From assembly GCF_035083965.1 (NCBI RefSeq), contig NC_089724.1:26980974-27044973 (forward strand): DNA of 64,000 bases, written 5' to 3'. Position 1 is the stretch's first letter; each line of letters starts with the position of its first letter. This stretch comes from Branchiostoma lanceolatum. Its lineage: Eukaryota > Chordata > Leptocardii > Amphioxiformes > Branchiostomatidae. Shown here piece after piece: positions 1 through 64,000 of this stretch. The notes below the pieces were generated by a model. The model was not told where the DNA came from. It searched no databases and saw nothing but the letters and a program-made list of their open reading frames with translations. The position numbers and the translations under genes are program-made.

Positions 1-45
1 AACCTTTGACGTCGCATCTGGTGTGACCTTGAAGTGTGTCCCAAC

Positions 46-3000
46 ATGGCGCGGCGTAGCATGAGGTTGGTGGAGTACGGGAAGCCCTTCCAGCTGACGA
101 AGGAAGAGGTACCCACTGCACCCAAGGGTGGGGCTGTCGTCAAGGTAACCTTTACCGGGTCATGTATACGTATATCCGCCACTTTATAAAACAGTATTAG
201 TGGGTTTAGCAGTGTACAGTGCCCCAGATATGCACATTTTAGATATACAGGAGTGCATTATACTGGGGGACGTTGTATTAGAAATTCATTTAGACGCTTT
301 CTCCAGGGTGGTAGGTTCTTAGTAGACGTTACAGAAGTCAGTATCTTCACTATAAGGTCATTATAGTTATTCTTCGCCCAGAGATGAAACGCTGAGTATA
401 ATGGGGGCGGACGTGCTCGTCTTTACTCTAACTTGTTCATTGTGGTTTGCTCATTAGTTACTCTCCATAGAACTGACGGTGACCTTTGGAAGGAATGCAC
501 GTTTGTTGTGTCAATAGACTTTAAGGTTGTTGGACTGCTGACGTACAACTAGTTAGTTCAACTAGAGTACACCCTCCTTTATCAGCGCTGAAACCCGCTC
601 GGGGAATGTTCGGCAAACCCTCCCGGTCTCAGCCCTGATCTTTTGAACGGAGATTTTGGCTTCTGTGGGCGTCACAGACAGTTGATCATAAATAATTAAT
701 GAGCTAGCCTTATATTTATTTTAACACAAACAGTCGTTAGTTGCTCATGAATAATTAAGTAGCGATGTAAGACGTAAGCTGATTGGCTGATAGCTTCCCA
801 GCGTCCATTGCGGCTTTGCTCGAGATGAGCTTTAGCAAAACCCTCTGATTGGCTGAAAGCTGTTTGGTGGTGACGTCGCCAGAAGCGTGTTCAGGAGCTC
901 GGAAGGGCAGGGCCGCTATGGGAGGTAACGAACATATCGGGTCTGCTGGGAGGATCGATGCTAGAGTACAGCTCGGCAGGGACGACTCGTACAATAACTG
1001 TGGGGCTGCCGTTAACGGCGCAAAATGCATAAAATGTGTTAGGGTTGTTATTTTGGTTTGGGTTATCTAAATGTTTAAAATCGCTAGCAGGCCTCAACGT
1101 TGCGCCCTAGGGGAAGACACTTTACACCTATTTCTCCACTCGACTCCATTCTCATGTGAAAATGTGTTCCTAGCTTCGGTTAGGGACGTAAAGCAAGAGG
1201 TCCCGTGTTTGAGGACAGTCACACCTCGATCACGTTTTAAGAACCCACCACACGTATCGAAAAGAGTAGGGGCCCATACCATTGTGTGTGGATCAAACCT
1301 TACAGTTACGTAGCGTGCATCTAGCTATAGTGTACTAAACTGTAGTGCTACGCCCAATAAAGGCACATGCATTTATCAATCTGTACTTACCTATTTTGTA
1401 ACCAGGAGTGATGGAAAAGACTTTTGGTACAAAACTCCTAAGATGCATTGAAAGTAAAGATACGTTGTCTTTTTATTGTTTTCTTTTCTTTTACCATTTG
1501 TTGTTTAAACTGCCCAGACGGAATACGCAGGGATGTGCCATTCTGATGTCCTCATCATGGATGGAGACTTCCCAATGCCTCTCAATACCGTTATGGGTAA
1601 GTCACACTTACACTCACTTTTACACATTTCTGTACACATGTAAGCTACGCCAAAAATAGTTACTCGAGCAACTGGATAAAATTTCGAAACAGTCAGACGT
1701 TTCAGACAGCATCCGCTATATCTTTCGTCAGTCACTAAGGAAAGCTCTGGAAAGATCTGACTGTTGCTGTGTATCCAGTTGCTTGAGTACCTATTTTTTT
1801 ACCTATCTTATTACCTGGATGTCTAACCTTCATCAACGTATATGTAACCTAACCTAGCCAATCAGGCGGTAGGATCTGAAGCCAAACAATGGCTTGGTTT
1901 ACACACGGACTCGGAGTCGACTCCAAAATGCGCGTGCGCGTGTTAACCCAGCCATTGTCGTCATGTCTGTCTTCAAATTCCATGTCAGTCGAGATATAGG
2001 GAGCGTAGTTGTTTACCTTGATGCCTTCTATGTGCGATGTCACCACTCTACAGTTGGGCTTCCTATATCTCGACTTGATGTGACGACATGACGATAAAGT
2101 TTGGCTTCAGATGATCCTGAGATACTCCCTGAATGACACTAGAAGAGGCATTAAAAGTAATTCAACATTTCTTCTAACATATGATGACTGAGACTGGTGA
2201 TTAGACAAATATGTCCCTTCCTACCTTGTGACCTTTCTTATTTCACAGGCGCATGTAACTGTCCAGACGAGACAGTTGGACTAAGTTTAATTTCCATATT
2301 GTGAATTTGAATCTTTGTTAGAATACTAGTAACACACGAAATAAAGATCATACTGGTCAAGGGAAAGGTTCAAATTTTCTTTCGACAAAAGAGAATTGAC
2401 TCACCCATTCTCTTGCGTTGTAATCAGAGAAGACGAGCAAGAGAGGTCGAACCTTTCCATGACGTCATGTACCAACACAGATCACCCTCCTAAAAGCAGG
2501 ACCCCTAGGCCTATCGCTCGATTCGTTGGCTCGCTCGCGTAGGGGCCCTGCTCTTTAGCCCCGGTAGACATGGTTCTGGCGATGTTACTGACAGTTGCTC
2601 ATGAATAATTAATGAGCTATCCTTATTTGGATCATGGAACAATTTGGTGGTTAATTTGTTCCGAACCTAAAGTAACGATGTGAGACGTAACCTGATTGGT
2701 TGATAGCTTCCCAGCGTCCTTTGCGCTTTTGCTCTCTAGATGAGGTTTAGCAAACCCTCTGATTGGCTGATGCTGTTTTGGTGGCGACGGCGCCAGAACC
2801 GTGTCTACCGGGGCCAAAGAGCAGGGCCCCTACGCGAGCGAGCCAACGAATCGAGCGATAGGGGTCCTGCTTTTAGGAGGGTGACGCAGATGAACTTTCA
2901 TGCTGAATCGAAAAGCATACAGGTTTCATTGCAATTTCGGATCTTACCTGTCCGTTGGTCGGTTGGCTGGATTGTACCAGTTTAGCTGGTGCATGTTTCT

Positions 3001-3130
3001 AACCGAATGTTCTTTTTGATACGATGGGAACATTTTTGTGCTTCATCAGGGCACGAGATAGCTGGCACAGTTCACGACATAGAGCCTGGAGAAGATCTGA
3101 AGGTGAGTCTGCGGAAAGTTCAAAGAATGA

Positions 3131-3190
<60 letters not shown>

Positions 3191-6100
3191 GGAATCATTT
3201 AAAGGCAACCAAAGAAACGTTAGGGCCCAAAAATGGAAATCAAAAAAAAAAGAAAATGCTGAAATCTTTATGGTAGAGATATTTACTAACACTGTTAAGC
3301 ACATTTGCGTAATAACTTCATACTTTGAGCCTTTTAAAATCTTGCAAAATTGTGCCGTAACATGATCCCCTTAGTTTCGCGAGCCTACAAAAACTGCGGC
3401 GATGATTTTCAGTGAGTTCTCACTTCACAACGACGTCATATTTTTTGCATATAAACGTCACTATACATTGTGATAGTGTTGTTTGAACTGATCATGTATA
3501 GACATGACTAAATAGATTGACTTTCAAAACCCGATTTTCGGGCCCTAATATTGCTTGGGTTTCCTTTAAACACAATCCACACATTGCCAGAAAGAAAAGT
3601 CAAATTCTAAAAGTCGATGATCTCAATCCTCTGTGAAATATTCATAGTTTTTACGAATCTCTCGTTTCATTCATAATTGGCAGTTTCACGCTATAGTATG
3701 CATTTTCCAGCAGCTATCTATGCAAATTTGGACCCGGGCCAGGCCATCTTTCCCATCCTGACAATGTCTGGTATACACCATCTTCCGTCACACGTCTTGG
3801 CACTGGGTAATATCCAAATAACTGCGAACACACCAAGACATGTACAAACAAACACACAGACCGAACACAATATCGCCGTTTTCACGCAGGTAAAAAAAAC
3901 AAGCAGGTAAAGTACATGGCCAAGCAACGCATCAACTTTGTGTTTATTTGTTTGTTTGTGTAGGTAGGAGACCGGGTGGCCGTGTACTGGCAGGGCGGGT
4001 GTGGGGAGTGCAGCAGGTGTGAGGTGGGAGAGACTATCGCATGTCTCAAGGACATCAAACGCCACCTCGGAGCAATGGAAGATGGCGGGTGGGTCTCACT
4101 GCTGCTAAACTCGCATTTGCGTCAGGATGTTCTCCGCGAATCATGAATACTTTCAAACTGCATGAGAAAGTCCATAGACCATATCCCGGATCCTCTTGCA
4201 TGCTGGGTAAAACTGGGTCATGGCAACATAGACCGGGCCAGACACAGTACGCATGCGCCCATATACGTTGCCATGGCAATATGTGCCTTGCCTCTTGAAA
4301 TACCCATATAATTCCATGATCCATAATAAGGGCTAGTGATAGATAGCGATTCAATACAAACTGAAATCAAAGTCAAAATGGTGTTACTTCATTTACATAT
4401 TTCATTTACCTGAAGAATACATTCCTCCAGTTTCTCGGATTACGTCATCGTCCCTGACACCAGGCTGCTGGTGAAGGTGCCTGACACGGTTGCCATGGAT
4501 ACGGCGTGTCTGCTCCCCTGCTCCGGGCTGACCGCCTACAACGCTGTCTGTAAGATGTTGCCGACGGTTCAGGACTTCGCCAAGCATACAGGTAAAGCTA
4601 AATATCCTACAACGAAAAGAATCTAGCAATGAAGTTCTATCTAAGGTTTAATAGAACATCATTTGTATAATATAAAACTCCCTTCATCCTTTTTGTTTAC
4701 TCCTTTGTTTGCATCCATGCTGTTAAGATAATATTGCACACCCATGTTGCAGCGGACTGTGCAGTACTGCTGGTGGGCGCTGGGGGGCTAGGCCTGTGGG
4801 GTGTCCAGTTCGCCAAACAACTACTTCCTGCCGGCGTTCGCGTCATCAGCGCTGACGTCGACGTAAGTGAGGCGTTATGTTATGAGATGTAGATGGAGAA
4901 AGCGAACACTGTATGATTCACAATTTTACACAGTTCACAGATTATAAAACAGATCTATGTCTCTGTTTAAGTGATTGCGAAGCGCCTTAGTTGTAGAAAC
5001 GTACAGCTGTAGCGAGAGGCAAGACGGCTAAACCTGTCAATTAGAATTGACTTTTGACTATTGATAAAAAATAAAAATTTTCCCATTTCCCTTCAGAATG
5101 TGAAACTGGCTACAGCAAGAGAAGCTGGGTGTGATGAGGCTCTGTTGTGGGGAAAGGATGGTAAGTCTGCAGTAGTGTCATCATCAAGAAAAAGAAACAT
5201 GATGAAAAATTGAAAGAGATTCTGACACACAAACGTTATGCCTGCTTAGTTTTCCAACGATTTCATTCAGTTTAGATATTTGTTTGAATTATATCAGTTG
5301 ATGACGACACCGCTGTGGCTGCAGCCAAGAAAGCCTGTGGGGGCCTCGGAGCTGCTGTGGCGGCCATTGACTTCGTCAACGTGCCTGAAACTTTTGGGCG
5401 CATTGAGAAGATATTAGCACCGGTTAGTAATCTCGTTTGATAACAGTTACGCATTGTTGTTCAACTTGCTGTTTCTTGATATGTCACCTACTGTTTTAGA
5501 GAAGAAAGTACTAGAAAATTTCAGAAAAAAGTACAGTCCAAAACACGCTAAAATGGGCCCGGGTACGCAGTAGATTCCCTGGTGTCGTCAACCGTTAACA
5601 CCTCGCCTGCCATCGTAACTTATCTTTCGAACAACATCAAAAAAGTAACACAAAAAAGATACTACAAATATACAACAACACAGATATTCTTACCAGACGT
5701 ATATATATCTACATGTATATATATACATACTTCTATGCCTGACAAACGCGTATGACTGTTCACATCATCTCTTGCACATGTTCGGATGTACATAGCTCCC
5801 ATCACAGCGTATTTCTTTCCTATACATCTGCCTCTGTATACCGTCTGATGCCAATGAACATAACTGTTCCCCCATGTCCAGGGCGGGATGCACGTGTTGG
5901 TCGGTTTGTTGGGAGTCGGTGCGTCCGGTTCCGTGCCGCTGATGCCATACGTGCTGAATCGTCATCAGATGACGTCATTGCTCATGGGATCGCTTCCGCA
6001 GCTGAAGGACCTCATGGCCCTCGTGGCGCAGGGGAAGGTACGTACTTTTAAAGGAAAGCTACACAAAAATTGAAAATCCTACTATGCTATGCATATATTC

Positions 6101-7953
6101 CAAAGTCGAGTTCTTATTTCAAGTTGTTTCACATAAGTCCGTCATAGTTCTTGGATTTTCCAACATTTGCAACTTATGCCGTGCTGACGCCTCTCACCTG
6201 ATAATTTTGGTACACTTAACACTGACGTCATATAATTCAATCATCAGTTGAAAAATTTAGAACACTGACGTCATATAATTCAATTACAGGTGAGAAGGCA
6301 ATAATCTCACCTGATAATTGAATTATATGACGTCAGTGTTCAGTGTACCGTAATTATCAGGTGAGAAGGCGTCAGCACGGCATAAGTTGCAAACGGTGGA
6401 AAATCCAAGAACTATGAAGGACGTATGTGAAACAACTTGAAGTAAGAATTTGACTTTGGAATATATTAAGCATAGTAGAGTAGGATTTTCAATTTTTTGT
6501 GAATCTTTCCTTTAAAGTTACTTCCCGGCATCTTAATTATATCGCTGACACCATGCCAGTGTTATTGCTAATGCCCCTGTCAATCAATCAATCATTCGCA
6601 GGCATCAGTGTCTGATGCATGGCGGCTGCAGACATGCATAGGGCTCGCCAGGCTGGTCTGCTCTCGGCGTGGACCCTCCAGTTGTTTCTGGTAACTCCCA
6701 GCCCCCCTGTCACAGCAAGAAAATTGATTGGCCGAAGGGTCTACACTGTAAAGCTCTAAATGATATTTCCGGCTGTAAGACGCCATCAACCTCTTCACCA
6801 GGCCCGACTCGCTCGGTACGTTACCTGCTATTCCAAGCCGGTAATTTGGCTTCAGGCGACGTCACCACCAAAACACCTTTCAGCCAATCAGGGGATTTGC
6901 ACAAGCTCATCTTGTGCAAAACCGCAAACGTCGCCGGGAAGATATCAGCCAATCAGGTTACGTCTTGCAGCGCTACTTTGGGTTCAGAACAAAATAACGG
7001 CTGTTTGTGCCAAATAAGGCTAGCTCATTAATCATTCATGAGCAACTGTCAGCAGGGCCGATGCGGGAGGTAACGTAACGAGCGAGGCGGCCTGCTGAGG
7101 AGGGTGTACGCCATGCGTTTTTTTCGTTCATCGCGCGTTTTTTAGAGATCGGCCGATGTTCGTAGGTCACCGAGTCCCATCCAATGTGATGGGGTAGATT
7201 TTCAGATAAAAATTTCGCTCGAGTCCCTGGCGACTTTTTAAATTAGGCGACCTTCTGACACTCAACACTATACACGACCAAAGCTCGTCAACAGGGGCTC
7301 AAATGGGATGGTAAAACTCCCAGACAAGACTGAAAGCTGCAATAACTCAGAATGATCTAGTATAGCCTGGAAACCATACCATCGGGGGCTCCCCGATATC
7401 TCTACGTCGCTGGGATTGACCCCCGCCAGCCCAGATAGATTAGCCCGCTCGGGGTGTTGGTTTAGGGCCTAGGGTTAGATTAATCTAGGCGGCGGCGAAA
7501 GTAGGGTGGCAGCGGAAGTAGGGTGGCAGCGGAAGTAGGGTGGTAGCGGAAGAAGAAAGGCAGCTAAGTAGACAGGCTATAAGAAACGGTTCAATAAAGC
7601 AGACTGGGCCCGGTAAAACCCACCTAAGCCGACCCCTAGAGAGCGGGACCAGTCAGGTGGCGTCCAACAGCGTCTGCCCCCACCCCACGAATGTTATGTT
7701 ACCGTTTTATGAGATATGCTTCTTAAAATTGGAGAAAAAAACGTTTTCAAAGTTTTTAAAGCGCTATGATCTGGAACAAGTATAACCCTGCTTTCTTGCA
7801 CCTTCAGTCCTTAATTTTCATATTTGTTTCTTTCTTTCTTTTTTTCAGATCAAGCCACCGCCTATTTCCCATCATCCCTTGGAGAACGTCTATGACGTCC
7901 TGCAGGATCTAAAGGCTGGGAAGGTCGAAGGTCGTGCGGTTGTGAAGCTGTAA
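46..7953 (+). CDS. Zinc-dependent alcohol dehydrogenase-like protein, copy 1 (MDR family)
   Basis: Ten coding exons: 46-144, 1518-1596, 3050-3102, 3964-4088, 4431-4591, 4753-4862, 5097-5160, 5298-5422, 5882-6037, 7849-7953. All junctions are GT-AG and the joined frame is open for 358 aa. The N-terminal GroES-like half carries catalytic zinc ligands C40 (CHSD), H61 (GHE) and C149 (LLPC), plus the structural zinc set C90-x2-C93-x2-C96-x7-C104. The Rossmann half has GAGGLG at 181-186 and an acidic D207 at the end of the second strand, which in this family favours NAD over NADP. The expected role is oxidation of an alcohol or reduction of an aldehyde in the cytosol; the substrate cannot be read from sequence. 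The start sits in a block (CCTTGAAGTGTGTCCCAAC) shared with both paralogues. Exon 2 is 79 bp against 85 bp in the others, so the loop before GHE is two residues shorter. An AATAAA at 8281 may serve as its polyadenylation signal. Confidence 0.9.
566..960. mobile_element. MITE family 1, copy a (intron 1 of dehydrogenase copy 1)
   Basis: It shares its interior with 2483-2883 and 6784-7109: GCTCATGAATAATTAA, a GTAAGACGTAA block and two TGATTGGCTGA motifs. Ends related to CACCCTCCT are diverged here. Confidence 0.6.
1071..1315 (+). mobile_element. SINE fragment
   Basis: It carries the amphioxus-type SINE body also seen at 21672-22043: GGAAGACACTTTACACC, CTTCGGTTAGGGACGT, GTTTGAGGACAGTCACACC and CGAAAAGAGTAGGGGCCC. 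The tRNA-like head is missing. Confidence 0.65.
1646..1843 (-). mobile_element. Inverted-repeat element with hammerhead-like core
   Basis: Inverted ends (TACGCCAAAAATAGTTACTC; GCTTGAGTACCTATT) are followed by a tail (CCTGGATGTCTAACCTTC) also present after the relative at 50002-50091. On the minus strand CTGACGA (1731-1725), a stem and GAAAC-GTC (1703-1697) resemble the conserved core of small hammerhead ribozymes known from Penelope-like elements. Confidence 0.55.
1871..2117. mobile_element. Small MITE
   Basis: Inverted ends GGATCTGAAGCCAAAC and GTTTGGCTTCAGATGATCC bound about 247 bp, with a second inner pair around CGAGATATAGG. No coding capacity. Confidence 0.6.
2483..2883. mobile_element. 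MITE family 1, copy b, long terminal inverted repeats
   Basis: The arms are about 95 bp. The left starts CACCCTCCTAAAAGCAGGAC and the right is its near-perfect reverse complement ending TTTTAGGAGGGTG. The interior is shared with copies a and c, including two ATTGG motifs. It lies in intron 2 of dehydrogenase copy 1. Confidence 0.85.
3130..3185. repeat. (TG)n microsatellite
   Basis: Uninterrupted TG dinucleotide repeat of about 54 bp, starting 30 bp after exon 3 of dehydrogenase copy 1. Confidence 0.95.
6047..6519. mobile_element. Palindromic (foldback) element in intron 9 of dehydrogenase copy 1
   Basis: The arms of about 230 bp are near-complete reverse complements: TTAAAGGAAAGC at the left end, TTTCCTTTAAA at the right. 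Motifs such as GACGTCATATAATTCAA occur on both sides of the centre near 6290. It starts 10 bp after exon 9. Confidence 0.85.
6784..7109. mobile_element. MITE family 1, copy c
   Basis: Opposite orientation to copies a and b in the interior (CAGCCAATCAGG twice, GCTCATTAATCATTCATGAGC). The right end is GAGGAGGGTG and the left end is diverged. Confidence 0.7.
7140..7320. repeat. Dispersed repeat shared with 19085-19265
   Basis: Both segments contain ATCGGCC, GGTCAC, a GGGTAGATTTTCAG motif and a GTCGTTGACAG or CTCGTCAACAG end in the same order. Similarity is moderate and the class is unknown. Confidence 0.45.
7373..7658 (+). mobile_element. TAGCCTGG-type MITE, copy 1
   Basis: It starts TAGCCTGGAAACCATACC and contains CCCGCTCGGGGTGT, AAAGCAGACTGGGCCCGG and a CTAGAGAGCGGGACCAG end. 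The same order is found at 41450-41717 (reverse) and 61787-62061. A short tandem GGGTGGCAGCGGAAGTA repeat lies inside. Confidence 0.8.
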
Positions 7954-9094
7954 AGTTTTGAGGGAGTCAATTGCCAACTTTGATGTCCGACCATCGAGAT
8001 TAGAGCATTCATACACATTTAATTTCACAATTTGTAATCCTCGCTATTTACTGATATTCAGGGTACGAAGCAATAGTGTGTAAAGAAATATGACCAATTA
8101 TCGTCCAATTATTAAAAACGTAAATATCCATCTTCAAACCGCGCGGACAGAGCCAAATGTTTAACCCATGGGAAGATATATCAGCTCTTCTAAAAAGAAA
8201 ATGCATAGTCACCGGGTTACCCATTATCGTCCATTTGAGTCACCCTCCTTCTAGCGCTATACGTGAAGAACATAGACCAGAATAAATGCACATTAAATGT
8301 CCAAAGTAGTCTACAGACAAATGATAGTAAAGTCACAATGATTGTCCTGTCGCTTGCTTGACAGAAGAAAACAATGTCGTGCTGGGAATTTCACCGACAT
8401 GAGCGGCACGTGGCGTTTATTGCTCATGAGAACTAGCTTTGGCAAAATACACCTCGACATGTGGACATGACCCCAAACTGGACGATAACTGGTCATGCAC
8501 GATAACTGGTCATGTTACGTTAACCGTTACTTTGCGTAAACAAAAGATCAAGGAATGCTGGCGGAGACTTTTTTTCTGTGTCATTTTTGTCTTCACCGAT
8601 CAGCATAACGGTTTCTGAAGATGACATCGTTGCTTTCTTACTTCATGCAGAGTATTACCTATTTAACAGTTTAATGCAAGAACTTACTAATAGCTAATAT
8701 CACCAATGCGTATCAAAATGTACACAATATGTAGTTTCCATTCCGACCCCTGGAAGATTAGGCCCAAAAGGGGTTACAGGGGGTATCACAATAAACTCAA
8801 ATTCAAATAAAGGATGACATAAATGAAATAAAGGTCGTTGTAACATTTTTTTGTAAGACTGATTAATTTTGTTTTTAAGAGTAACAATATGTGTAAGACT
8901 TTAAAAATTGGGAAAAACATGTCAGCTGGGAGGATGGTTCTTCTATTCTACATGATATATTATCACACACTCATATATTGAAATCGACAATTTTACAGCG
9001 CTCATCCGTGGTTACTAAGAGTGGCCCTCCTACACGAATAGTTTAATAGATATTGATATAAACTACTGATGTAGTGATAAGGCTGTGACGAGAG

Positions 9095-9470
9095 TGGATA
9101 CATTTATACCTTTGCCAAGAAGGTTATGTTTTCGATAGCGTGTGTGTGTGGATTAGCAGCTTAACTCGAGAAGGCCGGGATGGATTGTCTTTATATTTGG
9201 TAGGTAGGTAGGTTTTCATGAGACCTAGAGATGATTAGATTTTGGGGGCCCCACAGCGGCTTCTTAAGGTACTGCAGCGTAACTTCCTGTTTTGATATCT
9301 CGTGTTCTGGACATGCTGTGGTCCTGATTTTATAGTGGTAGATAGCTCTTTGGAGAGAGAGTAAGTGATATAGGTTCCCCCCCAGCGGCTTTTTTGGAAC
9401 TGCAGGAGCAGGTTCTGCTTCAGACTTTGAAAGGGACTAACTCAAGAAGGGCTTGTTCACACTGCAGCAG
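9095..9470 (+). repeat. Dispersed repeat with GTGTGTGTG core
   Basis: Contains AAGGTTATGTTTTCGATAGC, GTGTGTGTGTGG, GATTAGCAGCTTAACTCGAG and a repeated (C)CCCAGCGGCTT motif. It is related to 12955-13190 and, in reverse, 46775-46935. Transposon class not determined. Confidence 0.5.
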
Positions 9471-9861
9471 CGACACCTAGCTGCAGTGTGAAGTATAGCA
9501 TGTAAGCATTGCCTCGAGAATGGTGTCAGACGGTCATCTAAACGTCGGCCACGGATCAACCCTGTTTGTGCACAAACAACTGTGTCAATCGTACCTAATT
9601 CTTCTCACAAAATCTTCAATTACTTAAGTCACCCGTGCTTTAATACTACGTGTTACACTACTGCTTGCAATGGGGGGGGGGGGAATCACTTGAACATCGA
9701 CCGTGCAAAGTGTATGTAAATACAGAAAGTCAGCCTTCGACCTCGGGTGTGTGTCCCAACATATATAGCGCGGCGTACAGCGATATTCAGCCGACCGTTG
9801 TCCCCATATTGAACCCGAAGGAAGGCAAGTCACGGTCAGTAGGGTCATGTTACATCAGCCT

Positions 9862-10789
9862 TTAACCCTATCCAGACTGGGGGGGGGGGGGGCTAAAAGT
9901 GCCCGCGGCAACTTTGACATCGTATTACTGCCAAACGATGTATGCTACGACTACCAAACTTGGTGACTTTTCCTAAAATTTTGTTGGGAACAATTTTATA
10001 CTAATGGTTAAAGTTTATCTTTTTTCATGTTGCCATGGCAACGGGTTTCTAACAGCCATTTTATGCAAAAATCATTAATTTTTTGAAAACAATGATATTT
10101 CTCAGGTTTTCTTGCACAACTACACTAGTTTTCCCACATGTAAAACAATATATGTAATTAGATGTAACTTTCCTGATTTAATATTCATAATTTATGCTAA
10201 TTGATGACGTAATCAGTCAAAATCCAAGATGGCGGACTATATCACTATTTCAGGTATCAGCAGGCTTTTTTGCCTTTAAAATCGTCAATACCTGACATTT
10301 TCTTTATCAGAAACATTTAGATTAACGTTTCTAGTCTATTTTCAGTGTCCTTTGGGGTCATAAGTGGAAAAAAAAGGATTTTTAAGAATTTCAAAATGGC
10401 CGATCCAAGATGGCGGATCCCAAGGGATCGCTAACAACACATGACGTCACTCTATGGCGTCATTTTGACGTCAACGTACTTACCATTGACGTTGTATGCC
10501 TTGCAAACCTTAAAATGAATGATACAAACCGTTTTGTTTAATACCTTTAGATATTACGGGAATTCCCTATTTAGCCAATAAAATCACATCGATGACGTCA
10601 TAATTACGTCATATTACGTCAGAACGTCACCAAAATTACAGGACTTATAAAACTTGACGTGAATATCACTCCCTGCAAATTTGGTGATGATACATCTTAC
10701 CGTTCGGAAATTATGAGGGGGGGGCCGAATCAGCCCCCCCCCCCCCCAGTCCCAGATATACCAAAAAAGCCCAGTCTGGATAGGGTTAA
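9862..10789 (+). mobile_element. piggyBac-like MITE, copy 1
   Basis: It is bounded by TTAA and the inverted repeat CCCTATCCAGACTGGG, with G- or C-homopolymer runs just inside. TTAA target sites and CCC-starting ends are typical of piggyBac. There is no coding capacity over 928 bp. It ends 183 bp before the ATG of dehydrogenase copy 2. Confidence 0.85.
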
Positions 10790-10927
10790 GAATGCTGATC
10801 TCAAGACGTCACTTAGTCTCACAGCCGTACACTGAAATTTCTGAGTGTGTTCTTTCCCTCTGACTACCGCTACCTTTTAGAGATTATTTTGGTGGCAGGT
10901 GTTGTTTTGAATGGTGTAACTTGAGAC

Positions 10928-10947
10928 TTAGTGACCTTTGACGTCAG
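10928..10947 (+). promoter_or_regulatory. DR1/CRE-like site upstream of dehydrogenase copy 2
   Basis: TGACCTTTGACGTCA lies about 28-42 bp before the ATG. On the reverse strand it reads as a nuclear-receptor DR1-like pair (half-site AGGTCA, one-base spacer) and it contains the CRE palindrome TGACGTCA. Copy 1 has ACCTTTGACGTC at the same place (3-14). Inferred from motif only. Confidence 0.4.
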
Positions 10948-10972
10948 GTGTGGCCTTGAAGTTTGTCCCAAC

Positions 10973-13900
10973 ATGGCGCGGCGTAGCATGAGGTTGGTGG
11001 AGTACGGGAAGCCCTTCCAGCTGACGAAGGAAGAGGTGCCCACTGCACCCAAGGGCGGGGCTGTCGTCAAGGTACGTTAGTGTCTTAAGAAACAGAACCT
11101 CAGACAAGGTATGACTTGTGTTTACAGTGCAAGTCAAGAAAGGTCAATCTGTAAACAGTCAAGCTATTGGCATGGACTAACACTGAATGTCATCAGTTTA
11201 TAATATGTGTGCGTGTGTGTGTGTGCGTGCGTGCGTATGTGTGTGTGTGTGAATGTATGTGTGTGTGTGTAAGTGTGTATGTGTGTGTGTGTGTGTGTGT
11301 GCGGTGTGTATGTTGTGTGTGTGTGGGGGGGGGGGGGTATGTGTCTTTCTGTGTGTGTGTGTGCGTTTATGTGCGTGCATGCGTTCGAGCGCATGCGTGC
11401 ATGTGTGCGTGCGTGTTTGAAGCCACATCAACATCATGACCTGCTATGTCACTTCAGACGGAATATGCCGGGGTGTGCCATTCCGACCTCCACGGCGCGG
11501 ACGGAGACTTCGGTCCATTCACCCCTCTCCAGGTCATTCTCGGTAGGTGTCAGGTCAATTCCTAAAAGACCTAACTCGGATTTCACACAAAAAGTTAGCA
11601 ATGAAATAAATCAATAAATGCCTTGCAACGTCGTGTAAACAAATTCAGTCTGCTGACTAATCTTTCACCCTCCGCAGGACATGAGATAGCAGGCACTGTT
11701 CACGATATCGACCCCAGTGCAGACTTGAAGGTACTGTAAATATATACATTTAAGTTGGCGTGGTTTTTATTTCGGGCTGAGGCGAAGATTGAGTGTTCGC
11801 GGTGGTTTTAAGTTTGCCGCAGCGCTAAAGTCACATTCTGCTACAGTATTGGACAAAAATAAAACCATTCTGCTACAGTATTGGACAAAAATAAAACCAC
11901 CGCGAACATTTCCGCATTTACAGTAACACTACCAGGAACATGAATATGATCTTTATCTAGTGCGGATACAAATGTACAGTACTTAAAACGAGTTCCACTC
12001 TACTATAATTATAGGAAAATACAAATTTTTGAACATATCAATCCTAGGTTGGTAACTCTCATAAAGCCTCATAAAAATGAAAATATCTGAAAGAGAAAAT
12101 TTGAGGGAAATGTGAATCATGGAATGGTGATACTAAACAGCCACCCTGAACACTAAATGCCGCCATCTTGGAATCTTTATACGTGTCCTTGGCCTATTTG
12201 TTGACTGTCCCTTCAATTGTGGCTCAGTTTGAGACAATCAACGCCCCTTTTCTGCCAATCAAAAGATCATTCCGCTCTACTTTTCAGACACTTGCGCAAT
12301 CATCCTCATGATTTCCCGATTCACATATGAAAAAAAATATCATAATAGCTTTTTCCCATATTTCCAGTATAGTCACATTATATCAAATTTTTCGGTTCTA
12401 ATAACAAATTCATATGATGGTAACGCTTATTCGCCTGGTTATGTAAGCAGCTGCAAACTTCATGCTACGACAGATATCTTTCCACTTTTGTTGTCCATCT
12501 ACAAGTATGTACAAAAAGCTGACTCTGATATTCTCCAAGCAGAGGTTTCGGTCAAGAGGGATAGGTGTGTCCGGGATTTTTAACGTTTCTCTCCCTTCAT
12601 GAAACGTTAAAAATCCCGGACACTCCTACTCCACTCGACCAAAACCTCTGCTTGGAGAAAAGACTCTGACTCATATTTCTGGAATAGGTAGGAGACCGGG
12701 TGTCGGTGTACTGGACCGGTGGGTGTGGGCAGTGTAAGAGATGCGAGGTGGGACAACCTCCTGCGTGTCTCAAAGGCGTCAAACACTGGCCTGGCATCAC
12801 TGAAGATGGCGGGTAAGGGACAATACTCTGGGGACAATACAACCTCTCTCTATGGGGTCCTACGCTATGTACATCAGTGAGACTGAGAACATAAGATAAG
12901 GTTAAGATATTTTCACAACAAGATGGAACCTGTGTCTCACGACTTTGACTTGTTATCTCCATGAAAAATGGAGATATAGTTTTGGGTGTGTGTGTGTCTG
13001 TCTGTGCGTCTGTTTGTTTGTGTTTCCGGACCACTGTAGTCAGCATAACTCAAGAACCTCTTGATGGATTACGATGATATTTGGTATGTGGGCAGGTGTT
13101 GTGAAGCCGAAATTCAAGGTCAACTTTTGGCCCCCTGGTATGTGACCTTGGTACTGCAGCAGAAATTCCATTTTTGTATCTCTTGACCTGGACGTGCTAT
13201 GGTCTTGATTTTTTGGTGGCAGATAGCTTGTTTTATTGTGTACGTCGTTTCTCTTATAATTTACATCAATATCATAATAATTCATCCCCTTGAGTAGCAT
13301 CTTTTAGCCCCCGGAACATTTTATCTACCATTCCTGCCATTTACTTCAATCAACGTGGTTAGAAATAACCTCCTTGCTTCAATCATGTTTTTCTCTAGAT
13401 TCTCGGATTACGTCATCGTCCCTGACGTCAGACTGTTGGTGAGGGTCCCTGACACGGTTGCCATGGACACGGCGTGCCTGCTCCCCTGCTCTGCGCTCAC
13501 CGCCTACAACGCTGTGTGCATAGTAGCGCCGACGGTGGAAGACTTCGCTAAATATAGCGGTGAAACTTCATATTCTCTTAAACACATTTTAGAGTAAAGA
13601 AATGTTTCTTATACTCCAAACTTTGAATTTCTATTTTCATAACTCATAAGGTTCAGATATTAATGAATTCATGGAATTCATGGAAATCATGGAATGAACT
13701 GAATGAACGGAAAGAACGGAATGAATGGAATGAATGAAAAAAAATGAATGAACTTAACTGCTCGACAATCACTCAAGATTTCAAACGGAGTGTGAATCGC
13801 CTTACTATGAATGATTGTTTCGCCCGTGTTGCAGAGGATTGTGCAGTACTGCTGGTGGGCGCTGGAGGGCTCGGCCTGTGGGGTATCCAGTTCGCCAAAC

Positions 13901-15938
13901 AGCTTCTTCCTGCCGGCGTTCGTGTCATCTGCGCTGACATAAACGTAAGTAGATATAGTCTATTGTACTGTGTAATGTGTGAATCTGTATGCGTTCGGGG
14001 CGTTTTATTTTCGCGGAAACGTTAATAATCTTAAAAAGAAAATATCCAGAATTCAAAATTTTTAACAAACCAATATGCAGCCTTAATCATCATCCTCGCC
14101 GCTTTGCATCTTTGCATGTGATTGAACGATCTCTACCTTGTAGAGCGAGAAGCTAGCAGCAGCCAAAGAAGCCGGATGTGACGACGTTATTCTTTGGGGC
14201 AAGGATGGTGAGTGAGAATCTCTATTTCTTGGTTATGACTTGAATTAGACATACACGTGTCTTTTATGATAACACAACTGGCCGAAGAAATCTGGGGTAT
14301 ATAGAATTCTTGATTTAGTTTCAATATAGGTCGGGTACCGATTGTCAATTTTATATTAAAATGGTTTCATTTGGTGAAAAGAACACAATTCCTACCGTGG
14401 ATTTGGAATGTCTTGTTTATGCCCAGTTGATGACGACACCGCCGTGGCTGCAGCCAGGAAAGCCTGTGGGGACCTCGGTGCTGTAGCAGCCATTGACTTC
14501 GTCAACGCGCCCGTGACCTTTGAACGTTTGCAGAAGACAATGGCCGAGGTCGGTGATTCACTTTAACAACTCATCTCCGAGTAGATGTAAGGATCTGAAT
14601 CATTCTCGGTGCTTCAAAGCCTGAGTGTCATCCTAATTACTCCCAGGCTCTACCTTCACCAAGTACCTAGAATGGCACTCAGGCTAGGTGATTTACGCCT
14701 TTTTTTGCAATGTTGGTACTCTTTTCTAGTATCAATGTTACAAAAAGAAACGTAAAACACTGAGAGCAAACCGGATCCTTACATCTGCTTCGTCTGAAGT
14801 CTGAGTCTTCGTGTGAATCTTTCATTAGCTTGTGCCATACATCACTTTAGCGAGGCGTCAGTCAAGAGTATGAAGAGCATTGAAATATAGGTAGTAAATC
14901 TAGGAAGTGAATCAATATTTCAAGTTAATAATTAACCTATGAGATATCTGTATGGTGAGCATATTTCAAAAGATAAATACATGTACAGGACACGACGGTA
15001 AAAGGTATACCTACACGTCCCAGTGGAAAATATATCGGCTGTTGTTACTTCGCACCCAGGGTGGCATACACGCTATGGTGGGTTTCTTCGGAGTAGACGC
15101 CCCCGTCTCCGTTCCCCTCATGCCGTTTGTGGTGGCGCGTCACACGATTACCGGGGTGGTCATAGGATCGCTACCACAGCTGAGGGACCTCACGGCAATG
15201 GTGGCGCAAGGGAAGGTCTGTATACCTAATTCTCGTGACGTCATGGCTGCATTCTTTAGTTCGCGTGACGTCACGTCTTTCCTACATCCCACCGCTGCCA
15301 CCAGTGTTCAAGAATAGCAACGCAATTTGCTGTAATCTAATAATGATATAATGCTATGATAAGAAGCATACATACAAGTGTAATCTAGCTCAATATTCAA
15401 CACAAATATAGTCTGACCCAATAAGCCAGTTCACGGTTCCTAGTACGCATGTGCAGTGTCATAGGTGAAGGCCACCGACTTGTAAACAGTGCTCGTCTCG
15501 ACATTGTCTCGACCTGCATAAACAACGCCCCAACGGGTTTTGTTTAAGTCTCGGGGGCCTTCACATTTGACACTGCACATGCGTAGTAGCAACCGTGAAC
15601 TAGCTTATACACAACATATGGCAACTAGTCATACACGATGTAAAATGCCAAGCAAAGTCGACGACGATATTTGTACATGCAAGAATGAGAAGTTCTTTTA
15701 TAAGATGATTTCAGTACTCCTAGTTTATTATCACTACGCGCTACCTAAATCTAACCGTCACTTGTTCTCTCAGGTCAAGCCACCACCCATTACCCATCAT
15801 CCTTTGGAGGACGTGTATGACGTTTTGCAAGGTCTGAAGACTGGAAAGGTCAAAGGTCGTGCTGTAGTGAAGTTTGAGTCCGGAGACCCTACACTGTCAA
15901 AGCCACACGAGATGGGAACGGGACTGGCTTCACTATAG
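10973..15938 (+). CDS. Zinc-dependent alcohol dehydrogenase-like protein, copy 2 (MDR family)
   Basis: Ten coding exons: 10973-11071, 11458-11542, 11678-11730, 12688-12812, 13399-13559, 13835-13944, 14144-14207, 14427-14548, 15060-15215, 15774-15938. They join to 379 aa with the same intron phases as the neighbouring copies. It has GVCHSD and GHE for catalytic zinc, a C-x2-C-x2-C-x7-C structural zinc loop in exon 4, LLPC in exon 5 and GAGGLG in exon 6, so it looks catalytically complete. Differences from copies 1 and 3 include an aromatic and proline-rich loop before GHE, one residue less in exon 8, a changed exon 9 segment and a C-terminal extension of about 20 residues after the point where the others stop. 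It lies 3 kb downstream of copy 1 on the same strand, and a piggyBac-like MITE ends 183 bp before its ATG. I infer a tandem duplicate with a diverged substrate or regulation. Confidence 0.9.
11203..11425. repeat. Complex (TG)n microsatellite
   Basis: Long GTGTGT/GTGC tract with an inner G run near 11325, ending 32 bp before exon 2 of dehydrogenase copy 2. It explains several spurious Cys/Val-rich reading frames. Confidence 0.95.
11732..11925 (+). mobile_element. TACTGTAAAT-type MITE abutting a splice donor, copy 1
   Basis: Ends TACTGTAAAT and ATTTACAGTA; interior TGGTTTTTATTTCG and GTGGTTTTAAGTTTGCCG, as at 52078 and 53938. A 33-bp segment (ATTCTGCTACAGTATTGG...) is duplicated inside. It begins one base after exon 3 of dehydrogenase copy 2, so its TA forms part of the GTACTG donor. 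Confidence 0.8.
12531..12659. repeat. Hairpin upstream of exon 4 of dehydrogenase copy 2
   Basis: Arms of about 60 bp (TTCTCCAAGCAGAGGTTT left, AAACCTCTGCTTGGAGAA right) with a short loop near 12595. It ends 28 bp before the exon. Confidence 0.85.
12955..13190 (+). repeat. Dispersed repeat with GTGTGTCTGTCTG core
   Basis: Begins TCTCCATGAAAAATGGAGAT, followed by a TG/TCTG tract, AGCATAACTCAAGAACC and GATGATATTTGGTATGTG. The reverse form is at 46775-46935. Confidence 0.6.
14578..14792. mobile_element. Small MITE in intron 8 of dehydrogenase copy 2
   Basis: Inverted ends GTAGATGTAAGGATC and GGATCCTTACATCTGC bound about 215 bp, with an inner CTGAGTG/CACTCAG pair. Confidence 0.7.
15422..15607. 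mobile_element. ACGCATGTGCAGTGTCA-type MITE, copy 1
   Basis: Inverted arms TACGCATGTGCAGTGTCA and TGACACTGCACATGCGTA, extended by AGTTCACGGTT and AACCGTGAACT. The interior has GAAGGCC, AACAACGCCC and CTCGGGGGCC. Same family as 61636-62082 and 63027-63183. Confidence 0.85.
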
Positions 15939-16984
15939 ATTTAATGATCCGTCTAACAATTGTGGCAAACTATTTGGACTTCATTTCAAAATGTGTCAAG
16001 GACACTGTTACTACGATAGTTAAGTGCTACTTGGTAAACAAAATATCAAATGTCTCGCAAATACCTGAAGAAAGAAATGTCCATGTGTTTGTCTCCATGT
16101 CAATTTTGACAAGGTCATAAAAGATTCATTTGCACACACACAAAACTCTACAGGCAGTCCTGTGAGTAAAAAACAAAATGCGAATGCAAACACAAGAGAT
16201 ATAAAAACTGGAGGTTCCGCTGCAGTATCATAACAAGCCGCTAGGGGGCCTATAGCTAATATCTAATCATATCGAGTTCTCTTAAATGCCTATGTATGGC
16301 AGCCACTCGTATAATCTTTATTCGTATTCAGACATATAGTACAGATACATAGTTCAGATACATAGTTCGGATACATAGTACAGATACAAATACAGATATT
16401 AAAAATGGAGTATGGTGATCGTGTCAATTCCTACATCGGAGTGAGAAGGGGTGGCACGGTAGCCTTCGCGTGGATTTGCTTAAGGTGGATAACAGGTTGC
16501 CGAATCTGAGACCCACACACTTTGGGCACATAAATGCCTACCCACGTCCTAAATATCAAGACAATCCACTTATGCATTCTTGAGTCATGTTGTTGACATA
16601 AGAACAGCCGGACAGAGTGCGTGACAGACACACATACCGGAAAGCTGCCGAAAACATAACATATAACCTTCTTGGCGAAGGTAGATATAAAACTCTTACT
16701 CGCCGTCCTAAATCCTGCCTCCTATACTGCAAGGCGACGTCAGTTAGTTGTCAATTCGCTTTAGATCGATGTTTTGGGAGGCTATTTACAATCGCCAACC
16801 TTAACCTTTGGTCAGTGTTTATCTGGGCCACGGGGCGTGTGATTTTAAACACAGTCAGTCACCTGCAGTACCAGTCAGCCTTGAAGGGGTTCGCCTTTTT
16901 ACCGGAATACACCGGAATACACATAAAGAAGAGAGAAATCTACCGAAATACAGATTGTTTTTATGAGCAAAGATCGTAGAGTGC

Positions 16985-17240
16985 TATAGTTTGGTGTAAT
17001 CCTTGGTGTAATATAACGAGTTATTCACATGTTTTATGTCTTCTAGAAACTACGATATGATTGAAAAACTATGTGAATTTGTGTACAAATGTTTCAAGAA
17101 GAGAGAAGAGACTCTGTAGATTTATATTGAATATAGAACAATGTTCCTTTTCTTTTACTTCATGTTATCTAATGCATTTCGCCCATGTTGGGTATGAATA
17201 TGCAATAAAGTTCATTGTCATTGTCATTGTCAATGTGATA
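16985..17240 (+). mobile_element. LINE 3' end fragment (CR1/L2-like)
   Basis: It encodes a final segment ending KCFKKREETL, like the C-terminus of the LINE at 33211. A 3' UTR with CCATGTTGGGTATGAATATG, AATAAAG and an ATTGTC microsatellite tail follows. Severely 5' truncated. Confidence 0.8.
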
Positions 17241-17247
17241 TATATGT

Positions 17248-18156
17248 CACAGTAGAGATTGGAATCCAGTAGAGTCCGGAACTCTACTAGTAGAGATTGG
17301 AATTCCAATCTCTACTAGTAGAGACTGGAATTCCAATCTCTACTAGTAGAGTTCCGGATTCTACTAGTAGAGATTGGAATTCCAATCTCTACTAGTAGAG
17401 ATTGGAATTGGGATCTGGATATTGGGATTCCATCAAAATGTTTTGGAGAATAGACTGAATCATTTTACACCTAAAATTGCAGCATAGCTAAGCCTACATT
17501 CACCATTACTATTTTAGGTGAATTATTTCATATTTTAGATATCTGATAACTTTGACATCAATTTTGGAACTGGCTCGGCAGGGGTGAATTAGCTCTTATA
17601 TACGGAGTCACTAACGAACTGGAAAAACTGGTTGAGCATATTGAGTCACTAACCCATAATGGCCGTATGCAAATGTATCTGATTGACATATCAGTGGCAT
17701 TTACAAATAGCCATTGACTAAGGTTGGACCGGACGGCAATCCGCATGGTTACAATGTGTCTTGACAGAAGGTTTATTAGATATCTAAAACATACAGTATT
17801 TAACCTAAAATAGTAATGGTGAATTTCTAAGGCTAAATTTTAGGTGTGAAAAGACTCAGTCCATTTTCCAAAACATTTGATGCAATCCGAATTTCTTCTA
17901 TCAGAATTGGAGATTGTCCTGGTAGAATTCCAATCTCTACCAGTAGAATCTGGAATTCTCCTAGTAGAGATTGGAATCCCAATATTCAGATCCCAATTCC
18001 AATCTCTACTAGTAGAGATTAGAATTCCAATCTCAACTAGTAGAATCCGGAACTCTACTAGTAGAGATTGGAATTCCAGTCTCTACTAGTAGAGATTGGA
18101 ATTCCAATCTCTACTAGTAGAGTTCCGGACTCTACTGGATTCCAATCTCTACTGTG
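17248..18156. mobile_element. Foldback element built of short palindromic units
   Basis: Long inverted arms (about 17248-17550 and 17765-18156) start CACAGTAGAGATTGGAATCC. They consist of repeated AGAGATTGGAATTCCAATCT palindromes alternating with CTACTAGTAG. An 8-bp flank (ATATATGT left, ACATATGT right) differs at one position and would suit a hAT-type insertion. The central 200 bp is unique. No ORF of note. Confidence 0.8.
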
Positions 18157-18775
18157 ACATATGTATAGCAATAGGAACAAGAAATCACTAGAAAATGCTG
18201 AGGTGCGTAAGCTATAAGAGGTGCCAAATCAACCACCAGAAATATGCTCAAGAAGGTGTCCCCTAAATTTGTTTCTGTGCCTAAACAAACCTTTTAAGTT
18301 TTTTCTTTGGAGTAATAAATTACCTTGCGATGAGTTAACCCCGACGTAATTTCAAGATGGCGGACCCTCTTCAAGCGGCCCTGGGCCAAATGTACATCTA
18401 TATTTTGCCAAAATATGGCAACCTAAGATATTAACCTGTCAAAGCATACTATATATCGGTAGATTTCGGATATTTTTGTGTAGTTATCAGACCTAAACTA
18501 TTCAAAACAAACACTGTAATATATAAAGCTGGTCATATAACATCGCGACGGACAGGGACCACCATCCCCGGTCGCCATGATCGCCTAACATTTCCCAGTG
18601 ATTTCGTCTTTCCAGGGCCACATACATATTGTTTTACACCAGAATTTAGCAATCGACGATGTTTATTCATCAAAACATTCTGTATTTCGGTAGATTTCAG
18701 CCTTCCTTATGTGTATTCCGTTTTTTTCCGGTGTATTCCGGTAAAAAGGCGACCCATCTTGAAGTGTGTCCCAAC

Positions 18776-21700
18776 ATGGCGCGGCGTTGTATGAGGTTGG
18801 TGGAGTACGGGAAGCCCTTCGAGCTGACGAAGGAAGAGGTACCCACTGCACCCAAGGGCGGGGCTGTCGTCAAGGTACCGTAAGTTAGTGTCTTAAGAAA
18901 CAGAACCTGGGACAAGTTACGTCGCTTGGTGTGTTGGAAAAAATCTAAGGACGAAAACGTTCACAGGTGCAACGCTTCTTTGACGAGAAAACACCGTGCT
19001 ACTTAAAGTCTGTGTCACAAAGTCAGAAAGCAGCTCGTCCAACGAGTATTAAGAGCTCTAACATTATCGACAGCGATTCGATGGCCTGTGTCGTCTAAAC
19101 CGCTGCACGGGATCGGCCACTATTCACAGGTCACTAGGCCCCAACCAAAATGTAACAGGGTAGATTTTCAGGCCAAATAATAAGATCGATTCTTTGACGA
19201 TTTGCGACCTCCTGTCGAACTACAGATTAGGCCATAAGTCGTTGACAGCCGATCTGACGGCATCAAAAGCTTCGAGGGACAATTTTTATATGCTGCACGT
19301 TTACACATGTCGCCTCGGGCTTTCTACCATAACTTGTTAAATTGAACGTCAAAATTACTGAGCTTGTTTGTGTTTCACAGTTGAAGACATGGTCGACTGC
19401 TTCTGGACTGTCCTATGAAAAACACGGGTGGTTTTGAGAGTGGATCACTGAGTCACCCACACGAATTGTTGTTTATATCACAATCGCATCAGGGTATTTA
19501 TTAACTTAGTAATTAAGTCGAGAAAACCTATCACACTCACAAACCTGGTCAAATGCCAGTTGTTTTTCATTCAAGGCACTTGTTAGGGGAGGGGCGTGAC
19601 GAACTTTGCACTCTTACTATGTTCTGACTGTTTATACTGCACGAAGGCCACCGGGTGACATATTCTTCCGTCGGGTCAACAAAAAGGCACTGTCACACTG
19701 TTGACATCTACTCGCACGCAGGGTGAACCAAAGTTTAGATGGGATGGACGATAGAAGATGGCCGGGTGGGGGTGGAAAATCCTCCCCTTCACACCTGTGT
19801 GTATATACAAGTCTGCATGAGTTGCGTATCAACATGTTTTTGGTTTAGGTTAAGTTTGCAACCGATGAAGTGATTTCTTAGGTTCGATAACTTGGCTGCA
19901 CAACGGTGGGTCAAAGTAGAAAACACTTTCTTCCCCTCAAACTTAACTTAATCCAAAAAATGTTAAAACGCAACTCACACGCACTTGGATATACGCAGGT
20001 ATGATATGGCCCTAAGGCTGCCGGCTGTGATGTTTGGTGTGTTTTGGACTGTTTTGCTGCTTTTCTGACTTTTCTTGTCTTTTTTTATAATATCTTACCC
20101 TCTCCGATGTTGCCTCCCCAGACGGAGTATGCCGGAGTGTGTCACTCTGATGTCCACAGTCATGACGGAGACTTCCGCACGCTGGTACCGATGCAGACCG
20201 TTCTGGGTAAGCCTTTTTTTTTAAATTTTTTTAAAGATTTGTAAAAAAAAATTTGAAATTTTTGTTTGTTAGATTTTAAATTTTTTTCCAATTTTAATTT
20301 TTTTAAACTTTTAAAATCTTTTTAAAATTTTTAAAACCTTTAAAATTTTCAAAGATGTTTCAATTTTTTTAATTGCAACATAAAAAAAAACATAGTGATG
20401 TCGCACTCAAGCAAACACGCTTACTTAAGCTGCATCATTAAACACAAGAAAGAAAACACGTGACGAAGTATGAAATACTAACGGCAATAGCTTAAGTAAC
20501 AGTGAAATGAAATGTCATCTATCATTCACATCCACGTAAATTATTTCTTTCGAGACGTCGCAAAAAAGGACCCCACTTCTTTTAAATTTTTGTATCTTTT
20601 TACGTGAATCATAGAGTTATAGAGTTATATATATATAGTTGGCAAATAAATTGTTTGTTGACAGCTTAATTGAAGAATCGATTCTGAAAATTCGTTTTGA
20701 CATCATGGGCATCATCATATGTTTACAGGACATGAGATAGCCGGCACAGTGCACGACATCGGCCCAGGGGCAGACTTTAAGGTAAACGCCCTGAACTTGA
20801 GCATTTAAGTTCAATATTCTTTTGAAATTCTAGCTTTTATATGTTTTAGAAAGCCTTCCATATGATAACTGATTCAAAATTGCACGACTTATGTCTTCAA
20901 GCAGCGGAGTAACGTCCGAAATGTGGGTATTTATAAGTCTTTCATCAGACACGACATGTTTGTATTGCATATCCAGTAAACCGGCTCACGACGTAAAGCC
21001 CCCCTCTCACTGGACCCGCGGCACGCTGGTGGCGTCGCTGCAGCCGATCGAATTGCAAAAGCACTCATCGAATTTCATCGACAAAAAATAATGTTTTTAA
21101 GTTTTGGGTGTTTTGTTGTCTTTTTGGTTATACTTGTACGTTTTGAATGATATTCCCATTGTAAAGTCGAGGGTAACACAAATCCAGTTTAGGACGCAGC
21201 GACGCCGCCAGCGTGCCGCGGGTCCAGTGAGAGGGGGGCTTAAAACACCAGGTTTGCACTTTACAGTAAAAGTTGCATATCCGGACAGATCTATTTGATC
21301 CACTCACGCCGGGAATGACCCCTACTCTTTTCCATAAGTTTGGTGGCTTCTTCAATGTGCTCGATGTGTTGCTCTCCCCAAGCACGGTACCTCCATTTAA
21401 CGTCTTCTCCAAGGGAGGTCCCTAACCGAAGCTAGCTACTCATTTTCAACTGAGTCGAGTGAGGAAATAAGTGTAAAATACTATTACCTTTCACAAGGGC
21501 ACAACATCGGGGGTTGTCAGCGATTCGAACTCCGTACTTCCAGGTTTGGGGTCAGCAAACCCTAGCCAAAAGGCCACTGTGTCTAACAGTAATGTAATTA
21601 GATATACGTATGTTACATTTCAACCCCACAGCACCTGTTGGGGAGAGTACAAACAGTTCAATCAATGTTGCATCGTGTGGCGCAATCGGTAGGGTGTTTC

Positions 21701-24700
21701 GCCCACAACCAATAGGTCCCGGGTTCGAAACCACCGATATGCCCCGATGTTTTGCCCTTGGGAAAGGCACTTTACACGACTTTCGTCGCTTCACTCAGGT
21801 GTAAATGAGTACCTAGCTTCGGTTAGGGACGTCCCTCGGATATGACGTTAAATAGAGGTCCGGTGTTTGAGGAGAGCCACACCTCGAGCACTTATCGAAA
21901 AGAGTAGGGGTCCTTCCCGAAGTGAGTAGTTCAATACCTACAGTCCTATGGCCGCACATGGGTTCGCCCTTAGTAATAGCCTCTGGCTAGTTGAGCAACC
22001 CTGGCATGTATATGCTGAACCAATAAATAAATAAATAAATGTTGTTTGTGTAGGTAGGAGACAGAGTGGCCGTGTACTTTCACGGAGGATGTGGGGGGTG
22101 CAGCAGGTGTGAGGTGGGGGAGACTACGGCGTGCCTTAAGGACATCAAACACTGGACGGGAATAAACAAAGATGGCGGGTGAGGTCAATTTTGTAGTCTA
22201 GGTAAAGTAGAAGACGAAGTACATTTTATTGTAGACTGTCCTTTGTATGATAGCGATAGAATAATTCTTTTTAGTTATATGTGTTAAGGAATTAAATTCC
22301 CCTACTTCAGATACCTGAATAGTAGAGAGAAATTGATATTTCTTACGGCCTTCGATAAACCAACTCTAACTAATCACACAGCCTCCTAAATTTATACAAT
22401 TACCAAGACGCGAGAGGAAGTCGAAAGTACTTGAGTATGCTAGACGTTTTTATACAGTAATACTCATGAATATGTATATATTTGTCAACATGTGACCTGT
22501 GCTTAGCCAAGTGGGGCAAACATATACAATAAAGGTCTTCACGTGGTATCTTCATTTGTATGTAATCAAACCAAAAAGTAACCTTAATACACCACTACAA
22601 TCGAATGTATTGAAATTATTGCCTTTGATTAAAGCCTCATTAAAGTTGAACGTGGAAGCTTCGTTAACTTCGTACATACAATCCTACAGTCGCAAATGCT
22701 TTAAAAGATAATATAAAAATTAGCAACATTCATGTCAATCCAAAATGTGAAAAGAGAGGAATCAACTTAATCGTTGAAAGCAAAATGAAAATAAAATAAA
22801 TTCTGACTTCGATCATCGCCACATAATGTATTTGGATGTGACGAAAGAAGAGACTTGTCAAAATTAGCCTCCTTCGCAGACTTCCTAGAACGGCGGCGTA
22901 TATATTTGGGGGAGGGGGTGACGCAATTTCTTACACGGGCCAAGGTTCTCTAATGCCGGCAAGGGAGTTTCGCTGCCGAGGGAGTTATGTCGCTAAGAGA
23001 CGACCTTGGCCCGTGTAAGAAATTGCGTCACCCGGCCCCCTCCTCCAAATATATAAGCCGCCGTTCTAGGAAGTCTGCGAAGGAGGCTATGTCAAAATGT
23101 GCATCCGATAGTTTCGTCAAAAAATGCCCTTTTCAGGTTCTCCGATTATGCCATCATTCCCGACGCCAAACTCTTGGTGAGGGTGCCTGACACGGTTGCC
23201 ATGGATACGGCGTGCCTGCTTCCTTGCTCCGGGCTGACTGCCTACAACGCTGTCTGTAAGATGTTGCCGACGGTTCAGGACTTCGCCAAACATTCAGGTA
23301 ACACTAACTGTTTAAAGAATATCATTCTGTACAAGGGTCATTTTCATCTTCAAACGTAACGCTTCACAAAGATTGCCAGAAAACAACGGTGAGACACATT
23401 TAGGATGGTTTAATGTACCCGAAGTAAAGACATTCAATTCAAGAAAACAAAGAAATAACAATGCAAGGGTAACGAAATATGCAAATATAAACAAGAAATG
23501 CCTTTCATAGTGTGAGCAAAAACTATGTTAGAACTACAAGCCCGATAGCCAACTTTTCTTTAACACCTGGCCGTAGTGTCTTTCATTGTTTAACTTTTTT
23601 GTTCAAGCCCAATATGTTTTGATGAACACAATTTAAGATGATGCCTACAGTTTTTGTGTGAGTGTGCATAGTATTACATAAATTTACCTGATTGAGATCT
23701 TCGGCCATGCAAGCATATAAAGCTATCACCACAAGATACTAGTATCCATTTCAAAAGTTATATTTGTAATGGGAGAAGGTAGCTGGTTTACAAAGTTTGC
23801 CAAAAACAATGACCTGAATGCTACCTAAAGCCCCTGTCACACTTGTGCGTATAGACAAGCCCGCATGAGTTGCGTATTAAAATGTTTTTGGTCTAGATTA
23901 AGTTTGCAGCCGAAGAAGTCATTTCTTTGGTTCGATAACTAAGCTGCACAACGGTGGGTCAAAGTAGAAAACAACTTCTTCCCAGGCCCAGCAAACTTTG
24001 CATAAACATAAAGATGCTCATGCGCATCTCATACGCAATTGAATATGCACACAAGTGTGACAGGGCCCTTACCCAGCTATTGCCGCACATCCGTCAGAGA
24101 ACGTTATCGGTGACTATCACGATGTGTCGTGAGTTTACATAACCCAGTGCCAAGCTGTACATATTTATAGCCACACACGCCGCCCTTTGGTGTTTCAAAG
24201 GTTGCGTTCGTTAATGATTGTCTCTCTTTGCACCCGTGCTGCAGCGGACTGTGCAGTACTGTTGGTGGGCGCTGGGGGGCTCGGCCTGTGGGGTATCCAG
24301 TTTGCCAAACAGCTACTTCCTGCAGGAGTTCGCGTCATCAGCGCTGACGTGGACGTACGTATCGGTCTACATCTATATCTATCTCGTACTGAACAAACCC
24401 TTCTGCTAGTGAACCGCATTCTATTGGATGCAGTGCGCGGCTAAGTGCGACCGATAGAATTGAACGAAGAATTGGTACTAATATAAGACACGGTGGCGCA
24501 AGCGGTAACGCGAGCCCACTGCTTCGCCATTTGGATCAAATTCCTCGGATCCTAGGGCCCGTGTTCGATCCTAGGGGTCAACTCGAGCTCGGACATGTTA
24601 TAAGGGATTGCACTCGTCATTTCGGATGGTGACGTAAAGCGAGCGGTCCCGTGTATGAGCTAGGGAGCTTCGGGCGTAAGCCTCAAGCGTCAAACCTCTG

Positions 24701-27700
24701 CACGTAAAATAACCCAACACACTTATCGAGAAGAGTAGGGGTCACCCGGTGTGCTTGGCCAAAAACGCGAGGCGTGGCGAAGCCGATCGCGAATTGCATT
24801 ACCACTAGCTACTTGAAAAAGCATTATGCTTCACCTCAATTGAGGATGACTGCTTTACTTTTTATAAGTAAAAGTGCATACACAAAACTAGCAAATTTTG
24901 TGCATGACCACACTAACTGAGTCCAAGTTTCATCTAGGGTTTGGGAGGATCTCTATGCTGGGCCAACTCCCCCTTGAGAAATTGTCTGCTGATAATATTG
25001 TCACTATATGTATAAGTCGAGTGTTGTATATAATGCCATAGAAACCAATTGGGCACGAAAATGCTTTTTCAATCTCTCAGCAAAATTAAAGCCGAGATGA
25101 AAATGCAGTTGAGGTACATTTATTCCAATATATAACCCATTCAGGATTGTTTCGCGTTGTTTCAAGTTGATTTTCGTTGAGTAGCTTCTTACAATCGTCG
25201 TCGGAAATATAGCAACCTTTTCCTTATCTTGCAGAACGAAAAGCTGGCTGCAGCCAAAGAAGCCGGGTGTGACGAGGTTCTTTTGTGGGGCAAGGATGGT
25301 AAGTCGCAACTTGCATTTTGTGAAAGGATGTCATAATTGATAGACGCTAGATACGGAGCACTGGGAGGACCTTGCAAGTGGCCGTTCCAGATGGTGATAC
25401 ACATTGTCCGGGCAGTTCAAACCAGAAGAAGCTAGACTGATTCGCAGCGCAGAAGAAAAGCGGATCCGCAGAAAAGAGCTTTGCAACAGAACTGAGTCAG
25501 CTTACAGATAGATATGACCTATGTGGCAGAGACTTTCATTCTCGTATAAACTATATGACTGTTTAGTCATAGCCGATACTGTAGTGCGGATGTGAATTAG
25601 GATTTTACCATGGTCAATAATGACCGAAGGAGGCTATATATATGTACAGCAATGATGGCCATGGATTGTCGGGAGTCTGTGCTGTAGCTGCGTACATATT
25701 TTTATAGTTCTACTTCTGTGGTCAATTGATGAACCTGTGTGTATCTCAGTAAAGTCTGATCGGTTAGAAATGCATTTATCGTCTTCTTTGTACCTAGTTG
25801 ATGACGACACCGCCGTGGCTGCAGCCAAGAAAGCCTGCGGGAGCCTCGGAGCTGTTGTGGCGGCCATTGACTTCGTCAACGTGCCTGCTACATTTGAGCG
25901 TATAGAGAAGATTCTAGCTACGGTTGGTATCTTTTTTATTGAGTGCTTTTTTTTTCTATTGTTATATCGGCGCTATGTAGCGTCGATATATAGTCAAACC
26001 TGCCTAAGGAGACCACTGATTATGAGGGGATCAATAAGACCTGGTCTATGTGGAGAGGCGGTCGCAATAGACAGGATTCCTAATACATGTGCCAATGGGG
26101 TAAATTATCCAAGGTACCAGCAAAAAGTAGTCAATTATTGTACATTGTTAAAAAGACTTCCATTAGTGAAGTACAAACAAGTGAACTTCACTATTCCTCC
26201 TAGAGTCATTACACATAACATACACATCACAGTAGAACTTGTGAAATACACATAACATTACATACTATGTACATATTTACATATATCAATTTCAATTTGC
26301 TACCAGTTTTGTATAGACCTGTTTGTGTCCGTTTTCAATCTGTCTTTGATGAGTATCTTATAAGGATGGTACACATGATCTGATGTGATGTGGTAGAGTA
26401 TTGTACGATTATGTGCACCGGTACAGGAAAGACTTTGTTGCAGATGACGTTCTTGGTTTGGGCAGTATGAAATTATTCCGTTTTGCAGAATTTACTGTGC
26501 AGTGTTGATGGTTCACACTTTGACCAGGTGGTCATTATGCCATGACGAAGTAGTCTCATGTACATGTTTGACTGTACATAGTTTTGATCATAACGTTTTT
26601 CTTTCACATACAGTCACATCTGCCTCTGTCTCATACCAATGTTCTCCCATGTCGCATACCAATGTTTTCCCATGTCCAGGGCGGCATGCACGTGTTGGTG
26701 GGTTTGTTGGGAGTCGGTGCTTCTGGTTCCGTGCCGCTGATGATGTACGTGCTGGGTCGCCATCAGATGGGTTCTGTGCTCATGGGGTCGCTTCCGCAGC
26801 TGAAGGACCTCATGGCCCTTATGGCACAGGGGAAGGTGCGTACATGTTGTACTCCCCAAGTCCTGTAGAGGTAGCAGAACACAGTTTTAATCCGCGACCC
26901 TCGGGGTCTATGACGCGGGTACAGAAAGTAGTGCAGCCCAAACTCTTGAAGACTGGGTAGAAAGCTGCATGTGAGAGGCATCCATGTGTAAATTGTGCTG
27001 TGTGGTGTAGAAATATGTCGGCTTTTAGACTGTAGGATTTGGATAGTGGGCCTTTTCCGCTTTGTGTATAAATGCGCCATCTTGTGCAACCGCCTCACGG
27101 GGTCAGGCGGCTGCAGTTCAGTGACCTCTCGCAGAGCGCTGTTTCAAAGTGGGCGTGAGGAGCCGATACGTCGACAGAATTTTTTTTTTTTTTTTAGTTA
27201 TTTGTAGGTTGTTCCTTAAACTCAAAAATGTTCGTTTTTCATATATCTCAAGTGCACTGCGCTATAATTTTTACCGTGTCGAAGCTAGTCACCTTGGGGG
27301 CCTTAACTATAGAAATCCCCATAGGGTGGAAACTGTGTTCTGCTACCTAGACCTCTTTCCAGCTACGGCGGCCATTTTTGAATTTCCCGGGGTCAGTACG
27401 GGGTTATACACCAAAACGAGGCAGTAGCTGACTCATCCTACTATAAGCCTCTATTGCCATATATAGGTATAGCATCTTCGGTGGTACATTTCGCCCCTCT
27501 AAGATGAAATACTGTAATATATGTACCTTTCATGTGCAGAAAATATTAATGTAGACATTTGGACACGTGTGTGGTCGTCGACATGCACTGTATGAGTGAT
27601 TGGCATTATGAATACAACTTTAAAATTTGAGACCTTGCGTTTTCCCTCAGGTCAAGCCACCACCCATTTCCCATCATCCTCTGGATAACGTCTATGACGT

Positions 27701-27755
27701 CCTGCAGGATCTGAAGGCTGGGAAGGTCAAAGGTCGTGCTGTTGTGAAGCTGTGA
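18776..27755 (+). CDS. Zinc-dependent alcohol dehydrogenase-like protein, copy 3 (MDR family)
   Basis: Ten coding exons: 18776-18874, 20122-20206, 20729-20781, 22054-22178, 23137-23297, 24245-24354, 25235-25298, 25798-25922, 26680-26835, 27651-27755. They join to 360 aa in an open frame. Catalytic zinc residues (GVCHSD, GHE, LLPC), the four structural zinc cysteines and the GAGGLG nucleotide-binding loop are all present. It is closer to copy 1 than to copy 2 in the Rossmann and C-terminal exons (same VVKL end). The introns are the most repeat-laden of the array: a SINE ends 13 nt before exon 4, a LINE tail begins about 10 nt after it, and a 225-bp MITE ends 47 bp before exon 5. A 1.87-kb inverted-repeat element separates the start region from its former upstream sequence. 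AATAAA at 27843 is a likely polyadenylation signal. It is intact by sequence; whether it is expressed is unknown. Confidence 0.9.
19790..20015. mobile_element. GGGCCCTGTCACAC-type MITE, diverged copy
   Basis: Matches the family at 23826, 30624 and 45021 in order: TGTGTATATACAAG, GAGTTGCGTATCAACATG, GGTTTAGGTTAAGTTTGCA, TGCACAACGGTGGGTCAAAG and a degraded ATGGCCCTAAG end. Confidence 0.7.
20215..20400. repeat. A/T-rich low-complexity tract
   Basis: Runs of T and A with only scattered G and C follow directly after exon 2 of dehydrogenase copy 3. No gene signal. Confidence 0.85.
20994..21243. mobile_element. PIF/Harbinger-like MITE
   Basis: TAA flanks and 45-bp inverted arms beginning AGCCCCCCTCTCACTGGACC and ending with its reverse complement. 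A 3-bp TWA target duplication suggests PIF/Harbinger. Lies in intron 3 of dehydrogenase copy 3. Confidence 0.75.
21295..21590 (-). mobile_element. tRNA-derived SINE, reverse orientation
   Basis: Reverse complement shows an A-box-like GTGGCCTTTTGGCTAGGGTT, a B-box GAGTTCGAATCGC and the shared body CTTCGGTTAGGGACCTCCC and AAAAGAGTAGGGGTC. Confidence 0.75.
21672..22043 (+). mobile_element. tRNA-derived SINE, near complete
   Basis: The head TGTGGCGCAATCGGTAGGG (A box) and GGGTTCGAAACCA (B box) are followed by CTTCGGTTAGGGACGTCCC, CGAAAAGAGTAGGGGTCC and GGGTTCGCCCTTAGTAATAG. The tail is (AAAT)n. It ends 13 nt before the acceptor of exon 4 of dehydrogenase copy 3. Confidence 0.9.
22189..22545 (+). 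mobile_element. LINE 3' end fragment
   Basis: It begins about 10 nt after the donor of exon 4 of dehydrogenase copy 3 with a frame reading GKVEDEVHFIVDCPLYDSDR, which is the LINE C-terminal zinc region. It ends at a CAATAAAGG tail near 22530. Confidence 0.75.
22865..23089. mobile_element. 225-bp MITE with perfect 9-bp target duplication
   Basis: TAGCCTCCTTCGCAGACTTC and its reverse complement form arms of about 100 bp. TGTCAAAAT occurs immediately on both sides (22856-22864 and 23090-23098). A 9-bp duplication suggests a Mutator-type enzyme. Confidence 0.85.
23826..24071. mobile_element. GGGCCCTGTCACAC-type MITE, copy 2
   Basis: TAA/TTA flanks; ends GCCCCTGTCACACTTGTGCG and CAAGTGTGACAGGGCCC. 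Interior as in the copies at 30624 and 45021. The 3-bp TWA target suggests PIF/Harbinger. Confidence 0.85.
24489..24830 (+). mobile_element. tRNA-derived SINE, second type
   Basis: GGTGGCGCAAGCGGTAACG (A box) and GCCCGTGTTCGATCCTA (B box), then a body with CGTAAAATAACCCAACACAC and TCGAGAAGAGTAGGGGTCAC. Lies in intron 6 of dehydrogenase copy 3. Confidence 0.8.
25980..26260. other. Intron 8 segment of dehydrogenase copy 3, possible old repeat
   Basis: AGTCAAACCTGCCTAAGGAG followed by a GACCTGGTC and AGAGGCGGTC motif resembles ends of dispersed DNA repeats, but no second copy is in the window. No coding exon seen. Confidence 0.25.
26836..27650. other. Intron 9 of dehydrogenase copy 3, no assigned content
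   Basis: A poly-T run near 27180 and no recognisable gene or repeat copy. Confidence 0.4.
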
Positions 27756-27842
27756 ATGATGGGAGTTCACGGACGTCAGACGGGACCAAGGCTGTACTCA
27801 CCACCACCAACTGAACGTTCCGTCAGAAAACTCTTTTCAACA

Positions 27843-27848
27843 AATAAA
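27843..27848 (+). terminator. Polyadenylation signal of dehydrogenase copy 3
   Basis: AATAAA lies 88 bp after the stop codon. Confidence 0.6.
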
Positions 27849-28637
27849 TTTCTGTATCAAAGTCTGCCTGAACGTTTTCTAAACCGACACTAATGGTGCC
27901 AAGTTATAATACTCGGAATTTGATATTCGGCAAAGCAGATGCTTCGTTTGAATAAAGAATAGCCGTGAAGGGACTGTACATGTATGAATATTTGCTTTCA
28001 TATTGTATTCTGAATAAGAAGGACATAGAACTAATTGAAAATCAGATCACGGAAAAAATCCCTTTTAGGAACAAAACCTTCTATTGTTAAGAACAAAATA
28101 GTTTACAATTACAAACCAACAACATCGCCTGTTTCTTTATAAGTTACCATCAGGTTTGTGAATATCAAATTCGAGTGCACCTGCTAGCCGAGTCCAGGTC
28201 CATTTAGTACCTACAATGTTAACGTTGCTGATAAGTTTATCGGATATTTTACAAGTCCCTGGCCTTAGATCACACTAAATGTTGTCTGCGCCAGTGTAAC
28301 ACTTTTCTTCAAAGCACATGGATAGATGCTGATAGAACTATATTAGCACAACAAAAGTGCAGTGGTTTTACACTACAATTACGAGATAACATAGCACTGC
28401 TTACTCTGGTAAGTGCCAACCTGAATACTACTGTGGCTTGCTTCCTTATTCTGTATGCACATTGTTGTGCTGCTGAGTCATAACAACATAGACATCATAA
28501 GATAGGATAAAAAGATAGATAGGATAAAATAGATTGAAGTAAAACTGTCCTTCTATGAAAGTCAAGGCCAAAATTATCTCAAAGCAATCACAAGATCGAT
28601 CCACGCCATTTTACCCCTCCCTATGCAACACTAAGCC

Positions 28638-30436
28638 TTACTTAGCTTCCCTATCTCCGCGAGAGTTTTTACAACGTTTCAGAGCTTCCAGTGTCTCATT
28701 AAAATGTTCCTGTTCTAGCTGTTTCCCTCTGCGCACGATGGACCCACCCCGTCCTTGCTGCCAGTCTTCCATCAGCGCGCGTCCCTTCTCCTTCAGGCTG
28801 GCGCTGCTCCGGTTCAGGACGTTGTCGATCTCGAACTGTTTCAGTCCCAGCTCTTTGCCGAAACGGCGGAGGGCTCGCTGCCGATCTTCGCTTAGCAAGT
28901 CCTCGGCTAGACCTGAAAATGAATGAACAAATTGACGAAAGACCTTTATTGTACATTCATGCACTGACGCAAACGTTTTGACCTAGCTGAAAAGAGCTAC
29001 GAATTCATTGGGCGTTGTAATGTAAGCTGTCAAGAATTCCTGCTTCACTCATACATACAATTGATGACAATGTCGTCAATAGCAAAGTCGGTGTCTGTAA
29101 TACCTAGGATAGAGACCTTCATAAATATGTACGATTAATATACATTTATTGTAACGATTGTAGTCTTGCAATGACGTTTCCTCAAAAAAACTATTTTCCG
29201 GACTGGAGAAATCTTTTCAAGACCATGAAAATGGCAACATTTGTACGATTTGTAAGGTGATCCCAAATCCATGATTTGAACATATCATACAGCTTACGGA
29301 AAGCCAAACTCTTGCTTACCAGCAGAAAACTCCTGGCACCACATCTGCCGCAGTGAAGCCATGTGTTCTTTCAGACCAGCTTTTGTCATAGCGGGAGACC
29401 GAGTTTGCTGTTCACACTTGTCAATAGGCTCGTCTGTTTCTTCATCAGTTGGTTTGGAGTCACCCTGACTGTTTTCTTTTGTGAATTTTATGCAAATTCT
29501 AACAAATACGCCAAAACTTTGAATGAAAAACTCAAGAAAATATTTCAACGTAACTCCTACATTCGGAATATGTCCATTATTCCATCCTCTCAAAATAAAG
29601 GCAGCGATTTTGGAATGGGCGATTTCAGGGTCATATGATTGTATCAGTTCTTCCAAATACACAATGAGCTCAAAGATGTGTTCAAGAATTTGTAGGATGA
29701 TGCCCGGTTCCATCACTTGGTTCTCTGTGTTGCGACCATCTGCCAACGTTTCGAAAAAAGGGAATAGAAGTTTGCAGACAACGTTTCCAAATCGAAAACC
29801 AAGCGAAACGCTTAGACTTTCCCACTTATTTGATCCGGAGGAAAAGCGTTTTCCACCCTTTCCAATAATCTGTGAAGCCTTGTTTTTTCCTTCTCTGAAA
29901 TCGTCCATAGAATGTGCCTTAAGATGTGCCTTGTTTTCTCCTTCTCTGAAATCGTCCATTGAATGTACCTTAAAAGGTACCTTGTTTTTTCCTTCTATGA
30001 AATCGTCCATAGAATGTGCCTTAAAAGGTACCTTGTTTTCTCCTTCTATGAAATCGTCCATAGAATGTGCCTTAAAATGTGTCTTGTTTTGTCCTTCTAG
30101 GAAGTCGTCCATAGAATGTGCCTTAAAAAGTTGCAAGAGGTCTAGAGCAGAAAGATGTATGTTGTATATTGCCTTCTTCCCTGAATTCACCACTTTTTTA
30201 AAGTAAAACAGCACAGTTAATGCCGTTTTAGGATAGACATTTACTAGGATAGATATGATTTTCAACAGATCATTTTGGTCCATTCTAAAAATCAGACTGA
30301 CTAAGCATAGTAGTTTTTGAAAGCTACAATGAGTTATTTGTTCAAAGAAACTGGGTCTAGTCTCGATTTTCTTTCCTTTTCCATTTTCATCGATGATGTC
30401 TGAGATGCTAGAATACTTCTTTTCGTCGCCCGTCAT
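28638..30436 (-). CDS. Death-domain protein with five tandem 17-residue repeats
   Basis: Two coding exons on the minus strand, 30436-29320 and 28912-28638, joined by a 407-bp GT-AG intron, give 463 aa. The ATG at 30436 is preceded in frame by TGA within the same exon, and an acceptor-like TTTTGCAG lies further upstream, so a noncoding leader exon is likely. Residues 1-103 are mostly helical with hydrophobic stretches and match nothing I recognise. Residues 104-188 are five direct repeats of pattern F-K-A-H-S-M-D-D-F-x-E-G-x-N-K-x-x. Residues about 189-372 form a second unrecognised helical region. The last 91 residues match the death-domain pattern (FGKELGL, helix-5 DW, LxxLKRC-type end), a family that forms homotypic complexes in apoptosis and innate immunity. 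The death domain is confident by pattern, the rest is unknown. It stands tail to tail with dehydrogenase copy 3. Confidence 0.85.
29873..30127 (-). repeat. Five in-frame 51-bp tandem repeats inside the death-domain gene
   Basis: Five direct 51-bp units encode residues 104-188. Each contains HSMDDF followed by (L/I/R)EG(Q/E/K)NK. Units 1 to 4 differ by only a few bases; unit 5 begins with L instead of F. The unit length is a multiple of three, so copy-number change would keep the frame. Confidence 0.95.
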
Positions 30437-30623
30437 GTTGTTTTGCGTGTTTCATTCACAACCTGCAAAATATAACATGCCGTTTTAATGATAGGTATAG
30501 CATTCGGCTGATATATACGTATAAGGTATAAATGATACTATACAGGCACTTGGTGTTTAGTACATATCAGAAACAGGCTTCCACCAATGGCTAACAAGCT
30601 GAGATACCCGCACACCCAACTTC

Positions 30624-30863
30624 TAAAGTCACACTTGTGCGTATATACAACTTGATGTCCACATGAGTTGCGTATGAACATGTTTTTGGTTTAGGTTAAG
30701 TTTGCAGCCGAGTAAGTGATTTCTTTGGTTTGGTGACATGGCTGCACAACGGTGGGTCAAAATAGAAAACAACTTCCTCCCCGCAAAATTTACTTAAACA
30801 TAAAAACGTTACTGCGGAACTCATGCGCACTTGAATATACCCACAAGTGTGACAGGGCCCTTA
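30624..30863. mobile_element. GGGCCCTGTCACAC-type MITE, copy 3
   Basis: TAA and TTA flanks, left end shortened (AGTCACACTTGTGCG), right end GTGTGACAGGGCCC. The interior is nearly the same as at 45021. It lies about 190 bp upstream of the death-domain gene ATG. Confidence 0.85.
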
Positions 30864-31962
30864 CATCATCATACACTGCACTTACCCTGTCTAGTGAGCA
30901 AGTTGTGACTGCATCGACATACAGAAGCAGGAAGTGATGTAAATTTGAAACGCTGTTCTCAACAAGTGCATATTCATGTATCAGCGTGAGACAGTTTCAT
31001 TTATCAAGACTAGCGATACAATCTTCTGAAATGTCGGACTGTGCATCGGTCCGACAGTAAATTGTTATTCTTGTTGTATACTGCACGGTGGCACAAATGT
31101 ATGGACCCCTTATAATTATAAGACTTTCGATATTTTGAATTATGAGTCAGCTATCATTAAGTAATCAACCCAAAACAGAGCATACTCTACAATACACAGG
31201 GTTGTTAAACATTCTATCAATAGTGAGCTTGGAGCTAGTATACCTACTTGTACCCCGACCAAAAAAATGAATATACATACTATATGACATATACATACAT
31301 TCACAGTCACAAAATGTCACACTCTCTATGTTTCCCATTCATTTCAAATCATACATATATCATCAAATGCACCATTACTGAGACATTTGTATAATAAAAA
31401 TGGCATGTAACCATAACGGTAGCTGTACATTACCGAACGTTGTTATCATTATCGTAAGACTCAATGCCTTGTTGCAGAACGCTCTCCCGCCCGCCGCTTG
31501 TGCTTCTGCTGGGGCACAAATACAGCCACCCTCGCACCTTACCAACGGTCGAAACGGGCGGAAAGTCCCGTGGATCAGGTTCTATATAAAACCTCGGAAA
31601 ACGGTTCACACCGTGAAACCTTCCGCCCGGGGATTCCCCACAGTTTCGGTCCCGGCCAATGACCGATGATCTCGGACTAGTAAAACCACTTCCGCACGCT
31701 TCGGGGAGACTAAATGTCTTTCATACTGTTGTAATTTGATCTGGGTACATTTTTGCAAAATTATCGTTGCTAGTCTTTTACAATGGTTGTTTATTTCTTG
31801 TTCAAGAAGAACTATTTTTGTAGCGCAATGATCTTGTACTGCGCGATTTTGTGAAGTGCTACCTGACGATGGTGATTCCCCTGACTCAGTCAGGTGGGTC
31901 TCTGCTACGCCACAGACAGAGAACTAAATGTCGTACTTTCTACGCCCTCTTATTTGACCCAG

Positions 31963-32047
31963 TTTCTGCGCAGTTTGGGTAAAGTAAAAAGCAAATATTT
32001 TCTCCACGCCACACCAGAGTATCTAAAGATCTGCGATGACGACTCAG
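31963..32047 (+). other. Possible isolated coding exon
   Basis: An open stretch of 28 codons plus one base lies between an AG acceptor and a good donor (CAG|GTGAGT). It encodes a segment containing KYFLHATPEYLKICDD. It could be an upstream exon of the unknown gene that begins at 37070, since a LINE lies between them. However, its end phase (1) does not fit that exon's start phase (0), so another exon would be needed between them. Weak evidence. Confidence 0.25.
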
Positions 32048-32260
32048 GTGAGTATAACCCTCATTTTTTTCGTTTTTAGCGTGATCATTCGCACCTGTCG
32101 ATGTTGGGTAAGCACATACAGTTTGGGCCATTTGTGCTGCTACGGTCGCAAAAAAACTCACAAAGTCACGGAAACTCAGGAAAATATCACAGATGAATTA
32201 CAATATTTGATATCCCTGAAGGATTATTGGGTCATAAGGACTTTGAATTATATTCAATAT

Positions 32261-32668
32261 AATGATCTAGGGTGGTAAAGTACGAGCATTGTGTCAACAT
32301 ACATGTAGCATAATACTGACACGTCTCCTTTCACTTTCGCAAATACGTCGTAATTACCATATTTTCCAATTATAAACCATCATATAGCAAACAACCAGGC
32401 AAATTATTACTGGAAATTCGTCACCGTTAGATTATAAATGGTTTGAACTATCTTATTGTTTTGATAATGATCTAGGGTCGTTAAGGGGAAGCATTGTGTC
32501 AACATACATGTAGCATAATACTGACACGTCTTCTTTCACTTTCGCAAATACGTCGTAATTACCATATTTTCCAATTATAAACCATCATATAGCAAACAAC
32601 CATGAAAATTATTACTGGAAATTCGTCACCGTTAGATTATAAATGGTTTGAACTATCCTTTTGTTTTG
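32261..32668. repeat. Tandem duplication, two copies of about 204 bp
   Basis: Two adjacent direct copies begin at 32261 and 32465, each with AATGATCTAGGG. They are nearly identical apart from a few changes near the start of the unit. No coding potential is seen. Confidence 0.85.
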
Positions 32669-33210
32669 GTGTGTTTGATTTTGAGTGAGAACCATTTAGA
32701 TACGAATTCCCCAAATCTGTAATACATATGCATGTATGTGTCCAGTTTGATATTTGAACTCTCGCTGTACAGAAAGGAGGGAGGGCTGCACATGTGGAAC
32801 ACGAAAGTGATATTGGTTATCTTCACCGGTATAATTTGTTTGCTTATTTTATCGGTGTTTCTCATGTTTTTATACTGCCATGTTTCTAAAATGTACGTTG
32901 TGTAGTTCTTCTCTATGTTAAATCAAATTGATTAGACAATCACTGTCAGACCGTGTTGTTTATAGGACGTAATTCTTTCATTTTTTATCAATTTCTGATC
33001 TAGAAGACTGCACTTTTTTAAAGCTATTGTCACATTTCTAAACCGGGGCCTTCCCGGGATGTTTGCTGAAACGAAAAATTGTGGATATCAAAATATATAC
33101 GCAAATTAGCCTCATGACTATTCTTTTTGCGTTCTGTGTATTCTGTAGCCTTCTTGTCGCAATAGTAGGGAAACAATAGTCCTCTTTCAGTTTTTGTATC
33201 GTTGAGATAT

Positions 33211-36200
33211 ATGAGGTGTTCTCTTAACATAGGCTTTTGGAACATCCACGGCCTAGGAAAAAAACTTAAGGAAGATAACTTTAGAAGTAGTGTAGACAAC
33301 CTTGATTTCTTCTCTCTTATCGAAACCTGGAGTAATGAATCCTCAGAAATAGACATCCCAAATTTCCAACACTTTTCATCTTCGAGGAAAAAACATAGAA
33401 GGGCCAGAAGAAATTCTGGCGGAATTATTTTTTACTTTAGAAAAGAATTGGCGAAGTTTATAAGTAGAGAGCGCTCCAAATCGGATGACTTACTCTGGGT
33501 TCGAGTATCCAAAGAATTATTTGGTTTATCGAAAGATGTATTTATATGTACCGTTTATATAAGTCCTCTATACTCTCAAGTCCACAAAAGGACGGATAAC
33601 TGTATTTTTGATATGTTAGAGAGAGATGTAGCATCTTTTAGTTCCAAAGGCTATGTTATTCTAGGGGGGGATTTCAACAGTCGGATAGGCTCCCTACAAG
33701 AAACCACCGAAGACCCCTTTGTTCCAGAACTTGAACCAGAAGTGCCCCTCTCTAACCTTGACATCCCCAGAAACAACTCTGATAGAAATCTCCCTAATAC
33801 TTTTGGCAAAAACCTAATTGATCTATGTACCCAAGCAGACCTTCGTATTCTTAATGGTCGTGTTCTAGGTGACTTAAATGGACGCTACACCTGCTATCAA
33901 CCTAGAGGTTGTAGCACGGTGGACTATACCATCATAAGTAGCGCCCTTCTTCATAACATTAACGCATTCAAAGTCCACAATTTATCAGAATTTTCAGATC
34001 ACTGCCTGATAACTACGAATATATGTACGCCACATTGGAACATTCAAGACACAAAAATGACCAAATGCAAATTACGCCCCCTTCCAAAAAAGTTTGTTTG
34101 GGACGAAAATTCAGGTGAAAAATTCATCCGTGCTCTAAATAGCCCGATGATATCCGACAAACTAAACAACTTTTTATCTATTGGGCATGATATTACATCA
34201 ACAACTCGTAACATTGATGAAGAAATTAGCAGGTTTCAGAATATTCTAGAAACAGCAGGAAAGTTATCATTAAAAATAAAATGTAACAGGAGAACCAAAG
34301 GACCAAAACAAAACAAAAAATGGTTTGACAAAACATGTTATGAGGCCCGGAAAGAACTAAGAAACCTCAGATATCTCCTTGTACACAACCCAAAAAATCC
34401 ATCCCTAAGAGGTAGTTATTTTAAGAAAAAGAAAGAATTCAATAAACTTATTCGAAAACGCAAACGAGAATTCGAAAACAACTATCTAATGCGCCTTCAA
34501 AACCTCCAAGAAAATAATCCGACCGCTTTCTGGAACCTACTTAACGAACTCAAAAAGACCAACTCAGTACCTCAGGAAGATCTACCGGCCGACACATGGG
34601 TAGAACACTTCAGAACTATACACAGCAAATCCAGACTAAAACAAAAAACTTTTGATCTTAATTTTGAAAAGGAAATTCTTCACAAATTCCAGGCACTACA
34701 AAAATGTGAAGCAAGTCCAGGACCTTTAGATAATCCAATTACTGCATCAGAAATCAACGATGCAATAAAAGCCCTCAAGAACAAAAAAGCCAGCGGGGAC
34801 GACATGATCATCAATGAAATGCTAAAAGCCGGAAAAATAATCCTATTGTCCCCTTTATTAAGACTATTTAACAGCACATTTTCGAAAGGAACTTTCCCCA
34901 AAACATGGTCCCAAAGTTATATTGTCCCGATCTTCAAAGCAGGGCGAAAAGATGACCCCAACAATTATCGGGGAATCGCCATTTCAAGCTGTTTAGGAAA
35001 ACTGTTCTCTTCAATACTTAACAGAAGATTGTCAACCTTTCTTGAAGAAAAAGAAATAATAAAACCAAACCAAACAGGATTCCGAAAAAATTACAGGACA
35101 TCTGATAACATCTTCATACTGAAAACCCTTATATCTAAATACACACAATCTGGAAAACGCTTATTTGCTTGCTTTGTAGATCTGTCAAAAGCCTTTGACT
35201 CCATCTGGCACGAGGGGCTATTGTACAAACTCCTTTCCAATGGCATTTCAGGAAAAGTCTTTGATATAATCAAGGATTTATACAACCAGTCCGAAGCTAG
35301 TGTCAAAACTAAGACGGGCTTGACTGAAAATTTTCCTGTTGAAATTGGTGTACGTCAAGGTTGCGTTCTAAGCCCCACCTTATTCAACCTGTACATTAGT
35401 GACCTTATAGAGGAACTAAATGCAAAACACCTAGACGCCCCCCTGTTACAACTCTCAAAAGTAAATAGCCTATTTTATGCAGATGATATTGTTTTACTAT
35501 CGGAAAGTAAGGAGGGACTACAGAAAGCAATTAATACTCTTGGCCGGTATTGCCAACAATGGAAGCTGACTGTCAACCTGGCGAAAACAAAAATTATAGT
35601 ATTTAACAAAAGAGGCCTTTTATTCAATAATCTTAGTTTTTCGCTATGTAATAAAGAGATAGAGATAGTTTCATCATATTGCTACCTAGGAATTATGTTT
35701 ACAGCAGGATGTACATTTAGCGCTGCCACGAAAAATCTACAAAAGAGAGCCTTAAGAGCAATGTATAACATCAGAAGTACGCTTGGGGAGACTAGATCTT
35801 CTGTATCACTGCATTGTAAACTGTTTGACACATGTATTGTACCGATATTATTGTATGGATCTGAAGTCTGGTGCAACAGTAATATGAATGACAAATCTGC
35901 GATAGAAACTGTACATCTAAAATTCTGTAAATATGTCCTTGGTGTTCGGAGGAACGCCAGTAACTTTGCATGTAGATCGGAACTGGGTCGTTTTCCGTTA
36001 CAAATAGAGGCTCAAAGCAGAATGTACAGTTACTATGTTAGATTGGTTAACGAAGTACATACAGATAGTCTTCAATACGAAGCTTATATGGTACAGCAAG
36101 ATCTAGATCGCCGAAAAACATCCTGCTGGTTATCTAATGTAAGAAAAATGTTAGAAGAGTCTGGTTTTGCCTTCCTATACATAAACGGTCCCTCAAACAC

Positions 36201-36708
36201 ACATTCGCATTCAAATGACCTAAAACAAAGATTGAAGGATATTTACATCCAAAAATTTAATTCAGAATTACACGCTAAAGGACGAAGAGAAAACCAAGGC
36301 AACAAATTAAGAACATACAAAACTTTCAAAAAAATATATGAAAGAGAAGCATATTTAAACATTGCAAACTTCGAACATCGCAGAGCGATGTGTAAACTTC
36401 GCATCAGTGACCACTCCCTACACATAGAATCTGGCAGGCAAAACCGTACCCCTCCAAATAATAGAACATGCGAATTCTGTGACGATTTATATGTTGAAGA
36501 TGAAAGCCACTTTTTAATTGATTGTTCCTTATATAAAGATGAGCGGCAATCGTTGTTTAAGATAATAGAATTAGACAAGAAATGTACAAAAATGTCAAAA
36601 CAGGATACTTTTATATACCTGATGTCATGTAAGAACGAATATATAATGGACAAAGTATGTAGTCATATTTCCAAATGTTTCAAAAAGAGAGAAGAAACTA
36701 CTAGGTGA
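33211..36708 (+). mobile_element. LINE ORF2: endonuclease-reverse transcriptase, uninterrupted (CR1/L2-like)
   Basis: A single open frame of 1165 codons starts at ATG 33211 and stops at 36706-36708. The N-terminus (NIGFWNIHGL) and residues to about 265 form an APE-type endonuclease, with GGDFNSR near 152-158 and the catalytic SDH at 262-264. The reverse transcriptase follows, with DLSKAFDSIWH, GVRQGCVLSPTLFN and FYADD at 755-759. A C-terminal zinc-binding region has C-x2-C (1087, 1090) and EDESHFLIDC. No RNase H is seen. The 3' UTR ends with AATAAA at 36859 and a short TATTAT-rich tail near 36885, typical of CR1/L2-type elements, so the clade is an inference. No ORF1 is evident upstream. It lies between the repeat-containing death-domain gene and the unknown gene, probably in the latter's intron. 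Confidence 0.9.
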
Positions 36709-37069
36709 TCATCATTTAGTTTAGCAATATCCCACAGGTTGTATGTCTTAGTTTTTAGCATTAGAATGTAGCATTTTATCAATTTATGTTTTATATTATG
36801 TTCCCTACAGACCACATGTGGTCTTCTGTGCATTTAGCCCTTATGGGCAGGAATATGCAATAAAGACTATTATTATATCATAATTTTGGTAACAGAGTCT
36901 TTCCTTTGCCTGTTTTTGTGGGTACAGGGTTCTAAAACTGGAGGTTAGGGTAAACCTCTTGGTGTATGTAGTTACCAATGTCAACCGAGGTTACCACTAC
37001 ACTTACAATTTTTCCAGATATTCTTAGAGTGTATATTAATAAAAAATCTCCTAAATGATTTTTCAATAG

Positions 37070-40000
37070 GACCAACGTACGCCTCCCAGCGAAGCCTGGA
37101 TGATTGTAGAGTTTCCAGACAAACCCCGAAATGTCCACATCCCCAGACACAGCTACCAAACAGCCATAAACATACCCGTCAGTCGCCACCCACCGTCCGG
37201 CCTACAACAGCAGTTTGCTGTGCGCGAAGGCGACGTCTGGATCCATATGTACGACCTGTTCGTTCGGGCAAGCGATGACCATGGTCTTCTGTTCATGCAG
37301 TTAGTACAGCAATCTATTCATAAAATCATAATCATATCAAATTACAGCAGTTTGATGCATTTTATGCTATACTATGGGAATGTGCGCATGTACTAATGAA
37401 ATCGTCTTTGGTTGTTATTCGACGGTTCTAGATGCCAAAGTAAATGCTTCAAAATGCAAACACCACACGGTCGATTATCTTTTTAAAGTTCATATTTACC
37501 CCCGATAGAACGTTTGCCTGACGCGGTAACGATATGGATATGAGGATCTCTGGAGCTGTTCTCTCAAAATACAATCATAAAAGTTTCATGCGCATAAACT
37601 AAAAAGGATCTCCATTCTTGTGGACAATGTTAAATTTTTACCTCTGTGAAAACCGATGTATTGTTTTCGGTCTGTTTATTTGTTTAATTGTTTTTGGGTG
37701 TGCTTATGTTTGTTCCCGTTGGCCCGGGTCCAAGTTTGTTTCCGGGCAAAGTTGTGACCCTAGACAGGCAGGATGCAAAGGTTGAACTGGCATGCGTCCA
37801 AATTTCTTGGGCAGGCTAGCGGGAAGTGAGCGTTGACACGTGGCTAAAAATCTGGAACCCGAGCATGTAATGTGTGAAATGGACATGGTTGTGTTAAGAA
37901 ATGTTAGTTACAGGTATGTTTTGACAAACCAAATCACTCAGTTTACAACAACATTACAGCTTTAGCGAAGAAACAAGGTTCAAGATCATCGAAACGATGG
38001 TCAAAATGTTCGTGCCCGACACATCTCTCCAAGAAGACTCCCTTCCTGATGATGTATTGGTGCCGATGCAGCCATAGTAAGTTTTCTGTACAAAAGATCC
38101 CTTATACACAGCATAACTCTTAGAAATATACTTTTGATGCAGCTGCCTTATATCCTTGTTCGTCGTCAGATATACAAGGCATACAGTAAAAATTCCTGTG
38201 GCATTACCATTTATGTTTAAAATTTCTAAGTAAAGCCTGATCGGCAATGGGCTAGTAACATCCTGAATATTGATGATAGGTGTTACTAGTATTGTTTTGT
38301 GCACATTTGTTTGAACCTTTGCTTATTCATGATAAGCTCAAATCGGCACGCAGTCCGCTTTTCATTGAGGTCATGTGGGAAGAGGTAAGGGTCAGATATA
38401 ATATAGCAGAGATACCATGTCATTTGAGTCCTGATAACTCTATCAACACATATCATTTCATATTTATGGTACAACAATATACAATTGCTACAACATGCAA
38501 CATATAGTAGGGCACATCAGAGTAAACTCATGTTTTTTATAATTATTAGTCTGGACAAGGAGTCTGGAGAGAAGGTCACAGTGATCACAACGCCGCTGTT
38601 CAACAGCGCGGGCGGACTACAGAAGGTGTTGGTCGCACCGATGGACGTCGATGGATGGGTGGACATACCGAGAACAAGAGCGTGCCTCAAGGTATAGTAC
38701 GCATCCGTTTATCTCTGGAGTTGGTGATAGCTACCAAATCCGTCAAACAAAACGACACGTCCTCACTTTTTGATTGTATGTCCTAAATATTTTGATATAC
38801 GTAATTATCTATACTCAATGCTATCGTCGGATTTACCAGGATTTATCTCAATGGACTTGAATAGCAAATTCAAGTACATACGTAATGACATGTGACAACC
38901 CCTGCATGGTATGCATTGGAAAATATATCAAAGAATGTATAGACGTTAGAAACTCCTCCAATGATTGTAAAATCCCATTGTCATCTCATACTACTACACC
39001 ATATTGTATAAGATAGATTGGTTAGCCTAATAGAATGTTATCTTATAATGTACTAGTGGATGCCATACTTTGTACCTTGTACAATTGTTGTGCAATAAAG
39101 TTATTATTATTATAAAGAATGTGATAAAAGCACAGTTTGTGTGTCATAGCCTAGTCTGTTTATTTAACATTTTCAAAATTGTATTTTCTCCAACAGAATC
39201 TTTTGACCCCGCTGAACGACCCAGAGGTGAAGAGTAGAAGAGCTGTACTCGACATCCGTAGTTTCTTCCTGCAGGGGTTTTCACCCACAGCGGTTGTAAG
39301 TAAACAATACGCATACAACTTTGTACATAGATTTGGTTAAGAATTAGTAGCCATAGATTGAATATAGAAACAGGTAGATACTTTAATGTAGCTCCCGACC
39401 AAAGGTTTTGCCCATTCTGTCCTAATCGAATTGAAGATGAGTTTCACTTTATTATGGAATGCTCTAAATATGATGCCCTACGAGTTGAGTTATTCACCTT
39501 TCTCAATTCAAGTCCTTCAGATTTTAAGACACTCAATGCCACAGATAGATTTGACTATATATTTAGATGCAACAGCTCATACAGTGTTAAAATAGGCAAA
39601 TATATAAAAGATTGTTTTCTTATTAGAAAAAATAATGATACTCAAAATTAGAAAACTTGAATCATGTAAAACCTAAGATAGTCATTTTGATGTAGTGAAT
39701 AGTTTTATTCCATACTCATGTCTTGTTCTATGTTTACTGTTGTTGCCATACTTTGTACCTACTACAATGGTCGCGCAATAAAGTTCTATTCTATTGTAAA
39801 TTGTATTTTGTTATAGTGTACTTATAAAAAAGATTCACAATATGCACGTGATCATGATTTGCTATGTCTTCTGAATGAATACACAGGTGATGGCCATACC
39901 TGAAGTGCAGCAACAAAGGGATTCGCGTCCGCGTGACTTACAGCATGAGGTATATGTAATAACTTGTATCCGATACTGATAACCATTCATAGTCAAGACT

Positions 40001-41314
40001 AAAACTTGAATTGTACCTGTTGTATGTCCAACAAAACATCATTTGCAAGGTTTGTTAGCAACACTAGTTAGCACCACCGCTTTATGTGTCATTTGATGAC
40101 GGATTCTTATCTACGTTACTCTGTCCAGAATACAAACCATGCGGACGACACAACGTTGGAACATGAAGGCCACTTGAGTCAGCGAGGACAAACACAAGCA
40201 GCATCGGGCACAACAGGTGTGATTTTCTTTTTGGGAGGGGGAGGGTGTTTCAGGATCACAAATCACGATGCAATTGTTGTGCAATAAACTTTGACTTGAC
40301 TATCATAGACGTTACATGTAGCTGTGTTTGTTGTTGCTACAGTAATTGTGCCCTCAGTCCATTGCAATTGTATAATCAGCTTCTATCGGAAACAAAGGAA
40401 GAGGAATGGGGAGGCTGGAGGGGGGTATAAAGACAGGAACAGACAGATAGCGTAAGACAGCTATAGAATAATAGACAGATAATTTGACACACCAAGACAG
40501 TGCATATTAGGAAGTTAAATCGTTATCCTATTTCCGCAGGCACCAATGCAGTTCGCATGGAGGACCGTGCTGATCAAACCTTTCAGGTACACTTGCAGTT
40601 TTTGTTAATTATAATCTCGTTCTAGACAGAAATATAATTTCATACAGGAAATGACCCAAGCACGAAGACATAGTACTATAGATAGCATTAGTAGCCCCCC
40701 ACCCTAATCTGCTAAAGTGCTCGTTGTATTATCAATGTATCATACACTTAATCATGTAAGGAAATCTTCTTGTTAAAGCAAAATCAGGTTAATGAAAAAC
40801 AAGGATTTAACTTGAAACCCACCAAAAATGCAATTTTTGCATATGGGTAGAGTTACATCCTTTTCTCATAATGTTATGTATACCAACACAGATGAACTTT
40901 TTACTCAAAAAATACCGTTCTTACTATGCTAGTACTGCCGGTAGAAAAGGCTATAAAAGTTTTTTTAATTTTTCCTAGGGCATGATTCCTGCCCGCGTCA
41001 TTTGGCATTTCAAGAAGACGAAGTCGAAATTCGGCACCCACCGAAGGATGTGCCCACTGTGCAGAGAGCACGCAAGCCGACTGTTTCACGCCACGATCTG
41101 CAGGGAAAGCGTCTGCCAGAGATGCATCGGCGTTGCTGAGATGATGGCGTATCATATGGGACGTTGCGTTGACCCATCGTGCCCGCTTTCTATACACGTT
41201 TGTGCCAACGACATTGGCATTCCGCTTTTCGTGCCCGGGCGTTTCGAACCAACAGTGGTTTTCATGAGTTTCGTGCGTTCGGTGCTCGCGCGAATACTTC
41301 GCTTTGATGACTAG
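37070..41314 (+). CDS. Unrecognised protein with C-terminal TAZ-like Cys/His domain (5' partial)
   Basis: Eight consecutive exons with matched phases: 37070-37299, 37960-38076, 38550-38691, 39197-39295, 39887-39949, 40129-40216, 40540-40586, 40979-41314. They give 373 aa from the first visible codon. That exon opens directly after an AG in phase 0, so one or more upstream exons are missing from my model. I do not recognise the N-terminal 250 residues (mixed fold, with VEFPDKPRNVHIPRHS and a short polar linker in exons 5-7). The last exon holds C287-x2-C290-x2-H293, H299-x3-C303-x4-C308-x2-C311 and H321-x3-C325-x4-C330. The repeated H-x3-C-x4-C pattern followed by CPL resembles TAZ zinc fingers of CBP/p300, which bind transcription factors, but only part of the TAZ pattern is present. 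Function unknown. Confidence 0.65.
38820..39118 (+). mobile_element. LINE 3' end fragment
   Basis: A short frame with KYIKECIDVRN, then a 3' UTR with GCCATACTTTGTACC and TTGTGCAATAAAG and a TTATTATTAT tail. Lies in the intron before exon 39197-39295 of the unknown gene. Confidence 0.75.
39335..39805 (+). mobile_element. LINE 3' end fragment with open C-terminal frame
   Basis: The frame to 39651 encodes the LINE zinc region (RFCPFCPNRIEDEFHFIMEC and KYIKDCFLI). The 3' UTR shares GCCATACTTTGTACC with the fragment at 38820 and ends CGCAATAAAGTTCTATTC. Lies in the intron after exon 39197-39295. Confidence 0.85.
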
Positions 41315-41449
41315 CCTCCCGCGCAGACCTTCTTGGGGCTTTTTTTGGTCTGATTTGCGCTATTTTCTAATCATTCATGCATTCTAATATGCCAAAACTT
41401 ATTTGGTACGCCAACCAGTGACGTGCGGCGCGGGGAACCTGGACCAAGC

Positions 41450-41717
41450 TAGCCTGGTTCCAGTCTCTAGGAGTCGGCGTATAGGGGTGTTTACCGGGCC
41501 CAGTTTGCTTATGATTGAGCCTTTCACTTAGCTGCCATATAGAATTTCGCAGCCTTTCCTACTCTAGCTGCCATAGACAGTTTTGCCGCCGGCGAAGTAA
41601 TTCAATCCAAGGCCGTAAACCCACACCCCGAGCGGGCTAAGCTATCTGGGCGGGCGGGCATCACTCCCAGCGCCGTAGAGATATCGGGGAGCCCCCGATG
41701 GTATGGTTTCCAGGCTA
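41450..41717 (-). mobile_element. TAGCCTGG-type MITE, copy 2
   Basis: Reverse orientation of 7373-7658, bounded by TAGCCTGG and CCAGGCTA; contains ACCGGGCCCAGTTTGCTT and GGAGCCCCCGATGGTATGG. Confidence 0.85.
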
Positions 41718-42254
41718 GGACCAAGTTAAATAGGCGAGCAATAAGAAAATAGGGCAAAACAAAACAAAAACGCCGACCGCACAAGAAAAGGTCAGTGTGA
41801 GAGACTGTTGATACCTAGGTGGGACCTAGGTCTTTGCTGAGGTTCGAATATTCCTTTGGGCTTTTCCATCTGGAATGCTGGAATAGGGGGATGTTTAAAC
41901 TACCTCAGTTTCCAATATTTTATCATGTTAGGTTCCCTACTATCGTAACTCTGTTCTGGCACAAAATCCCGTAACGTGTGCCCGTCTGTCGAACAGTTGA
42001 CACCCCGTTTTCAGATGGAATCGTCCACTTTATCACTCTAGTGCAATGTCCGGTTGTGGGGAAGAGTCTACACTGGCCAATATGATATGACAAATTTTGT
42101 TGTTTTAAAAGTTAATGTACGCTTTAGCAGTTTGTGCGCGTAACAACAAAATGTTTCTTATATAGAATTTAACAAGTCTAGTTTCGTTTACAACTTTGTA
42201 TTCTTTTAGATATTGCCCTTTACAGATATGTAGTTTAAGCAAAATACTACTCTC

Positions 42255-43186
42255 TTAACCCTATCCAGACTGGGCTTTTTTGGTATATCTGGGACTGGGG
42301 GGGGGGGGGGGGGGGCTGATTCGGCCCCCCCCTTATAATTTCCGAATGGTATGATGTATCATCACCAAATTTGTAGGGAGTGATATTCACGTCAAGTTTT
42401 ATAATTCCTGTAATTTTGGTGACGTTATGACGTAATATGACGTAATTATGACGTCATCGATGTGATTTTATTGGCTAAATAGGGAATTCCCGTAATATCT
42501 AAAGGAATTAAACAAAACGGTTTATATTATTCATTTTAAGGTATGCAAAGACATACAATGTCAATGGTAGGTACGTTGACATCAAAATGACGTCATAGAA
42601 TGGCGTCATGTGTTGTTAGCGATCCCTTGGGATCCGCCATCTTGGATCGGCCATTTTAAAATTTTTAAAAATCCTTTTTTTCCACTTATGACCCCAAAGG
42701 ACGCTGAAAATAGACTAAAAACGTTAATCTAAATGTTTCTGATACAGAAAATGTCAGGTATTGACGAGTTTAAGGGCGAAAAAGCCTGCTGATACCTGAA
42801 ATAGTGATATAGTCCGCCATCTTGGATTTTGGCTGATTACGTCATCAAATTAGCATAAATTATGAATATTAAATCAGGAAACTTACATATAATTACATTT
42901 TATGTTATACATGAAGGAAAACTAGTGTAGTTGTGCAAGAAAACCTGAGAAATATCATTGTTTTCAAAATATTAATGATTTTTGCATAAAATGCCAGTCA
43001 GAAACCCGTTGCCATGGCAACATGAAAAAATGATAAACTTAAACCATTATTATAAAATTGTTGCCAACAAAATTTTAAGTAAAGTCACCAAGTTTGGTTG
43101 TCCTAGCATACATCGTTCGGCAGAAATACGATGTCAAAGTTGGCGCGGGCACTTTTAGCCCCCCCCCCCAGTCTGGATAGGGTTAA
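42255..43186 (-). mobile_element. piggyBac-like MITE, copy 2
   Basis: Full-length partner of 9862-10789 in inverse orientation, with TTAA-CCCTATCCAGACTGGG ends and homopolymer G/C runs inside both ends. High similarity throughout (about 930 bp). Confidence 0.88.
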
Positions 43187-43673
43187 ATGAAATAATTTGA
43201 TATGCAAATAGATATGAAATATGCAAGAAGGAAACTATTTATGATTAAACATATAGTTTTTTTTATAGAATTCTATTATTTTCTTATCCACTGATTACAG
43301 TTGATTGCAATTTTTCATAACAGGTGTAGCAATCTTTTCGACAGCGAATGATAATTCATACAGAATCTTATATACTAGTTTTTAACAACGTTTTACCCTA
43401 ATTCTTAGACTACGAAGATAGTGGAAATTTTCAATTTATATGACATGCAAATACATGTAGATATAATGTAAAACATGCAGAAATGCAAGAAAGAAATGCA
43501 GTGTAATTTTTCATACCTAATTCTAATGTTTTTAATAAGATGAAACTTTACGATCATCCACTCCTGTCTTCTCATGCTTCTGTTGATCAATCCAAATAAC
43601 ACGCATATGTTTTATTATAATGACATCACAGTGTACAAAGTAACACAAGTAATACAATTCTAACCTTCAATCA

Positions 43674-43764
43674 TATTTCTGGTGGCAAGACTGTAACTGC
43701 CGGCCAAGACTGTGCCAGGTACAAAATCTTGGCCGATATAGTTACGATCTTGCCACCGGAATAT
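43674..43764. repeat. Short hairpin element
   Basis: TTCTGGTGGCAAGA and TCTTGCCACCGGAA arms with an inner GGCCAAGA/TCTTGGCC pair. Confidence 0.7.
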
Positions 43765-44443
43765 TTGCTCGGAGAGAATACTAAAGACTTGGCTTCGAAC
43801 AAAGTCTAACGTAAGATTCCTTCCAGAAATGATCTCGTGTGGAAAGTATGACTTCTACGAAGTCTGTCCACAACACTACCAAATGTTTATTTCAAATGTT
43901 TTATTGGACCTACTGTTTGCACTAATATACAAGCACGCAGCAGACACACCTGAAAGCATAACCATAACAACGGTGTAAATGTCTCCCGGTATGCTCTGGC
44001 TGAACAGCAAAGGTTGCGCACTTTTCTCTTTACAGTATTTATTGTCGGTGTTGTTTTCTGCATTACTCAGACATCAGAGTCATACACACACATACGCAGT
44101 TATTTACATGCACGTATAACACTGAAAAGGGTATTCATTGTACAACAAATAAAGGCGATGAATTATTGCAATTGGATAAGCATACAAAGACGTTTTTTAA
44201 ACATCTATTTATTTAGCAACTGAACTGGCATAGGTCGGGCTCTATGTGTGAACGAACATTTTTTTAAAAGTATTATCAAGAATATACACAACTGGTGCTC
44301 ATGATTAACTCTTGCAACTTTCTTCGTGTTTTGTTGTCTTTTGTAGTATGCTTTCCGTTCCCACAAACTGCCCGGCCGGGCCCCGGGCTGGGAATTGTAA
44401 CCTTAGCATTAGTACAAAGGGTCTCAATTAATTTCTGACTCCC

Positions 44444-47400
44444 CTAAGAGTAGTCTCTCCTGACAGTTATGATGGGCGGCCGGCCGCTTGCAGGCATCTT
44501 GTACCTCTCCTCACGTCTGAGCCGACACATCACGTCCTGGACGTCACGAGGCCAGCGGTACAGGACGGTGTTACGTAGCCACCGAGGGCACGTGTCCCTG
44601 GGGTACCCTATAGGGCAAAAAACAAAAATAGACAATCAAACTAGAGTTAAGTATTTGTGCTACATATACTTCAGGTTTGCTATGTTAGTTTAGCGATTAC
44701 TCGGTATTTTTATAAATATTAATTGGTATTGAATTTTGCTTTTTATTTGAGTTCAATGTGTGATAGTTGTGTGCCGATTTGTTAAAAATAGAGAGAACGC
44801 TAGCGACCAAAAAAAACACCCCTCCCGATAAAATGGCATGGCGACCCTGTGACGTCACAATTCAAGATGGCAGCCACCACACATGCCAACGGATCCAACA
44901 ATGGTTTTGCTACGCAAACCTATAAAAACTCTATTGCGCAACAGATGTAACGGATACAATGTATGAAAAATAACTAAACAGTACGTTCCATACAATGAGT
45001 CTAATATCTACGCTACGCTATAAGCCCCTGTCACACTTGTGCGTATATACAAGCCCGCATGAGTTGCATATTAACATGTTTTGGGTTTAGGTTAAGTTTG
45101 CAGCCGAAGAAGTTATTCATTTGGTTTGATAACCAGACTGCACAACGATGGGTCAAAGTAGAAAACAACTTCCTCCCCGCAAAAGTTACTTAAACCAAAT
45201 AGAAATGTTGCTGCGGAACTCATGCGCACTTGAATTTACGCACAAGTGTGACAGGGCCCTTACCGTCGAAGAGGACTGGGATGACTTTGTAGTTTATACA
45301 CTTGTTCTCCAGGTAGACGGTCTGCATGGCCCTGTTGATGTACCGGGTGTTCAGGCCGTGGTCGTCGTCTTCCCCCGGCCCGCTACCGTCCACATCGCGC
45401 CGGTACTTCTTACTGCACACCACGATGATGAAGTCCGACTGTACGTGCAGGGACGAGAAAAATCAACAGGACTATGTCCTTTATACAACGTCATTGTGTA
45501 CCTCATTTGTCATATATTAAAAACGATCTACGACAAAACGATAAACGTAAAAACGATCGATCTACGACATAGAAAATTATCTGTATCATAATGACTTTGA
45601 CCAACGTGCGGCAATATGTAAGATAAGAATTAGCGCGCAGCCGCGCACCCATTAGAAATAGAGAAAGGGAGATACAAAAAGCTACCGGTCCAGGACAGAA
45701 CATGTAAACAGTGTGCAACGAAAGTAGTGGAAAATGAAATACATTTTATATGCGAATGTCCCGAATTTGAAGCCGAAAGAAACAGATTATTCATGAAAGT
45801 ATCCGAAATCTCCAAAAACTTTTCTAGATTAAGAAATACACAGAAACTCAAATTACTTTTAAGATCTTCCAACGCACTCATCATTGAAAGTGTGGGACTT
45901 TTTATTTTCCACTGCTTCCAGAGAAGAAATCAAACCCCGCATTAGTACCGTAGATATAGAAACTTACTGTAGAATAGCAATATAGAATGATTTTGTAGTA
46001 CATGTATACCTTTTGGTTTACCTTACATTGTATTTCGACACTGTTGTCAACATGCAATTAGCCTACGGGCATGAATTTGCAATAAACTATTTGAATTTAT
46101 ATTCATTTATTCTGTGTTAAAGGTACGGACCAGAAAAATACCTAACGGATATACATAATTTTGAAGTTCGTAGAGCAGTCACCAAGATAAGAATATGTAG
46201 TTATAGATTAAATGCGGAAATCGGAAGATACTATAAAATTCCCCGTCACCAGAGGTTTTTTCCATTTTGTCCAAATGAAATTGAAGATGAACAACACATA
46301 GATTGTCATCGATATCATGATAAGCGCTCAAAGCTGTTCAACCTTCTTTCCGCTTGCTCAACAGAATTTGATACATACCGTTCTGTAGATAAATTCAAAT
46401 ACATTCTAGAAGGAGACAACCCTTACTGTGTACAAATAGATAAATATATCAAAGAATGTTTAGATCTCAGAACTAGTAGTGTAAGTGATAGTTTAAACTC
46501 GGCATGTTGAAGTATTCATATACTTGTTATACTTGTACGTAGGTTAATCATTTTGTATCCTATTGTTGTTTGCATGTACATGCATAGTTGTAGAAGACCA
46601 TGCGAAAGTCGCTGCGCTTTTGTCGTGTCGATTAAGATTTTCGTATATTTCACGTGAAATTTATTTAGTTTGTCTGGCTTTCGTTATCACAGTTCTTACG
46701 AACCAAGAAACAAGGAACCGGGTCTTAACCTTGCACAAATGGATCTACACATGTATATACAGTCATGCAGCTAATGATGCAACACGTACCCACATACCAA
46801 ATATCATCGTAGTCGATTCAACGGTTCTTGAGTTATACTGACTACAAAAATCCGGGAACAAAAGCACACGCACAGACAGACACACAGGCACACCCAAAGC
46901 TATAACTCCATTTTTAATGGAGATGATATAGATATCCCCATAATAACAATTCTGAACCATGATAAAAGAAAATGACACGACTGAATCTCACTGACGTTCT
47001 CAACTTTATCCTCCAGCCACCCGATCTTGTCCATTGCCGCGAAATGGCGCTGGAACTTGTCCACGTCCACGACGTAGCCTTGATCGGAGAGGAGGTACGC
47101 CATTTTGAGAACCTCTTTCATGTGGTCCCGATTGTCATCGGAATAAGTAATGAAGACCCTCTCCTTTGTAGGTGCTGTGGCTTTAAGGGGAATATGAAAT
47201 ATTGGGTACTGAATACAGAATACAAAAATAACTTGACAACAGCAACTAACACTCATCTAAAAATATTCACTAATGCTTATAATATTCACATTTCCTACCT
47301 GGGGCCCTGCCGGTCGAAAATTATGATATGAAAGACAACAAAAAACCAAAAAGAGCTAAACGTTTTTGAAGAGTATAGTTTTTGCATATCTATTGATATA

Positions 47401-48132
47401 CACTGCAATTTTTTTGGGTTATGAAAACAGTCCGACCGGGCCCCGGTTCGGAAATTTGATTCTAACATTACATTGTACCTGTATATGTAACGCCGTGGTT
47501 GCCGAATAACATTTAATCATCGTCATCAAAGTCTACAAAGTTAGGAAGACCGCAAATTCTTCTATAGTACCATGTAAAGCCACTAGGTGGGCCTAGATGA
47601 CCTACATACCAATGGAATACCAGAAGGGGCATGGATGACCCACATTCCACCATTCCACGACCTGAGGTCACGGGGGGGGGGGGGGGGGGGCTAACATCCA
47701 AACATACCAGAGATTACAAATGCCTGTGGCCAAATTCCTATGCAATTTCTAGAATTCTTGCAAACTGCACACAATACTATACCATTAGGCTCGCCCCTGG
47801 GGCGCCGCCAAAAACATACTAACAGTGCGGAAAGGAAAGGATATCAGCGCGGAAAAGAAGACGATCTTTAATAGCGAAGAAAACAATAACGTCCCTAGTC
47901 CCTGGTTAAAAGCATAATCAAACGTATCGTTACCAGGTCTTTGCACAGAGCGCGGTGGGCTGGCATGTACTGGAGGCTGTTCGTTTGGCCCTGTGCCAGG
48001 GAAAACAAAGTCTGGGAAGGTGTAGTGCCATTGCCACCCGCCAGGGGGCGCGCATGGATGGTACACTAAACCCTGCTGCAGGTGGTGGGGAAGTGGCCAG
48101 GGGTTCAAGCCTGTGGTTCCTGCAGTCGCCAT
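44444..48132 (-). CDS. Short SEFIR-domain protein, TRAF3IP2/Act1-like paralogue
   Basis: Minus-strand exons 48132-47934, 47174-46996, 45438-45264 and 44607-44444 join in frame to 238 aa. The first encodes a 66-residue Pro/His-rich segment from ATG 48132 (purine at -3, G at +4; in-frame TGA just upstream). The other three encode a SEFIR domain: RVFITYSDD, helix residues through DKIGWLED, then IIVVCSKKYRRDV, HGLNTRYINRAMQTVYLE, VIPVLFD and CPRWLRNTVLYRWP. SEFIR domains pair IL-17 receptors with Act1. The SEFIR exons match those of the neighbouring death-domain/SEFIR gene in phase and nearly in length (179/175/164 against 176/172/164 bp), so the genes are tandem duplicates. This copy lacks a visible death domain. 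The first exon is the least certain part; further upstream exons are possible. Confidence 0.75.
45021..45262. mobile_element. GGGCCCTGTCACAC-type MITE, copy 4, abutting a splice donor
   Basis: TAA and TTA flanks with full ends (GCCCCTGTCACACTTGTGCG; CACAAGTGTGACAGGGCCC). On the minus strand its flanking TAA directly follows the last bases of exon 45438-45264 of the short SEFIR gene and makes the GTAAGG donor. Confidence 0.88.
45590..46105 (+). mobile_element. LINE 3' end fragment
   Basis: Encodes a decayed LINE C-terminus (ICKIRISA, then ENEIHFICECPEFEAERN), followed by CCTACGGGCATGAATTTG and CAATAAAC. Lies in an intron of the short SEFIR gene, opposite to its strand. Confidence 0.8.
46118..46560 (+). 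mobile_element. LINE 3' end fragment
   Basis: A frame with NFEVRRAVTKIRICSYRLN, PFCPNEIEDEQH and KYIKECLDLR up to the TGA at 46508-46510 is the LINE C-terminal zinc region. It directly follows the fragment at 45590-46105. Confidence 0.8.
46775..46935 (-). repeat. Dispersed repeat (reverse of 12955-13190)
   Basis: ACCAAATATCATCGTAGTCG, GGTTCTTGAGTTATACTGAC, a CACAGACAGACACACAGG tract and CTCCATTTTTAATGGAGAT. Confidence 0.65.
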
Positions 48133-50001
48133 TCTTAATCAGTAAAATACTAATCCCTGTAAAATATAAAACAAAGATGACATTAGACAATAAAACGATG
48201 GAAATATAGGTCGTAAGGTAGGCTTATTTACCTCGCCAGGGACCGGGAAGGGGGCAATATATATTTGTATATATTTACGTTGGTGAAGGTTGGACCATTC
48301 CAAGTAAACAAAATCAAGACTACACACATGTGATTTCCTTGAGCTTGATCGGAACTTACACCTGGCGTAAGATGAGGAATGTTGGACGTTCAGAAAAGAC
48401 CATTGGTATCGCTGGAAACGTTTTGAAATATAACCTCCATATGTTGCCCGGATCAATTTTCCTGTAAGCTGAATAACGCGTGAAATACAAATTTTGACAT
48501 TAAAAAATGACAAATGTATCAAAATGAAGTCTGCTGTGATTCTATGGAGCGCACAAGAACATTTGAGACAATCATGAGACCCAACACAAATTCCTCCGTA
48601 GATACGTCATTCATAACTTAAGAGAACAAACAAACGCCTCAGACCCCTAGGACAGTTTCATTCACAAGGAAAACTAACGTCCAATTATCAATACGAAAAA
48701 AAAAACGTTACACCTGTAAAACCTCGGCAGAACAAAGAAAGTACCATTTCATTCTATTAACTTGAAGATAATTGAATTGACCGGTGAAAAACAACTGCGT
48801 AACAACACCTGAAGACGGGGAATCCCCGTGACGTTACTGTCACGCCCCGCTATCATGTAGCATATTTAAAAGCATATACTAATGCAGCGTTTAAATGTGC
48901 ATTTGATGACCATACATGTAGCTTCATAATATACAATACACTTTTTCGCAAAACTAAGAAATCAACAAACTGAACACAGTACACCTGCACAAAGTTACAA
49001 GCAACTTTCGAAACCTTTCGAGTTGAACTTCTGCTTTCTGAGGTCTGGACGCCATTTTCTTTTTCGCTCCCATTTGAAACTTCACCAAGGCCCATTGCAA
49101 TCTCCATACACTGCATTCAAACTTCGGTATACCCTTTCCCCTTGTCATGTGGTGCTTATGAAAATTTGATCAAAACTATATCATGTATGGTCACTCCAAA
49201 GTTGTGCAAATATGCTTACCTTCGCGCTAGTCAGTTTGTCAACTCAGACCTTGCCCACGTCCAGAGAAAGGTAGTTCATTGAACTGGAGCGGGGGGTTCT
49301 CGGAAAGTCTATGACGTCCGATCAGCCTATTGGCTAACGGATGCATAAAGACCTTTATGGTAGCACAGCAAAAGCGTTGTGTAGATATCAAAGAGTTTGT
49401 ATATTGATGCAACATCAACTTGGGAGTCTTTGTATTGTTCTTAGGAACATTAACGTGGTGTTCAGTACGTCTATGCCCTACAATTGTGCCGGTGTACCAT
49501 ATTTTATGGGCCCCCATGGTAATTTGGCCCTCCGGCCCCCTCCACATCTGCTTGGAATCTGCGTGACCTCAAAACTACGAAGACCCACAGCGACATAAAC
49601 AATCCTGTGTTGAAAATACATCTATTAGATATACGTACATTAAGTTAAGCTAAGTGTTACGAATATCAGCTACATGTAACTGCCGTAAAACTGAACCTAG
49701 GCCGATGGACACCTGTCTAATTTGTTTGGACCATTCCATTGGAACCCCCTGGAGGGGGGAAGAGCAAGTTGTTTCTATTTTGTGTGACCTCCTTTTCATC
49801 AGTTTGCATCATTTTATAACTTTTTTTTCATGGATCCTTTTGGGGTTAATAGTGTTGGCTTTAATACAGGATAATCCACATTTCTGGGTCGTCAAACTCA
49901 AACACGATAGCCATTTCACGATGACCTTTTATTGCATTAAAGCTGTCAAAGATCTCGTCTCCACAATTAAGTGACCCATTCGAGCTACCACAATAGCCTG
50001 T
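48133..50001. other. Spacer upstream of the short SEFIR gene, possible leader exons
   Basis: A candidate minus-strand leader lies near 48992-49150 (ATG-rich, ends CAG|GTGTAC), but its phases do not join the 48132 exon in an open frame. An acceptor (TTTTACAG) stands near 48163. No other gene seen; the coding spans here look random. Confidence 0.3.
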
Positions 50002-50124
50002 TACGCCAAAATAGTTACTCAAGCAACTGGATAAAATTTTGAAAAAATCTTGAAAATTTTATCCAGTGGCTTAAGTAACTATTTTGGCGTATCTTACTAC
50101 CTGGATGTCTAACCTTCATCAACG
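50002..50124. mobile_element. Inverted-repeat element related to 1646-1843
   Basis: Arms TACGCCAAAATAGTTACTCA and AGTAACTATTTTGGCGTA, each with AACTGGATAAAATTTT or its complement, followed by the same CCTGGATGTCTAACCTTC tail as at 1.8 kb. Confidence 0.8.
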
Positions 50125-51618
50125 GACAATACCCTGTGTTTACACAAGCTCTCGGCCGGGGGTTAATGACCCCCACCCCACTAGGGGGCGGTTACAGTCG
50201 GGTCGGAAAGTTTCCCAATTGCCAGCAAAATGTGTTCTGTTTTCAAAACATCATATCATCAAGGTTTGCTATCAAAGAAAATTTATTTCAAATGAAAATG
50301 CCTTAATTTGTAACACTGATAGATATCCAACCTTCTCTCAGAGTGGATGCCTAAGACAATCGAAAAATTAATATGCTATCAAAATTATCATATTTTACTA
50401 TCTATCTTCATCTTTAATATAAACGTACCTGCGACCCTTACAATGGATTAATTACACATACATGTATACGATATCAGTTGCACCCAAAAAGTAGAAATCA
50501 CATGTATTGCATCTTAAATCCCCTTTCACTTAAAATATATCGGCTATACGACTGCTGAGAAATAAAGTTTTATTTTCTACTTTTTGTTGTGTTTTAAATC
50601 ATACTTTGTTTTTATGCATTGTGCATCACATTTCAATCATAAAACCAAGGGTCACACAAATCAAGCATTGGCTATCAACGGTCACTGTCTGATAGAAAGG
50701 GGGCCTTAATGAAATTATCCTGAAAACACATTACAGAATTTCTTGCTTGCTCAATCTCATTAAAATATATACAGCTACAACACCATGATTCTATGAATAA
50801 CAGTATACAAAACATATTTTTACCTCAGTCTAGAAAACTCACAAGCCAGCTTACATCAGAACATGAGTTCATACGTTTACCACAATACATAAATAGATAT
50901 GTACAGCAAAACTGATACATGTATACTTCTTGCAATATCCCATAGTACACATATACACACTAAAACTTACGGTACCATAGTACACAATACATACACTCTT
51001 AAAAACTTACTATATTTATGAGATGCAAGATACTTGTTTTGATACATAAAACTAAGCAAGAATCTATGTCAACATACACTGTATATTATTCTACATATAT
51101 TTCATATACGTAGTGAAGATATGATCATAGGCACCTTTCTAGTCATACATCTACAACATATACATGTATATTGAATATGACATGTGTATTCCGTGTCGCC
51201 CAAGGTACCATCTCGACCGCGGGTAGGAATACACCGTGTTGCATTTTATTTATGTCATACCCACCCGACAAAACACACATTTCAATGCAAAATGCACCAA
51301 AAGTGTATCCTCGGACATAAAATTACAACAACATTGATTCCAGTGTCCGAATCCGATATTTGAATTTTCAACAGTGGCGCAACCGGCACACACAAAGCAC
51401 ATTCTGATGAATCGGTGGAAGCCCGGGCAATACAGTAAAATATAGTCCGGAACACCATTATCCAATCAAAATCCATCTTAATCATGTGACCAACAGGAGT
51501 CTACCTGATTGGCTGAATACAGGCCAATGAGAAGTAGATTTTGAATACTCAGTAACTCAAATAATTATGAAAGAAGTTGGAAAATGTAAATAAGATCTTT
51601 ATATGGACCATGTAATAT
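50125..51618. other. AT-rich spacer with no assigned content
   Basis: Rich in TACATGTA and ACATATA stretches. No exon with conserved features, no repeat copy recognised. Confidence 0.4.
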
Positions 51619-51969
51619 GTATCATCATCATCATCATATCGGGCAGCTTGCCCGGACTAGGGTTGCTCTTTCCCTCCAGGCAACACGGTCCGCCATAAGT
51701 TGGTCTAGATGTTCAGACCTCGCTCCTACATCCCCAGCAAGTTGGTCTATGTAGGTCCTTTGGGGTCGCCCGACAGAGCAATGCCCATGAGTTGGCGCCC
51801 AGAGTAGGAGTTCGCTTACTAGCTCTTCTTTGTTTCTGTAGCTGTGTCCTGCAAACCGTACCCTTCTCTCTCGTATGGTTGACAATAGGGATGGTAATAT
51901 TATCTTTTTTAAAATGATATTCAAAAGACTTGTTTTGAAAGGCCTGCTATGCACCAGTTTGTACAACAA
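51619..51969 (-). mobile_element. RTE-type LINE 3' end fragment
   Basis: Minus-strand frame reading RRVRFAGHSYRNKEELVSEL, WAPTHG, GRPQRTYIDQLAGD and LMADRVAWRERA, which is the typical C-terminus of RTE-clade reverse transcriptase proteins, ending at a (ATG)n tail at 51619. Different family from the LINE at 33211. Confidence 0.8.
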
Positions 51970-52077
51970 TAAGTAACATAAAGAAAGTCAGGCAATTGAT
52001 GAATAAGAATTTCACAACTTCAACCTTACAAATGGTGAAGCCTCCCAATTTGACCTACATGTAGGCCACTACTTAAC

Positions 52078-52276
52078 TACTGTAAATGCATTTAAGTTTG
52101 CGTGGTTTTTATTTCGCGGTAGGGAGAAAATGGAGTGTCCGCTGTGGTTTTAAGTTCACGTTTGAAACAATAGTAGCGCTACAGTCATAGGTGGGCAAAA
52201 TGTTTTGCAGTGGTTTTAAGTTCGCGGCGAAAACGGTGAACATAAAACCATCGCAAACATTTCTGAATTTACTGTA
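52078..52276. mobile_element. TACTGTAAAT-type MITE, copy 2
   Basis: Begins TACTGTAAATGCATTTAAG and contains CGTGGTTTTTATTTCGCG and TGGTTTTAAGTTCGCGGCG, ending ATTTACTGTA. Confidence 0.8.
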
Positions 52277-52628
52277 CCTTATGTCCTCAAAACCTCTTAG
52301 TTTTGAGCCTTGCACAACACAAGTGCCCTTACAAGAGTGGTGGGTAAGGTGAATGATATTCAACACAGCACGGCCAATGTACCCTACAAAAGCACAGTGC
52401 TCAGACTCATACCAGTAGCATGCAAAATTGGTATTCAGAATACATGCAGCTAGCCTGGGATTCAAACCACCAACCTTGTTGTCCAGGGGCTAGATTGCTA
52501 ACCGCTACACCAAAACACATCCAACCTTGTGACCAGGGGCAAAATTGCTAACCACTACACATTATAAGGGTATGTATGGGGGTTATGTGTGGTCAGCATT
52601 CTGCCTGGTGCAGGGGTATGTATGGGGA

Positions 52629-55600
52629 TCATGTGTGGTCAGGGTTTCTCCGTATGCAGGGTGGTTTCCCGATGGCTGGCGTGACGAAGCGTTCGCGTCG
52701 TCGCAGCCTGGCCATGATGTCCTGTATGTCCTTGGGCCAGTAGAAGATGGTGGTGTTGTGGAGCCATCTTGGAACGCATTCTCGCGAAAAACCTGCAAAC
52801 AAATTTGCCAGTTTTATTGTACGTTAACAATGACATATGACATATCACAGTATGGTTTCAGTTTCAAAGTACCAAGAATTACATGTAATAATACTATACA
52901 CATTTCAATGAAATTTGAATTGCGAGAATTATACATTTTAAGCTTTGAGAGAATATAATAAACAAACATCCAGCCAACTTGAGAAAATAGAACCTCCTTT
53001 ATAAGGTTAATACATTGCTAGTTGAGATCCTAGTTCAAGTTCCAGACGGAAACACAAAGTACAGACAGTTTCTCATACATCAGAATAAATACCATAATTC
53101 ATGTGTGACAAAAGTCCATTCCAAGTCACATTGAGGGTTTTTCAAATAGTATTTGTAATAATTTTGAATTAGTTTCCACAGATGAATATCTAAGTCACAA
53201 TAATTCTAAACCTTTAAAAAAATTCAATATACTGCAGATCACTTTAATATAGCGGCAGGAAAATATAGCAGCTGGGGGAAAATGGAGTAGGTCACGGCAC
53301 TTAATTTTAACAGTGGGAACAAACATTACTGTCTCAAATATAAGTCATCAAATATTTGCGATGATGAAATTTTAGCTGTTGATTAGTGACCGTTAAATCA
53401 GCCAAAATTAAGTTACACTTAACAAATCAGGAATTACAGTATTTGAACATATTTGAATATTGAATATTGAACTACTGTAATTCACTTTATCTTCACGGTA
53501 GCAAAATTTCACGGTTTAAGGAAAATTGACATTTTCACTGAACTATAACTTCACCGTGGCGGCAAGTGATTTACATGTGTGAAGGAATCATAGATAATTA
53601 CAACAGGTTTTTCACGGTGATGATAAGTTCACGGTACAGAGGTGAACATAAAGCTACAGTGAAAGAAACAAGAATTACAGTATTTAGGAGACATTTTGAA
53701 AGAGCAAACACAATGACGTACCATCAAAGAGGATGGGGATGAAGCGATAGTTGCAGGCCCTGTTGTCCAGGTACTCAGTCTGGAGGGACCTGTGGATGTA
53801 GAGAGTGTTCAGTCCTGCCTCACTAGTACCGTCGCTCTCCTTCTCCACGTCTGCCATGTACTGCGGACTGCAGATGATGATCACAAACGCTGCCTGGGAA
53901 GGGAAAAATATGACCTGTTATACGTGTACTTGTTGGGTACTGTAAATGCATTTAAGTTTGCATGGTTTTTATTTTGCGCTGAGAAAAAATGGAGTGTTCG
54001 CTGTGGTTTTCAGTTCCCGGCAGCGTTATAGTCACATTCTGTTACAGTATTGGACAAAAATGTTTGCTGTAGTTTTAAGTTCGCAGTGAAACGGTCGCCG
54101 TGAAAAACGCAAAAATAAAGTTACTGCACACATTTCTGCATCAGGAGAGCTATATCATCAAAAATGTAACAGCAAAGGTACCGACAATACGTCAAACATT
54201 AAAACATTCGTTCAGGATTGAATCTTTGGGTGTAATACTTGGGGATTACAACAGTCAGAAAGATTGTCCGCTTGCCAGGTACGATGATGCACTACACAAG
54301 TGATCATGACCTAGCAAGTCTTGCAGAGGCAAGCCTAGGCTTTTAGCTAGGATTTATAGACAAGGGGTCCAAAAGTGGTAATGTAACATGTGTATGTAAT
54401 TACCAGGGAAACATGGGGTCCTCTGTGCATCAAGCTGAAAAATAGGATGTCCAAGTTCTTTGTTATCTTAGTATCATGCGTCCAAAAGACGCATGGACGC
54501 ATGCCTAGCTAAAAGCCTGGGCAAGCCACCCGGTACAAAGCAAGAGATTTTTCTCAATCACCAACCTACCATACCCTCTAGCCAGTTGTGTATTTCCTTG
54601 CAAGCAGTCTCTTAGCTTCCCATATGAGTTTTACTCATCGATAAGCTACTATACAGTTTGCATAATATGTACATGTACATTGTATGTGTACTTCAGTCCT
54701 ACTCACTTTCTTGATTCTGCCATCCAGCCATCCCATCTTGTCGATGCCAGCAAAGTGTCGCGCAAACATGTCCACCTCCACAAAGAACCCTTCCGCAAAC
54801 AGCTTCTTGGCCATGTCTAAGACTCGCATGAGGTGCACCTCGTTGTCTTGGGAGTAGGTGATAAAAATCCTCTCGGACGTTGCTGGAAGAACAGTGGTGT
54901 TTATTCGTTCATTTATTTATTTTCTGTCATTTTTATTGCTCAGCTCAGTGATTAACACTGCTTTGAAGTGGGGCCCTGTGTCATGATTGAATAAAACAAG
55001 TAGCATATACACAGTCAAATACAAACAAAAATTTTAACATATTATAGATAATAACAATAATGGTAAAGATGATTTTCAACCATCAAAACAGTCTCGAACA
55101 TCTTTTCTAATCTAAAGAAAATTGTTCCAAAGTTAACAACACATATCATTTTTCAGATTTTCACGAGATTTAACTGTCAGTGTCAATGCTAGCAATTCAA
55201 TTTGGAGAATACTTAACCTTCTCCCTGCTGCCTATGTAACCAATAGAGAATGCCAAACACTTAAGTATGCTAAAGGTTAATGAAGACCACCAGGCAAACA
55301 GTAAAATCAAGAAGGAATACCTAAACACACAAAAAGGTTTTTATTTATTTATCTATATATCTTAAGGGTACGTAGTCCCTTCAGTTAACTGATTTCCAAG
55401 GGAGCCCTTGAAAATATGAACTGCATTACTTATTAATAAGTAGATTTAGACTTAAAATTTACCTGGTATAGGGTCGGGTGCTATTGGAGGGTAGTTGACA
55501 GACAGAGAGCGGGTACAGTTGACGGCCGGTACTCCGTTCTGCATCACTGCTCCCCCGGGAATTCCCGCCATCAATCCCGGAGCGGCGTTGGGCGGCATGG

Positions 55601-58600
55601 ACATGGCCCGAGCCATCTGCGGAGGCGGGCCACTCTCGTTTCTCGACGTGCCGGTGTTGCTGCCGCTGGCGCGAAAGCTGTCGGGAGCTGACGACATGCC
55701 TGACTCCGAGCTCGGCCCCGTGGCTGCGTTCTGGGCGTGCTGTTTCTGACTCACGGAGTTTAGCGGTCCGCATGGGGGTGGGGGATATCCGTTGCTGTTG
55801 TACATAGGGTATAGTGGAGTGTTGGGTCGATAGGGACCGTTCATTAGTGGTTGGGAGGGGTGTGGAGGAACCCTCATGGGTTGGTCATGAGGTACGTAGG
55901 GGTGCCCTCTCCCTCCGCTCGCGGCACCGTTATACTGTGGAATGCCTCTACCGTATGGCATACGGGGAGCACCATAGCCGCCTCTGGGCCTGGCCCCACC
56001 GTTCCAACATGCATTTTGATAACCATTCATACCGGCCGGGTTATATTGTTGCGGTCCCATGGCCATATTGTACTGCTGCCCATTGGGATATTGCTGGTTA
56101 AGTGGGAAGAAGTCATTACTCGTTAGCGTCCTAGGGTTATCGTCGGACATGAAACTACGGATGGGGGGCAGGTTAGACTGGTTATGATGGCTCTCCTCGC
56201 TTGTTGTCAGCATGTCGGTGGAGAGTCCTTGATCACCACGGGAACTCGGAGAGTATGGGTAGGACGCTGGGGATGGAACGCTTTCCGTCTCGTCGTCAAA
56301 ACTAGTGGAGCGTGGCTCCCTTCTTTCCGAAAACGCAGAGTGTGGTCCCGCACTTTCACCGTTGGTTTGCACGCCGCCTTCAACGTTCGACCTCTGTTGT
56401 TCCCCACACTGCATGCTGTCATTTTCCTGCCCTGCTATGTTCAGGGTCAACATCCCAGAGGTCACCGACCTGTCGACCATGCTGGCGTTCTGACCTCTTG
56501 CAGACAGACCGCTGTCCATCCCGTTCATGCTGTGATTCTGACTTATAGACATGGCAGCACTGCTGAATGGAACATTTGAATCAGCACCCTGCGGAACGTG
56601 CTGCCAGTTTCTGTCTGGCGCAGGCTGCTGCCTTACCCACACGTCCTCCTGGCTGTTCGAACCGTGGCCGTCGTCGGGCGTGTCCTCGCTCTCCACCGGC
56701 ACGGAGCGCAGGCTACCGTTCTGGCGCTGCGCCAGGGACGCCTCTCCTCCGCTGGGCAGGCTGACGGGGTGGTAGCGGTCGTCGTGTTCGACGGCGGAGG
56801 GACTGGGCTTACGCTGCGGGGAGGCTGCAACTTCTGTAAAGAGAGAAACTTCATTTCAAACTCATGCAGGGCTCGAAATAGTGGGGTATGTGCACCTGTG
56901 TACACCCAAAATTGGAGCTGTGCACCTAATTCTTGACTGTGGGTGCACCAGTGCACCTAGATATTTTTGTACCCTATAGGGTAACGGTTCTCTTGTACAC
57001 TAGTATACAGAATATTCTTGAAATGTAAGTATAAAAAACAGTATGATAACCTTTTAGCTGTACTTTATTTAATGTGTTATTTGTTTGAAATTTTGAAAGT
57101 TTGCTATAGAATTACATATTGAAGTTCTCAAGAGAGGCAGCAGCGTTAAACTTTGCAATTACGGTATGCTTTGAAGACATTCAACTTTATTTCATCTGGT
57201 GCACCTAAAATTCTTTCTGTGCACCCAATTTTTTGAGTTGGGTGCACCAATGCACCTATTCCCAAAAATGAATTTCGAGCCCTGTCATGCAAATTATTTT
57301 CTAGTGATTTTGATTTTTGAGAAACAACATCGTGCAAAATACAAGCTAAATTGGCATGGGGAAGGCTAACATCTATAGTTACATGCACCAGGGTACAACA
57401 ATACTGCAGGTCTAAAGACGAAACTGCTGTTGAATATGGCACACACTACCTTCTGCTGCTTCATCCAGAATGCAGATACAGTCGTGCCGTTCCACCGTGT
57501 GGAACACCTCCCTCAGACTGCCCACAGTGACCCCAGCCTTGTGCGAAGCTTGGTTCAGCACCTGCAAGGTCGGGCTGCAGCCCTGGGTCATGCTTTCCAC
57601 GTGCTGGGGAAGGAAACATGCAAAAATACCTCAGCAAAAATGTCTGGGATTCTATCACAACGTTGCATCCCGTATCACCCTTTTATTTATTTATTTGTCC
57701 AAGGTTTCTTGCAAGTTGGATCTCAAAACAACAATTCATAAGCAAAAGGTCAAAAGCATTTAAAATGTATTAATTTAGTACTTTTTAAAAGTATTATCAC
57801 ATGACCCATTTACATTAAATCTACATTACCCTGACATCAGAAGAGTTAGGAGTTGAGTACATTGTATATGGGTCAAGCTTCTTCTACTCAGAGTCCATCA
57901 TTCCATCAAATGATAGTAAGAATGATACTTTAATAACATCTAGAAAAATTATGGTCATGACATCAATTATTGAATGACAGAAAAGATTTTTATGTCAAAC
58001 ATGAAAAAGATTAGAATCGGGTCAAATTACACCAAGGAAAAAGGGGGAAAAGAAATGTGATATCAATTCAGTTTACTAAAGCCAGCTAATCAGACTGAAT
58101 TGCTATGTACAGTATTATGTTAATGTATATATTGCAGTGAGTGAGTGGGTGAGTTACTGAGTCAAATGATTTTATACTGTATTTATGCATTGTATTGTAT
58201 CGCATTAACTATGTATGTATTATGATAGTGTAATGATCTTACTGTATGTTCATCTGTATTTGTGGGTCAGTTGTTACTAGCGAAAGCTGCCTAGGCTGAC
58301 CCAGTGTAATGACTTGTCTTTCATTGTCAATAAATGCAAATACAAATATATTACCATTACAGGATCGTTGTACCAGGGAAATTCCTCTAGCTCTTTTTGA
58401 CACTAGTACAATGAATAGTGGATCATGGCTTTACGTCCTGTCCTAAGGACTGCAACCTCTTCCAGTAGCAGGCGTGTTGGGTGAGCACCAACAGCTGGGA
58501 TTCTGACTCCCGAACTCTAGTCTATATCATCGGACAGCTTTTTCCACCCCGAAATCGGGCCGGACAGCTGTTTCCGCCAATCAGACCGGACAGCTAATTC

Positions 58601-58848
58601 CAACAACCCATATCCAGAGGCATGGTTGCTTTAACCACTTGAGGACTACACACGCACATACTACAATAGAATAAAATCTAGTTCTGGGCAGAACTGTGTT
58701 CCCTTACCCGGATGCTGTCCATACTGAACCCCAGCCCATCAGCGACGTCCCTCCAGTCATGACCGATCGTTGTCTTGGGGTCCAGCTTCTCCGCTAACCG
58801 CTTCAGGTACGGCAGTTTCAGCTGGCTGAGATGATGCTCGTCAGCCAT
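52629..58848 (-). CDS. TRAF3IP2: Death domain-SEFIR adaptor, TRAF3IP2 (Act1/CIKS)-like
   Basis: Minus-strand exons 58848-58708, 57603-57450, 56833-55463, 54882-54707, 53893-53722 and 52792-52629 join in frame to 725 aa. Residues 1-98 (first two exons) fit a death domain of MyD88-like pattern, with HDWRDVADGLGFSMDSI and a VGSLREVFHTV helix. Residues about 99-555 form a disordered Pro/Gly/Asn/Ser-rich linker. Near its start PVESED (144-149) fits the TRAF6-binding pattern P-x-E-x-x-acidic and resembles the PVEVDE site of human Act1. Residues about 560-705 are a SEFIR domain: RIFITYSQDN, DKMGWLDG, VIIICSPQYMADVE, LNTLYIHRSLQTEYLD, FIPILFD and VPRWLHNTTIFYWP. Act1 couples IL-17 receptors to TRAF6. 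A leader exon probably splices to the acceptor at 58864. Orthology to TRAF3IP2 is a strong inference; the death domain is not part of the human protein. Confidence 0.9.
53473..53682. mobile_element. TACTGTAATTC-type MITE
   Basis: Inverted ends TACTGTAATTC and GAATTACAGTA, with repeated TTCACGGT motifs. Related in layout to the TACTGTAAAT type. It ends 40 bp from exon 53893-53722 of the TRAF3IP2-like gene, in its following intron. Confidence 0.75.
53938..54141. mobile_element. TACTGTAAAT-type MITE, copy 3
   Basis: TACTGTAAATGCATTTAAG start, GTGGTTTTCAGTTCCCGGC and ACAGTATTGGACAAAAATG inside, degraded right end. Lies upstream of the acceptor of exon 53893-53722. Confidence 0.75.
56868..57293. 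mobile_element. hAT-like MITE in intron 2 of the TRAF3IP2-like gene
   Basis: Inverted ends CAGGGCTCGAAAT and ATTTCGAGCCCTG with inner GTGCACC motifs; TCATG on both sides. CAGGG-type ends fit hAT. Confidence 0.75.
58190..58350 (+). mobile_element. LINE 3' tail fragment
   Basis: GGGTCAG...CTGACCC hairpin followed by TCAATAAATGCAAATAC, the layout of L2/CR1-like 3' ends. In intron 1 of the TRAF3IP2-like gene. Confidence 0.5.
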
Positions 58849-58907
58849 CTTGGGGGGTCAACACTGTGGAGATGTCCGAAAATAATTTCATCAGGATGGT
58901 AGAACAT

Positions 58908-59349
58908 AGGATAATTGGAGTTTCTTTTAACACAACCACTAACCAGGTAATCTCACCTGCTGACGTTTCTTCAGAGCTTTTGACTGGAGTACTGCTTCTC
59001 ACCGCTATATGGTAGAAAAAGAAGAGAAGAAATCTGCAGTCACGGACCATATTGCTAGAAACAACTGCGTCATTGACTGGGAGGGGGCCAAAATAATAGA
59101 CAGCATTCGTTGGATCAAGGAGGCAGTATGGATCAGGAAGTCATCACCAGTGATGAACCGAGACGAGGGGGGATACAAGCTCAGTCACGTTTGGGATTAC
59201 GTTCTCGCCGCAAAAGCGCCACCTACATCGGCTACTTATAGCGGTGAGAAGCAGAACTCCGGTCAGAAGCTCTGAAGAAGGTGTCTGACAGACACCGAAA
59301 CGTCAGCAGGTGAGATTACCTGGTTGTGTTAAAAACTCCAAATATCCTG
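58908..59349 (+). mobile_element. Penelope-like element remnant (GIY-YIG region) with inverted end repeats
   Basis: The inner region encodes a segment (VTDHIARNNCVIDWEGAKII, MNRDEGGYKLSHVWD) recognised from the GIY-YIG endonuclease end of Penelope-like elements. It is flanked by inverted repeats of about 100 bp containing GGTAATCTCACCTGCTGACG. It is an old, broken fragment with most of the element missing. It lies in the probable 5' UTR intron of the TRAF3IP2-like gene, close to its acceptor. Confidence 0.7.
59266..59308 (+). ncRNA. Hammerhead ribozyme-like core in the Penelope-like remnant
   Basis: CTGAAGA (59272-59278), a 6-bp stem GGTGTC/GACACC, then GAAAC and GTC (59297-59303), with GCT and AGC able to close stem I. 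This matches the CUGANGA ... GAAA ... GUC layout with a very short stem III, known from Penelope-like elements. Confidence 0.5.
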
Positions 59350-60639
59350 TAGAGACGTCGTATCAACAGTCTAACCTGCAGAATGATATCATTAAGTATA
59401 TCACTCAATTATATTATTGAATTACCTAGAATTATGATATCAGGTAATTCTGTAAGTTATATTTTACTATTATACTTATCACACATACTTATTATCATTA
59501 TATATGATGATGATCATTATATATGATACACTGTTGTTAGTTGCAAAAATTTAGATATGAAAAAAAAATACACAACATCAGATCAGTCAGGATTCTGGAA
59601 ATTTGCCATTACTAGTACTAGTAGGTAAAATTACATTCATGAATTGTTAGATGAGTTCACCATGGAATTAGTTAGCAAAACATTTTTTTCTGGTTTATAC
59701 GCTGTTTAACTTTACACCCAAGTCTATGTTCATTCATTGTTGTTGTGAAAAAAAGTATAACAGTTACATAATTTGCAAGGATCTTGAGAAAAAGCATATA
59801 TATATCTATGGTACATGTACAGTCCATGGCTGGCTTTTGCACGGTCACTGCTTAAAAAAGAATAAAAAATGGGCACACAGAACAAAATTGATGGTTAATT
59901 TCTTTAGAGTGACAATCAATTTGATCACACAAGATGTCTTGAAAATTCAAACTGAAGAAAAAAAATACTTGATGGAATTTTCCATATTTTACCAATATGG
60001 AAAATATTGAAAATTCCATCAGGTACCTGGAATGTTGTCCTAGACAATGCAATCACTACACACCACACATGTTGTGTCCTTCTTACTACTATATTTCACC
60101 TTTTCTACAATTAATCTTTGAGGGAACGTTAGCAAATCTTTCACGGCCAATTGTAGCAGAGATTAGTAGCATAATACAACCATGTATTTTTATATCCAGC
60201 ATAAAACAACTGTTATTCTGTCAATTTTTTGTTAGCTAGTATTCAAAAGTCATCCCCCTTAAAGATAATCAATTTAGGGTGTCTGAACTAAAGATTGACA
60301 GTAAACTTGCCCATTGAGCGAAAAATCCTGAAGGCAAATGACAATATAAATCTAGTTAAAAGAATCATATATGAACACCTACCCTATACTGGCTATAGTA
60401 TACAAACACAATATGCTTGAAACTTCCTAGCTAGAGTGTTGTTAGTAATGTTACTACAACAGCACACGCCTTACATGACTCACGCATCGTAATTAGATGC
60501 TGGTCACTACCAGGGTTCAAGGCAGGGCGCAGATCACGTCGGTCAACAAACATTAAGTCGTAACAAAGAAAAACAGCGCCTAAAGATTTTTGCAAAATTT
60601 TACTTCCGCCTTTGGGACGCACCAAAAATTGCATCGTCG
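59350..60639. other. AT-rich spacer, no assigned content
   Basis: Contains a small hairpin at about 59968-60022 (ACTTGATGGAATTTTCCATA and complement). No exon or known repeat recognised. Confidence 0.4.
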
Positions 60640-61060
60640 CCATAATTTTGTTGTATTCCTTTTTTTAACAGGATAAACAGCTTATTTCAGGACATGCGGC
60701 CGTTCTTTAGGGTACAACAAGTTAGAAGTGAACCAAAAGGACCTACCTGCATAAACTGAATCACTGTTAGGCTCAAAATATGTGAGAAATTGTTGAAGTC
60801 TTCTGGCTGGATCTGAGCAAGTTTCAAAGTTCACTTTGGTCAGGTGAGTATTTTTGGTACAATGGATTTGATTGGTTAAAGGTACAAAGCTTTGACCAAT
60901 CATGGTGTAGATATCATTTCCTGTCCCAGGATGCACTGCAGCAAAATGGCCGCCTTTGAAAAGTGAATGGCGGGATTTTCTGGAGGGAATTTGGGAAAAC
61001 ATCGTCTGATTTCGCAGTTTTAGGTGCGTTTACTCACTAAAACTTATTAAGGAACTATCT
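60640..61060. promoter_or_regulatory. Candidate bidirectional promoter between the TRAF3IP2-like gene and TOPBP1
   Basis: The spacer between the divergent genes holds two close CCAAT-type motifs (ATTGGT near 60872, CCAAT near 60896), AATGGCCGCC near 60945 and an E2F-like TGGCGGGA at 60968-60975. On the minus strand GCAG|GTAGGT at 60747 could be the donor of a leader exon for the TRAF3IP2-like gene. On the plus strand TTTTAG|GTGCGT near 61023 could be a TOPBP1 leader donor. This is inferred from motifs only. Confidence 0.4.
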
Positions 61061-61635
61061 TATAGAAATACGGACTCATCTGGTTGTTGTTAAGGTGTCA
61101 TACTATATCTAAACGGTACAGTAAGAGCGTTTGGATCTGTCCGTTCATGATTTTGGATAGATGGGGAGGGGGGCATATATATGTGTATGCCCGTAACGTT
61201 ACATAATTATTTTTGCGAAATACAAATAATTAAGAGTAAATCCCTAAATGTTTTCCCAACAACCCTAAATAATAGGCATCACTGTTTGGGATGTGTGACG
61301 GGGGATTAGTACCATCTTCAATATGCTTAAAAAAGCTTGAACTACTCAGCTACAAGTAGGCACAGTGACCCAAAATATTTGTGATAATTTGAGATTTTCT
61401 CAGACAGAGGTAGAGGAGCAAGCCTTTTCTGCCTGCAATGTGATGCTTCATTTGATAGTGAAGGCAGGAACAAGGAGATAGGCTTGTCATATTTTTATGT
61501 CATATTTTGCACCATGTTGGATTACACTTTGATTGTGAAATTCACAATCATGATCTGTTTAACACCTAACATGCTGCTCCTGTTGTCCAGTTTTCCACCA
61601 ACATGGTCTCTGGTGGAGTCCAATAACCCCATTCA

Positions 61636-62082
61636 TAATTCCAACTACGCATGTGCAGTGTCAAAGGTAAAGGCCCCCAAGACATTTTAAAAAAAACGTC
61701 TGGGCGTTGTTATGCAAATCTAGACAATGTTGAGACAGGAACTGTTTACAAGCCAGGGGCCTTCACCTTTGACACTGCACATGCGTTAGCCTGGAAACCA
61801 TACCATCGGGGGCTCCCGGCAATATCTCTACGGTGCTGGGAGTGATGCCTGCCCACCCAGACAACTTAGCCCGCTCGGGGTGTGTTTACGGCCTTGGATT
61901 ATATTAGGGTGGCAGCGGAACTCTCTATGGCAGCTTAAGTAGACAGGCTGCAAAATTCTATATGGCAGATAAGTAGACAGGCTGACAGAAACGGCTCAAT
62001 AAAGCAGACTGGGCCCGGTAAAACACACCTAAGCCGACCCCTAGAGACTGGGACCAGGCCATACGTGCGTAGTCGGAATTAC
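61636..62082. mobile_element. ACGCATGTGCAGTGTCA-type MITE, copy 2, split by a nested MITE
   Basis: Left arm ACTACGCATGTGCAGTGTCA at 61643, interior GAAGGCC-type blocks, right arm TTGACACTGCACATGCG to 61785 resuming after the inner element as GTGCGTAGTCGGAATTA. Confidence 0.8.
61787..62061 (+). mobile_element. TAGCCTGG-type MITE, copy 3, nested
   Basis: TAGCCTGGAAACCATACC to GACTGGGACCAGGCC, inserted in the right arm of the MITE at 61636-62082, about 110 bp before the TOPBP1 ATG. Confidence 0.85.
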
Positions 62083-62170
62083 AAATGGGCTTACTGTAAT
62101 TATCACAATACCAACATAAAGCGTCTATTCCTCCCACAGAAACTAAGTTTGCAGTACGTAGAGTGACAGT

Positions 62171-63929
62171 ATGGCGGAGGAGTTCGTTGTCCAGTTTGTC
62201 CTGCTGGATGAGGATGACCAGAACCAGATGCAGCGAGCAGAGGAGGCCGTAAGGACCACCGCCAACCTCCCGACGCAGGTCATCAACGGCGCCGCGGCGC
62301 TCGAGATCACCAAGGCACAGAAAAACGTGCTGGTCGTGTGTGATCCGTTCGAGGGGGAGGTGTATGATCATCTGAAGGCATTGAAATGCAGGTTAGGAAC
62401 TGAACAATAGAATACTTAGTATGTGTCGACAGCCACTCGAAAGAGTAGGGCAAGTCTACATGAGTTTGTCAGGTATACTAAGTATAGCTACTGATTGTCT
62501 GAACATAGATCTAAAAATGTGTGTGTTATAACTTATATTTTGATGACTCAAATAGTTTTTTTTTTTTGTTCTTTGTTACATAGTTTTGAGGTTTTGGTAC
62601 ATTTTGTAGAAGTTCACCCGCGCACGTAAAAGAACCCACCAAACCTTTCGAAAAAGAGTAGGGGCATGCCCCGGTGCGAGATGGTCCAAATCCCTATAGT
62701 CCTATGACCACACATGGGTTCGCCCTTAGTAATAGCCTCCGGCTAGTTGGGCAACCCTGGCATGTACATTCTAAACCAATGAATAAATGAATATGATGAT
62801 GGTGATTTATTCATGTACCTATATTTTTATGTTCCCAGAATTGTAGGTCCGCAGTGTGTCCTGTCCTGTCTGAAGCTGGGTAAGGCCATCCCCAAGGCCG
62901 ACTATCCCATCTACACCATGGCCATGAGGGATGTGGTCATCAGCTGCTCTAGTGTGGAGAAAGAGGAGAGGGTAGGATAGGATAAACCTAAAGCTTCTTC
63001 TTGCAATACATGCAATAAGCACTTTTGTAGATTTGAGTATGCATGTCCCAGGTAAAGGCCCCTGAGACGTAAACAAAACACATCTGAACGTTGTTATGCA
63101 ATTGTAAACAATGGTCTAGACGAGAACTGTTTGCAAGCCAGGGGCCTTCACCTTTGACACTGCACATGGGTACTCGAATCTACGAAAGGGCTTATTTTTA
63201 TCAGCTTACCAACTTATTTCCCGGTGGCAGCATTTAGTTGTTGATTAGTTTGTTATTTTGTGAATAAGAAAGCTGGAAAAAGTCACAAGTGAATTTGTAG
63301 CCAGTCTAATCATTTTTTTAAAGTAGTAATATGTCATGTATTTACCAATTTAGTCTGTGTATGTGTTAGAATGCACAATGTTTTTCAGCATGTGTTATCA
63401 ATTTATCATCAAACCAGAAGATATGAGCATGAAAGTTCAACCGACTTGGTAATTTGCATAATGGGAAATTAAACTCTCCAACTCAAAAAATTGACTCACC
63501 AGAATTTTAAACTGAATTTATTGGCCTTCATCAGCTATCTGACCCAAGTGCTCTAGAAATGTGATGTGCGGAAAAATCCCCAGCACTTGGGTCAGATAGC
63601 TGAAGAAACCTGAGAGATTTGGTCCAAAAATGTTGGTGAATCAATTCTTTGAGTTGGAGAACTGTTTAATTTCTCATTATGATGATTAATGATATGTTAT
63701 GATCTCAGACCACCATCCATGAGCTGGTCCACCTGATGGGAGGACGTGTTGCTAAGGACTTCACCGCCATGGTGACGCACCTGGTGGCGGGGGAGGTGGG
63801 ATCCAAGAAGTACCACGTTGCCGTGAAGCTGGAGAAACCGATCATGCTCCCTGAGTGGATCAGAGCCTGCTGGGAACGGGGTAAGACCTGCCACATCAGC
63901 GCCACCGATGAGGAGTTTGATCAGTACAA
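62171..63929 (+). CDS. TOPBP1: TOPBP1 homologue, first three coding exons (BRCT0-BRCT1), continues past the window
   Basis: Exons 62171-62391, 62839-62971 and 63709-63929 join in frame to 191 codons plus two bases; the last donor (AA|GTGAGT) leads out of the window. The protein begins MAEEFVVQFVL and follows vertebrate TOPBP1 closely: VCDPFEGEVYDHLK, GPQCVLSC, YPIYTMAMRDVVISCSS, MGGRVAKDF and THLVAGEVGSKKYHVA. These cover BRCT0 and BRCT1. In the known protein BRCT1 binds phosphorylated RAD9, and TOPBP1 activates ATR and supports replication initiation. The lysines in GSKKY correspond to the phosphopeptide pocket. A likely acceptor (CCTCCCACAG) about 40 nt before the ATG points to a spliced 5' UTR. 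A nested pair of MITEs ends about 90 bp before the start. Confidence 0.93.
62585..62795 (+). mobile_element. SINE 3' fragment in TOPBP1 intron 1
   Basis: AAAAAGAGTAGGGGCATGCC, TAGTCCTATGACCACACATG, GGGTTCGCCCTTAGTAATAG and an (AATG)n tail, as at 21672-22043. Confidence 0.8.
63027..63183. mobile_element. ACGCATGTGCAGTGTCA-type MITE, copy 3
   Basis: GTAGATTTGAGTA and TACTCGAATCTAC ends, GTAAAGGCCCCTGAGACG and CTTTGACACTGCACATG inside. In TOPBP1 intron 2. Confidence 0.75.
63470..63672. mobile_element. MITE in TOPBP1 intron 2
   Basis: Inverted ends TTAAACTCTCCAACTCAAA and TTTGAGTTGGAGAACTGTTT with an inner pair CATCAGCTATCTGACCCAAG and its complement. It ends about 37 bp before exon 3. Confidence 0.75.
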
Positions 63930-64000
63930 GTGAGTAGCTTTTCCTCAGGTTTTACCTTTATCTTGGCATGTCAAATCTATTCTATTATCTATCATCATCA

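Follow-up and report, generated by a model that had tools for sequence, protein, structure and literature searches.

In human IRAK1 and MALT1, a death domain is combined with several dispersed TRAF6-binding peptides of the form P-x-E-x-x-acidic/aromatic. In Tube, the death domain is N-terminal and the repeats come after it, and an N-terminal death domain is the layout of the Tube/IRAK4 family. According to one study, many insect Tube-like proteins carry multiple copies of a "Tube repeat motif" in addition to a death domain, and its discussion cites an earlier report that the Drosophila Tube repeats take part in Dorsal binding (PMC3792031). For amphioxus, three further papers report many novel domain combinations among innate immune genes (PMC2575513), 13–129 TRADD-N proteins of one clade in Branchiostoma species (PMC8195603), and an over-representation of Death, stronger than that of any other Pfam domain, among the presence-absence (shell/cloud) genes of two lancelets, with 35 and 34 genes (PMC12373286). 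In such a cephalochordate setting, one more divergent death-domain gene is therefore to be expected.

We analysed a candidate for such a gene in a 64,000-nucleotide stretch of Branchiostoma lanceolatum DNA, the whole of which is called the window below. The following features were identified, all on the minus strand:

30452..30463, minus: candidate 3′ splice site, its AG ending at 30463, together with an in-frame TGA (30454–30452)
29320..30436, minus: coding exon A, an open frame with residues 1–372 and the first base of codon 373, followed by the phase-1 intron
30128..30436, minus: N-terminal unrecognised hydrophobic region, probably helical, residues 1–103; sub-threshold Pfam matches only, very poor model
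29873..30127, minus: five tandem 51-bp units encoding five 17-residue repeats (Tandem Repeats Finder, unit-by-unit reading, substitution tests)
29417..29872, minus: second unrecognised hydrophobic region, probably helical, with an acidic linker at its end, residues 189–340; no Pfam match
28913..29319, minus: intron of 407 bases, GT-AG, phase 1
28638..28912, minus: coding exon B with the stop codon, probable divergent death domain, core residues 373–453 (about 28671–28912)

Comparison with known systems

In IRAK1 and MALT1, as proposed here, short docking peptides occur in several copies alongside a death domain, but the repeats found here do not contain the P-x-E-x-x-acidic/aromatic motif. The bridging adaptors FADD, CRADD and MyD88 have a second recognised domain (DED, CARD or TIR), which was not detected here: no such Pfam family was found at E-values up to 10 with the whole protein or with residues 1–103 and 189–372. 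For the alpha+beta TRADD-N domain of TRADD and the TRADD-N proteins, no Pfam match was obtained, and the structural model of residues 1–372, with a mean pLDDT of only 40.3, contains no strand of three or more residues.

One of the closest likenesses is to Tube of the insect Toll pathway, a relative of IRAK4, which is likewise a non-kinase death-domain adaptor with several copies of a repeat motif (PMC3792031). Compared by layout and not by the letters of the repeats, the two differ: the N-terminal death domain of the Tube/IRAK4 family is absent here, and the repeats lie between two unrecognised regions and precede the death-domain-like region, which is C-terminal and encoded by exon B. The first-pass annotation had stated that no adaptor with such an arrangement was known. 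This was overstated, because insect Tube has repeat motifs alongside its death domain (PMC3792031). Judged from the layouts, Tube already provides a precedent for joining repeats to a death domain, and the parts and their order appear to differ here. The lineage-specific death-fold proteins of amphioxus (PMC2575513, PMC8195603, PMC12373286) are similar in that they are described as numerous and combine a death fold with uncommon partners; in contrast, the partners described there are known domains, such as TRADD-N and WD40, and no other known domain was detected here.

Gene structure

The protein is encoded by exon A (30436–29320) and exon B (28912–28638), which are joined across a GT-AG intron into one uninterrupted reading frame. 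The spliced frame starts with the ATG at 30436, comprises 463 codons without an internal stop, and ends with the stop codon at 28638. The donor GT is located at 29319–29318 (GTAAGC), and the acceptor TTGTTCATTCATTTTCAG precedes 28912. Nine junction pairs within one base were tried as alternatives; three of them keep the frame, all with an identical protein, and among these only 29320/28912 has GT-AG borders. Retention of the intron would lead to a stop at 29296–29294 and to a protein of 380 aa without exon B.

From stop to stop, the frame of exon A has 385 codons. For comparison, the longest frame in 500 simulations (first-order Markov, 3.5-kb region) had 227 codons, with a mean of 107, so that the observed frame exceeds 500 of 500 simulated maxima. 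The GC fractions at codon positions 1, 2 and 3 of exon A are 0.47, 0.31 and 0.39, which is coding-like. The two-exon, 463-aa gene proposed earlier thus stands, with an intact spliced frame and canonical GT-AG sites, and it looks like a genuine animal gene.

Shortly 5′ of the start codon, an in-frame TGA is present at 30454–30452, and the ATG at 30436 is the first one after it. An AG ending at 30463 and preceded by a T-rich stretch is a candidate 3′ splice site, which suggests that the coding exon would begin at 30462. With the in-frame TGA and the candidate acceptor upstream of the ATG, coding exon A is probably preceded by one or more 5′ non-coding exons.

The repeat array

Residues 104–188 (window positions 30127–29873) consist of five tandem units, each of exactly 17 aa or 51 bp. 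Tandem Repeats Finder retrieved the array with a period of 51, 4.9 copies, 91% matches and a score of 399, in agreement with the five 17-residue repeats noticed at first. A more accurate form of the motif than the one given initially is [F/L]-K-[A/V]-H-S-M-D-D-F-[I/L/R]-E-G-x-N-K-x-x. Eleven of the 17 protein columns are invariant in all five copies, i.e. columns 2, 4–9, 11, 12, 14 and 15 (K, H-S-M-D-D-F, E-G and N-K); column 1 is F except for one L, and column 3 is A except for one V. The variable columns are 10, 13, 16 and 17. Column 10 reads L, I, I, R and R across the five copies and thus does not maintain a third hydrophobic contact. A sixth, degenerate unit next to the array was considered and set aside; agreement with the consensus is 20 of 51 bases upstream and 9 of 51 bases downstream. 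With a unit length of 51 bases, gain or loss of a copy keeps the reading frame. Five strings of the repeat motif had no occurrence in a word search of open-licence PMC papers, and the same kind of search retrieved no description of the gene.

The five copies differ pairwise by 1–10 of 51 bases (ten pairs), and copies 2 and 3 by a single base. They show 17 non-synonymous and three synonymous departures from the consensus. If selection were absent, about 80% of such changes should be non-synonymous, and a non-synonymous count this low or lower has P = 0.79. Motif columns 1–12 taken alone give five and two (P = 0.42). Purifying selection was thus not detected among the copies in either comparison, both of which treat the five copies as independent although they are in fact related.

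The 51-base unit has 13 variable positions, distributed as 5/4/4 over the three codon positions. Six of the 36 bases in the 12-codon motif are variable versus 7 of the 15 in the five-codon linker (Fisher P = 0.037), and four codons carry 9 of the 13 variable sites (P = 0.044); with five related copies, both tests are weak. These values hint at a somewhat higher constraint on the motif than on the linker, but the lower variation of the motif could also arise because the copies share a common history. Taken together, the array looks like a young, in-frame-amplified coding minisatellite, in which change appears neutral overall.

Exon B and its relation to the death domain

Exon B was compared with 24,736 Pfam models. 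Death (PF00531) was the sole match, with 17.8 bits (E = 0.0038) over profile positions 17–63 of 86, and the gathering score of 22.6 bits was not reached. Two further cuts of the region gave Death with 17.4 bits (E = 0.0051, beside Spore_III_AB at E = 0.018) and with 17.8 bits (E = 0.0037, sole match). With the whole protein, Death scored 13.9 bits (E = 0.059), and two other sub-threshold families that look like chance matches had E-values of 0.088 and 0.12. None of ten shuffles of the core matched Death, and one shuffle matched two other families (E = 0.13–0.15).

A sequence search of the PDB with exon B retrieved the death domain of Fas (E = 0.41–0.44), aligned without gaps over 48 residues that include W-x-Q-x-x-G and colinear from residue 13 to residue 60 in both query and chain. 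No death domain other than that of Fas (TNFRSF6) was retrieved from the PDB, but its E-value is 0.41 at best and two unrelated chains rank above it. One is a prenyltransferase (E = 0.03–0.04); the other, a nucleolar GTPase (E = 0.24), appeared in one search of the two. Both were set aside as chance matches. A further difference from Fas is that no clear transmembrane segment is present; the best hydropathy over 19 residues is 1.49, at most borderline, and a membrane protein was therefore rejected. The order of L-G-L, E-I-D and W-x-x-x-x-G in exon B agrees with the pattern of the death-domain family.

The AF2 model of exon B, calculated from the single sequence, has a mean pLDDT of 83.8 and three long helices, versus the six-helix Greek-key bundle of the death fold; according to the tool description, such single-sequence models are often wrong. 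Structural searches with this model gave no significant match. The C-terminal death domain of the first-pass annotation is hence retained in a weaker form: the sole Pfam match and the shuffles speak for it, whereas the score remains below the gathering cut-off. Exon B is a probable divergent death domain, with family membership unconfirmed below the curated threshold.

The GC content of exon B (0.55) lies at the 98th percentile of 2,549 window stretches of 275 bases, and that of exon A (0.39) at the 28th percentile of 2,516 window stretches of 1117 bases. A gain of exon B by exon shuffling would fit, as both its high GC content and the phase-1 intron agree with it.

Flanking regions and searches for relatives

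Residues 1–103 and 189–372 have no Pfam match above the cut-off, in line with the unrecognised regions reported initially. For residues 1–103, the sub-threshold matches were CKI (16.0 versus 27 bits, E = 0.019) and PH_23 (13.9 versus 27 bits, E = 0.04); residues 189–372 matched no Pfam family at E-values up to 10. Structure prediction of these regions had been recommended. The model of residues 1–372 is mostly helical and, with a mean pLDDT of 40.3, very poor, so residues 1–103 and 189–340 are probably helical as far as this model indicates. Several internal relationships were tried and rejected. Residues 1–103 align with residues 189–345 with a score of 27, compared with a shuffle mean of 26.9, and 47% of 1000 shuffles were equal or better. 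A further repeat inside residues 1–28 was not above shuffles (36%), and the same was true for a relationship of residues 1–103 or 189–345 to exon B (29% and 60%, respectively).

The collections covered were Pfam, NCBIfam, PADLOC, the PDB, and phage, viral and prokaryotic DNA, with animals represented via Pfam families and PDB chains. NCBIfam and PADLOC contained no family matching either exon, and the whole protein had no match in the PDB by sequence. The searches of viral contigs and prokaryote genomes were seeded with six short exact peptides each and can detect close relatives only; exon A had no pattern match in viral contigs and ten in prokaryote genomes, exon B had 14 in viral contigs, and none of these matches was a relative. 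Exon A had no match in phages either. Within the window no paralogue was found, as all tblastn matches beyond the two exons themselves had E-values of at least 0.69. As animals were covered through Pfam families and PDB chains, orthologues and paralogues may well exist in animal proteomes.

Discussion

The feature itself is genuine, and its first reading is right in outline; the docking role of the repeats is putative, and the comparison with Tube reduces the apparent novelty. We tentatively favour a lineage-specific adaptor-type signalling protein, in which a C-terminal death-domain-like assembly module would be combined with a tandem array of docking peptides, probably in cell death or immune signalling. 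The C-terminal module would join death-domain assemblies, and the N-terminal part would set the localisation or the choice of partner. The 51-bp unit would be a coding minisatellite that was recently amplified in frame. Each unit may form a short helix, S-M-D-D-F-x-E-G, with the Ser as N-cap, the Asp at +3 completing a capping box and the Gly as C-terminal stop, following the general rules of helix capping. Met and Phe would share one face of the helix, about one turn apart, and flexible N-K linkers would separate the units. In each of the five repeats, the model starts a helix at the Met that follows the Ser (109, 126, 143, 160 and 177), which agrees with Ser N-caps, but has little weight at such a very poor confidence (pLDDT 40). 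The array would then display five copies of one acidic-hydrophobic peptide and thereby have a higher avidity for a single partner groove. With acidic residues at +2 and +3 (S-x-x-D), the Ser presumably fits the CK2 consensus, and its phosphorylation might perhaps switch docking. Should the array dock a partner, changes in its length by single steps of 51 bases, which leave the frame intact, would offer a natural means of tuning the valency of a signalling assembly. A comparison of individuals with different copy numbers would then directly test how the threshold for cell death or an immune response depends on valency.

On present evidence, it is nearly as likely that the array arose by recent slippage as a neutral coding minisatellite, tolerated as a spacer without docking, and that the copies are identical because they are young and not because they are selected. 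The single difference among 51 bases between copies 2 and 3 and the range of 1–10 over all ten pairs point in this direction, as do the ratio of 17:3 (P = 0.79 versus neutral), the even 5/4/4 distribution of variable sites, and the other tandem arrays that occur across the window (31 rows, some of them overlapping). As far as such weak tests permit, constraint is instead suggested by the 11 invariant columns of 17, by a certain clustering of change, with 9 of 13 variable sites in four codons (P = 0.044), and by the higher variability of the linker (P = 0.037). The multivalent docking array of the first-pass annotation stays putative: the changes among the copies do not differ from the neutral expectation overall, and neither a known motif nor a partner was found. 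If the array is indeed neutral, it would be a warning that identical tandem motifs may signal youth rather than function.

The adaptor reading also depends on exon B. It is unlikely that exon B is another short helical domain or a helical hairpin, which would place the protein outside death-fold signalling. This would explain the score below the gathering cut-off, the three long helices of the model (mean pLDDT 83.8) and the lack of a significant structural match, but single-sequence AF2 models are often wrong, Death is the only family among 24,736 models (E = 0.0038) and is matched by none of ten shuffles, 48 residues align gap-free with Fas, and the order of motifs fits the death family. A decaying paralogue or an assembly artefact is highly improbable; repeated elements do lie nearby, but 463 stop-free codons, canonical splice sites, coding-like GC values by codon position and a unit length that keeps the frame speak against both. 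The adaptor-type protein, with a death-domain-like module and putative docking peptides, remains our tentatively preferred reading. We regard a more far-reaching version as rather improbable, namely a new class of animal adaptors in which an array of phosphorylatable two-turn helices, varied in copy number by slippage, sets the valency and the threshold of death-domain assembly and is flanked by two undescribed helical families.

Genomic surroundings

Downstream of the gene, a plus-strand frame ending at 27755 reads HPLDNVYDVLQDLKAGKVKGRAVVKL before its stop; we take it to be the C-terminus of a zinc-type quinone oxidoreductase, and the two genes appear to be arranged tail to tail. A similar oxidoreductase-like frame is present at 15522–15938. 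The two similar sets of plus-strand frames, 14943–15938 and 26572–27755, apparently form a tandem pair and are presumably exons of zinc-type quinone oxidoreductases. The oxidoreductase-like frames matched no such Pfam family, and a single PDB search returned weak matches only, to dehydrogenases and to an enoylreductase (E = 0.83–0.85).

About 16 kb upstream of the death-domain gene and on the same strand, a SEFIR-domain exon is located at 46900–47256 (minus; Pfam 37.7 bits versus a cut-off of 23, E = 3.1e-9). In the PDB, six pentatricopeptide-repeat chains (E = 1e-6 to 0.0075) rank above the matches of this exon to TRAF3IP2/Act1 (E = 0.079) and to two Sefir domain chains (E = 0.93–0.96). A frame of 467 codons at 55452–56855 (minus) is rich in Pro, Ser, Gly and Asn and has no Pfam match at E-values up to 1.

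An apparently uninterrupted frame of 1179 codons at 33169–36708 (plus) contains endonuclease and reverse transcriptase domains and is, by its make-up, apparently a non-LTR retroelement. An element with inverted ends, about 237 bases long, is located at 30628–30864, 192 bases upstream of the start codon; further copies at 45030–45263, 23836–24072 and 19789–19994 are 82–87% like it. Rfam yielded no match in the window. A unit of 205 bases is duplicated in tandem at 32259–32668 (94% matches), and arrays built on the palindromic unit AATTCCAATCTCTACTAGTAGAGATTGG occupy 17247–18154, with periods of 17 to 49. Three of the four copies of the 237-base element end in clear inverted repeats (GTCACACTTGTG...) and are MITE-like.
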